Shown piece by piece: positions 1-64,000 of a DNA stretch of 64,000 bases. This DNA comes from Membranipora membranacea (taxonomy: Eukaryota > Bryozoa > Gymnolaemata > Cheilostomatida > Membraniporidae): the NCBI GenBank assembly GCA_914767715.1, contig OU612068.1:25050001-25114000 (forward strand), in the 5' to 3' direction. Each line of letters opens with the position of its first letter. Position 1 is the stretch's first letter. Position numbers and translations under genes: made by a program. The notes below the pieces were generated by a model. It was given only the letters and a program-made list of their open reading frames with translations, was not told the DNA's origin and did no database searches.

Positions 1-24
1 TGGCGTGGCGTGGCGTGGCGTGGA
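1..24. repeat. TGGCG pentanucleotide tandem repeat
   Basis: Nearly five copies of TGGCG open the window. The array probably continues to the left, outside the window. Confidence 0.8.
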
Positions 25-819
25 GTTGCCATAGATAAAGCTATGGGTGTTGCACTGTATGGCATCTCTATCGAAATTATAACCCAAACAAAATATCATA
101 GTATGCTATGCCTAACACCGATTCCAAATAACTGAAAATCTGAAACACAGAAAGGATGTAATAGGAAGTTATGTTCTGCACTAAGCAATGTACACATAGC
201 AAGCAAGGAAAACTCCTTCAAAAATTTTCAATATGTAGATAACAGTTCAATATTTAGCACAATTTTCTATCGATCGGATCTTGTTAGTCCTTTATGCAAT
301 TCAGTACCGCCAAATGAATATTTTAGAAATTTTAAACAGCACTTATGAGACCAACAGTTTCATAGCTAATGTAATTTTTATCATAATATTTAATTATTAA
401 TTTTAATATATGTATTCAACTGCAGACATTGAATTTTTATTTTTGGTAATTTAACACCACTGCTATTGATGGTGAACTTGTTAATCATGTATAGTGTAAC
501 ATTGTATCAAGAGGCAATTACAAAACTGGCTAAAGAGTGTTATCGATTTCATTTCGAACCTTAAAGCTACAAATATTTAAAGAGCAATGGGAATTGTCAA
601 ATTGTCAGCGCTGCTGAATTACACTGAAACTTGGGCTTCAATTAAGAGAATTGAAAACATTTTAATCGATGGAGTCATAGATGGCTTAAATTTGTTATTG
701 AGTCCATCACATCATAAGAAACAAGACATCTAAGATTCAGCAACTAATTGAACAAAGGTTGCCTATGTGCCTAGGCTGATTCTTCACTCTTCTGTCAGCG
801 TAAGATATAAAAGCTTCGC
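25..819. other. Upstream region of the K+ channel gene
   Basis: No coding frame or RNA gene is visible. It should contain the promoter and 5' leader of the K+ channel gene, but no clear TATA or initiator could be assigned. A small hairpin (CCATAG, spacer, CTATGG) lies at 29-46. Confidence 0.5.
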
Positions 820-3800
820 ATGGCTGATCACGCTGCTATTATGAGCATTCTGGCAGTTAATAGAAATAATAAAGATCTACAAGACATCGAGGTGTTATCT
901 GTACAGCAAGAGGATATGGAGTTAGACAACCAGGGCATGGCTTCCCTGATCAAGCTCAACATCTCTGGTCAAGCTTTCACTGTGTCTCAGAACCTGGTCA
1001 ACAAATACCGGACAAGCAAGTTAGCAAGGAGTAAGGAGCTCGAAGGTCACTGGTCGAAAGAGCTGCAGGCTTATTATTTTGACAGAGACCCTGCTTTGTT
1101 TAATGCAGTGCTTAACATTCTCCGATACAATGCTCTCATTGTACCACCAGGTTATGATATGAGGTTGGTAATGGAGGAAGTTGCATTCTGGGATGTGCCA
1201 TATTACGAAAGAGGTGTGGAAGAAACAGAGGAAGAGAGGTTGGAGAAAGAATTCCAAGCCTTAGAAAACCGTTCACCTCCCCCAGAGGAAACTGATAGCC
1301 AAATTCAGAAGTGGAGATATAGTTTGTGGTGTTTTATCACCGACCCTTTCGGCCCACATACCAGATTTAGAAAGCTATCTCTAGCCTATTCCTTCGTCAC
1401 CATATCTGCAGTGTTCTTTTACTTGGTTGTACATGGCATGAGTACTAGTGTGTACTTCCGAGTTCAGGCCAGACCTCCACGGCCGAAAGCAGATAATGAT
1501 CGGGTAAGAATCCCAGATATCTCAACAACACCATCAACCAGAGTGACAGGTGGCGGCCGGCAGAATGATATAGGTGATCGAGTTCTGCAGCTTAATTGTA
1601 CTGGAGATGATAAATTGGACTGCTACCTTAGTACAAAAGCACCCGTTTGGATAGACTATACTAAATCAGCTATGATAGCCCTGTTCACATTGGAGACACT
1701 ACTTCGTCTAGTTCTTTGCCCAGATCTGGCCTATTTCAAATCTATAATTAACTGGCTTGACATCATAGCTACGGGATGTGCAGTGGCTGTCATCGCTGTC
1801 GGAAGATACTTGGCAGAGGGAAACAAAACAAGAGAAATCGGATTCACCTTTGAGCTGCTCCAGTCCCTTCAGGTTATAAGAGTCTTCAAAGTCTTTCAGG
1901 TATGTACATGATGACAAGCAATTCATCCAGATTCAACATCTAAATGTTAGATGCAATGGATATTTGGAGCCCAGCAGCTCTCAATCTCTTCTTTTCACTC
2001 ATTAATGCCAAGTTTTAGCACAATGGAAGCTCAGAATGTGCATAACCGGAGTGAGAGTGTAATCTTTGATTGTAATATTTTGGATTTACCACTGATTCTA
2101 TCTGGCCAAGCATAGAGGTGAAAATTTATTGGTGGAGATATTTTTCTTTCCGTTACTGAAAACTAATTCATTTTGCCCAGGGTGAGTAAGAAAAGGTTTT
2201 TGGTTATAATTCCAGTATGCCAATGTATTGGACGGACTGATGGTGATTATGCTGACTATCAGAGCTTGTCTGAAGGAGTTAGCTCTCCTTATTCTATACC
2301 TGCTGCTTGCCATGTTTCTATTCTCCACTCTTATCTCGTTTGTTGAGCTCTCCGGAGAATCTGGTACTGGTATCCCTGATGTACTGCACGGTAAAGTGAA
2401 TTCATATTACTAACCAATGAGCAGAAAAATATTATTTGTTCGGCCAGTTTTGGAATTATTGCTTCTCAAATAATCACGTGGAGCAGAACTAGCATAGTAT
2501 TTATACTTGGCGCATATAGAAAAACAATCTATGCGACTGAAAGGACCTGATCTGAGAGGCTGAAGGTCAGGGCAAGCCAAACATTCTACCTGTACTTAAT
2601 GTCGTAATGAGAAAATCTCTAACTGTTTTAAACACAATAAACGAATGCGGCACAAATCTGATAAATTTACTCCAAATTAGTTTTGAAAGCAAATTTATTG
2701 AGAAGATTGAAAAACCATAGGCAATATAGGTTACTGACCAAAATCTTATAAAGCAGTTCTTATTTAAACTGTATCTTATTCCATCTCCATAAGGTTACTT
2801 ATCTCCTCGGGAATGAATGAATTATTCAAAACCTTATTAAGTTGAAGTCTTTGCTTTATCTCTTTTTTAGACATTGTATCAGGAATTCGTTTTCGATCCT
2901 CCTTTAACGAGAAATGAAACAATCACATTCCCTTCGACGACTGTCTACATTACCAACACATCAAAGTATACTAGGATTTGGGGATTTCTGGAGCAAGGAA
3001 ATATTAGTAATCATTCATTAGAAAAAAGTTAACACATTTCCCACAATGCAATTTTAGCCTAGTATTAATTGGGAGAACAGGCCAAACCCACACTGATTAT
3101 GTGATATACTGTTTTATGTATATCTTGGATTGACAGAGCATGAATTAACACATATTATGGCTTACGTACCATCAGGGTCAGGTGTGACAAACAGAATTAG
3201 GGCAGAACCCTTGTGGTACTTAACTGCTTGATTCCAACGATTAGAGATACTCATCCTATAAGTGTAATCTCAATGTCAGTGTGGGCCGAACTCTAGCCAT
3301 GATATCATTGAGGTTATTTCCATTGGAAATGGAGACAGTTGAGATGGTGGGTGCCCAATAAAATAATAATTTATATCAATTCCCATTGATTCAAGTTCAG
3401 GGCTGGTATAAGGTCTATCTCTAATATGACATACGCTTTTACAGGTTATTGGTGGGCGATTATAACAATGACTACAGTTGGCTACGGAGATTTCTATCCA
3501 ACAACTGCTGTAGGCTACCTAATTGGTATAATGTGTGCAATCACAGGTAAGCAGCAAGTTGTTTTGCCTAGATCCGATTGGTCCATTGCCGATCTCAGGT
3601 GGCACAACACCAGTTAGTTCTTTTATACTATGTCTTTCACAAGCTCACATTATTTCATGAGTCAGGCCACTGTGAAATAGCTGGATTTCTAATTGATCGT
3701 ATATAAAAAATAGTTTGATTTCTCATGTCAGGGAGTTATTCAACTTCTTGCTCAGATACCCTTAACATTGCTAAAAAATCTATAAATTTAAACAACCTTG

Positions 3801-4048
3801 GATATTATTTATGTCCAGTCCATATTCATATGCAAATACGTTGTGAGTTTATGGCTAGGTCCAATCTATCATTTACAGGTATAATAATGACAGCACTGCC
3901 AGTGGCAGTTATTGGCAGCAACTTTGATAGGTACTGGCAGCATAATAAGAAACGCCAAGCAGCGCTCAAGGCATCAAGAAATTGGAAAATACAACAAGAT
4001 GAATCCACCTGTGAAGAAGAAAAATACGTCAACTTTGGACTCAACTGA
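820..4048 (+). CDS. Voltage-gated potassium channel (Kv family), 4 exons
   Basis: Exons 820-1899, 2216-2390, 3445-3546 and 3879-4048 join in frame to 508 residues with GT-AG introns. The product should be a plasma-membrane K+ channel subunit that assembles as a tetramer. An N-terminal T1/BTB tetramerisation domain (about residues 42-135) carries YYFDRDP but no Zn-binding His/Cys set. S1 lies near 190-210. A long S1-S2 loop contains an NCT glycosylation site. S2 ([13 protein letters not shown]) and S3 (NWLDIIA) keep the acidic counter-charges. S4 spans the exon 1/2 junction and reads [15 protein letters not shown] then YANVLDG, so only two of the usual positive residues remain. Exon 3 holds the pore TMTTVGYGD; exon 4 holds S6 [11 protein letters not shown] and a short tail of about 45 residues. 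ATG 820 is the first in the open frame. Family assignment is firm; subfamily and voltage dependence are not. Confidence 0.93.
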
Positions 4049-4179
4049 ATTATTTTGTAGTCTGTGTCACATTCTTTCCTGTAATTTAAAAGTCTTTGCC
4101 AAATATGTTGTCACCAGTATTAGTCAGGTGTATTTATAAATAGCTGTCATCTAAATATTACAACAGTGTTGCACAATAT

Positions 4180-4214
4180 GTTGAACCAAGGAGTCTCAAA
4201 CTCCTTGGTTGAAC
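4180..4214. repeat. Hairpin downstream of the K+ channel stop
   Basis: AACCAAGGAGT, a short loop and ACTCCTTGGTT form an 11-bp perfect stem that extends with one mismatch. It lies about 130 bases after the channel stop codon, so it is probably in the 3' UTR. A related hairpin occurs at 61496-61530. Confidence 0.7.
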
Positions 4215-4264
4215 TTATCTACCCATTTTTAGTCACTAGCTGCAATCACAATTTAAATTTCACA

Positions 4265-4270
4265 AATAAA
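4265..4270 (+). terminator. Candidate poly(A) signal AATAAA of the K+ channel gene
   Basis: This is an AATAAA hexamer about 220 bases after the channel stop codon. It is a candidate only; no cleavage data are available. Confidence 0.45.
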
Positions 4271-4603
4271 CAAAGCTATTCTTTATATTTCGATATAATT
4301 TTTTTTCCCTGATTAACAAACAAATCTTTTGAAAAAACAGTACAAGAGATCATATTCACAGATTTAAAAACCAATCAACACCTGCAGTCACCAGGTTCAA
4401 TGCTACCCTGGAGCTCCAGTGTGTTGGAGACTGCTCTCATCAGGCGGTGGACCTTCTGCCCTCTCATGACTTTTTTGGCAACTAGATATTTGACATCAGT
4501 TTATGGCAAGGCATCGCTATAATGTATTCTCCTATGGAAACTGGACAGAGCACACCAGTGCCATGTTATAAGTAAATGCCGTACCATATACTTTATAAGG
4601 TAC

Positions 4604-4609
4604 TTTATT
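4604..4609 (-). terminator. Candidate poly(A) signal AATAAA of the sulfotransferase gene
   Basis: TTTATT on the plus strand reads AATAAA on the minus strand, about 200 bases after the sulfotransferase stop codon. It and the signal at 4265 bound the short convergent gap between the two genes. Confidence 0.45.
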
Positions 4610-4807
4610 TGGTTATGAGATCCTAAGTGTTTGACGAATAAATATAAATATAATATAATAATAAAATCGTTATGAGATATGCTGTGAGTGTAATTAAAAA
4701 TAAATTTAGTACAGCCAGTATTATGTGAAATACAACTCAAGATTATAAGTAAAACAGCATTAGCAATTAGCATAAAGTGGTATCTAGCCCAAAAATTCAT
4801 CTGTTAT

Positions 4808-7800
4808 CTAGACAAGAAAAGGTGTTTCTGGGTAGTCAAATAAAAATATTTCGTAGCGGTAATAAAACCTCACTCTATTTATTAAAACAGGATTTATTTC
4901 CTTCCAGTAGTCAGTGTAGGATTTGTGTGCCCCTTGCTTCTCTACTGATCTTATAGTCTTTGCTCTAACCTCATCCATAGTTTTCCGAGGGTCGATGACT
5001 CCAGCTTGTTTGAATATATATTCTTTCTCAGCAGCCATGTTTTCCATCAAAACTGGAAATAAATGACAATAAGTTATTTCATCTGTAGCTTCCTCAAAGG
5101 ATGGTGTTTAGTTTGCAAAGAAAGACAAAGGACAAAATCTTGGGAGGTGAATACTTGATTGGGAGTTATCCTGTCCATATCGTAGAATAGAAAACTTCCT
5201 CTTTGGGCCAATTCAGTAAGAAGGTAGCCAGAAAGGGAGTTCAGGCTAACACCAACAAAAGTCTTAATCTACTTAAAACATTGAAATAGTAATATCCTAG
5301 CCTTGTCATGCGGCCACAAAAAGTCATATTCAGTATCAGTACACCTCAGCACAGTGTAATGGAGGTGTAGAAAGCAGATTTTGTAGGTATCAAATTACTG
5401 GATTACTCACCCACATAGTCGTAAGGATAATCACAAATTGCACAGTGATGATATGTTCTATCTACGTGACCATAAGGCTCAGTCTTTTCACGTGAGAAAC
5501 TTTCAACAACACAGCGAAGAAAACTAGCAAAGGTTGTGATCTCACAATTCCGTCCAAACTCCAGCTTGCATCTATGAGCTAAAAAATATTGTATATTTAT
5601 GTAATAATGCAAATAAATGCACGATATGAATGAGAATACTAAATTGTCAAGGGTCCATGCCACCCTTTTTTTTTGAATTGCAGGATTTTAATCTGATATT
5701 AAATATATTTCTTGCAAGAAAAGTTCAATTTCATATCATGACTATGAGCCTGAACTATCCTGATCTAAATCAAGTTAATTATTTTGCATTTTTAAGGCCT
5801 CTTACGAACACTGGGGCTAGTTTTCATTAAACTTACATCTTTTAAATTCCCAATATGTTTCACACTTTTCTCTGTATACGCTGACTAGTCGGTCCCATGG
5901 GCTCCGTGATATGGTATAAGTGGTGTATTCTTTTACATCTTTAGGCTTTGTCTGGAATCGAACAATACATAATCACAGGGTAGACAAGTTCTCGATTTAG
6001 TTTATCAGGCAAGGATGAAATGAGATAGTTTTTGGATTGCCTTTTTTGTATCAAATAATGTTACTCTTCTTATTATAAATATGGCACGTTTTAAAAATTC
6101 AAATGCTGCAACTTTAGACTGGAACCTCAAGGGAGTCAGGTCAATTTCATATACTCTCAATGACTCGCTGTCTTCAGCAATCTCAGACAATTGCAGTCTC
6201 AGACCTAAAATAATCAGATTTACAGTGTTGTGATTTCTACCGCGAAACCAGACCAGAAAACTGACATCTTCCAAGAGAATGTTGCATGTCAAATGTGATA
6301 AATCATTTACCTGAGTGTCAAAAAAGTCTTGTAACTTTATAGCCCACATCTGGGAGATAAATGGTCTGGTAGGAACACGGCTAGGAGCAAAATTCATAAC
6401 ACTCCAAGCTCTCTTCCAAAACATAGAGCCCATTTTTGGCATCCAACAGAATCCCATCTTAAGACGTGTATTAATCATCACTTGCTAGATAAAGTGACAA
6501 GACAGATGTTATTCATAGCTTTTCAGTTATCATATTCAGCAATACTAAAATGGCGTTATGGGGTTAAAATCGCAAATCTGTCTCTTTCCAAAGACTGAGA
6601 AATAGCAACCGCTGTATTCAGCACCAAGTTGCTCTCTGTTTGCAGGCAGGTCAGAGCACACCTGGGGCGTCAATTGAGCCCAGTATTGGGCAAGTGGCAG
6701 GGGGATTTGAACCCAAGACCTTCAGTGCTTGCACATTAGAGGGCAGGCGCTATAACAGACTGAGCTACCTCCTACTACTTTTAGTTGACACACCAGATTT
6801 GATGCTGCCAGACAAGAGCTGGGCATATTCATTCCATCGTGTTTTTTGGAGATAATCTGAAGTAACAAGTGCCACCCACAAGGAATGCTATTAAACCTTA
6901 AATCAGTGCTGTGGCTTGACAGACAGCAGGATAGTTATATTCTCAAACGCAGGAAAACTAGACAATAATATTTTTATATCTCAAAATGATTAACACTAAA
7001 CTCACTGTCTCATGTATGTTACGCTTTCTTTTTTCCAGACCTCCATAATTAGAAAGTGATGCATTTAACATGTAAGAATGATAATCTTTGCACCTTTCCC
7101 TACAAAAATAAAGACAATCTATGACTCGAACAGCTCAGACGTCAATCCATGAATAATCTCGGTCACAGTTTGACCGTCTGAGTTTGACCCGATCAGCTGA
7201 CAGCTATGCCCTTGGTACTGATAGCCATGTCATTTGACTTGTAGCCATGTTGTAGCATGTAGCAGAGGTCGAGGAAGAGTTTAGATGTAAAGAATATGTA
7301 AAGAAGTTAACAAACCTCACCCATCCACCTGCGGCTTATCAGTGGAAGGAGAGCAACTCCAAATGCAGGCAAACTGGATCAAACTTGTATATATACAGGG
7401 AGGGTGGGACAATATCATACCGGGATCATACCTGACTCTTTTGATTCTTGCAGTGAGGACCACTCCCAGTTTTGTTTGATTCTGCCAGTCAGGCTCATAG
7501 TGCTGACACTGCTGATTGCTGCCGATACTCTCTGGACATGGGAAAAGACTACCAACGGGTTCTCCAACCAGCAGATTATGATTGAGTTTATTATTGTTTT
7601 CTGTTCCCTTTTTCTCGGTGGCTGTGTATCTTTTTTGAGTGTTTATACGCTCAGGCGCTAGCTGATGTTTATCCAAGCCGCTAACATTGGAGTTGATGAT
7701 TGTGGTGTGGTAGGCGGGAGTATTGTCACCTAAAAAGATCAAGAGGATGGGCTCAATCTTACTTTCAACATGCTGATCCATATAGCAGTAGGGAAAGGAA

Positions 7801-8720
7801 TGATTAAAAAAATCAAAGTTGCAAAGACATACCTCTCTAGGTTGGCCGAATAGTTTTTCCAGAGCAAGTATAATTTGTAATAGGATGAAGCAAACATTTA
7901 AAACTGTCTGCAAAAGAATATTGGCCAACCTTATCCAAAAAGTCAATAAAAAACCTGGTAGAACACAAACAAAACTCTTGACTTAAAGGGCAACCAAGGT
8001 TTCAAACAACTTCTCATTGATGGCCATTGATTAATAGCAGATTGCACCTTCTGCATGGGGAAAAAGACAAAATATAATTCGGATGATTATTCAGCCAGAA
8101 TTCTTGTGAAACATTTCTTCCATCAGGAACTCAAACTCAGCTTAAAGAGAATACCACATAGCAGTTTCCTGTTCCTGTTATTATTTAGCCTGTGCTCTAT
8201 AATTATTACAGCAAAGTCTTGGAACCTCCCCTAAACTGAAGTGTTACCCAGCTTAGAGTCAGCAACTACTTTGAGTTTTGCATCGCGTAATGCACAAAGC
8301 TGATGCTGCCCAGCACATTATTTGCTACCCATTAATGCATTGCTGCGAAACCTTGGTTGCCCTTTAAGAAAGCTATCGACTAGTGAAATTGATAGTAAGA
8401 TACAAACAAAACTTATTGATCAATAATTTCAATAATTGCACACTATCACATATCACACCATATTATATTACGTCTGCTACAAAATCAATTTTACCCAAAA
8501 CAAATGGAGTTGTTGAGGGCTGCCACCAATCTGTCGTCCAGCGCTCTTGCAGTGTTCTGCCATATCTGTTAGTTCCATCAACAGCTGTCGCTCTCTTCCA
8601 GAAGTACACGGGAGAAATGACTGCCGCTTGTTTTGTAAAACTCGTGTAAAAAATGCCTGTGAGTGATAATGTCAAAGTACAAGCTAGGACTATTCGAACA
8701 GCGGAGGTAGAGCTGGGCAT
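4808..8720 (-). CDS. Carbohydrate sulfotransferase (CHST8-14/HNK-1 ST-like), 5 exons
   Basis: Minus-strand exons 8720-8495, 6480-6311, 5951-5837, 5578-5411 and 5052-4808 join in frame to 307 residues. The family transfers sulfate from PAPS to sugar chains in the Golgi lumen. Exon 1 supplies a short cytosolic start and a type II signal anchor (VRIVLACTLTLSLTGIFYT). Exon 2 carries the 5'-phosphosulfate loop region GFCWMPKMGSMFWKRA. Exon 3 carries the 3'-phosphate motif RSPWDRLVSVYREK. Exons 4-5 carry the family C-terminal half (HHCAICDYPYDYV, then YWKEINPVLINRVRFYYRYE). The length suits the family, although the stem is short. The exon 1 to exon 2 join spans a 2-kb repeat-filled intron; it keeps frame but is the least certain, and a small stem exon could be missing. 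The acceptor sugar cannot be told. Confidence 0.86.
6696..6772 (-). repeat. tRNA-derived SINE-like remnant
   Basis: Read on the minus strand, it has a tRNA A-box-like TAGCTCAGTCTG and a B-box-like GGTTCAAATCC about 35 bases later, with recognisable D-arm and T-arm order. The acceptor ends do not pair, so this is not a working tRNA. The related-looking sequence continues to about 6610 and suggests a SINE head. It lies in sulfotransferase intron 1. Confidence 0.5.
7318..7390 (+). repeat. Dispersed repeat, copy near 7.3 kb
   Basis: It contains GAGCAACTCCAAATGCAGGC followed by AAACTGGATCAAACTT. Related cores recur near 13.3, 19.1, 19.35, 47.7 and 48.7 kb (see findings). Confidence 0.55.
7983..8367. 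mobile_element. TTAA-flanked MITE
   Basis: A 377-bp element (7987-8363) has perfect terminal inverted repeats starting AGGGCAACCAAGGTTTC and is flanked by TTAA on both sides (7983-7986 and 8364-8367). No transposase frame is present, so it is non-autonomous. TTAA targets are typical of piggyBac and Kolobok families. It sits in sulfotransferase intron 1. Confidence 0.85.
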
Positions 8721-10264
8721 AACTGGCGTCTGCTTGCTATTGTCACACCCTGTGTAAAGGAAGAATACAATAGATATGAGAAAGGAACGGTGTCACCATT
8801 GATCATACTAATAATATATATATATATATCCACTATACCTGAAAGAGATGATTGAGAAAGCGCCATAATTTTGCCGGGATGTAAAGGCAGTGAATTGGGG
8901 CATCTCTCAAAGGGTATTTTCCACTGATATGTATTATATGGATGAGAGAAACATATCTGATCCTGAGCAGGCGTGTGGCTGTTTATGTATGGTTGCTAGC
9001 CCGCATTTCTCATCTTTGATTGGTCATCAAGTTCAGAACATATTATGGCTGCATGTTACAAACTTTTGTCAAGCACCTTACCTGAGTTTTTGAAGGTCGT
9101 TACTTGGGCGTCAATCAATGCATAACGTAAAAGTTGCCAGATTTATTTAGATCCTGACACAAAGTTTTATACTGATCGCTTATCTCCACAAGTAGCCACG
9201 CTATGTATTTATCCACTGATCAATATGTTCATATCGATGGTATCTTCTAAAAATGGTATCTCAGTAGGCTATAGCCTATTTGCCTCCTAGGTACTCACCA
9301 ACATAAGAAATTTGTGAGTATGAAGTTAGTTTTTCCTTTTAGTCCCCTCTCTTCACCGCACTGACTTCAAGGTTGCTTCCTGTTTCAACGATCTTTTCTT
9401 TCTAATACAGACTGTTGATTTATAAAAAAAGAATTAAGTTTATAGTCCACTGTTAAATCCTATTACGGGGTGAGTTTCAATCGAATCTCTGCAACCAACT
9501 TATCCCACAACTGAATACCACAACTCTAGGACACAACGCAAACAGAGTATCATAACAAATAGAGATTGAAGTTTAATAGTCAGAACAATCAGAAGCGTAG
9601 TAATCACTAAGAAATCAATGAGCTGTGTTGCAGTTATATGTGGGGAAACAACTGTTGTTTGCTCTAATAGATCCTATGTAAACCTGAGGTGGAAAATTCA
9701 ATAACTCTATTGTGTATTAAGTTTGGATAAGTAATGCAGGTGATTAGGAAATCAAATAATATAAACTCAGGACAGAGAGAGATATTATGCTGCAGCCCAT
9801 TGAATACCGGGTTTGGTTAGACCCTAGATGCACTCCCACCAGCAGCAAGTAACCCGGCGCAGAAATTGCAGCAATTGGCAAATAATATCTTGCTGCCTGT
9901 GCTTTGGGATGTGGCGTGTGATACGGTCCCCTGAATTTGATCAACCATTTAGTTTTAATCAGCCTTTTCATACAAATAAAATTTGCTACTTTGGTTAAAC
10001 TCATAGTTATAACTACACCAGTAGAAGCGATTTAATAAACTTACCCATTGACAAGTGACAGTGAGATACGTACTTTTGCCAAACTTCAACCACAATAAAT
10101 AATTTTTCCCTCTACTAACATCTAATTACAGAGAGCCATAAATTATGAAACACCTGATCCTCATATATACATATAATTATATCTACTAATTATAGGTTAT
10201 TATTGTCTCATCGAAGATGGAGTACCCGCAGCCAGTGAGGGGGTTATGGAGTGGGCTTACACAA

Positions 10265-10381
10265 GTACCGTTGGATTGACAAACTTATTAGGCACATATA
10301 TTACTCAACAAAATGAGCAATTGTACTGTTGGATTGACAAACTTTTTAGGCACATATATTACTCAACAAAATAAGCAATTG
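10265..10381 (+). repeat. 58-bp tandem duplication
   Basis: Two neighbouring copies, starting at 10265 and 10323, share TTGGATTGACAAACTT and the following sequence through GCAATTG with only a few differences. This suggests a fairly recent duplication. Confidence 0.85.
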
Positions 10382-10868
10382 ACCATGGATTGTCGGGCAA
10401 TGCATTTAAAACATATTACATATTATATAAAATAAATATAAAATATAATATATAATATCCTCCCTTTGCTGTGTAATTAATTTATCTATTTCTCTTTTCA
10501 AAACTTTGGTGTCTGACAAGATAAACGGATTCCAAATGAGAGTTCACAATTTTAGCCTTAATCGCAAGGCATACTTGATAAAGTTTAAGGCAGGACCACA
10601 CATTAGTGTCTCTCCCACAGTTCACTTCTACGACCCCTCACAAATTTGATATCAACATAATATCCTCTGACTCACCAACAACTTTCTTCGCTGGTGACTG
10701 GACAGATACATTGCACCAGCCAGGATATATATTAGTAACAGTGGTGCATTGCACTGACGAGGTTAAATATATTCATCATTATACATAATAGAGGTATGCA
10801 CTGATCAACTCATCATTTCCTCAGCAACAGGGAAAATAGTATATTACAGTGTGCACAATTAGGCCTAT

Positions 10869-10916
10869 TGGTAGCACTCATAGAGTTATTATATAATAAC
10901 TCTATGGTAGCACTCA
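10869..10916. repeat. Palindrome flanked by 12-bp direct repeats
   Basis: A perfect 24-bp palindrome (10881-10904, starting TAGAGTTATTAT) is bounded by TGGTAGCACTCA on both sides. This looks like a tiny insertion with a target-site duplication. Confidence 0.8.
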
Positions 10917-11790
10917 ACCAATACAAAAGAAATACGAGTGATAGTGGATAAAAGTTAGATTCCTTTATTACAAAGAATTATAAATATTCGACAAGATGTA
11001 TTAAAATAATCACAGACAATAATATATTTAGTTACATGGGGAGCTGGTACAATATCATTGTCTGCAGCATAAAACGAAGCTACATGTACGTAATAATCCT
11101 ATACAAAATAATGAACATAATGATAATGAATACACCAGCAAAAATAGGGATAGTAACTTAATGCCTTATAAGGTCTGGACTATAACAGCGATGTCATCCA
11201 AAACACTTTATTAAGTATACATAGAACTTAATATAATAGAATTGAGAAATATAGATTTTGGTAACAAGATCGATAATAATATGTTACAGCTCTATGTCAT
11301 AGAAAAATTATAAAATCTCCAAATCACAGTCATTAATGATCAACAGCTAGGGATTGAAGCGGCGGTTCCACGAGAGTTTGTGCGCAAAATGTGTTACTGA
11401 ATTAGATAGTTGTAAAAATGGCAGGGTATCCGGCAAAATCACTACCACCAAAAAATGGTCGGGACTAGAAGCAATGTCCTGGGTTAATTGTGCTCATAGG
11501 TTTGAGCTGTCATTATCTACATGGGTTACAGCATCACTCTTATCATACTTTTGTTACTGCTAAGTTAATTCAAAGAAAAAACAACCGGCATGTGATACAA
11601 ATACTGTTGTTCAATGCATCACTATGGTATGTTTCTGAGCCAACTATCAGGAGGTAGTGTGTCAAATCGGAATCAGGGAAGACAACTCGTAATTCACATA
11701 AAGACTAACCAAGGATCTCAGACTATGTGCCTTCAGATATGATACATGGTCTTAAACGTAACACACACTACATCCATCATAACATCATCA

Positions 11791-11796
11791 TTTATT
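11791..11796 (-). terminator. Candidate poly(A) signal of the receptor kinase gene
   Basis: TTTATT on the plus strand reads AATAAA on the minus strand, about 306 bases after the receptor-kinase stop. Candidate only. Confidence 0.35.
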
Positions 11797-12101
11797 TACT
11801 TATTTACATTGCAGATTATGGTCAGCTGGTGAGTGAAGGGTAAGCTGTGACATTACGTAGGACTAACTGACTAGGATTTACATGACACAGTATGTTTGGA
11901 TAGCATATCTGGCAGCTATGGTGAGTTAATAATTATAAAGATATTAAACGATGAATAAATGCTTATGGATAACTTGTTGATAACTTATAGCGTAAGATCG
12001 AAATACCCGTTAGAGTGAACATGTCACAAATGCTCACTTATTGTGTCTAGTTGACACCACAACCTTTGTGACATACAATGTCAGATAACTGTCACATTGT
12101 G

Positions 12102-15100
12102 TCACACAATTGTCTCATCAGTTTGCTGCACCATTGGCAGATATGAAGCTGCCTTGTCATCATCCAGGTCCACACAACTCCTCGTAGTGAGTAAGTAGTC
12201 GTTCTCTGTGCTCATTCTGTTACACTCTGATCCACTGCCACCACTAGTACAGGCTATGGGTGCTATGGGTATATTAGGACGATCATGGCAACATTGCGTC
12301 GGTCTGACTTCGTAACAGAAAGCATCATCACCTGCATATCTACAATAATAATCCAGTATTTATTGTATGTTCAGCACACACACTCAAAAGGTGTGTGCAG
12401 ACAGTTTGTCATTGACTTCCGTTTTAAATTTATGTAGTAAAAAATATAGCTGAACAAAATTCTAAATACTTGGCAGCACACTAGTGATATTCAGAGAAGG
12501 ACGACAATGCTTTAGCTACTAAATACATGTTGTTTTCTCCTCTCTATGTTGTTAAAAGATTCTATTTTATATTAGTTGCTAAGAATACTGACCTGACAAC
12601 GTCTAGAGGGAAATGGAAGGAAGTAGGTCCTGCGCTGTGACTAGGAGATGGCATAGACATGGGTGTGTTAGGGGACGGGTGACTAGCCCCCATGTTTAGT
12701 AGAGTATGTAAGTCAACGTTTGAATGCGTGGATCTACGTCTAGGTGCTGATTGAGAACGCCTATATGACACCTCTGAATGATTTCTATGCCGAGAGAATG
12801 TCGATGTTCCCGCTAAAAATAGATATATATAAATGAGAATACATTGAGAAACTGTACAAACATGGGAAGTTATGTAATATATATATATATATATAATATT
12901 TAATACTTTTATTGTCAGCAACAATTCATCATTTTTGTTTCATGGCTGTTTTATAAGATTACCATGGGAGTCAGCCCCACTGAGCCCAATGAGCTTGATC
13001 TCAAGTAATTGAATCACCCATTGTCATTCACCAAGTCTTCCAGGACAAATGATGTGACACTCAACCAACATTAACCCAATAATCCAACAAAGGTCAATTC
13101 TAGGATATATGGATGGGATGGTTGGAGACAAACCATTAACACTGAAAACTAGAACACTGGTCACTCATCATTCCAAATCATAATGCAAGATAGAGGACCT
13201 TGTGGGCAGGGTAATAGTGTCGGAATAGAATGAGTTTGGTCCGTTTGCCAGCATACTAGCTGCTCGCCTTCCAATGGTCACACCGCAGGCAAAAATGTTC
13301 TTTGCCTGCGGCGTGACCAGTGGAGGGGGAGCAACTCCGAATAAAGGCAAACAGAGCAAACAAGGTCTAGTGTTGGATGAATAGAGATAAGAGACAGTAT
13401 AGTAAATTCTAGTGACTCTACTATTCTAGTGTCTAAATGTGATGCCATGCAGTAACAAGTGCTCATTTCAAATCACTGTGTGAATGACATTCCCTGGCAT
13501 AAACCATTCTGATGGTCCAATTGTTACAATTGAGCATGCTTTTGAGGCTAACATTTACAATTTTAAGTTTGTGCCAGAGTTAGATAGAGAGTGTTGTGGT
13601 GAAAATTCCATATAATCTACCGGCTTACACTGTATAGAGAGTTTTTTAACTGACGACACTCCAATATCTACAATATTAATGTTATTGATACGTGGCAGAC
13701 CTGCTAACACCAAATTAAACACAAAACCAGGAGAGAAGTGTTCAAAAATGTTTCACTCCAGTTTTCTAGAGATTTTGAGCAGAAATAGCGATTTTATCAC
13801 ACTCAGCTTATTATTAAATCTGTTGCTCTAACATTCTACAAATATCTACTTTGTTTGGCCTTAGATTGAGTATACCAATAACGAGAGCAATTATACTAAA
13901 TAAGATGAACTTACTATCAACAGATATAATGGAAGAGGACTGTCGTAGCATAGGTTTCTTGAATATTCCGCTGGACTTGAGCGGAGCAGGTGACATGTCC
14001 ACCTCTGTGGACTCCTCACAGTTATTGATCTGGGCTAACGCTGGACAGGCCAGTACTGGCTGTATGATATTGTCACTACGAGTAAGTAATCCATAGATAT
14101 CTATTGAGCTGGGTCTCTTCTGAGGATCAGCTTTCCAACAGTCTAACATTAGGGATTTCCTGCAAGGATGAATCGTTTGAAAAACATCATAATGCATAAT
14201 CATAAGCATATACATAGTATTTCGTTCAACAGACGGAAAAAAATGTCTGCTGCGTAGTGATAAGAACGAATCACTGGCCTTTGGGATTCAAATTTGACAT
14301 TTTTAAAAGGCAAGAGAAATCGTAGCACAAACTCACAGTTCATCCGTGCATTCCTCAGGCAGGGTAAGAGTATCTCCTGATTTGATAGACTCAAACACCT
14401 CAGCATTAGTCAGCATATTATAGGGAATCTGACCGAATGTTATTATCTCATATATCAGAATGCCGAAGCTCCATATATCAGTTTTATATGTGAAGATACC
14501 ATCAACAAAACTCTCAGGAGCCATCCAACGCACCGGCAATTTACCTGAAAATATAAATGTGAATACTGAATACAATGTGACTTCATATAGAATTTTTATT
14601 AATTTGATTTGTTCAGAATGAGGCCAACACAATTATCTTCTACAAAATGGTTGAACCAAGTGTGAGCAACAGGGGTGACAACTCGAAGTGAAGGCAACTC
14701 TTAACACAAAGTTAGGACTAAAACTAGTTAGTGCAAATATTAGCTACCTCTGATGCTATCTATAGATACTACAGGGTCCAAATGTAATACCAGCTCACCT
14801 CTGCGAGTGAATAGATAGCACCCATCATCATAAACACGCCTCGCCATACCAAAATCCCCAATCTTCACAGTACGACTAGAGGAAACAAGGCAGTTTCTGC
14901 AGGCTATGTCCCTGTGTATATACTCTCTAGAGTGGAGAAAGTTCAGACCCTCTATGATATCTACAGCCATACGAGTTAGGCTGGAGGCTGATATCATATC
15001 AGTGTCGTTGTTGTCACTACATCCGACCAGCTCTCGACGTGACAATAGGTAGGTCTTTAAATCACCTGGAAAATATCAGATAAATTAGTATACAATCCTT

Positions 15101-18100
15101 ACATTCATACAACTGATGTGTATATTCATTAACTAAGACAAATTTGGCAAGCTGACCCATATATTGGGTCTCTGTACATCTTCAATAATCATAATTACGT
15201 ATAGCAATTGATGAAGATGTAGAAATAAAATAAAAAAACATTTAGTGAATTTTAAGTTGACAAGATGACAAAACATATATTCCAGTAGGATTTTCTCTTT
15301 GGAACAGGCGAAGTAAGCATATGAATTTTATAATGCCTAAGTAAATATGATAAAAGATACCAGGTTCTTTATACACTTTACATGAGGGGAAATACCACAG
15401 AGTTTACAGTATAGACGCTGTGGATATTTCTCTGGGGGGCTCTTACATAGTGCAGCATATTACCAACTAGACATGAGCTACTCCCTAACAAATGATATGA
15501 ATACAAAACATAAAATCCTACATAACATACCATAAAGCATGAACTCCATGATAGCGTAGGCAGGTTCTCCCCGTGTTGTGACTCCCAGTAACTTGACTAT
15601 GTTTTTATGTTCGAATCGCTTCATAATGTCCGCCTCTCTCAAAAAGTCCAACTGTAATTATAATAGTTTGTGATGTATTGACTTGAGAATAAAAAAGCAA
15701 GCTTGTAATATAAGAGCGCCCTACGTTTTTCTTGTTGTCAAGTTTGGTTCGTTGATTTTTATTTTTAAAATGGGATAATTTAATCTTGGAGTTAAATCAA
15801 CTTTTTTTATAAAACATCCAGGAAGACATGATACTATCTGGGCTGGCTGGTATAAACTATAAGTGTCATAGCAATATAACCACACTAAAAGGATAGGTGG
15901 GTGTGGCCTTTTACATAGATGGTTAGTTGCAAGGAAATACCATGATGGAAAACTGTAGCTATTTACCTTCTCCTCACTATTGGAGCCTGGCCTTAGTGTC
16001 TTCACAGCGACTCCGGTCCATAAATGGTTGATGAATGCTTCCCCGCCATAGACTGTACCAAACGCTCCCTCTCCTAGCTTCCTATAATGTGAGAGAATAC
16101 AACCTACCTTATCAAGGATGTACAAATCAAAGTTACAGTCGCCGTTTTGTACAAGCTCAATTTAAGGATAGCCAACATTTTCTCACCCTCTTTGCTTTAT
16201 ATAAACTCCCACTAAAGCTAGCAAAAATTAAGTCTCCCTATGTAGCTTAACTAAAATCCAGTTAACATTTACATATTTATGGTAAAAATATTGAGATGTT
16301 ATGGTGCAAGTTTCTCCAAGTTTACTTTAGACTAGATTCAATTATTCAGATTAAACAGCAAGGTAACTCCTTGCCATGCCTCTCCGCTAATTCAGCTTCT
16401 CTCTAAACATGCTTCAACAACTCCCAATATTATTGAATGAAATTTATTACACGTCATAATTTGGCTATTACGTGACATTTGATGATGACAAATTATGGTA
16501 AATTCAAAAGTTACAGTCCTTTCTTTCCTAAGTAAGGTATAGGAAGCTGTAATTAGACACAGTAGCCTTACACTGGAACTTAATCATTATAATACACATT
16601 GAATGTTCATAGAAGTTTGTGATGGATTGAGAATGAAAAAGCGAACTTCCATAGTTTTATTTGCTGTCAAGTTTGATTTTTATTTTTACCTGTTGAGTAT
16701 TACATTGCTTCTGGGAATCTCCTTCTCGTCCAAGTTAAGCATCGGATAAAGTCTTTCTTCTCCTATTTTAGACACCATCTCAGCGGCAAGCCTGAAAAAT
16801 TTTAACAAATATAGAATCAAGCAGTCAATAGTCAATGTTTAAAGGAAGTCTTAAATAGTAAATGGGAAAAGTGCTAGGTTTGAGCGCAGGTGTACTGGTA
16901 TACACTGTATGTGCAGTACAACTTTTAAAACAGTATGCATGTTGAGATGAGCAAGGACAAGCACATTACCATGATGTGTTTTAACTGTTTTATCAATACT
17001 ATAAATTCACAATCAATTCATTAAAGTTTACAGCCAACACTTAAACTGGCCTGACACAGTTTTAATCGAAATCCAAACTTACTTGAACTTGCGTTTGGCC
17101 CTTCTCAGAGTTATCAGTGCACCGGCGATGATAAACAAGATGACGAATGTACAGGAGGGTATGACGACTATCATGAACGCGCTGGCACAACTTACATTCA
17201 GCGCTGTTCTGAGGTGTTCCCACTCACAGATTCCTGACAAATAGACAAACATATTGATTATTCTACTGTATGTCTAAGTACTTACAATGCTGCGTGTCAG
17301 GTAGATTTGAGCTTAATTATGTGTGTACCTAAAACATAACTAAGTGAGACTTCAATCTTGTCATCGTCAGATCATGGCAAAATGTTTACAGAAAAACATG
17401 GGATAAATCTGGGAGTTAGTTCAATTAAATACGTTCAACAGTGACTTATCAATATGTCCATCAATCGCTCTGAACAATGTTGTTCAGAGCGATTCAACTC
17501 CCTCAGCCGACAATTCTATGCTGAGGTGTTGGTGAACCTGCATAAGTCATGTCTTTTGATAACGATGATATATTACTGTACAAAACAAATCACTACAGAA
17601 GAACCATCATGCTTCTCTGCATTGTTTTTCACTCATAACTTCTGGGCTAATTGGTCAATAACCTTCTTACTTTCACATTATATCCATCAATGTCTCAAAT
17701 TACATATTGTAAAGTTTAGAGGATGGATGCGTATGAATTCCTGAGATATAGCTAGATAAAAAAGCTTCCCACGATTTTGTGTATTTGCTTGTTTTGATAA
17801 CTCCCTTCAGGTCACATGACTTGTCACAACGTAACGTTATTTTAGTATGATGAAAGTATTGGCTGTTGTGATAATAGCTTTCGCAGTAGCGATAAAGATA
17901 GCTTAGGAAACTTCATGAATTTCCATGTGCACCATCCATCTGTGTAGCACTATAGGAGCAGTACTTTAAGGTACACCTATGACATCTATAAAGCCTTACA
18001 CAATGAGGGAAAGCTCTTGGCATCATGAACTCAAAGGTGTGTTGGTCAGTTCCGTTGCGCATTATGACAAAACGCCATTCCAACTGTCCTGATATATGAC

Positions 18101-21100
18101 AGTAGCAGTTTTAACTAGTTAACATTGAACCATCCTCTAAAATCATTGAAATTAAGTCGCGTACAACAATGACCGTCCCGCTACCATATGTAACATTCAA
18201 TCGCAACAGCATCCCCAGGGTAACGCATTCTTAATGAACTTAGACTTAGTAACCAACAAGCCTACACTAGCCCATTCAAAAATTTCACATGCTTTAAGGC
18301 TGGTTCACATTGTCCCAGATGACACTGGGATGCCATTCCAGATGGTTATTCTAGATGGTCCCAGTCTTATGTTCACTTTATAAAATTTATCCCAGACTAG
18401 CAGTTAGGTTTTTGTCTGGGATGGTGCTGGGATGATGTTCACATTGTTTAGGATCGTCCCAGATCAACCCAGATGATCCCAGATGATCCAAATGTCTGGT
18501 TCACATAGCACCCAGATGTAAAATGAGTCTGGGTCCGTCTGGGACGGCATCGGTAAAGTTTGACGGTTACAAACTTTCCAGATGCTGTCCCAGACGGACC
18601 CAGACAGTCTGGGATTGTGTCATTTTCATCTTTACATTGACTAGGATGGTCGTCTGGAACAATGTGCACCAGCCATTAGTATATACACATACAGTAAGCT
18701 TAATCCGTGCGATGAAGGCTCCTCACCAACCCACTGGCTTTTTTGGTGTGAGCAAGAAAAGCAAAAATCCAGTGGTCAATGTGATTGAAGCTCACAGTTT
18801 CGGGAAGGTGTATTTATGCACAATATGTGCGACATATAATTAATGGGAACCCCAAATTGCCAGGTAGGGGTTGGGTTTGAATTACCTTGTGCTTCCACAT
18901 CTGTTCACGCAAAACAAAAAAAGGTTGTGCAGTTCAAACAAATAATTGACATTGGGGAGAAAAGTGCACAATGACTCAGGTTAATGATAAAAAATCAGCA
19001 TGTCCATCGAAACTCCTGGATCAAATATGATCCAATTTGCCTGCATTTGGCGTTTTGAGCCGCTGGCCACTCACCAGTAGAATGGGAACGACCAGAATGT
19101 GGGCAAATTGGATCAAACTTGATCAAGGAAATTCCGGCGAATTTCAAACGCACCAAAACTGATTCTGACATATCACTTGTACAGGGGGTAGGGGAGGCGA
19201 AGGTGTTATGCAATCAGGTTGACCACTTTGGTTAAAATTGGGTAGGAGGATGCATGCAAGCCCCATAATAAGAGCTCTAAAAAGTTTCAAACTAACAAAA
19301 ACAATATCAAAACTTAGATGGAACCAATTTGAGTGAATTTGGAGTTGCTCACCCTCGAGCTTGCAACCCAAAATGAAGGCAAATTGAATAGAAACAACTT
19401 TGTCTAATCAACGCTATAATGCTCGGTAGGGGTGGGTTAAATCATAAAATGGTTCAATGATAACTTACTTATTGCAGGAGGCTCAGTAATCTCGGGAATT
19501 TCACCCCATTCTATAGCGGATTTGTTCAGCCATAGCCCAGTTGTTGAAGACCAGTTCCCAAGAAATGTCTGCAGAGGATGGATAATAAGAAAATGAAGAT
19601 CCATATTACCAGTTTGAAGACAGGATAGGTTTTGACTGTGCTACCTTGCCGCTCGGAATCAATTACAAGTATCCAGTGATGGGGACAGGTATGATATCAC
19701 AGGTAGCTGGCTAGCTCTGAATTGTTAAATTATTGAAAATAAGAATTCGTACAGAAGGGTTATCACTAAGTTTGCGAATGTTTACATGATAAAAATATGA
19801 GTTCGCAAAGAACCATACAGCTGAGTAGGGAAGCTTACATGGACAAGGTATGCATCTTCCACACCAGATTTATTGTACTGTAATAATTCGATTATGCCCG
19901 ATCTGTCACCGTTAACAAATGATATTCTCCCAGATACGCCGGAAAAGTCTGTACGCTGAATTGCGTCAAGGTAACGTCTGTCCAAATAGAAAGTTTGCAT
20001 AAGTGTTGGTAACTATCCAAATCTCAATGTCAGGAGCATAAACATCATAATAATAATATTATTGACACATTTGCATTTTTGAGGTTCCAAGTTCCAGAAG
20101 AACAACATATTATCGGCAGCAAACCACTTAACACTTTTTCTGTTCAAGTTAACCTGGCCTTGCTCTTGCAAAACAGAATTGACGTAGTGTGTCTGAAATC
20201 ACTTTCATAATATACAGCCTGGCCAAGGTGGACAAATTATGTCGCTTGTAGACATATAAATAGGTATTTATTTGTGGTGTCGTTTTCTGATGAGCTTGAT
20301 GGCCGAATTTTCTGGGGAAATATTGTTTTGTACATTTTATGACAGGCAAGGAAATATGTAAATATATTTCTTGACACCAGGCCGATGTCACAGGAAAAAT
20401 GAGGCCTCATGGTTCGATATGGAATAGCATAATCCAAACTCTATGTTGAAATCTATACATAAACAATTGGTCACCTCCTAAACTGATAATCCACATCGTC
20501 TAATTGGTAGAGCAACAGCAACTCCAGAATATGTCAAGTCAATGGATCACAATTACTATGTTCCCATATGTCGATGTGACAGCAACTTGGGGGGCCAATC
20601 AATACATGGGAACAACATTCAGGTCGCATTGGTTCGTGTTTGTTTTTTTTTAATTTGGGAACCATGTTTCCATGGATCGGTAGCGTATATGAATGGATAG
20701 CGACAAAGACTAATTTGGGAGGCTGGGTTCAAATCCCGGAGGTAGATCTTTTCATCATCATAGACATTCGATTCGAGAGTGGACAACTCATTCGAAGCAT
20801 GGGATCATAGTGATTAATGCACCCATACTTACTCTGCCACGGTGTCGGAGTGTATATACTTGAGATATGCCGGATTTTCCTGGTATAAGTTCTGCAATGC
20901 TTTAGCAAATGTCCACACAGCGTCATATGTATAGGAGCCAAAGTCACTTGGGTATGACTGCAAAGAGAAAACATACGTACCAACATCTTAATGGGCTTTA
21001 AGTACCTTGGCTTGCATTCTTTCTACCTTTCTATTTCATTCTATTAATTTCTTCATTATCATCACTCAGGAATGATTGTTGTTTTTTAAACAATCTATTC

Positions 21101-24100
21101 TGGGCAAAAACAAACTGTACTATTAACATCATTATCATTAAAACCATTATTAAACATCAACAAGCCAGAACAAGTTTCTAGGAGTCCGACACACGTTAGC
21201 ATGGACCAAAATCGATCTAATACCATCGGATTACCTTTGGACCAGTGCTACTAAATCCAACCAGAAAATACTGCGTGCAGATGCAAGTTATTGGTATCAG
21301 TGTATTAATAATTTTTGCCTTCAGTTTCAATTTATTTGGCACAAGCATCATTCTAATAAATGAGTATTAGTAATGAGCAAATAACCAAGAGTTAATAAAC
21401 ACAAAGTTATTTCCTAGGGTTTGACTTTGGCTAGCGACTTTGACAATCGACATATTGGTACCTTGCATTTTTTATCTGTGTTCATCTGGACAATACAAAA
21501 AAAACTTATCCTTCCTTCACTGAGGTTTGCTATGGATTAAGAATGTTTGTACAACCCAAAAAGCCATCTAGACAGGAAGCGAAAAAATAAGGAGATTGGC
21601 TTTGATTTTAAATCGAGTGACACTTTTCCTGGGGGCACAGATTTTAGTTCTAGAGACAAACATAAGATTGGATCCTACATTTTTAGTATACATATGATCT
21701 TACCCGGTGACTGTCACAACGCTCCTTATACTTAGTACTAAACTGAGTGCCTGTCATTCCACCAACAGCTATTGTTCCTGTCTTGTCAATGTTAGAGTGA
21801 CTGAGAGTAAAGTAACCCCTCACAGCTAAAATAAACAAGCAGCAATGATGAGTGATCAGGGACTCTTTTATACCTAGCATTGAATTGATCAAATTTAAGT
21901 TAATACAATAAATGATATGATAATAATACAATTTAATCAAATACATCATTCAAATACAATAATTCAATACAAATTCATGCCTGCATGGGATACTAACTCC
22001 AAAACTAGTGGTTTGATTTTCAAGTTTTTTCGATCTAATTCAGACGCAAATTGTCCAAATATATTTGTTCTGAATTGGCAGAAAATTGGAGCTGTAAGCA
22101 GATTCAGTGTTAGAATTTAGGGGGTTGCAGGCAGATGGTGCCCCCCTTCCTATTTTGACTATATATCATAACCTGGGTTACTGCCAGCTGGTGAGTACAT
22201 CAATATGAGTTTTCCAAAATATGGCTCGAATTGATGCATTTTCATTTGTAATCACCACAGGGCTCTGGCGGCCCAGGCTCCGCCCCATACCCTGCCGGGG
22301 GACTAGTTGGCCCCCTGGACCCCTGGCCTGGTTGGCATCCCCCTATCTCATATTTTTCACTTCTAACTCTGTGCAGATTACATTGTGGACAAACAATTAC
22401 TCACCATCCGTCATCTCCTCCATAGTACAGTCAATCTTTAGTGTGTCGTCATAATACCAGTCCCACATGTAGGAGTCTGGTAAGAACCACTGGTAACCTT
22501 GTTTCATAGTCATTCCCTTCTTATAAGCCTGGCACATGATCAGTGGGGCAGTCCTCATAAATACATCCATTATTATTATATGTGAGTTGGTCTCTTTAAT
22601 CCTGTCCAGATACTACAAGATTGAAACACACAAAATACTCAGATGATGTTTGTCTACTTCACTGAATTACTTTTTGATCAGATTTTTGGCAGATTCTACA
22701 GATGGAATGTCACCAGATTTGAGCTGTCAGACGAGATCCTCTGTAATATTGGTGGCAAGAATGCAATGCAAAAGCGCACTATCACCTCAACCCAAGTTGA
22801 GTTAGTTTAGGTCTCTTGGGAATTGGTGTCCCTTGGGGGTCTCTCCTATACAGTCCAATTCATTCAGAACTTATCCCCTCTCATCCATCTGTTGGGTGGA
22901 TATTTTATATAGTGAAAAAGTATTACTATGAATCTATAAGAAAATTTCACGCTCTCTATCACATTGTACCCAGCAGTGGCCTATCAACAGTGAGCAAGTA
23001 TGAGTTTATCAATACTTGTTCCAAATGGAACTCAAGCTAACCTTTGAATAAGCCTCATTGAGATCTTCTGCTACTTGCTTCTCTAGATATTGTGGGCGTG
23101 GCAGGAGGATTTTAGCTGCCAGTTTTATGCCTTTCTCTTCAAACACCCTGCTCATGATGTCATGATATATGGCGTACTCTCCATGTTTATCATCAGTTAG
23201 CATCGAGACTTTGTTGTCTGTCCAGGCTAGCTCTTTAAATAGTGCCACATAAACCTCTCTATAAATATAAAAAACCAGTGAATTATCTAACATCACATTA
23301 TACAGAACATACCGATAAATTACAGATACACAAGATAATTACACATGAGAATGTGAGGAATTCGTCAAAATTGGGGCTTCATCTAACACTCATTATTGTA
23401 CTTGTGTTATTTTCAAGTGACTCTCGTTCTACATATTGTCATATTGGTCACAAAAATACAATATATGTAACAAGGTCTAGATTTTTTTTATCTGGCTAAT
23501 ATTCGACTTTTATCACTGACTAAATTTTACCCAATCCAAGCTAACTAAAAATAATTTTTTACACCTGAAGAGTTGCCTTATTTCTTGTGAAGAGGAGATA
23601 ATTCCTTGTTTCCACAATTTTCACACATTTCTTCTAACCATACTAATTTTTATCTTTCACCAGGTTTGTTTGGAGTGAATATTGAATATATAGTGATCGA
23701 GTGCAATTTTTGTGATGATGATATTAACATCATCTAAAAATTTTCCCCTTTAAAAGCTCGGCATAATGTGAAAATTTCTGCTGAAATTAAACATGGTGTG
23801 ATGCTTAGTGATTCAAATCCATAAATAAATACATAGTGGAAAGTGGCTATGGTGAAAAACACATAATTTCACACATATTTCTACATCAGCTTTGCCAATA
23901 TCAAATACTACTACAACAACAAACCTTGATAACGTACAATGAACTGCAATAATTATCTTCTTGAGACTTGGTAAACAATATTCTTCTCTCGTCAGCGTAC
24001 GATGCGATGTTATGTGTTTTTCAAGTTTGCATCTGTCTAAAGGGCTATTGATCTGAACGTTGCCTTTATTATTAATACCATAAGTCATCCAACCCTCTTA

Positions 24101-27100
24101 ATGCTCCTCGTTACACAACATCCAGTCAAAACGTCTCTCTGTTTACAGGCAAGCTTTCTGGAGAGGTGAATGACCGCGATAGTAATTGAAAAACAGCCCG
24201 CATAGTATTATTTGCCCGGTTTAGCTGAGCCACATTAATATCTTGTTTACTACGGAAAATATTAAACCATGAGATAAATTCAGCATTATTGTAGCTGTTA
24301 GCTAACTTTGAATGAAAATTCTATTAAATTAAGCTCATTAATGCAACCCATGGGGCCGATATTCTGACATATCGCAAGCCAATAAGGCAACATCAACAAC
24401 TCTACAACTATATTAAATTAAATAACAATATACATTCCTCAATAATAAGTCCGTAAATGTAGTCTTGTGATGTAATCACCAGCTTAGGGGCTTTGCTTTG
24501 GACTTACGCGTAGTCGTTGACTTGGGGCACAGTACGATAGAAGTATTTGTGCCTCTCTCTATTCAGGGATAACGCCATGGCCTCTGCCGCGTAGCTTATC
24601 ATGACGTAGTTGTACAATGATGCCACTCCAGCGGCTATAACAGCTGTATCAGAACAGGCAGGACCTACAAATTATAATATGGTCATATAAGTAATGCTCC
24701 GCATGCGACAAGAAACATTGATGCAACACTTAATCCTATGTTAATCATCAATCTACATCAGATAAATTTAAATTGCTAAGATAATGTGCTACAATCACAC
24801 ATAGTGTTTTTGAAGCTGTAAATGTAATATGGGCGAAGTGATGTCAATAATCCGTTTGTGTTAGTTTAGCAACAGCATGTCTACAGCTGTAATCCAGATA
24901 CAACAGGCAGAAAATTCAGAATCAGCATTAGAGTGACAGAGTATGGGAAGGAAGAACCAGAGACAGTAGATTATCTATGGTCTCAGGTTGTATTTATGGT
25001 CTCAGGTTGTATTTATGTATGTATGTTTTGAATTCGTCTCATTCTCTGAGAAATTAAATGTTTGTATAGGGTACCCTGGTAAAACTTGCAAAATATGATA
25101 TATCACAGTTATTACATAAATAAATGGGTTAAAAAATTGATAGAGAAATGACTACAACTTATGAAAAATACTATTAAGATATCTGTTACGATCGGCTCTG
25201 AAGCATTTAGCACTGCACTGCATCATAATGTAAAACATGGTATAATAACTCACCCAGACCGCCGACCATCTTATTCCATATGTTATCGTCTCTGACGTAT
25301 TCTGTGAATATCTCGAGAACCCACGAGCTGTCACAGCTGGTGTCATTCTCCAGTAATGTCAGATCATATTCACATAATATATCTGTGTCGTTATTTATCA
25401 ACTCTATAGCCATTCGAGCCGCTGACATAAATATATAATATGTGATTCCATGAAGTGTATTTTGCTAATATATATATAATTTAATTTATTATTTATATTT
25501 GACTCGATTTTTGTTGTTTTTTAGAAGAAGAGTAAATTAAAACTGCAAAAAGCTAAATATCTTCTTGCATTTTATCATTTGCAATACGAAAACATGGATA
25601 TTGCTCTCATCGACATAATGGGAGAGAACCGACTGCCCTCGATCAAGATTAAACCAGGGACTCAATTTGCCCAGGCCAAGTCATTTCATGAAGACAATTT
25701 AAATTTATCAAAATTTACACTGCATTGTGGGACTGTATGAACATATGTATGTATATGCATAAGAATGAGGCCTTTATTAAATTTAGCACATGAACACATG
25801 ATATGATAATTATTTAGATGTTTATTTTGTGTTCTTATGTTTCCTGTGGTGTCCATGTATGCCATCAATCTAAGCCTGAAAACTTACCAGGTACGAGGCT
25901 GGGTTCCCTCCAGGCACCATCTTCATGAAGAGGAAACATGCCACCAATATAGAGCTTAGGCTTCTGTTCGGCTGCCTCAGGGACCCACTTTTTTATTCGA
26001 GTAGAGTTTTCGGACACCAGCTGAGCAGTAAAGTCCTCCATACTATCACCAGAACTGATATATCTACTATACATATCTATAACCTCTTCATTAGAAAACT
26101 GAATATTCTAGAATACAAAGAAGATACTTCGATGATTTTTTTTCTAACACTTTTATTGGCATTCTTCTTCATTCCAGAGGCGGAATGTTTTCCTAGTAGT
26201 GCCGTCAAATATTTGAATGCCATTTACAGCTACAATCAAATCCTTACGTAGTAGGCACCCCTCAGCAACATTTTACAACAATTTTTAATTTTAAATTAAT
26301 GTCTTTTTGTGACGCTAGCCTTCCTATATCTTACTTTAAAAGTAAAACCGCATGTCATGTCATATTCTTCCCAAAACAAACCAATACTCGACATATATCA
26401 TATTTTATGTCTTTTTTGAGCGTGGAAGGTATAATTTGCCGTTGCTCAGACAAGCATTATTAGTTTTGTTTGTGATGAAAATTTCAAACAAATTGTTTAA
26501 CTTCCTAATTTCATTAACCAGATATAAATCATGAGGACTTACTTTGATAAGTTCATAAATAAGAGGTTCTGATGTGACCAGGGATCTCCATATCACTTTT
26601 CTTAGCTCAGCCTGAGGGAAATGGCAGAAGGAACAAGACGGCTCCAGCGATCTAAAGTAGGAAAGATACAGTGTAAGACAATAACAAACCTCATCACGTT
26701 AAATCTATATATATACATGTACTAGGTTAGAAAGTGAAAATTAAAATTAAAAAAATCTATAGATACAGTGTAAGATACAGTGTAATTCTTACAGTGCAGT
26801 GTAATAAAAAAAAATTTTAATTTAATTTTGAAAACAAGCTGGTGGTGATGGCATTAAATCATTTGAAATGACTCACTATATAATCGTAGGAACACAAGCT
26901 AATTATGGTATAGTGTAAGACAATAACAAACCTCATCACGTTAAATCTATATATATACATGTACTAGGTTAGAAAGTGAAAATTAAAATTAAAAAAATCT
27001 ATAGATACAGTGTAAGATACAGTGTAATTCTTACAGTGCAGTATAAGAAAACAAAATTTTAATTTAATTTTGAAAACAAGCTGGTGGTGATGGCATTAAA

Positions 27101-30100
27101 TCATTTGAAATGACTCACTATATAATCGTAGGAACACAAGCTAATTATGGAATCGCACTAACACAAAATGTTTTGTCTTTTTCAGGATTTATCCCCTCAT
27201 GTCTTGAAAGAATCAGTACATGCGGCCTACCAGTGACAAGGCTGCTAAAAACATTATAATGTAGGACAAAACAGTCATCAAATGACTTGCAATATTAGCG
27301 ATGGTAGCAGGCAAACTATTGTTTATGTGTTACCTGACTCTAGAAAGTCGACCGCTAAGATGAGAAGTAATTATCGCATCGGTGCTGCTCAGGAACGTCA
27401 TGAATGGTGTGTTGTTGTCGCTCAATATGGTGACAACATCAGTTATGTGCTGTCCTACATATTGGACTTGTAACGAGATATTCAGAGTTGCTATGGTCGT
27501 CCACAGACCCTCAATCGGATAGTCTGGAAAACAAAATTTTTCCATCCATAACAAATATTATGTTTGCTCTGAGAGACAGGATGAGATAGGTACTGGTACA
27601 GGGCAAAATTTGATGACTTAACACATATACCCATACGGATCTCTGCTTCGAAATAAGTGCAAATCTTGTTGAATTTTTTGTGTTCATTCAAGCTAGCAAC
27701 ATTACACATATTATCACTTCAGTAAACAGCGATTTGATTTGTCTGGCTTAATTCCAGGAAAAGAAATATATCATAGCCACCTATTATATAAAATTAGTGA
27801 GGTGGCGCCTGCAACAAGTAACGCAATATTGAACATCCCTTCTGGTCGTAAACAACTTGCACTTTATAGGCCATAATGTATAAATACTAAATAGTCATCA
27901 GTATATACTAAGCCGTTGACCGGCTTCTTGTTCAAGTAACTATTATGTTGATTAGCGTAATAATGTTGTTTTGATATGCAAATCTGAACAGACATGTTTT
28001 GTTGCGCAAGGCAAGCTCTTCAGATTGATCTGGGAGACCATTCAGCTGAGAGGTGGGGCTCAGCTGAGAGGAGGGGCTCTGTCTAGAGTTGTGGGTTTGG
28101 TCATGTGCAAACAGGTCCTATCATGTAATCATATGGGATGGTGAAAAGATAGTTAGCTCACTCATTCCATCCACATTCATAAGGAACAAAAAACGTGAGA
28201 TAAAGATTACCATACCAAAGATATTAAATACTAAATGCTAGTCTTTGCTAATACACAAAGCACTTATCACACCTGACCCTGTTTGACAAACAAATAAGTT
28301 TAGAGTTGCAAAAAAACCTAGAAGACTATTCTAGAGTGAAATTTCAAGAGTTGACTAATCTTGTAGATTCAAAAAATTAGTAATTGCTTGACATGACTTC
28401 AGTTCAAAACAAGTACTCAAATTTCTATGTCTATGGGCATGAGTCAATCTGGTGCAGAGACAGTTGTAACAAGATTTTGGGAATTGGTATTACAGGAAGA
28501 GCACTGGTGTGGCTAAAGTCATAGTAAAATAACACTTCACACAAGGAACTGCTTTTTTCAATGTCAAGCTACTTTCAACACACTCCTGTTAATTTAATTT
28601 ACATTTAGGAATAACAAAACATCAAAAGAGCTAGCTATTCTCAATGCTAATTTGACACATACAAGTTATTCACGAACTAAGTTCATGACTTTAACAGAAT
28701 TACAAGTGTTTGCGATAGATCTTACCAGTGTCACCAAGCAGTAGTATGGCACAGGTTGTATTTTGGCAAGTCGGGGATGAATAAATATATTTGAAACACA
28801 GGCTAGCATTAGCACACTTTAGATCATGTAATTCCTTATAATTCTCCAGTTCCTAGAAGTGAGAAAAAAACAAATACGATACAAATGTTCAAATCTGCAG
28901 CGCTTCAACAATGAAGAACAAAAATTTCACGCAAAGGTTTTGTTTTCATATTTGACTATTGACAGATAAGACCGATATTTTTCTTGACAACAGATTTTAA
29001 TATTTGGTGCGCAGAAAATTTTCATATTATTCCATCTTTAGAAAATTTAAATAAAATAATCGATAGCTTCCGATTTCAACAACAACATCGGAGTTATGTA
29101 TAACTGAAATTGGGTAAATATTTTTGCCGCACTTTGAATGGAACGCAAACATTGGATTCAAATTGTTTGCAGGTAAAACTACATGCAACCTATACTCGTG
29201 TCATTGGGCCAATGTCATGGTTAGCTGCAAGGCAAGGCAAAATCTATAACGTTATCAAGATATTTTTAGCTTTGTAGTAAGTTTTATCGCATATGTTTTT
29301 GTTAAAATGTAGTAGCAAAGTCTATGAACTGCTTTTATCTCAAAGAGTACACAATGCATCAAAAACAGGGAATGATGTATAAAGGGCCAATATCTTTCTC
29401 GTCGGGTGCTTGCTGAGATATGGGAAATGTGTGAACTTCTTTCCCTCATAACGACAGCTCCAAAAAAATCAACTATTAGCCGCATAAAAATATACTCCGG
29501 AAAGCCAATATAAAATATAATAATATGTTGTGTTTGTTATTCGTCTGTTCTTTCAGAGGAACACCCTCTGTTGGTTGGTTTCCCCTGGTCGGCTCTTTCA
29601 TTGCCTTGGTTGTCAAATTTAATACATAAGGCTTCAACCAGATAATCCCCACCACACTTGTCTAATACAATATAACACATAATCTCCTGTCTGATATTAA
29701 TACAGACATTTACGGCAGTGCATAAAAAATCAAAGGAATGTTTTCCATATTCCATGAAATTCAGCACATAGCACCAACTATGAACTGCCATGCCATCACA
29801 CAGAGAGAAAGAACCCTAATTGATCTGAAGTGCGCCTCAGTTGACTGGCGGCCCGACTAGGTCTAAACTATGTGACTATGTGCTATGGCTTTACACGTTT
29901 AAAAAAAATGTTTCAATCCAAGAAATGAAACCATTAAAAATGGCAGCAAAGCCTATGGGCTGCTAGGCCTTTTACGTTGTGAGGCCGATAGGCAGAGAGG
30001 TATATAGTCAGCGAGGCATAGAGGCTAATCGTTAAAGTTGAAGAGACACTCAAACGGACAACATGACCTGTCAAATATCTACTGACCTTATTGATTTCCT

Positions 30101-33100
30101 GATTGTGTTGTGAGAACGATTGAATGACTTCTGGTTTACGCAGATCCTCATAGGCTGAACTGCACTGCAACTCGTCTATGGCGGGATCGCTGACAAAGAT
30201 TCCATAACTAAAGAGAAAAGAAAATAGTAATAAGAGGGTAACAAACTCTGTTAAAGCTATAGTAGGGCCTCCCCATATTTGGTATCATGATGAAAGTCTC
30301 AGTCTGTGGCAACTTTTTAAATAGCCTCTGGGCGCAGTTGAAAATTCTTCTCAACTTTTCACAACCACAAAGTCAAACATTTCTGTGTGCTGTTCTCTGA
30401 AAAGTCATCAGCTGCCGCTTAAATCAAGGTAGTAAATTACTCAGTTCAATGCCTTAGTGTTTAGGTGAGAGAACAGCCGCTGACATTATCAACATTGTTG
30501 GCAGCACATCTCACAAGTATAATGACTGCGCATCAGCACAGCAGTAATGTATGGAGATAAAAACTAAGCATAGCTAATGATATAACATCACCAGGCACAA
30601 ATGTCAATTACGCTTGTTGTTTTGACAGGATTGACAGATATCAAAACAGTATTTCAATGACATACTATTTGGTGGTAGCTCTCAGATAACTCAGCAGACA
30701 GTATAACTAGACAGTTACCAGTACATTGGGGTGAACAGAAGTCATTTTTTTGGTTGCACTGAGCAGCTGTTTCACACGTAATTTTGGGGTGTCCATGCAG
30801 CCGCCACACTTCATTTTACTCTACATTTATGTACACAACGCCTCAACAAAAACAAACGCCGACAACCGAATCGTGCCCCAAATGACCAGAGTTTAACAAC
30901 ATGATCACACATTAAGATTCATCTGAAGGGACTAACATTATGTCTGAATTTACAAGAGCTCTGAATAAAGTAGAAGTACACTTTATATAATATGAGCAGT
31001 CTCTCACTTGTACACAATTGGCGGGAGGCTCTGGGAAGGTCCCTCATGTTACCGCATACAGTCAGAGGTCCCAACCGCAACACAATGCTATTTTCTACCA
31101 CCACTTCTCACTCAAAGCGCTTCCGATCAGATTATCCCTTAAATAGGTGTGAAAATAACGGACCTTTTTTTGCCCACTGCATAATGACAGAGTAAGGATG
31201 TTTCCTTTCTCTGTGATATGATATTGTTCACAGTTATTGCCTGAAGCACAATAATATATAAACATGACAAACATGTTATCTAGGCCATATGGTGCCGTGC
31301 CGGTACTAACGGTTACCAAAGGCACACGATTCCAGGTCATCACGACTGTAAACAGCAAACTGTCAACACAATTTAAATTACCTCATAGTAATACCAAGCC
31401 TTCCGGCATCCTTAAAGTCATCCGATAATGGGGTGCTAGATGACTGTATACTGATCATTGCTGCCTGGGGCCATCCTTTCAACTTAGTGGAGTCATCAGA
31501 GTCCCTGTCAGCGTAAATAAAAACGAGTGATTATTACAAGTGAGAAGAGAAGGAGAAATAAATTTTAAATTTTGCCCACAACTCGGTAGCTCTATAGTGC
31601 GTACCCTGGCTATAGCTCTCAACTTGGGCAGTTAATAAATACTATATAATGACTCATATCCCAACATTACTCATTTTTATGGGACAATCTCAAATCTAAA
31701 ATGCCTTCCAGAGGCTTCTTATACAAATTACCAGGAACTTCACGAGCCACCAGGGTGGCTGTGATGTCTCATTTTGATTAAAATGAGAAGACTAAAGGCC
31801 CTTCCCACACGACACAGTTGTATGATAAATAATTTAAATTAGCACAGACCAATGAACATTTCTGAGAATATATAATCACAGCAGTAGCCACAATATGTTT
31901 TTTATCTGGATAAGTAACAGTACATTATATCGAGAATGTTCTACATATGTTTCAAGTTTTAACAAGTCACTATTTTGGTTCATGAGGCTGAGAAAATAGT
32001 GAACAACAAATTTTTTATTGTTCAAACTTGAATACCCGCCAAATTTCCCAGTCCTTGTCCATCAAATAGTTTATAAACGAGGGATTGATGGAGTGAGTAT
32101 TTCGGCTTTACAGTCAATAGCAACCCTAGGTAAAATAGCATCCAAACACTCCGGGTCAAATTTCACTTAAGCAACTGACAACAGAGTCCATCAGCTAAAC
32201 AACTTGGATATCATGTTTACTTTATGATCCACGATTTGTTGTGTAATTCTTAGCCTTGGTAACTTGAGAGACATACCTTGCAGTACAGTTTGAGGGTATG
32301 GCTGAATGCCCTCTATTGAATGATTTTTCACCGGGATCGTTGTCAAATGCGACAAGATGATAGCCAAGTTTTTTCGTGAGAAGTGTCTTGACATACCAGT
32401 TGATTAATCTACAAAAATCAGCGATCAAATAAAGGTCACTAAGAACAAACAGGAAAGCATATCACTGCTTTACTGGAAAAACAATGCTCAACCACAGCTA
32501 CTATGAATAAATGAATATTACATGACATAGTATTTACCCATCACTAGAAGTACAGCATGGTCAATATCCATGTTTGTGCTTAGATTTTAAATGTCAACTA
32601 CAAGTCTCCAACTGTTTTAAACATTGATGAGTTACCACACTTTTCTGAGAATTGAACAAATTCATAAGTGAAATCTTTTGTACCCAGCTCTAAGGACGCT
32701 ACGCTGTTTCTTCAGTGTTGACTCATAAGAGGATTAATGTTTCAGCATTATCCTCCCTAGGCTATTACATGACCTATTAAATTTTGAGCACTATTATAAA
32801 AGGAAAGGATAAGATATGTTCATACGAAAATAGGATAGGGCCACATTTCCGTTCATTTCTTATCTTATCTAGACATAAAAACAAAATACAAAGATACCAA
32901 ACTCCCTGAATACAAACCTTAGCTGATCATTATAGGGAGTGTCTGCTATGGTAATACTATGTTCAGCATAACAATCTGCACCATTAGAGATATGATGATG
33001 ATAGAAATGCCTCACCACAGCTGCCGAAGCTACGAACAAAGAAAATGATTCATTATTTACACAATAATTACAGCATCAGGCCAATATTCAGCCCAGCAGA

Positions 33101-33734
33101 AGAAAGGATGCAGCAGTGCAGTTTGATAAAGAAAAAAACGGATAACTTGATGAATTAGGTCATTATCTCATTAAGCAGTCAGATGTTATTTGATAAACAA
33201 TCGTGTAGCTGTTGTAACGGCTATTATGTCTAGTCGATGTTGTTTAGCCCTTTAATGGAGTCAATCAAGCGCAATGCCATTGAATAACAAATTGTTTATA
33301 ATTTACCACAAAACATTCCAAGTTATACATTATTATTTGTGGCCTGGCTTGTGGCGGGTGTAACTTTTTATGCATACGAGCTCTGTAAATAATAATCAAA
33401 CAGCAATCAATGCCCTGAAACACAGCGCAACTCAAGTGTTTCTTATACAATGGTTGGTAGTGTCGATGACTTTTAACTCAACAACTGTGTCTACTATAAT
33501 AGTAATTGCTACTATAATATATTTAGTATTATGAGCAATGCAGTGGATGATTACATATAGAAAGCTTGCATATGCTTGCAGCAGAGATAGGAATGGGGCT
33601 AAGGGTAAATGTGAAAGTAGATATTTACAAGTCGTGGATTGACATTCATCTTCGCACTTCCCACTGTTTGTTAGAGCGACCAGTATAACCAGTAAAATTG
33701 TCAGGCAGTAGATATAGGGAAGATCTTTATCCAT
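12102..33734 (-). CDS. VKR: Venus kinase receptor-type receptor tyrosine kinase with extra OpuAC-like ectodomain, 26 exons
   Basis: Exon ends (minus strand, high-low): 33734-33629, 33029-32918, 32408-32277, 31504-31382, 30207-30087, 28852-28726, 27523-27334, 26651-26543, 26083-25888, 25421-25254, 24664-24508, 23258-23042, 22612-22405, 21825-21704, 20957-20833, 19977-19839, 19568-19469, 17233-17083, 16791-16690, 16081-15967, 15651-15531, 15065-14799, 14544-14337, 14159-13915, 12812-12593, 12339-12102. All joins keep frame, giving 1372 residues. Order: signal peptide (1-27); OpuAC-like module (about 36-380, ending ENSTRIKKWVPEA); Venus flytrap (about 383-817; KLYIGGMFPL, YDAVWTFAKALQ); one membrane helix (about 835-860); tyrosine kinase with GEGAFGTVYGG, VAVKTL (Lys about 929), HRDIACRNCLV (Asp about 1033), DFGMAR and LPVRWMAPES; Ser-rich tail. 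The family binds amino-acid-like ligands and signals at the cell surface. The kinase is insulin-receptor-like. The extra N-terminal module is inferred from sequence pattern only. Confidence 0.94.
13282..13338. repeat. Hairpin plus dispersed-repeat core in receptor-kinase intron
   Basis: CGCAGGCAAA and TTTGCCTGCG form a 10-bp stem at 13282-13308. The dispersed-repeat core GCAACTCCGAATAAAGGCAA follows from about 13331. It lies in the intron between the two exons that precede the last exon. Confidence 0.6.
17463..17494. repeat. 32-bp perfect palindrome
   Basis: AATCGCTCTGAACAA, two bases, then its exact reverse complement. It lies in the receptor-kinase intron just upstream of the membrane-helix exon. 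Confidence 0.85.
18298..18674. mobile_element. MITE with internal CCCAGA repeats
   Basis: It starts GGCTGGTTCACATTGTCCCA and ends with the near-exact reverse complement of that repeat (about 26 bp with a few mismatches). It is 377 bp long with no coding capacity. The interior is full of CCCAGATGATC-like and TCTGGGAC-like units in both orientations. It lies in the 2.2-kb intron before the membrane-helix exon of the receptor kinase. Confidence 0.82.
19030..19135 (+). repeat. Dispersed repeat, copy near 19.1 kb
   Basis: The core GGGCAAATTGGATCAAACTT, followed by GATC, matches the copies at 7.3 and 47.7 kb. A partial inverted copy lies just upstream, near 19025. Confidence 0.55.
19336..19390. 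repeat. Dispersed repeat, copy near 19.35 kb
   Basis: An inverted GGAGTTGCTC segment is followed by a direct GCAACCCAAAATGAAGGCAA segment, like the other family copies. Confidence 0.45.
20494..20745 (+). repeat. Split tRNA-like sequence (SINE remnant?)
   Basis: TCTAATTGGTAGAGCAAC resembles a tRNA D-arm/A box. A good B box (GGGTTCAAATCCCGG) appears about 210 bases later. The spacing is far too long for a tRNA, so this is either an interrupted SINE or chance. Confidence 0.3.
26670..27150 (+). repeat. 242-bp tandem duplication in receptor-kinase intron 7
   Basis: Two nearly identical units, starting at 26670 and 26912, begin AGTGTAAGACAATAACAAAC and end ACACAAGCTAATTATGG. The first unit starts about 18 bases from the 3' splice site of receptor-kinase exon 8 (acceptor at 26652-26653). 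The high identity suggests a recent duplication or a heterozygous-haplotype artefact. Confidence 0.9.
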
Positions 33735-36239
33735 CCTCCGGCGAGGAGTATCCCTCTTGTTAGGGTATTAGATGAATGTACCAGCCATGCATATCCATCC
33801 CCAGATCAGTTATCGATTGAGAAAGTTTATTAATGTATTGGTGAGGATAAATTCCTTTATCACAGCTGTGACTGTGTCTGTGTGACAGCGAGCAAGTTCC
33901 TATGCCATTACTACATTGTAAGACCTACAAAAGAAATATGACAATTAATTTCAACTTCTCATAATGACAACCTATCATTGATTGAACTAACTGTCCATGA
34001 CATACTGTGAAATATTAAACACGATTAGGCCTAGTGTCCCATGGCAGACAGACAAAGAATTCCTTATCTCTAGAATATACACAATTTTTTACCGCAAAAT
34101 GCCAGGTTATTAACAGCTCAGCGGTAACCATGAACTCAGAGTGACCCATCTATTTCAAACCAGACATTATAACCATAAGGGTTACCATTGTATGACTTAG
34201 TCTACAGAAACATAACGTTCGGCGATTGTACTTGTTAAAACACACACACTTAGCTGATGATTTGACTGAGGTTGATCAACAGAGGTTGATTGCAAATATT
34301 GTCCGACTTCCCCCCCCCCCGCCCGTTTACATGAGCTGTATATAAATGACTCGAATGGTGTCTAATAAAGTATATGGACATGTGACGATGGCAAAGTAAA
34401 CCCCTACTTTGGGGCGAGTAGGAGTGATGCTTTACACTCCACTTTTTCAGAGATTGCTTATATAAATATCAATAAGAAAAATATTAAGTTCCACTGCTGT
34501 ATTATCTCAAAATTTGCGCTTGAGTGAGTACAGAGATAAGTTAACTTGTAGGTTAACAGTCAGGTTAGAACTTTAACTGACAACCCAAGATGGGATCGCA
34601 TAATGCTTGTAATCCATGATGGTAACTTTGGCTGTGAGCAAAACTACATGTTCTAACAAAAAATCCAACAACATTCAACAATGCAAGCCACAAAAGTGAA
34701 GGAAACTGTATTCAACAAGCCAGCCAGCCAGCCACTCCTCTCTGAGCCAGCCATCCCGCCAATTGCAAGAGCTATCTATTTGCTATAGGAAAATCTTAAT
34801 GTTGATTTATGATTGTATGGCAGAGCGGAGTAAAATATGTTATTGACAAACAGAACAAACACATGTTTTTTCTAAAAACTTGGAAATTTCTACCCTGTCC
34901 TCCCAAGGAATACTGCTTTGTCCTTCCCTGCCCTATGTATATGACCATGATAAGTCACTACTTTGAATCTGTGTGATATGATGTATCTAGTATAAGTATT
35001 GAAATCTTTAGTCATTCTGAAGGAGGAACTGATCTTTCTAGTGCAACTAAAGGTTAGATATTAACAAATCACGGTAACAATAAGAATATATACTATAGAT
35101 AGATAGCCTATATATAGGTGTGCTTGCTTTTCTACAGTCAAGTTTTTTCCTGGAACATAATAAGACCTCTGGCAGTATATCAGATGTCCAGAAACCCTCT
35201 TGAGGTGGCTGAATGTAGACAGATCTCTCACTTACATGTAAGTAATGGAATGGACACTGTCAGGAAACTCCCAACCAAACCACTACAGAGTGTTCATGAA
35301 ACTTTTTGTGAATGAGTTACCTAGGATCCTTATTTGTTTTCAAATCAGTATTGTGGAAAATACGAATTTAGCCACAATACTAACATTACATTCTAAAACT
35401 TCAGCAACACTATGTCGACTCCACTTTTTACATCATTGGGTCAAGGTCAATAAATAGTTTGAGAATAGCATGACTACATATTGAACTAGACAATTCATAT
35501 TTGGATTTAATTCTACCTGCTTCATGTATATCTCAACAACAAAAAGGATGGAAATTGAAAATTTTTTTCCAATTTTTATGGTAAGTCTCAACTCAAGTAT
35601 TTCTCTTCTCAGGTTACATATATGCACCTGCAACTGCCAGACCGGTTAGTTTTGACAAAATTTGAGTTTTGGCTTTTTAAGGATGGTTTTTTAACATAAC
35701 TGCTCTAGGCTGGGTAGGCAGGAGCTACAGTGATTCTAGACCCACTTGTAATGTTTGTTGTTGTTATGAAAATGTAGGTAACCTTTATATATATCTGATG
35801 TTCTTAATTTGTATATGTGTGATACGAATTGCAGGACTAACAGAGAAAGTGTTTGCTTCCATATACATGTTATATACATCTGTAAGTGGAATACAAACTC
35901 CCCCCTCTGCTTAGCCTTAACCTAAAGTTTTAGAAAAAAAAGTAAGGGGCTGCCTGCACTACATTGCAGCATTGCACCCAACTGTTTTCCTTTTGTTGTA
36001 TTGATTAACATCAAAAATTTATTGATAACGATTTCAATTTTTAGCCCTAATTTCTATTCTTACTGGTGATAAATAAGGAGTGGCAAAGGCAAGCCAATAC
36101 ATTTGCTACAGGATTGGGTGAGATAGAATAAAATTGTCTTGATCGATTGGACCCAATGTCATGGATTAAATGGATTGATATCTCTATTTAGGTGATGTTG
36201 TAGATGTAAAGGTTACATGATGTTAAGAAAACGTTGAAA
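33735..36239. other. Intergenic region between divergent receptor kinase and F-box genes
   Basis: No coding exon could be supported. It should contain the promoters of both divergent genes. Visible features are a run of 11 C at 34310-34320, a short CAGC-like array near 34718-34732 and a GTGA-type run near 36300, just inside the F-box gene. No convincing TATA or initiator was found. Confidence 0.55.
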
Positions 36240-39200
36240 ATGACAAGTTGGCGCATAAGTGAAAGCACTCATGTAGACAGTCTACGGTAAGTAGTTAGTG
36301 TGAGTGAGTGAGTGAGTGTCAGACTCAGGTCATAATATCAACAAAACCAGGTAATAAACTGTTACGAAAGATTCTCTTACCAACCGAAGTGATTATGTAA
36401 TTTGACATTAATATGTTTAGATTGGGATTTTTGCATCTTGTGTCATTTTGTACCTATTCCTAATATATATTAACAAAAGGATCATTTCAATTTTAAAAAG
36501 CTCAGACTACTACCTTGCCCAAAGAGATGGAGAAGTACTGACTTTGATCATGGACTCACAGAGACTCATGGGTTTAATCTAATCTGAATTTGATTTTTTC
36601 TCAGATACCCATCAAAAAGAAGGAAGATATCAATCGACATCCTCAATGATGACTGTATGTTGCATATATTCCAGCTTTTACCATTCGAAGTTAGGATACG
36701 CTGTGAGAGAGGTAGATATGAGCATTTGTGTTACTGTTACTGCTCTGTTCTGTTACATGTTCGTTTGCCTAGCCTGAGCAAATAGCGGAGAGCAACAGCA
36801 TAAATACAATATCCGCATAGGAGATGTACTAACTTGTCAGGTCGTAGCATTAGGGGCAACAGGGAGGTACTGTATCCCCTAGCAAGATAAATAAAGAGCG
36901 GCCTCATTACATTGGAGTTGAATTAACCATGTCAGTAGGCCTACTTTGAGATTTCCATTCGCTATCGTTATGTGTATATAGATCCTGATAATATATTACA
37001 TACCAGGATTTCTTCAGATCCTCTACCATCTTTATTGAACTGCTTTTTTACAATTTGAACACACTAAGAGTTTCTGCTGTAGTCATTTACTTTAATAAGT
37101 GGGGAACATGTCGCATGATGGGTGTTGGTATAAGGTGACATTTTTTTTCTTTTTAAATTTGCAGTGTCCAAATATTGGCGACGGCTCAGTCTGAAATCCT
37201 GGAGTACTGTACGAGAGTTGGATTTTCGTGATACGTTTTCTGGCCTCCCCAAGGCTATGCTTAGTTCTAAGTCAGTACTTAGTATTCTAGAACATACAAG
37301 AGATAATGATATTCAAACATTTAGAGTTCCCAGTCACTATCGACTCAATGTGGACCTCAATGTTTTTCTTGGTAAGTATGTAAATATGTTCAGGCCATCA
37401 GTCAAAGGCTATACAGTCACTTTTGTTCGAGGTAATGAATTTTGCTTTTCTGACTTAATTATTATTGAATTGCAAAATTAGCTACTTTAGTAAGTAAACC
37501 CCTCAATATTTCGCATATTTGAAAATTTATTGCGCTATCTGTAAAATAGGTATTATCATGAATGAGCTGCCAATTTCTGACAATATATCATATACATAAT
37601 TCATGTCAAAAATACCTGCTAGATTAATTTATTATATACATCTATCGGAAATTTTCTGAAAGATTTCAGCTGACAAAAGTTTGATTGTTGACCTCGTATA
37701 GGGTTTGTATCTTTGTCAAATTACTGGCACCTGAGGGTGTAAGCCTATTGAGTAAGAGCTTTTTCTTTGTTTCCTGTAGCAATCATATGCAGGACAGTAA
37801 AAGAAGTCTCATTTGGACGGTTGGACACCTATCCATCCCCAGGTGGCCTTCTCTATACTATTCTACAAATCTCACACACCACATCTCAAGGTATACCAAC
37901 CACTAGCTTATTACAAATCTAAACTTTGTTATGAGTCAATCTGTTCTCGTGACATCATATATATGTATAACATTTTTATTAGTTAGTGAAGTTTGACATG
38001 AACATCATATTTCAGGCTGGCACAAACAATTGTGCATGCACCACAGTTGATCGAAACCTGAGATTTTAGCACTTCTCAAGAAATATGGTCATGCATGGTA
38101 TACACATTTGTGAACTCAGCGTTGGTAAGATCTCGAGAAATTGAGAAAAAGGTTAATTTTTTTCAAAGGGTGGACATTTTTTTTATGTTGTAGTCTCTTG
38201 ATTTCCGGGGGATTAAAACCGGGTAAGCATACTCCTCCTAACCTTCTTTGAATAGAATCAGATATTATACTGTATTTGGAGATGCATCTAATTGACTCTA
38301 CTACTTCTCAACGGTAATCTGCATACGCAAACAAATTATGTTGTACTCAGATAATAATTCACCATCATCGTCCATTTCAGGTTTTGTGACAGTCTTGAGC
38401 CTCATGACCTTAGATATCTCACAAGGAATATTGAAGAGCTCTACTTCGACAGCGAGCACCTGAACTTAGAAATGATATATTCAAGTAAAAACCTAAAGAA
38501 GCTTCACATAAGCTGGGTGCGTAGATGTCAGGGGACTGCGTATGTGCATATGTACGTCTGTGTGGGTATATATGGGTGCACATCATGTCTTTCCAACCAC
38601 TTGTTCTGATTGAGCTGGGCTTGAAATTACCCAACTTAGTATATCCAGCGGAACTTGAAAGTAAAACCGGACTTCTTTTCAGTAAAAAGTTTTATAGCAT
38701 TAATCGTGATCCCTGTGCCTTTTTTAACAAGTGATTCTCTTTCAAGTCAGAAGAAGAATCATCTGAGGCTGGAGAGGATATGCAGATAGCTGCATTGATG
38801 GAGAATGGTATCCACTTAGAAGAGCTAGTAACCGTTCACGATGAGACTCTAACCAGAGACTTAGATACTGTTTACACTAGTCTGAAAAAACTCACCATTC
38901 TGGATTGCAATGCATGTAAGGATTGCTACTATTTGCTACTACTTGACTACAAGGGATTAAGTTAAACGTCTTTGCATTGATCACTCAAAGAGGAGTAACC
39001 TCCCATGTTCAAAGAACACCAAAAGGACTACAAGCCAATGCACGCCAGTGTTTAGATTTGCTACAAGCTACCCTACTGACCTTATGTTTTCAAGTGGTTT
39101 AATAATTCGCAGTTAGCGATGACAGAAACCGAGAATACTTAAAACTAGCTAAATACAAACTTTACAGAGGAGTTATCCTCTCAATTTTGAGGGCCTGAAA

Positions 39201-41651
39201 TCCGTGAATAATTAAGACTAGTGAAAAAGGTTGGAGTTGTGCCTTCCGCAAATTAGGAGCCGCGAATTATTAAGGTCAGCAGGGTATATGATATTGGGCC
39301 AATTTTATCTTGGCTAGCCTCTTATCAATGACTTAACGTAATCGATGTAAAGCTGATTCAAACCAACAGAAACATTTCTATGCCTTTACCGGGAAAACTA
39401 TATTGTTGAAGCTGTTGAAGTACTCAAATTTGGGCACTGTTATTTGTCAGTGGCATTCTTTTATTAACTAGAGCACAACAGTAGACCCATAAACATTAAG
39501 TATCATCAAGTATTCAGTATGAGTATAACATATTATAGGCCTACATATATATATATATATATGTTTGTGTCTAGACCGATCAATCGCTTACTCAAGTTGG
39601 AAAGTTGTTTGGATTAGATTTAAATATTTGGATGCCTTGTTTCTTGCAGCCATGATCTAACATATCCATTTATTCAATTCAGATGCCAAGATGGGTGCAG
39701 AAGATTCATATCATAATATCTGCCAATTTCCCAATCTGGTAAGTCTTCTTAGATTGACTCTCTCTGCCGTGGTGACAGATGAGCTTTACCCTGGAATTCT
39801 TCAGGTCAATCACATTTAATTTTGTCATCGGGAATTCCAGAAGATTGCATCATGGGATACTCATAAGTATGGCTGCGACTATCTATGAGACAAGGACATA
39901 GACAGTTTTCTGAGCCTTTATTTGTAGTTGTCCTCTCTCCAGTCTGGTACTTTTTAATTCACGCAGCATAGGAAAAAGGAGCTGAAATGGGCTTATCTTG
40001 AAAAGCGCTTATAACAGGATAAAAATGATTTCGATTCAGAATCTGCGCCATTGAAAACTCACAGGGACATAGTTTGGGATAGTCATTTTTACCGTGGCCC
40101 ATTTCTGCCATGCCATGTTTTGAAAGATTAGGAAGCAGGTGCCTAGAAATAAAATGTGTTTCTTAATTAATTGAGCAGCTACCTGAAAACTTAGAAGGCT
40201 TGATAAAGTTAACACGTGGCCGCCTAAAAATATATTGTGTTTCCTAAATAATCGAGCATCTACCTAAAAACAAAATAGACATTGTAAAATTAGCATGTGG
40301 CTGCCTAAAGATATAATGTGTTTCGTAAATAACCGAGCAGCTGCCTAAAAACAACAGATACCTTGAAAACTTTCAATGCAGCTTCCTACAAACAAATGAT
40401 GATTCCTAGAATTATCTACCCACTACCTAATAAATCACAGAGGTTTGCCTAGCAAAAATTCATGGTCTCAATAATTTCCACATCACTATCTCCCTACAAT
40501 CATTCTGCTCCCTACAAAAGTTGTATGCTTGCCTAGAAATATACAGGCCTTATTAGTAATACACGCTTGATTGAGTTTATAGACAGAACAGACCTGCCAT
40601 GAATAATTACTGTCAAGCAAAGGTATGATATGAACTATACTTCCACCATAAGTAGATGGCAAATGGCTTGTGAATATTATGACAAATAATTTCCCATTCT
40701 CCTCAACTAAGAAAAGTTCCAAACTGAAACACTTTTATAGCCCAGGAACTTACATTTAAAACACAGTAAGTTGTAACATAATATGCTTTACAGTAATTAT
40801 TCATGGTAGGTCTGTTCTGTCTATAAACTCAATCAAGCGTGTATTATTAATAAAGCCTGCATATTTCTAGGCAAGCATACAACTTTTGTAGGGAGCATAA
40901 TGGTTGTAGGGAGACAGTGGTGTGGAAATTATAAAGACCATGGTTATTTGCTAGGCAAGCCTCTGTGATTTATTAGGTAGTGCATAGATAATTCTAGGAA
41001 TTATTATTTGTTTATAGTAAGCTGCATTGAAAGATTTCAAGGTATATGCCGTTTTTAGGCAGCTGCTCGGTTAATTTAAGAAACACATTATATTTTTAGG
41101 CAGCCACATGCTAATTTTACAAAGTCTATTTTGTTTTTAGGTAGCTGCTTGATTATTAAGGAAACACAATATTTTCTTAGGCAGCCACATGTCAACTTTA
41201 CCAAGCCTTCTAAGTTTTTAGGTAGCTGCTAGATTATGTAAGAAACACATTTTATTTTCAGGCACCTGCTTCCTAATATTCCAAACATGGCATGGCAGAA
41301 ATGGGCCACTGTACATTTTCATCAATTTCTGCCTGTTTTGTTGACAAATTGCATTGAATCTTTCATGAATTTCGACACTAAAACTGAGATTTATCAGCTT
41401 TCAAGCCCCCATTGATTTGGAAACTCTGACCCTCAGGGTTTTCAATGATGTCAATGCTGATTCGAAATTAAAATTTTATCTTATTTTATGCTATTTTCAA
41501 GATAAACCAATTTCACCTCATTTTTCCTACACTATGTCAATTAAAAAGTACCAAACTGGAGTGAGGCGACTCCGAACAGAGGCTTAAATTAGACCTCAGA
41601 AAACTGTCTATTCAATGAGATCACAATCAACTCCTTGTTTCAACAGAGAGT

Positions 41652-41691
<40 letters not shown>

Positions 41692-44600
41692 CTCTATGGT
41701 TTCAACAGGTTGGCATATCTAAAATGTTTATAATGATCTCAATCAAGGCTACCAGGTGGTACCTATTTGGCGCTTCATCTGGAATTTCATGTGTCTTGGT
41801 TTGCGTTAAAGCTTTTTCATGATATGCGGGATAGAAACCATAGTCCTTGATAGTACATACCTACATACATACATACACTTACTTCAAGAAATACATATGT
41901 GCAAATTATATCAGGTCAGATGGCTCCGAATAAAATCAGTTAATATGAAATCATCTAGGTGAATCAGTTTTTTCATGATATTTTATCACAGGAAGAATTG
42001 ACACTGAAGAAAGCTTTTGAGTTTGTCGTAGAGGACGGAAGTTTTATCGATGTCAAGAAAACATACAGTAAACTTAAGTCAGTGTTACAAAAATCACATT
42101 CTGCTTAAGAATGATGCCACAATTTTACATTCCGCTAAATTCAAAGGTAGATTGATCAGTATTTATTTGATATTACAGACCAGGCAAAGAAAAAGATTTT
42201 GCAAAATTAGGTGTAAACAGTGGCCTTATAACTGATGCCTCTGATGAGCCAGATCACTAATAGATTATTTTTTTGTAACCCTTAGAGGAATTTATCTTAT
42301 TATTTGAATTTTGTTAAGCTAATTTGAGGATTGTCAGCGAGCAGCAATTTTTTTCGCTAGCTTTAATAGGGGTTTGTGTAAAGTAATGAGTTGGAGTGAA
42401 TGGTAGCTATTCATTTATTTGGCTATTTCAAGCCTCTGCAAGCCTATTTTTTTCTCATGCAAATAAATATCAGTGGGTTCATGAGTCACAATTATTATGA
42501 AAACTGGTGCACCAATGAAATGGGCACCAAAACACTCAATATTTTTAATATTTCAGAAAGCTAACAATTTCTCAGGATGGAAGTGAGTCCTGGTTCTATA
42601 ATAGGCTAGTGGGCGAGGGAGAGTTCACTCATGAAATAATTATCGGTGGGGTGATGAAAGAGATTGGTGATATCAATACTCTAGTACAGCTCAACATAAA
42701 TATGCAATCCAACCCGGTGAGTTTCCCATTACTCCCTTTCGTATCATCATCTTACACAACATACATATTGCAGTTAACCTTTTTCAAAAGCCAGTTCATA
42801 TTCATTATGGGTATACATTTCAACTGTTTAAAACATATCAGCATGGAGAACTTTGTGAAAACTTTTTCTAAATTGTTTCATGCTTGAATTTGAATCATGC
42901 GATAAAGAAAAGAAATAATGCTGTATACTTGGCCTGCCCCTTTCACCTGTTCCTCCTAACTCTTCTGTAATGATCTTTACACCATCTGTCCTAATGACAT
43001 AACCGTTTTGTTTATTCAGTATTTCGCCTACAGAATTAAAGAGCTACACAAACTTAAACTGCTAGAGAGACTCTCTATGTATGGAGGTGGGGCTATTATC
43101 AAGGATTCATGTAAGTCATCATAACTCATAACAAGTAAGTCCTCATAATCATAACAAGTAAGTCCTCATAACTCATAACAAGTAAGTCCTCATAACGAGT
43201 AAGTCCTCATAACTCATAACAAGTAAGTCCACATAACTCATAACAAGTAAGTCCTCATAACTAATAACAAGTAAGTCCTCATAACTCATTACAAGTAAGT
43301 CCTCATAGCTCAGATCAATCAGGTATGTTCTCATGACTCAAATCAATCGGGTAAGTCCTGATATAGCTGTGGTTACACACGCCGTATTTTCCATAGGATT
43401 TCGGCACTTTTATTACGGCCCGTGGCATAGGATACCTAGGTTAGATGAAGGAGTAACAGCTGTTACGCCTTGGTTAGATCTGCCAGATGCCTCAGATAGG
43501 CTAGCTATTCTTTTGCTACTTGTGACAGAGGCGTGGCTTTATTAAATAACTAAATAGTGATTGGCTTAATCCATTCAAGTTGAACAATAAGAAGGCAAAC
43601 CAGTCCCAAATTGTATTGCTATTGAAAGGAATAGGACTAGCTATGAGTAGGCCCAGCTACAAATCCCCCAATCCTATAGAAAGACAGACCTTGAGTCCTG
43701 AAATCTCAAATCAGTCGAGTAAGTCTTGATAACTCAAATCATTATTTCTATCCACGCTCGAAAGTATGCAGAAGTAAAAATACTACCAGCATCACTTCCA
43801 TCATATCTGGTGATATACTGGATAGAATATTTTTTTCTTTGCCACTTTCATAATTAGAACATTCATATTGAAGGTTTGATATACTTGATTGATGAGCTGC
43901 CAAGACTGAGAGTTCTTGATATCAACGGAGCCAATGTTAAGTCTAAGGCCTTACACAATCGTACCTTCACTGTCGAAGGGTTCTGTTCGCAGCTCACTTC
44001 CCCACGAGAGCAGGTGATGGAGCTGAGAATAGGAGGTAAGAGTCTCACTCCCCATAGTCTGGGCTTCAGACCAAACACCGGGGTCCTAGTCAGTGTACTC
44101 TGGTAACTGGAATCATTCACAGTATTATCGGTAAAAGTGGCTATTACTCCTCGCTTGTATGGTGTTAACTCCTCTATGTACCAGCTGTATAGAAGTATAC
44201 TGCTGCATGACATGTACACTGTGTCTTGAGCCAGGGTATACCATAGACTTGATAATAAGTCTATGGGGTATATTGAAAAGGACCCAAATGTTTGGTCTGA
44301 AGCCCAACTGTGTGGCTAGCTTTTTTGACATCATTTTAAGTTGACTCAGTCCAGTAGCTCAGAGCGTTTTTCATGCACCACCAACATTTACCATAAGTTA
44401 TACACAGACAGCCTCTATCAGCAACATTGGACTTGCTTTATTTAAAATGAGTGCTTCACATAAATATCTGGTAAATCAGGCTGTTTTTGGGCTTTTGAGT
44501 AGAGGTATGATGACCATTTGTCTTGGAGTCTTGGACTCAGATATTCATAGATGTGCGCCTTTATATAACAGGATGTGGCTTTGTCAAGAACAACGAAAGA

Positions 44601-44741
44601 GATAGATGGATGTTTGGACAGTTTATCATCGACCAGACTGAACGTATTCAGTACGATAGTGGCATAACTGATATCAAATTTGAAGATGATAGCGTGAGCC
44701 CATCTGAGGATAGTGACAGCTCAAGTGAGGAAGAAAAATAG
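36240..44741 (+). CDS. F-box/leucine-rich-repeat protein, 12 exons
   Basis: Exons 36240-36286, 36605-36711, 37165-37371, 37780-37890, 38381-38516, 38747-38915, 39683-39738, 41992-42077, 42557-42716, 43020-43110, 43874-44035 and 44572-44741, about 500 residues. The role is probably as a substrate adaptor of an SCF (Skp1-Cullin-F-box) ubiquitin ligase. The F-box lies in exons 2-3: ILNDDCMLHIFQLLPFEVR, then VSKYWRRLSLKSW. Irregular leucine-rich-repeat strands follow: TVKEVSF, NIEELYFD, NLKKLHIS, HLEELVTV, SLKKLTIL, KLTISQDG and LRVLDI. The C-terminus is acidic and Ser-rich (PSEDSDSSSEEEK). An in-frame stop lies upstream of ATG 36240 with no other ATG between. All joins keep frame except exon 4 to 5, which is one base short. 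That could mean a missed mini-exon, a wrong splice choice or a frameshift. I recognise no specific orthologue. Confidence 0.87.
39898..41610. mobile_element. 1.7-kb foldback element (long imperfect inverted repeat)
   Basis: The left arm (about 39898-40612) and right arm (about 40791-41610) are imperfect reverse complements around a loop of about 180 bp. Matching outer ends are TAGACAGTTTTCTGAG and CTCAGAAAACTGTCTA; matching inner ends are CATGAATAATTACTG and CAGTAATTATTCATG. Each arm contains several roughly 90-bp sub-repeats with CCTAAAAA and GTGTTTC motifs. There is no open frame. It sits in the intron between F-box gene exons 7 and 8. Confidence 0.85.
41637..41708. repeat. Small AT-rich hairpin flanked by 10-bp direct repeats
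   Basis: AGAGTTATTATATA, a (TA)n run and TTAAACTCTATG form an imperfect palindrome, bounded by GTTTCAACAG on both sides. It resembles the insertion at 10869-10916. Confidence 0.7.
43111..43365 (+). repeat. Minisatellite of 5' splice-site-like units
   Basis: About 11 units of mostly 23-24 bases (consensus GTAAGTCCTCATAACTCATA then ACAA) run directly from the 5' splice site of F-box gene exon 10 (donor at 43111). Ten units carry a full GTAAGT. A stray related unit lies near 43717. This is a tandem repeat in which the spacers are also repeated, so it is not a CRISPR array. Confidence 0.9.
44060..44306. mobile_element. MITE-like element in F-box gene intron 11
   Basis: The left end TGGGCTTCAGACCAAACA (continuing to GGGTCCT, 44060-44087) is repeated in inverted form at 44279-44306 with about 3 mismatches over 28 bp. 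There is no coding frame. A small hairpin with direct repeats (44235-44272) is nested inside. Confidence 0.75.
44235..44272. repeat. Nested small palindrome with 6-bp direct repeats
   Basis: CCATAGACTT, GATAAT, AAGTCTATGG forms a 10-bp perfect stem and is flanked by GGTATA on both sides. Confidence 0.75.
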
Positions 44742-45099
44742 AAGATCTTCCTGTCTGATTGTTGAGATATTGTGAGGCTCCTTACCTGTCCGAACAATTA
44801 AACAATTAAGCACTTAGGCTAGACTTCGCTGAATATAAACGTTGTATATTTCATGTTAATATAAAAATATATAAACCAGGTATTACATTAATATCATCTC
44901 AAGAAAATAATATATATATTTTTATATTTGTTTATAAAAGCAGAATTGTGTGCATGTCAGTTCTTTAATATTAAAGTTATCCATCTGAAAATCTAATTAG
45001 TTTTTGAGAATAAGCTAGAACAATCATAATCAGCATAATATATAACTGTAGACTGCAAGAGTTATTAAATTGGAAGAGTAGAAAAGTTTTTGTTGTTAA
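44742..45099. other. Convergent 3' region of F-box and RGS22 genes
   Basis: This 358-bp AT-rich gap holds the 3' UTRs of two tail-to-tail genes. No coding frame is supported. Confidence 0.7.
44964..44975. terminator. Palindromic candidate poly(A) signal for both convergent genes
   Basis: TTTAATATTAAA reads ATTAAA on both strands. It lies about 230 bases after the F-box gene stop and about 130 bases after the RGS22 stop. No other AATAAA in the proper orientation was seen closer. Confidence 0.4.
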
Positions 45100-48000
45100 C
45101 TATGCAGCTCTTTTAATCGAAGCAGGTACATCCCTTGTTGTCAGCTGACTGCTTTTATCCACACTTTTGGTTTTGGCAGCTGAGGAAGGCTGCTTCTTGG
45201 TCATCTCGATTTGTACTGAGACCTTCTTGTCTACTTTAGATTTCGCTGAACCATTTTTACTATTTGCTTTGCTGTTTTCTAAAAATAAAGACACCAGAGT
45301 GATATTAAAAATTTCATTGATGACTGCATTTTTTATCGAGGGTTGGATACTTCTCTGTAATAATAACAATATCAACAATTGAATTGATACTGAATGGCCA
45401 AGATTAAAATTAGGTTATCGGATTGTGTATACACACTCAGTATAAAGATGGGATGCTAAAACTGTACAAACGGTTTCATCACACATGTTATTTATACTTT
45501 ACCTTTATTAGCGGATTTCGGAGCTTCTTTTTTACTCTTCTCATTTTGTTTCCTGTAAATAAACAGTCACAGCAAATATTTTAGTGTGGTGAATGAAGTA
45601 TGTAATAATCACTCCTCTCACAAACACATAGCGCAAAGAGCAGTAACATTTAGAAAAAAAAACAGGTAAAACTAGACAAACATAGCATTATAGTAACGTC
45701 GCTTTCCAGCAAAACCAGTCTAGGCTACAACTATTGGAGGACTCAACATATTAATCCCCGGTCTTCGTACAGCTTATTTTAGATTATGGTTACATGAGTT
45801 ACGTTCTCTGTTTTAAAGCAATCGTAACTCCAAGTCATAAACAAACATTATATAATATAGCTGTAAAAACATGCACATAAACATGTATATAACATGCACA
45901 GCCTGCAGACTCAAACCACTACTAGCTCCAACCTACTTTGGGGACAGTGATGGTAACCCTGAGTGAAAGAAAACATTGCAATGAAACATTAAACCTTCAC
46001 CCAATGCCAGTACCTGACTCTTATGTCTGGAGAATCTCCTCTGGCTGGTCAATCTGTACAACCCAACAACAAGTAATAGACAGGTGTATCTCATATAGCT
46101 ATGAATCTATCTGAACTTTAACTCGTTGCATCAATATACTGCCTTACTACATGCTTCCAATATGGCATTGCAGAGAAATACCCTGTATATGTTCTGCTCA
46201 TTGTGTATACCATTTGTTTAAACCACACAGGCCTAATGTAATAATATCTGTTAATGGCTGAGGGCCGACCATTGTAAACTAACTTTTTCCCTGTTGTTGG
46301 CTTTATCTCCGGTTCTGGTTCTGGAAGTCTCTCTGCTTGAGGAGCTTTGAGGTCCCTCAGATCGCTCACATCCACAGTCGGCTTAGCTGACCTTGGCTTC
46401 TCATGTCCAGCTGAAATGGTATACAGAAATAAAAGCCTTAGTGAATCAATGTTGATAATTGCAGCATTTGAATGTATGGCTCAAAGGACTCAAAATCGTG
46501 AGGATCTGGTGGCGCTTGGTTTTCAAACGTGAATAACAGAGAGAAGACAACCGCTAATCTGACTACACTAAACCGATGCTTTTATTATGGAATAGCCATT
46601 ATAGATTGGTAAGTTATTGCATGAGACAAATCTCTGAATTGATGTTTTGAAAAAAAGTAGATATTCACATACAGTCACCGCTGAGACAGCTGAAAGTATC
46701 TTCGTTGGTTTTATTTAGAATATCTTCCTTCTCCAGGGCATCGATATAGTTGGAGTAACTCCAGGCCACCTTACTCTCCCCGTCACCCTTCTCAGACTTC
46801 TCCTCCTCCTCGTTCTTCTGTTTAGTACCAGAAGAGAATGGATCGTGTTCATCTGTCTCCTCTCCTTCGACTGGCAGACCCAGAGCTCTACGACGGGCAT
46901 TCTCCTAAAAATACCAACAAGCAAAGGTCAGCCGGAGGCAATGAGAGTCTTTGTGCGAGATCAGGTAAAACGAACAAGACTTCAGTTCATTCTTTACCAA
47001 TCCACTGCGTCGAACTTTTAATTAGCAGTATCTCTACAGCCTTTTACTGTTTCATACACAATATATTAGTAAAGGTGGGAAGCGTATGATCCCAGTATGA
47101 TGTGTAAGTAAGAACAAAGAGAAAAGATGCCAAAATATAGAAGACTCGGACAGGTTAGAACTTTGCTTTTGACATGCCAGTGTGAATATAAAGATTTCAG
47201 CCATGAAAGCCAAGTGTATGGGACTTAATATACTTTTCATGCAGTTCCATTGGTCATTACAAAGCTTGTCAGTTAAATCCTAGAAGAAAAGCAGTAGTTT
47301 GAAAAAAATGTTTCAAATTCAAAAGCTACTAAAAAAAATTGAATGAATGCAAATATTACCCGGAATTTCTGATATGTTGACACTGCTGTCTGATTGGTAA
47401 AATTGCAAAAAAAACAATACATTTAAAGCACCATTAATCGGGAGAGAGAAATCATGATAAGACAAATAGTCTTCAATGGAAGCATTTCATTACACAACAT
47501 AGTTTCATTCTTATTTTTGAGTTTTCATAGACTCTGGATTTGAGCGGTTCCCAAATTCAAGCTAGATATCAAGCTCTATCCCAATTTGGGATGCATACAT
47601 CTGGCATGGATCACTGCACCTATCCATGAAAGATGAGTAACTCCGAAAACATTAAAATTGATCAAGCTTGACATTGATATGGCCATGGTTGATACAATTT
47701 TACAGGGAAGTAACTCCAAGTGAATGCAAATGGATCAAACTTGATCTAGATAGCAAAAAGGACAATAACAACAATACATGCACTTTATACATAAAGAAGC
47801 ATAGAAGATCTATGTAAACCATACAAACCAAGTGTAGCTGAGACATTCAAAACTGAACATATATATACCTGAGCCTGAAAATGAACCACTTTAATGTCAA
47901 AAAAGTTCCAAACAAAGAGATGCCTAAAAGCTCCTGTTTTACTCCTAGCTTAAGGTTGAAATAAATGTCATAGACTTTGTAATGATATTATTCTATGGTT

Positions 48001-51000
48001 GATATACCGTCTAGCATATCATCCCAGTGGGAGGAGATATGACTTGTTTTTAACGTATTCTTTGTATAATTTGACTTCTGTCCTATGACAGAAACCAGTC
48101 AATTCACATTCTGTAACCTATATGGTAGCGCGATAACCCCATGCTTTGTATATAATCGTGTGATGCCAATTAATGAACGCAAATCTGAGAATGCGTGTAA
48201 ACCTCCAGCTATTATCAAAATATCAAATTTTGCCCATGTCTTATCGGATAAATTTAGGAAAATCTAAGACTCTATCGCCCATGCAAATTTCCGTGAGGGC
48301 AAAATAGTTCCACTTTTTTGATATACTATGCTATATATTTCTTGTAATCACATACTCGTTCTTGATGCTCCTCCAGCTCTTTCTGTCGCTGTCTCTCCCG
48401 GAGTTTGGCCCGACGTCTCTTCCTCTCTATCGTGGGTAATATCTGCTCAGTCGCTGTATTACTCTTGAATGTACAGAAGTCTGCCCAATGCTCAAATAAA
48501 ACTCGGAACACTGTCAGCTGAAATCACAAACATGAATGCTCATTTTCTGTGTTCTCTCAGTGATATCAAGGCTTTTGTCACTCGGTAATATACAGGGGTA
48601 AATAAAACTTTTAACGCATTGATTGCCTTTGGGCAGAAACTCCAGGCCTCACTTGCACTACGGTAATGCAGAAAGAGCAACTCCAGATAAGGCAATGATT
48701 AGCAATAGGAAAAAACTATTTATCAATACCAGTTTCTACATGCAATGCTGCTACAATCTCATCAGCTAATATATATGAATCAATCGTGCAATATTTTTAT
48801 ATCAATATAACATAATATAAATATATATATATATATATCATATAAAGCTCATATGGAATCAGATGGGCAACACATAGTCTTAGTGCTCAGACGGCTGCAA
48901 TGCAATGCGAGTTAGTGGCATTACATTACCAAACACTCAATTTAAATTTCAAATTATAACATAACCACAACTCATTCTGAGTGTTTAAATGAAATTTTGA
49001 TGTACATTACCTGTGCCTCCCTGAATATATAAGGACCTAGTTCTCTCTTTTTCTCAGTGATTCTGTCTGCCTGTTCCTGAGGGATATCTATCTGTAGAGG
49101 CGTGGCCATCGTTGTATCGATGAAGCAGTTAATAATCACATTTATCTTCTGTACCACAAATGAGTCATCGGTGTGCTGGTGATGTAAATGCTGAAACACA
49201 CAAATAGATAAATTCATCATTTCAAGTTAACCATATTAAATCATTACAGACCTTGTATGAACAACAGGAAACGTTATGTTTTGTTTTGTCACTATCTCAG
49301 AGATTGCTCTAACCACCCATTCTTGGCTTCCAGTCATCCCGATTTTAGGTTTTCATAGCAGAGTCAGTAGGCAAAGTCATTAAACTTGAACTAACTGGCA
49401 TTGATGGAACCCGGTCAAGTAGTCTGACTGTTCAGACTTCATATCTAGTGAAGACAGTGGCCTCTGTTTACAGAATTTCACTATCTCCAAACAAATTGTT
49501 GACTGGGTACTGTGGTAGCGTGTTGCAGGTGCCCAAAGAGGGAGTGGTTAACATACCTTGTATTTCTGACATTCTCTCCAGAAGAGTACATCATTCTCCA
49601 GCAGATCACTCTTCACAGAGGCGAATCTTTGGAACTGATAAGATATCACCGGATTTAGTAATGAGCGTCTAAACGCAATTATCTCTTTGGATGAAGAAAC
49701 CCATCTTCCTTCCAACATCTATGGTGATAATATGATACAATGTGTTCATTGTTAGAAATGCATACACATGGGATCTAATATTTCAATCAGCAGGTATTCA
49801 GTTCCATCAACCAGAGAATAATCTGGGAACATGAGAGCAGGTAGGGCTCATCTAGACAGCGAGGAACAACCAGATTACGGATTTAGCAATTTCTAGTTAA
49901 AGATCTCCCCTGGATGATCAATTTGCTTTGTGGCTTAGCTACTAGTATATCGGAAATATTCACAGAGAAAACTTCTACAGGTAGGGTATAATATGACAAA
50001 CCTTCATGAGCCTCATATTTCTTCGCTGTTTAGCGAGGAGTAGGGCTTCAGCAGCATCAACCATTTTACGGGACGGTTGCAGCAGCTCCTTAAACTGTTC
50101 CGATGCTAAGAACATTGGTAACCATTTCAAAGCCAGTCTGTCTTTAACAAACTCCTGAGCACCGATAATAAGTTCATCATCTGGTCTGTCTGGAAATATC
50201 CTACCCCATCCTCCTATTGACTTCATCATCTGTATGTAAAAATGGAACAAAAAATTTGTATTATTATGCTACCACAATTCATTTATATGATTGTGGATCC
50301 TGCAATTTAATGTGCATATTTTTTTAACTTTTAACATGATGACACTGAGTATAATCAACCTCAAGCCAGATTGTTCAGAATCAGGACTGGATCTTCACTA
50401 GCCACCAAATATTCCACCAAAGATAACTACACAACATGTTGCAGGAGTTGCTCTCTCAGCTTAACATAGAAGTTATTCCCAAAACCCTTAATGGAAACTA
50501 AGTCCCAATCCTCGATGCAAAATCTTTTGAAAACTTGCGTATTCAATAGGATGTCAAAGCAGGTATGGTACCAGTTCTCTTCTGAATAGAGTTGTAACCA
50601 TAGACTTAATATTAACTTTACAGACTTGATACACTCTATGGCTGTAACATGATTTTATGTCACAACTTCAATGTGTGCAATAATAGTTACAAGTGAGTAC
50701 TTACAGTGTCAAGTCCCTCTCTTGTAGCAGGGCTGTTTGGTCCAAAGAAGTATTTCTTGTTGAAATATCTCTGTTTGATTTCTCTAGCTTTAGAATCTGC
50801 CTCATCTGCTTGTTTTGGATCCATACGTCTGAGCTGCTCAATATCCATCCAGCAACTCAAGTCCATGGTAGCAAAATGAGACTAAAATGTTTGTTAAAAA
50901 TCAGATTAGAGTTTGCCAGAATCTTTGATAGTGTTTTACTACAACCACATCTACCCTTTACAATCACCATGATGTTTTTATCACAAAATGAAGTGATAAA

Positions 51001-54000
51001 GTTTTATTGAAACAACATAGGTATTGGTATATTTTCATTACTCTAAGCTGTTTTCCCGGTTATGTGAGTAAGTATACATTAGCAATAACATTTCAACAAT
51101 ATAGAATTAGATATGGAACACAAATGTGTTCAGGAACCTCACCAAGTCTATAACCACCAGTAAGTGCTCATACACATAATTTACTTGTTTTGACAAACAT
51201 TGGAGTTTGGGTTAGTGATGGGAACACCACTTGTTGCCATTTGTAGCAAATGCCGAGGAGTGTTTTTATTAAAGTGACATCACAATATATTTGGATAAGA
51301 GAGAACTCTCCTCAATATTTGAACCAAACAACTAAGTTTGACAAGACTGGCTTACGAGTAACCAAATAAATGTACGGGAGTTTCGAACTGAAGAGTGCAG
51401 AGATGTCTTTGTCATAGACAGCCAGGAGGTGATCCCATTTATATTTTTAGTAAATACTCAGGTTTATTTTTAGAATAAGTTTACATTTTTTATGTTTAGT
51501 ACCTGTTTAGTTTTACTATCAGTACCTGCTTAGGTTTACGTTTTTTACGTTTTCTATAAGCTCTTAATGAGTGAGCCTCAATCTTTACACTCTGTAGACA
51601 AGACAAATATTCACAGGACAAGATTAACATGAAATCATCCAAATATATCCAACCAAACGCAATTAATCGCCTAGTTGTACCAGTTTTAAAAACTCTCATG
51701 GATAATCGGCACTTCCCATTTAACCCCTTGACACCCTGCATCAATTTGAAAAACTTTTCTTTTGAGAACTCATGAGTGATATACAGCACAATCCTGCAAA
51801 GAATAATCTGCCAGTCACTTGAAATCATCTCATTCGATCAAAATAAGACAAAGACAGACTTGCAACCTCAACAAGTAGTAACAAAGTGAGTCTGATTTGA
51901 GTATCCCAGAGCATTCTAACTCTCTACCCTAGACATGATTGCTCATACCTGTAGGAATTGTCTGAAGTTCTCCAGATGTATTGGTGTTCTTATAATCTTA
52001 TCGAGAGAGAACTCTTTGAACTCTTCAGGAATATCATCTAAGAGTGACTCATCATACACCGGGTCCTCGAAATTCTCCATCGGGTCCTCATCAGGCTCCA
52101 GATCACCCTGAATAGATGTACGAATTACACATGTCTATTAGTATTGTGACTATTTATATTTGGAGGAAATCAATGTTTAGTTGATGGAGTCTGATAACTG
52201 TTTAGCTAGAAAATAATATGATGGCCCACAGTTTTTAATATACATGTCATTATGATATTTTCATAACAGCAATGGCAGGCATATAACATACTGTTGAAGT
52301 CCCTGAAAAAATCATCCAATATGAGTAGTGAAAAACATCAAATCAAGTCTGTTAAGGTAAAAGGTTAAAGTACCGGTGTTGGCCTTTAATGTTACCTAAT
52401 GAAACTAATATGAGCGTTTATCTGCTCATGTACCAAGAACAGACAATTTCATATTTATAACCGCGTTCCCATGATAGCGCAAACGTAATAAAGTGGTCAA
52501 CAAGGCAGTAATATAAAACATGAGAATAAGAACTCACGGGCCGCAAGAAACCTTTCCTCTGCAAGTTTATGACAAGCTTAGATTTGGTCTCCAAGTTGAC
52601 AACGATATTCTTAGTTTGAACCTAAATCAGAAAATATGATCAAGACATTATTTGGACAATGTATGAAAAAAGATTTATTGTGATAGTGGCCTATGATGGG
52701 ACTATTCAAATTTGCCACCCCTATATGGTCACAGATAATATATAGAAGTAAGCAATGAGGGTATTCATTTAAAATAGGGTAACAACCCAATACCACGATT
52801 GTTGGAAGTTCAACAGCACTGATAAAACTGTGAATATTTGGTATTTGGACCCTGCAACTATGAATTCTTACCTCTCTGAGAAGTTGTTGGTCCTTCATAT
52901 GCATGCCCTGCCAAGCCTGTAACAGGTGCTCTAGAGAAAATATCTCAGCATCATCGAATAATTCCTCATAAGGTGGAGACAACTCTACCTGTATCCGTTG
53001 TATAACTGTCACTTTCAGGCCTATACAGCGAACAGCTGTCCTGGCTATGTACAGAGAGAATATCTCTCTAGCTTTCTTCATTACCTGACAACATAAAACG
53101 GATATGTGCTTTAGACTTTGTCAAGGGCTTGACCAGAAACTTGCATTCAATTCTATTCTAACTGTTGGTTTGCAAAAGTTCCGAAACACTAATAGAACCT
53201 GTTTACCACTCATATAGTTTTTACAGTTAGTATTTCACTCTCATTACAACACACAGAAAGAAGGTCAGAGCCAGTGATAGCAGGGATAGCAGAGCTTCTT
53301 ACCAGATATTTGTTGAGAGATTTAGCATAGAACAGTTTATGGTAATCCTGAACATCCTCCCAAAATCTGAGGCAGTGCAGCCACACCTGAAAATAAAGCA
53401 GACAGACTTCGTAGATAATTTCTCATCATCAGGACTTTGTAAGCATGATGGGCTAAGACTTCACGCCATACATAATCAAAAATTCGGATGGGAAAAATTA
53501 TTGAGGAAATTTCAGAGACTCCAGATCAAATGTGTTTGTCATCCATAATCAGTGTCGTTGTCTCTGGCTTTCTTCTACAGTGTATCCAGTTTAAAATCCC
53601 CTAAAGTTGCTTCATCGCTGACATTTTGCGTAACTGAACTGCCACTAACACAAACCTTATTCTTTGTGACTTCTATATGAGTCCTGAAGAACAAGCCCGA
53701 CTCATGTTCATGATTCAGGGCTTTGAGTAAGGAATCCATTCTCTTTCCTCCAGTGAATTCAGAGTTGTCTGATCCTGACTCACTAGTACTGTCCGCCTGG
53801 CTGTCACTGACAGGCTCAGTCAGTGCTCTGTTATCTGTCACATCTACCAGAGCACTGTCAGTGCTGGTACGACGACCTGAGTTAACGCTCTTGTGACTGT
53901 TATTACTTTTCATAGAACCCTGAGAAAATCTATGAAAACAATGAAAACTCATTAATAAACAGTCGGTCACTTATCTCAAATATGGCGGAAATACTGAATC

Positions 54001-57000
54001 AAATGTATTGTTAGAAAATAGAGGTAAAGAAAACCAACCAAAAGTCTTCATCACATGAATGGTTATAAATAAAACACAAGGCTTGTCTCGTCTGTCTCCA
54101 ATATTGATGTCCTATGTCCAGTTCGATTTACTAACTCCTAAACAACTATATGCGATTTACCTTGCAGCTCGACTAGAGCCGATAGCTGTGGAAGGACGCG
54201 GAATAGTGGAAGGTTTAACTGTATCATTATTGTGTGAAGAAGTTACACCGCTAGCACTGTGAGGCCTAGCTTTCATGCTAAACACACAAAGAAAGGATAG
54301 AAAGCAGGAATAAGAAATCAGGATGCGAATTTATCTCATGTTATAGAAAGAAACATGGAGCTCTTAGCTTCTTAGGTTGTAGCCATAAAAATAGAAGTGT
54401 CTTGGCCATAGAAAGATTGATAGCAAGATTTAAGTGCAATTTTACAGCAAAAAGGAGAAAATATTTCTAGCAAACAAAGTTAGCAGATTAATAACAACTA
54501 AGATGACAGCCAGCAGACATACAATAAAAGCATTCACGATCACAATGATAGAAATAATATATGCAGATTTGCTTCATGCCTCTTGTCTTACCTGGACGCT
54601 GGCCTGGGGCTTGCAGGTAATTTCACCATTCTGGCCTCATGATCCAGTCTCTGTTTATTACCTGCAGCATGTATACTGCATAGTTTGACCGACTCGACAG
54701 CATGAGTTCGCCTTCTACCTATCGGTGCATGAGTCTCTGGTAGTGACATAGTCACTGGGGGCTGCCACACAAAATCCTATAGAAGAGATTTGACAACAGT
54801 TAATTGATTATAGGAAGATTTTCACTCTGTGAAATGATATATGTTATGGTCATTTAATTTCTACTAGATGCGCGCAGCATCAGGGAGTATTTGTATTGAC
54901 ACAGACAGTCAGGCAGAATGGTTGACTAAGTGTAATAATGTCCAAAGTACCTTTGGAGTTGGCCCCTCATATTTCTGTTCTCGCTGAGCTCTGGTTGTGC
55001 GTATATTTGGTCTGCAGCTCTTTGGTCTGAGAGGTAGTAAGTTGACCGTTTTCGGTTCGGGATGAGTATCTTGTTGTTTACGAGCTGAGGTAACTCTGAT
55101 GTGCTTTTGATTTTTATAGTCTGTGTTTATTTTATCCGGTGAAGCTCTCACTAGATTCTTCACAATATATCTGGGTGCCCTGAGAAAAACAGCGTAATAT
55201 AAGCAAGTTAAAATATTTGTAAATAGAGTTGAAAATAGTCATTAGGAGCAAAAGAATGGTTAGCCGAAGTGATAGGGCCACAGCCAACTGCAGAGGGAAA
55301 GGCAAGGATATATTTTGCTTCTGGGCATATCATGGATAAATTTTTTAAAGCTTGTTTGCGTCATGAGTGGATTCCCAAGTCTCTATAAACCAAACTGTAA
55401 CCTGACTGTTGTCTATTTACACAGATTCATATAGTTGAGAAAACTTTAGCAAACTCTGATATTTTTATGTTTGGAGGTATAATAATAAAGCTAGTTGCTC
55501 AACTCCAACTCACCAATAAATAAGAAGTGGCTCTGCAATCTTATTGTGTAGAGTATAAAGCCGTTCCATACTCCAACCTGATGACTCTGTTAGGTTAAGA
55601 GCTTGCTTAGTCCCTAATGTCAGCTCATACTGTGATCCCTTCTTGTGATACTTGTCTCTGATCCCTTCTAAATACCTGGTTACATATATAAGAGAGACTG
55701 TAGTACAATGGCTATTGTAGAGCTGTTTCTTGTTACATGAAAGGAGTTGTGCTACCAGCTTTCATGTGAGTATAACCCTTTACTGCGAGATTTATTGTAG
55801 CCTTTATTATGTAAGAATAGCTATGGGAATCATATATTCGGGGACTCCTTGTCTGTTGCTCAACAAAAAAACATACTACTGTACTCACATTTGCATATCA
55901 ATTAGCTGGTCTCCTAGAGTTCTGGCTCTGTCAATATCTATCCATAGTAACCAGTGCTTCTCACCAGAGGTGCCCTTCAGAAAATCTTTGAAGCTATCAA
56001 TACCCTAAAATAAATTGATGAATATATTAAGGCTGCGTATCACAAGTATTGCGAAACAGAATGGGATTTCACTTCGACTGCATTCCGAATGATAACCAAA
56101 TCACCTAAATAAAATTTAAATGCGATGCGATGTGATGTGATGTGATCGGCAACAGGTTATGCTTATTCAAATTTCTTTTAGAAGAGCGCATAATTTAGAA
56201 ATTCCACAGCCTCCTTTCAGTAAATATTGAGAATGATCTGGCCATGCTGACTTACCAGTTTACAGTTGAGCGGGTGAAACTTTTTCTTGTGCTGACGGAA
56301 GAATCCATCCCTCTCATCATAATCATCATCACTGCCAAGGACAGAATCGTGATCACTGTCCGCACTCTTCACTGGTTTAGTGCTCTTATCACTTGTGGCG
56401 CTATAAGGCTTAGACTTTATAGATTCTTTTGAGCTTACTGGTCGAGATGGTATCTAAATTCATAGATTATATCTTCAGTATTTAGAATATTACCACAATA
56501 AAGTAAAATACAATTTACAATAAAATACAACACAATACAACTTTTAATCCACTACGAACCATTTAACTCAAATATCTACATTTTTTTACCACAATACAAT
56601 ACAACACAATACCATCTAATTCAAAAAAGTTAATCATGCAAAACTTTGTCAAGGTTCTCTGGTAGGAAAATGAGTAGAAGAGTTTCGCTGGGTTTACCTG
56701 GTCATCTTTAGGATTATCCAGTACACAGTCACAGCTGGCATTATCCATGTCTACGAGGCTGTAATCTCTCATAGTCTCATCCGCGATGAGATCTCTTACT
56801 GCCTTGTGATGAGAGTAAACCTCAGGCTCACTACTGTTGAATTCTGCAAGGAGATATTTGAGTACTGTTCCTGATATCACCGATGACAACTGAAAACAAA
56901 ATATGCAAGGTAAATAATTTTATTACAAGATAGCTTGAGTAATATCTGTATGTGTTGTCTTGTGGCGGTTAGATCTATTAAGTCAAGCAGCCACCATCTG

Positions 57001-60000
57001 ATATTGCACTGCCAGATCAGAGCAGTGGCAAAATTTTTCCAAAGATTTCTTGATTTTGAACCGAGCAGCAAGAGCATATGACTGATTACTTGAACCTAGT
57101 TTACGCGCTTAAACTGTGTCGGGATACAATTTAAGCACTTAAACTGACTTGAACCCAATCTCACCTCATCAACAGATCTGAAGACTATCTCAGCAGGTTG
57201 TGACGTCTCGGAGGAGTCATCCCTCTCAGCTTCTGCCTCCCGGGACGGTTGAGCTGCTAATCTCTCCAACTCCTCGAGATATGTGGCCTGTTTAACTACT
57301 TCTTCACCAGAGCTTGGTTTGGCGTAGACACTGGCACTAACAGGTCTCTTCCATGCAGGCTTTTCTGTATATGATAAGAGACTTTGCGTGTAAAACACAC
57401 CAATCAAGTACAATTCAGACAACATTCATAATTGACCAGACTTAAAATTGTAATTCAATTGAGCACCTACCACATAGCGTATACTATAGACTCAGTGGAC
57501 CCATCCCAAAAGTGTATATGTTGTAAGTCTAGATGAGGATCTACCATAGACTTAATAATGAATAAATCTTATTAAGATTATGGGATTTATATACAAAACA
57601 CAGGGTCATGAGTATTAATGTTGGCCGGTATATACTATTATTATGATAATTCATACAAAAATTGGCTAGCAATGCTGTTTATTATGATTCGTGATGAAAG
57701 TCAGGGAGTTGTCAGATCAATATGCATGTTGAGGCAACTACTGATCTCTGATATCCTATCTCTGCCTTATCATTATGCGACAAGAGCTAATTGTAAAGTT
57801 AATATATTTATGAATGACAGGAACTTACCAGATTGAGCATCAGTAGTATGGCACACGACATCGTTAGGTCTGGGGGTCACAGACTTGAGTTGTTTAGCTG
57901 GTACAAAGAATCGAGTAGATATCTCCTCATCTGAACTATTAGCATCACTGGAGAGTTTGGTCAAACTAAAACAATTTTGGATATATTTTTTTTTTTTTAT
58001 GTGTGTGTTTATTGCTTACTATAAAAACTAGAATGAGTAAAACGGTATCAAAGGTATATAAAAAGTTAAAAAGCAATGGGACAGTCAGATAGCACGAAGC
58101 TAGAGCAGAGACTGCGCGACTAGAACTCTCGATGCCACACTCGCCTGCCGGAACGACAGAGCGAAACATCCGCAACCTGCACACAATCAAACCCCCTCCC
58201 ACAGGCACACCGCCAGGCCACCCAAGGAACCAGACTGAGTACATGTCTCCACTCCCATAAGGTATCTGTTGTACAGGTTGACACCATGGCACAACAGGGA
58301 CCTCTCACCTCGCTTGTTTTTGACTTTTTTTGTTCGTAAATTATTTAATTTTGTGTTATAATCATGATCTGATTTAAGAGAGTTGATAAACTCATTCGAA
58401 AATGTTCTTAAAATTAGTTTTAAAGAGCAGTATTGGAATAGCATATTCAAAGGCATTATATTTAAAGTCTTAAAAAGGGTTGAAACATGATCTCTGGTTT
58501 TTTTCTTTAAAATCACTCTTACACAAGCTTTTTGGAGGACCATTACTCGTTTAAGGTCATTTTCAGCAGCATGGCCCCAGAACTCTATTCCATAGAGCAG
58601 GTGCGAGTAAAAAAATGAGTAATATATTTTTTCGTCAAAATATGGCCTTACTACACGCATCATTATTACAACCAAATTTAATTTTTTGCACAATTCATTT
58701 ATGTGCGACTTAAAAGTAATATTTGAATCAAGGATAATACCTAAAAATTTAGTTTCATTTTTCAGTTCAAGGGTGTTGGTATTCAGTTTGATAACATGAT
58801 CATCGGCACTGATAGCTTTTCTTGGGGATTTAAAAATTACCTGAAAAGTTTTGGAATAGTTAAGTACTAGTTTATTAGCTAAGCACCAATTTTCAACTTT
58901 GTTTAATTCTTGACTTAAAAAAGCATGGTCTGTACAAAAAATATTAGTGTCGTCTGCATACAGTATGTAATTTAATGCAGGCGCTGCATTCAAGAGGTCG
59001 TTTATGTAAATCAAAAATAAAAGTGGCCCCAGGTTTGAACCTTGGGGTACTCCTATGTTGACGTCACGGTTCCGAGATACAGCATTATTTACAATAACAT
59101 ATTGTTTATGGTTTTTGAGGTAATTTTCGATGAGAGATGTGGCACAGGGTAAAAATCCATTAAACGGTAACTTTTTGACTAAAATTTCATGATTAATAGT
59201 ATCAAACGCCTTTGAAAAATCTAAAAATATGCCAAATGTGCTGTTGCAGCGATTAAAATTTTCATACAATTGTTCCATGAGCTTGCTTATAGCAGTGGTG
59301 GTATTTCTGCCTCTTCTAAATCCAAACTGACAGTCGGTTAAAATTGAGTTGGTCTCTAAAAAATCAATTATCTGGTTACTAAGAATTTTTTCAACAATTT
59401 TAGAAATAGTGCTTAAGATTGATATTGGGCGATAGTTATTAGTACTTTGGTTGTCCCCTTTTTTAAAAATGGGTGTCACTCGTGCAATTTTTAAGCAGTC
59501 TGGGAACACAGAATTTTCAATGACCAAATTTACAAGATATGCCAATATTGGGAGGATAATCAGCTTGTTTTCTTTGATCGCTCGTGACGAGATTTTGTCC
59601 GGACCAGTGGCTTTTTTGGCTTGGAGATTATCCACAACAGGCAGGATATCAGTGCTATCAACAACATAAAAACTGAATTGGAATATTAGTTTGTTGCCAG
59701 CTTGATGACACACAAGTATCCATGATGCTTACTTCTAAGGCATTGTTGAAAAGTTGCTGGTACCCAGTATGTAAAAATTGAATAATTATTTAATCAATTT
59801 CATGCGCAGTGTGTATTATACTCTGAAAAACGATGAAAAATCAAACTCACAAATGTAAAAATAAATCATTATGATATATACAAATATAACAATTTCCCCT
59901 CAGATGTTGCTGTTGATTACAAAAATCAAGTGGGAAATGGAACTAGAGTTTAGTCACCTCCAGCAAAATATATAAAAAAATTGTTGGCATTCAATTTTCT

Positions 60001-62318
60001 TCGATGGAGATTATCTGTTTGGATGCCACATCGACTATTAGATCTTGATTGGCCTTACCTGCCCAGACCACTATCAGGTCTGAGGAGACTGCTGATTGGT
60101 CGGGAATCTCCAGTACTGGATGTGGTGGATGTACCCTCTAATAATCTCGCTCTGCTGAGAAAAGCCTCCGTCTCAGTGGGAAGAGCTTCACCCATGCACA
60201 CACACCTGAAAATAAAGAATGTCGCTTAGGTAATTTTGAGCTTCATCTGTGGAGAATCAGAAGATACCACAATTTATCGTGTGTTCCTCACAGGAGCTAT
60301 AATTCTGGTGTCAAAGAAGGTTAATGATAGATTGAACTTTGTTTTGGGTGTAAGGAGGCTGCAAATCTACATCACACGGAACTAATTCCTGGTTCGGTTT
60401 GAGCCGTGAAATGGAATTCTAGGACAGATTGTCCAAAGTCAAACATTTCAGCTGATGTAGTCACATTAGCCCCAGCCAAAATAGAAATACCACTGAAACT
60501 TAATTGTTTAAGATACATCTCTTGTCGTCTCCATGTTCACATATATTGCAATATTATAGGATTGGTAGCCCCTGCACCAGAAACTTTGAACCCTTACATG
60601 TTTTTGAGGAGCTGTTCAGAGTCATCTTCTACTTCCTCTTCGACGATGTCCTCCGGTCTGATCTTCACAGGATGTGGAGTGTAGTCGAGCTGTATGGACA
60701 CACTCTCTCCTCCCTTCTTCTCTACATCTGTGTCATTAGTCTGAGAAATATGATTGCAGGCTACAGAACAGGATAGCAGCAGAGAATTCTTAATGGATTG
60801 TGGAGTTAAAATGATGAACTTCTGGTTAGTTACTTAAAAAATATAACTCAATTTAAATAGCAATGGCTTTTAGAATGTGGTAAACTAAGATGCATTACAT
60901 CCTAGAGCATTCATGCTGGTATATTGTCAAAACCTATAGAGACAACTCCCTTTCCCCTTTTCGACGTGCCTAAGTTTATAAACAGATACTAGCAGTATTA
61001 CATAGCATACCTGAGACAATATCTTGGCCAATCGGTATTCTATATACAGATCACTTTGCAGGAAAGCTGGAAATCTATTGTCTTTGATCCATCTCAGACC
61101 TTGTTCCTTATTTAACGTCTACTAAACAAGAGTACTGTAACAGGTGGTTCTACTTTTGATGTGAAGTGATCAACCTAAACTCAATAAAGTAATTTTAAGT
61201 GCGTGGTCTGCTTCCTTCTTCTGGTTTATCCGTAAAAATTACAATAGAGGAGAATAGCGTGGGAACATAATAATAATTGACTACAGGGTGCCACAACATG
61301 TGAATTTTAAATTGAACATACTGGTACAGTTTGAAAGTATTTACATGCAGGGTAACATAACTGTAACAGTGACATGCATGTGCAAGATTCAACATTGCAA
61401 GTGCAACCGTGTCTGTAAAAATCTATATAAATAAATGAGCAATGATAATGTTTAAGTTTAAAAATTCTAGTGACATGTTGACATTTTGAATTTTAACTCA
61501 ACCAGGGAGTTTCAAACTCCTTGACTCAACTGCCACTCAAAAGATTTCCGTATGTTGCCTGCTATGAAAAACTTTGTCATGAGACCGAAGCCAAGTTGAT
61601 ATTCGATAGCAGCAGATGCAGGGCAACATAAACTGTAGACTACTCAATGAAAATCAAATATTTGCTAGAGGAAGTTGAATTGGTATTTTTCGGATCTAGA
61701 TAGATAGATCTTAAATATAGGCTGAGATAATATATATATAATATAATATAATATAATATAATATATACGTTGTTTCGAAGATTAAAACTGAAACCCCATG
61801 CAGATAGAGTAGCAAGTAAAATCGAATACAGGACAGTATGGAAAAATGATGTGAACGTAATTTCTAATGTAGACTGTAATACAGTAGCCTCAGGTTTGTG
61901 TACTTGGTAGTTTATAAATAAATGCCCACAGAGGTGTATCATCTCACTCGAGTAGCTACTGTTAAATAGCAGGATGTGCTTGCTAGATGAGGGTATGGAA
62001 AACTTTAAAATCAAGGAAAGAGGGTGAGAACTTGCTGACCAGCTTAGTTTGCAAACCCATCAACCGAGCTTCTCATGTGAAACTTACAGTTACAGTGAAG
62101 CTTGTGTCTATCTCCTCCGGTCCGAGCTCATAGTTCTCCTCCAGAGGTATAACAGGTAAATTAGTGAAGCTGTGCTGATTTACAGCTCTGTATATCTTAG
62201 ACTTCTTCTTACTGGCTCTGACGGCAGCTTTAATCTTCTGAGACAGTCGCTGCTTAGCACCATCTACTATCTCAAACCATCCTGTGTCCTTGTTAAACTT
62301 CAGTGCCTCTGGAAAAGT
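45100..62318 (-). CDS. RGS22: RGS22 orthologue (regulator of G-protein signalling 22), 5'-partial, 27 exons visible
   Basis: Exon ends (high-low): 62318-62088, 61118-61011, 60740-60598, 60205-60059, 57965-57829, 57364-57165, 56889-56698, 56453-56256, 56004-55889, 55675-55514, 55179-54951, 54776-54592, 54277-54161, 53929-53656, 53386-53303, 53084-52872, 52621-52538, 52107-51949, 50881-50705, 50229-50002, 49718-49557, 49190-49011, 48517-48356, 46904-46679, 46410-46284, 45552-45503, 45278-45100. All joins keep frame: 1489 residues plus a missing N-terminus. Family marks are WIKDNRFPAFLQSDLYIEYR near the start, SFKDFLKGTSGEKHWLLWID, and RGS-type segments VWLHCLRFWEDVQDYHKLF (about 814-832), RTPIHLENFRQFLQ (about 980-993) and LLENDVLFWRECQKYK (about 1167-1182). 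RGS22 is a multi-RGS-domain protein linked to sperm and ciliated cells that binds G-alpha subunits. The tail is Lys/Glu-rich. The exon before 62318 begins in phase 0 and was not found. Confidence 0.95.
47711..47750 (+). repeat. Dispersed repeat, copy near 47.7 kb
   Basis: TAACTCCAAGTGAATGCAAA followed by TGGATCAAACTTGATC matches the copies at 7.3 and 19.1 kb. A second partial unit lies at about 47640-47670. It is in the RGS22 intron between 46905 and 48355. Confidence 0.55.
48620..48700 (+). repeat. Dispersed repeat, copy near 48.7 kb
   Basis: GAGCAACTCCAGATAAGGCAA lies near 48675-48695, after a related inverted segment (GCAGAAACTCCAGGCC). It is in an RGS22 intron. Confidence 0.45.
50593..50648. 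repeat. Small hairpin-like insertion with TGTAAC direct repeats
   Basis: The segment 50599-50642 starts CATAGACTTAATATTAA, ends CTCTATGGC and is bounded by TGTAAC on both sides. It matches the small palindrome family described in the findings. Confidence 0.55.
57980..59700 (-). mobile_element. 5'-truncated LINE (non-LTR retrotransposon) in an RGS22 intron
   Basis: An uninterrupted minus-strand frame (stop at 58187) encodes nearly a full reverse transcriptase. Seen in order: KKATGPDKIS, NYRPISILSTISKIVEK, FLDFSKAFDTINHE (motif A), GVPQGSNLGPLLFLIYIND (motif B) and YADDTNIF (catalytic motif C), followed by a family-type C-terminal region (YGIEFWGHA). The upstream endonuclease is missing, as expected for 5' truncation during target-primed insertion. 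A 3' UTR with AATAAA near 58008 and a poly(A) tail (T-run at 57986-57998 on the plus strand) end the copy. The style is CR1/jockey-like, an inference from motif order. The open frame suggests a young copy. Its 5' edge is approximate. Confidence 0.92.
61496..61530. repeat. Hairpin related to that at 4180-4214
   Basis: CAACCAGGGAGTTTCAAACT followed by CCTTGACTC forms an imperfect stem with the same GGAGT...ACTCC heart as the hairpin after the K+ channel gene. It lies in an RGS22 intron. Confidence 0.6.
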
Positions 62319-64000
62319 CTGTAAGAAAAATAGTTCAGAAGGTAAGGGGCATTTTGATTCCTTGGTACTTTTGTTATTCAGTTAGAGTTTCTAGTTTAGT
62401 TGACAATGTGGTATGAAATTGGCGATCCCATATGCCTGGCATCAACCTCTGCTCAAATTTGCCATACTAGTATCAATCAAAGTACTACAACATTTCATGG
62501 GACAGCAAAGAAATTGAAACCAATGGCAAGCGCAACAGACAAAGTAAATGGCCTTTTGAATGTACACTTCACCAACTCATATAGTTAACAGTGCAGCAGT
62601 AAAACCTAACAATTCACTTCTTTTAAAACATCAATTCATTTTCATTAGTTTTATACCAGACAGGGCCGATAAGCAAATATTTGTTCAGAATGTCTCTTTG
62701 ACATGTTGTGTTGCAAAGGTCATTAGAAAATCCAAATCAAATCTTACACCAGCTGATTACATTCAAATAATAGTTTAACCAATTGCATTGATTGATTTAC
62801 TGTGAATAGCCGTTTGACAGCAGGACTTGATGTATCCATATGACATGAGCCGTGCACCCAAATGGCAGCGCTGCACAAGCGCTAGTTTAACTGCATAATG
62901 AGCTCTGCCAGATCAAAAGACTTTCCATTTTTGAACCTCGCAGAAAGGCTCAAATGGCAGACTCAACAAACATCACATTTGCCTGATGTAAGAAAAACTG
63001 CCGGCAGCTTTGGCGGTGTTTATTAGCGCAGTGTTGATATATCTGTGACACTATGGTTTTTAGAAAGTTATTATACAGTCTTTATTCTTAGCGCTGTCAT
63101 GACAGTTTGAGTGCACAAACTCCCGTAGGTCGGCAGCAACCTCACATGTTAACACAGCATGAGTGCCATGACCTTGTCGATAAAAAATTAGGCTTAGTAG
63201 CACTGATCTAAATTCATACCGATATTGAATTTATATCAGTGCTCAATAATAATGTTGTCGCTTCATGACAAAAAGCCATATCACATGGTGGGGATATAGT
63301 GGCCACGTAAAGGCTTGTTCTTCACATGGATTATCATTCATACACCGTGACAGTAATACCCTTATCAATGCCCCAGTCCTGCCCAGCTCGATGTACAATT
63401 GCCTTTTTCTCTTAGAATTTTTTGCAACAGCGCTACCCTGCCAGTGCCATGTCAGACCATATCCAATCAGACTAAAAAAAAATAGAGGCCTTCGGATGCC
63501 TCGCACTGCCTACAGGCTGGGATCGGTGGCAGGTCGTATTTGTGTGAGCGTAGCTGAGCAACTTTTTAATTAAAACTTTGAAAATAGTGTTTCCAATAGT
63601 GCAGACTGTTAATTTCAATGTAAATGGATGCCAAGTTAGCACAATCATAAAGCAGCTCTAATGAAAATAAACTTCTATTGTAATTAGGAAGTGTGCAATT
63701 ACCATTCCAAACTGACAGCAAAACGAAGTGACAAAACCTATGACATTAGTTTTGTGTTCTATTTGTGGATTTTAGATTAGTGCTAGGGAATCAATATCAT
63801 TCAAAGAATAGAATGTTCTCTCACACAAACAACAACTGAAATTTACTGAATCGAAATCATGAAATGCAATGCCTTCAGCAGTTCTCAGCTATCTTTGCTG
63901 TCGCAGCAGCCAGAGACCAAACAACACAGAAGTAAACTTCTGCAGGTTTTGAGAGGCCCCTCTCACTCCCACCAAAGACTACTTTTTTTCTTCTTCTTTT
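62319..64000. other. Upstream RGS22 intron or 5' region
   Basis: No exon encoding the expected RGS22 N-terminus (phase 0 donor) could be supported on the minus strand, and nothing else coding was seen on either strand. It is probably intron sequence, with the first exon outside the window. Confidence 0.5.

What the first reader, a model, noticed from the sequence alone, without database searches (positions are those of the whole stretch)
12102..33734. Receptor tyrosine kinase with two different bacterial-type binding-protein modules in tandem
Seen: 26 minus-strand exons join without a frame break into signal peptide, a roughly 340-residue N-terminal module, a Venus flytrap, one membrane helix and an insulin-receptor-like kinase. 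Known: Venus kinase receptors normally have only the flytrap (type 1 periplasmic-binding fold). Inferred: the extra module has the layout of an OpuAC-type (type 2, glycine betaine/choline/proline) substrate-binding protein. It has a conserved LGY segment near its start and a C-terminal pattern in which a helix precedes ENSTRIKKWVP. Exon 9 encodes both the end of this module and the start of the flytrap (KLYIGG), so the fusion cannot be a simple gene-prediction merge. A kinase that might read two classes of small osmolyte or amino-acid ligand would be new to me.
Basis: partly seen in the sequence, partly recalled or inferred. Interest (0 to 1): 0.85.

Follow-up and report, generated by a model that had tools for sequence, protein, structure and literature searches.

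The report
Overlooked second module in Venus receptors
The gene is an ordinary invertebrate Venus kinase receptor, but its extra front part is real: it is related to bacterial betaine-binding proteins and is found in such receptors from corals to insects, although the descriptions we could read mention only one outer binding domain.

Summary
26 minus-strand exons (33734-12102), all GT-AG, join in frame into 1,380 residues: signal peptide, ~345-residue N-module, Venus flytrap, one membrane helix, insulin-receptor-like kinase. The N-module is homologous to OpuAC-type (type 2) substrate-binding proteins: seven VKR N-modules against nine bacterial ones give hhalign 99.6%, E 5e-25, over both lobes; two controls gave 0.1-0.2%. 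Best solved relative: TmoX, 4XZ6. The premise that Venus kinase receptors (VKRs) normally have only the flytrap is wrong: 105 of 120 listed VKRs have at least 330 residues before it, and 101 of 126 homologues match an N-module profile nearly end to end. The 2009 family paper says no other known domain could be found; our searches found no report of one. Three residues aligned with the bacterial ligand box are conserved in relatives (Arg 103/105, Trp 106/116, aromatic 107/118), but the window has Tyr, Met and Ser there and differs at four other conserved sites. A two-ligand receptor is plausible for the family, weak for this gene. By itself the window module matches Pfam OpuAC only at E 0.2. 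No fold was predicted; the tool was off.

The parts
33629..33734 (-). Exon 1: signal peptide, residues 1-35
   Evidence: hydropathy; donor one of several possible
32918..33029 (-). Exon 2: start of N-module, residues 36-72
32277..32408 (-). Exon 3: N-module, LGY segment
31382..31504 (-). Exon 4: N-module
30087..30207 (-). Exon 5: N-module
28726..28852 (-). Exon 6: N-module, four conserved Cys
27334..27523 (-). Exon 7: N-module second lobe; Ser at the site of the conserved Trp279
26543..26651 (-). Exon 8: N-module second lobe
25888..26107 (-). Exon 9: end of N-module and start of flytrap (KLYIGG)
25254..25421 (-). Exon 10: flytrap
24508..24664 (-). Exon 11: flytrap
23042..23258 (-). Exon 12: flytrap
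22405..22612 (-). Exon 13: flytrap
21704..21825 (-). Exon 14: flytrap
20833..20957 (-). Exon 15: flytrap
19839..19977 (-). Exon 16: flytrap
19469..19568 (-). Exon 17: end of flytrap region and stalk
17083..17233 (-). Exon 18: membrane helix (residues 844-862)
16690..16791 (-). Exon 19: juxtamembrane
15967..16081 (-). Exon 20: kinase, ATP-binding loop
15531..15651 (-). Exon 21: kinase
14799..15065 (-). Exon 22: kinase, HRD and DFG motifs
14337..14544 (-). Exon 23: kinase, PVRWMAPE
13915..14159 (-). Exon 24: kinase end and tail
12593..12812 (-). Exon 25: cytoplasmic tail
   Evidence: no homologue support, set by open frame and splice sites
12102..12339 (-). Exon 26: cytoplasmic tail and stop
   Evidence: no homologue support, set by open frame and splice sites

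Best explanation
The gene is a Venus kinase receptor (VKR). Its outer part has two clamshell-type modules in tandem: an N-terminal one related to OpuAC-type (type 2, betaine/TMAO-class) bacterial substrate-binding proteins, then the known type-1 flytrap. Shown by sequence: this architecture is common to VKRs from cnidarians to insects, so the module was probably present before cnidarians and bilaterians split. Inferred: in most VKRs the first module still closes on a small, probably charged or zwitterionic metabolite held by a conserved Arg and two aromatic residues, and its closure tunes the flytrap dimer that switches on the kinase, as a second or allosteric input beside amino acids or hormone. 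In the window's own lineage the box residues are lost, so here the first module most likely persists as a structural or protein-binding part or has another ligand.
For: 26-exon in-frame model. 105 of 120 listed VKRs have at least 330 residues before the flytrap; 101 of 126 homologues match the N-module profile nearly end to end (105 of the 126 built that profile). OpuAC relationship: Pfam, TmoX E 2.6e-12, tblastn to bacterial substrate-binding proteins, best E 2e-8, hhalign 99.6% with two controls at 0.1-0.2%. Site conservation: Arg55 103/105, Trp119 106/116, aromatic at 279 107/118, Pro281 115/118. One transcript: cloned locust VKR of 1,277 residues, same length as its module-bearing congener P0024.
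Against: No ligand, structure or assay of the module. The window module alone reaches PF04069 only at E 0.2, below cut-off, and not at all in the full-length scan at E up to 1. Among relatives only 6 of 120 have a precomputed PF04069; locust P0024 and Tribolium P0010 show none. The acidic residue of the bacterial box is absent in VKRs and one cage Trp is replaced by Arg, so a betaine-type ligand is not implied. Four of 112 relatives covering both sites lack both Trp119 and an aromatic at 279, so the box is not universal.
Confidence: 0.6

Rival explanations
1. The first module has become a protein-binding or dimerisation domain (for instance for neuroparsin/OEH-type hormones in arthropods) and binds no small molecule in any VKR.
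For: OEH binds mosquito VKR and how a large ligand fits the flytrap is open (review). Arg replaces a cage Trp and the acidic residue is absent. The window copy has lost the box while its kinase motifs are kept.
Against: Cleft-site residues are conserved in VKRs of phyla where no neuroparsin was found, such as molluscs and Limulus relatives (for the absence, for the residues).
Confidence: 0.3
2. Two neighbouring genes were merged by the reading: a secreted OpuAC-like protein and a flytrap kinase.
For: None found beyond the absence of transcripts for this species.
Against: Exon 9 encodes the end of one module and the start of the next; relatives from several phyla have both in one protein; a cloned locust cDNA has the full length.
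Confidence: 0.02
3. The module was acquired recently in the window's lineage.
For: The module is bacterial-type and the window VKR has the longest branch of 121 (1.23).
Against: Homologous N-modules in the same place in named cnidarian, arthropod, mollusc, nemertean, brachiopod and annelid VKRs; the window module is cut by seven introns between exons 2 and 9.
Confidence: 0.01

Closest known systems
Venus kinase receptors (e.g. LgVKR = Lottia 109151 = P0055; SgVKR)
   Same: Flytrap, one membrane helix, insulin-receptor-like kinase, and (shown here) an N-module in front of the flytrap.
   Different: The papers seen describe only flytrap, helix and kinase. The window copy is the most divergent of the 121 compared and differs at seven otherwise conserved N-module sites.
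TmoX, TMAO-binding protein (4XZ6), and other OpuAC-type substrate-binding proteins
   Same: Sequence profile over both lobes; sites of Trp102 and Trp222 mostly aromatic in VKRs.
   Different: Extracellular part of a receptor, not of an ABC importer; Cys-rich insertions; Arg instead of one cage Trp, no acidic residue at the Glu131 site; in the window none of the three conserved box sites is kept.
Ionotropic glutamate receptors (recalled, from no call)
   Same: Animal receptors that carry a type-1 and a type-2 binding-protein module in one chain.
   Different: Ion channels; order type 1 then type 2; the type-2 module belongs to another substrate-binding family.
Allomyces class C GPCRs with OpuAC domains (PMC3251606, passages)
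   Same: OpuAC domain used as the outer part of a eukaryotic receptor.
   Different: Seven-helix receptors in a fungus, not a tyrosine kinase; the passages do not describe an OpuAC-flytrap tandem.

Membership tests
Venus kinase receptor | Extracellular flytrap (ANF_receptor) | tested here: met
   PF01094 E 2.3e-42, residues 413-782
Venus kinase receptor | Single membrane helix | tested here: met
   Hydropathy peak 844-862; other peaks are the signal peptide and a weaker one inside the flytrap
Venus kinase receptor | Insulin-receptor-like tyrosine kinase with catalytic motifs | tested here: met
   PF07714 E 2.6e-84; GEGAFG, VAVK, HRD, PVRWMAPE, GDFG in exon 22; likeness to insulin receptors taken from its VKR relatives, not tested against insulin receptors
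Venus kinase receptor | Activation by amino acids | not testable with these tools
   Published residue numbers could not be mapped
OpuAC / type-2 substrate-binding protein (N-module) | Pfam PF04069 above its curated cut-off | tested here: not met
   Window module 11.7 bits against 21.2; none in the full protein. Relatives above it: 3 of 7, 1 of 7, 6 of 120 precomputed
OpuAC / type-2 substrate-binding protein (N-module) | Profile homology over both lobes | tested here: met
   A1 (window plus six VKRs) against A3: 99.6%, 287 columns; window alone 95% over its last 79 residues only
OpuAC / type-2 substrate-binding protein (N-module) | Type-2 periplasmic-binding fold | not testable with these tools
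   Structure prediction not answered or off
Betaine/TMAO-binding OpuAC proteins (function) | Aromatic box of Trp residues plus a polar contact | tested here: not met
   Window: Tyr, Met, Tyr, Ser at the sites aligned with TmoX Trp55 (site inferred), Trp102, Glu131, Trp222. VKR family: Arg, Trp, mostly Phe, mostly Trp. The MAFFT alignment instead puts a nearby window Trp at the Trp102 site

The most novel reading that the evidence does not exclude
VKRs are two-input receptors: an ancient OpuAC-derived clamshell with its own conserved Arg-Trp-aromatic box senses a small metabolite or osmolyte and gates the flytrap, so that a reproductive receptor kinase combines metabolite, amino-acid and hormone signals; this would supply a missing ligand in the phyla that have VKR but no known hormone for it. 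The window's lineage has secondarily lost that input.
Probability: 0.35. Interest if true: 0.85.

Novelty: new variant of a known kind. Interest (0 to 1): 0.62.

Why it matters
VKRs act in egg formation in mosquitoes and schistosomes and are discussed as drug targets. The 2009 family paper concludes that they join two known domains and that no other known domain could be found. A conserved third domain of a known class, about a quarter of the protein, changes how ligand, hormone-binding and construct experiments on VKRs should be read, and makes the ligand question testable: which module binds neuroparsin/OEH, calcium or amino acids, and what fills the conserved box. For this window's gene itself the interest is lower, because its box is degenerate. 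The rating 'new variant' refers to the published description of VKRs; compared with its actual relatives the gene is an ordinary member.

Tried and rejected
Merge of two genes: rejected (exon 9; relatives). Lineage-specific fusion: rejected (family-wide presence). Unrelated N-terminal domain: rejected by profile comparison with two controls, the flytrap alignment and the reversed N-module alignment.

Led nowhere: mapping the published flytrap residues S66, R107 and Y406. Naming the species: 0 tRNAs and 0 Rfam matches at gathering score; trees disagree. FastTree sets the window with echinoderms and cnidarians at support 0.239; IQ-TREE on 30 sequences sets it beside 12 arthropods at ultrafast bootstrap 100; the branch is long, so this is unresolved. 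Finding the module outside VKRs with the protein search: 4 proteins at E up to 1 and 2 at E up to 0.1; those with a name or domain are coral or VKR pieces, P0123 and P0124 are unnamed. NCBIfam gave only weak, below-cut-off matches to choline/ProX-type proteins and two unrelated families. In one search unrelated chains follow the binding proteins (designed armadillo repeat E 0.008, LSD1 E 0.14 and up), and the first-lobe matches to 4XZ6 and 7YLE are not significant alone. Platyhelminth and choanoflagellate VKR-like proteins were not tested; the 2013 table gives the SmVKR flytrap as exons 7-10 and SpVKR as exons 9-14, which leaves room for the module.

Rows dropped: one search found 176 proteins (from 7,991 scored candidates) and listed 120; only the 120 were used. 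In one search, 30 of 119 records were listed; 24 of the 30 carry a feature name, 23 of them substrate-binding protein and 1 ABC transporter; the 64 Listeria and 7 Enterococcus records were not looked at. Of 11 plasmid loci fetched, L005 and L010 (no annotation) were left out of A3. A2 held 84 proteins.
Full report
What is there. The minus strand from 33734 to 12102 holds 26 exons with GT-AG introns that join in frame into 4,143 nt and 1,380 residues. The boundaries were set by hand from open frames, splice signals and tblastn with 120 VKR proteins. The ends agree with the finding's coordinates. Pfam sees ANF_receptor at 413-782 and tyrosine kinase at 908-1167; hydropathy shows a signal peptide and one membrane helix, with a weaker peak inside the flytrap. 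Exon 9 carries the end of the N-module and the start of the flytrap. The E1/E2 join is the least certain, and exons 25-26 (tail) have no homologue support.

The module is a family feature. A search with the flytrap and kinase pieces gave 176 VKR-like proteins at E up to 1e-30, 120 listed. 105 of these 120 have at least 330 residues before the flytrap; the other 15 have fewer. A profile built from those 105 N-modules matches the window module at 119 bits over its length. Of 126 homologues match this profile nearly end to end, 24 in part and 1 (sea urchin P0102) not at all; 105 of them built it, so this is no independent test for those. Of the 15 short ones, 12 begin (within 12 residues of their start) in the middle of the module, as truncated gene models would. 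The three echinoderm models keep at most its last part; the published table gives the sea urchin flytrap as exons 9-14 of 21, so upstream exons exist there. Named carriers include Tachypleus, Ixodes, Tribolium, Schistocerca, Lottia (LgVKR), Haliotis, Lingula, Tubulanus, Lamellibrachia and Montipora. The locust S. gregaria VKR ORF of 1,277 residues was confirmed by PCR and Sanger sequencing (PMC5601475, passages); its congener P0024 has the same length and carries the module, so one transcript most likely spans both modules.

What the module is. All seven N-modules of alignment A1 match Pfam OpuAC at E up to 1, best 4.1e-10, the window's at E 0.2. Full-length proteins exceed the curated cut-off in 3 of 7 and 1 of 7 (window included); 6 of the 120 listed carry a precomputed PF04069. 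The A1 profile finds TmoX (4XZ6, E 2.6e-12) and 7YLE (E 3.5e-6) as best solved relatives; the first-lobe matches are collinear but not significant alone. The coral module alone finds the same two chains at 8.7e-7 and 3.3e-4. tblastn of the coral module against plasmids gave 119 records at E up to 5, best 2e-8 (second lobe); 16 records cover at least 80% of the module, best of the listed ones 2e-4; 23 of the 24 named rows among the 30 listed are substrate-binding proteins. Nine of these bacterial proteins (A3; three checked as OpuAC) align with A1 by hhalign at 99.6%, E 5.4e-25 (one-pair comparison), 287 columns through both lobes. The 105-sequence profile also gives 99.6%; the flytrap alignment and the reversed N-module give 0.1% and 0.2%. 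The window module by itself is weak: none in the full-length Pfam scan, hhalign 95% over its last 79 residues only. Its assignment rests on homology to the other VKRs.

The ligand box. In TmoX, Trp55, Trp102, Trp177 and Trp222 form the aromatic box and Glu131 binds the TMAO oxygen (PMC8918994, passages); DmpX has a similar box of four Trp (PMC10030565, passages). In the alignment, Trp102 corresponds to VKR Trp119, Trp222 to Trp279 and Glu131 to residue 147 (P0125 numbering). In one search an invariant Trp of the bacterial proteins, which I take to be that of Trp55 (inference; that part of TmoX was not printed), faces VKR Arg55. The partner of Trp177 is unclear. Among 125 homologues matching the profile, Arg55 is kept in 103 of 105 covering it, Trp119 in 106 of 116, position 279 is Trp in 86 and Tyr or Phe in 21 of 118, and residue 147 is never acidic in 117. 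Four further sites, not known to be in the box, are also conserved: Trp149 110/114, Trp170 103/113, Trp257 114/117, Pro281 115/118. So the site is conserved but differs from the bacterial one, which suggests a different, perhaps partly anionic or zwitterionic ligand (inference). The window has Tyr, Met and Ser at the three conserved box sites and Ile, Tyr, Tyr and Thr at the other four; at 147 it has Tyr, as 12 of 117 relatives do. Four of 112 relatives covering both sites (P0028, P0033, P0054, P0068) also lack Trp119 and an aromatic residue at 279. The MAFFT alignment places a neighbouring window Trp at the Trp119 site, so that loss is less certain than the others.

What is known. Ahier et al. 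[quoted passage not shown] Vanderstraete et al. 2013 checked architecture by SMART and describe flytrap, helix and kinase (PMC3703292, abstract, sections 6 and 8, part 1 of section 5, passages). The reviews PMC4522560 (two of three parts) and PMC4026697 (passages), and passages of PMC4038586, PMC5601475, PMC6401105, PMC4888303 and PMC12837073 describe no such module; the word OpuAC occurs 0 times in the full text of these nine papers. 67 papers hold the phrase venus kinase receptor (20 listed); only three papers hold both OpuAC and venus, none with a title about VKRs. Searches of OpuAC with receptor tyrosine kinase and with invertebrate gave no report. The library lacks most subscription papers, and Vogel et al. 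2015 was not held. Pfam matches in database records exist for some VKRs, so the domain is visible to automatic annotation. OpuAC domains are reported in fungal class C GPCRs (PMC3251606, passages). Ionotropic glutamate receptors (recalled) are an animal precedent for a type-1 plus type-2 tandem.

How it may work. VKRs act as dimers whose flytraps bind amino acids, arginine most potently, and mosquito VKR responds to the neuroparsin OEH. The most likely role of the first module is a second, ligand-set input on the flytrap dimer; this is inference from the conserved sites and has no direct test. The main rival is a hormone- or protein-binding role. In the window's lineage the first input has probably been lost or changed, while the kinase motifs are kept.

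Verdict. Architecture and OpuAC relationship: about 95% sure. Sensing role in the family: about 35-40%. Sensing role in this gene: low. The interest lies in an undescribed third domain in a receptor family that matters for reproduction and as a drug target.

Noticed in passing
window 811-1908 (+): Open frame of 366 codons with BTB_2 (E 1.6e-13) and Ion_trans (E 1.3e-10): a voltage-gated potassium channel-like exon.
   Followed up: partly
window 58190-59728 (-): 513-codon open frame with a reverse transcriptase domain (RVT_1, E 1.9e-38), probably a retrotransposon remnant.
   Followed up: no
window 26670-27150: Two 98% identical 242-base tandem copies in the intron between exons 7 and 8, ending 19 bases before exon 8.
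   Followed up: no
window 14799-15065 (-): The activation loop reads DDGCYLF where most relatives have twin tyrosines (DYY); one relative (P0066) also has CY.
   Followed up: no
P0125 (Oculina patagonica): A coral VKR isoform of 881 residues with both outer modules that ends just after the membrane helix, without the kinase; a possible decoy form.
   Followed up: no
P0028, P0033, P0054, P0068: Four relatives (Pinctada and three unnamed) also lack both Trp119 and an aromatic residue at 279, so the box has been lost more than once.
   Followed up: partly
window 4811-5107 (-): Weak Sulfotransfer_2 match (E 0.006, below cut-off), possibly an exon of a sulfotransferase gene.
   Followed up: no
window 43111-43312: Tandem array of a 24-base unit, 8.8 copies.
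   Followed up: no
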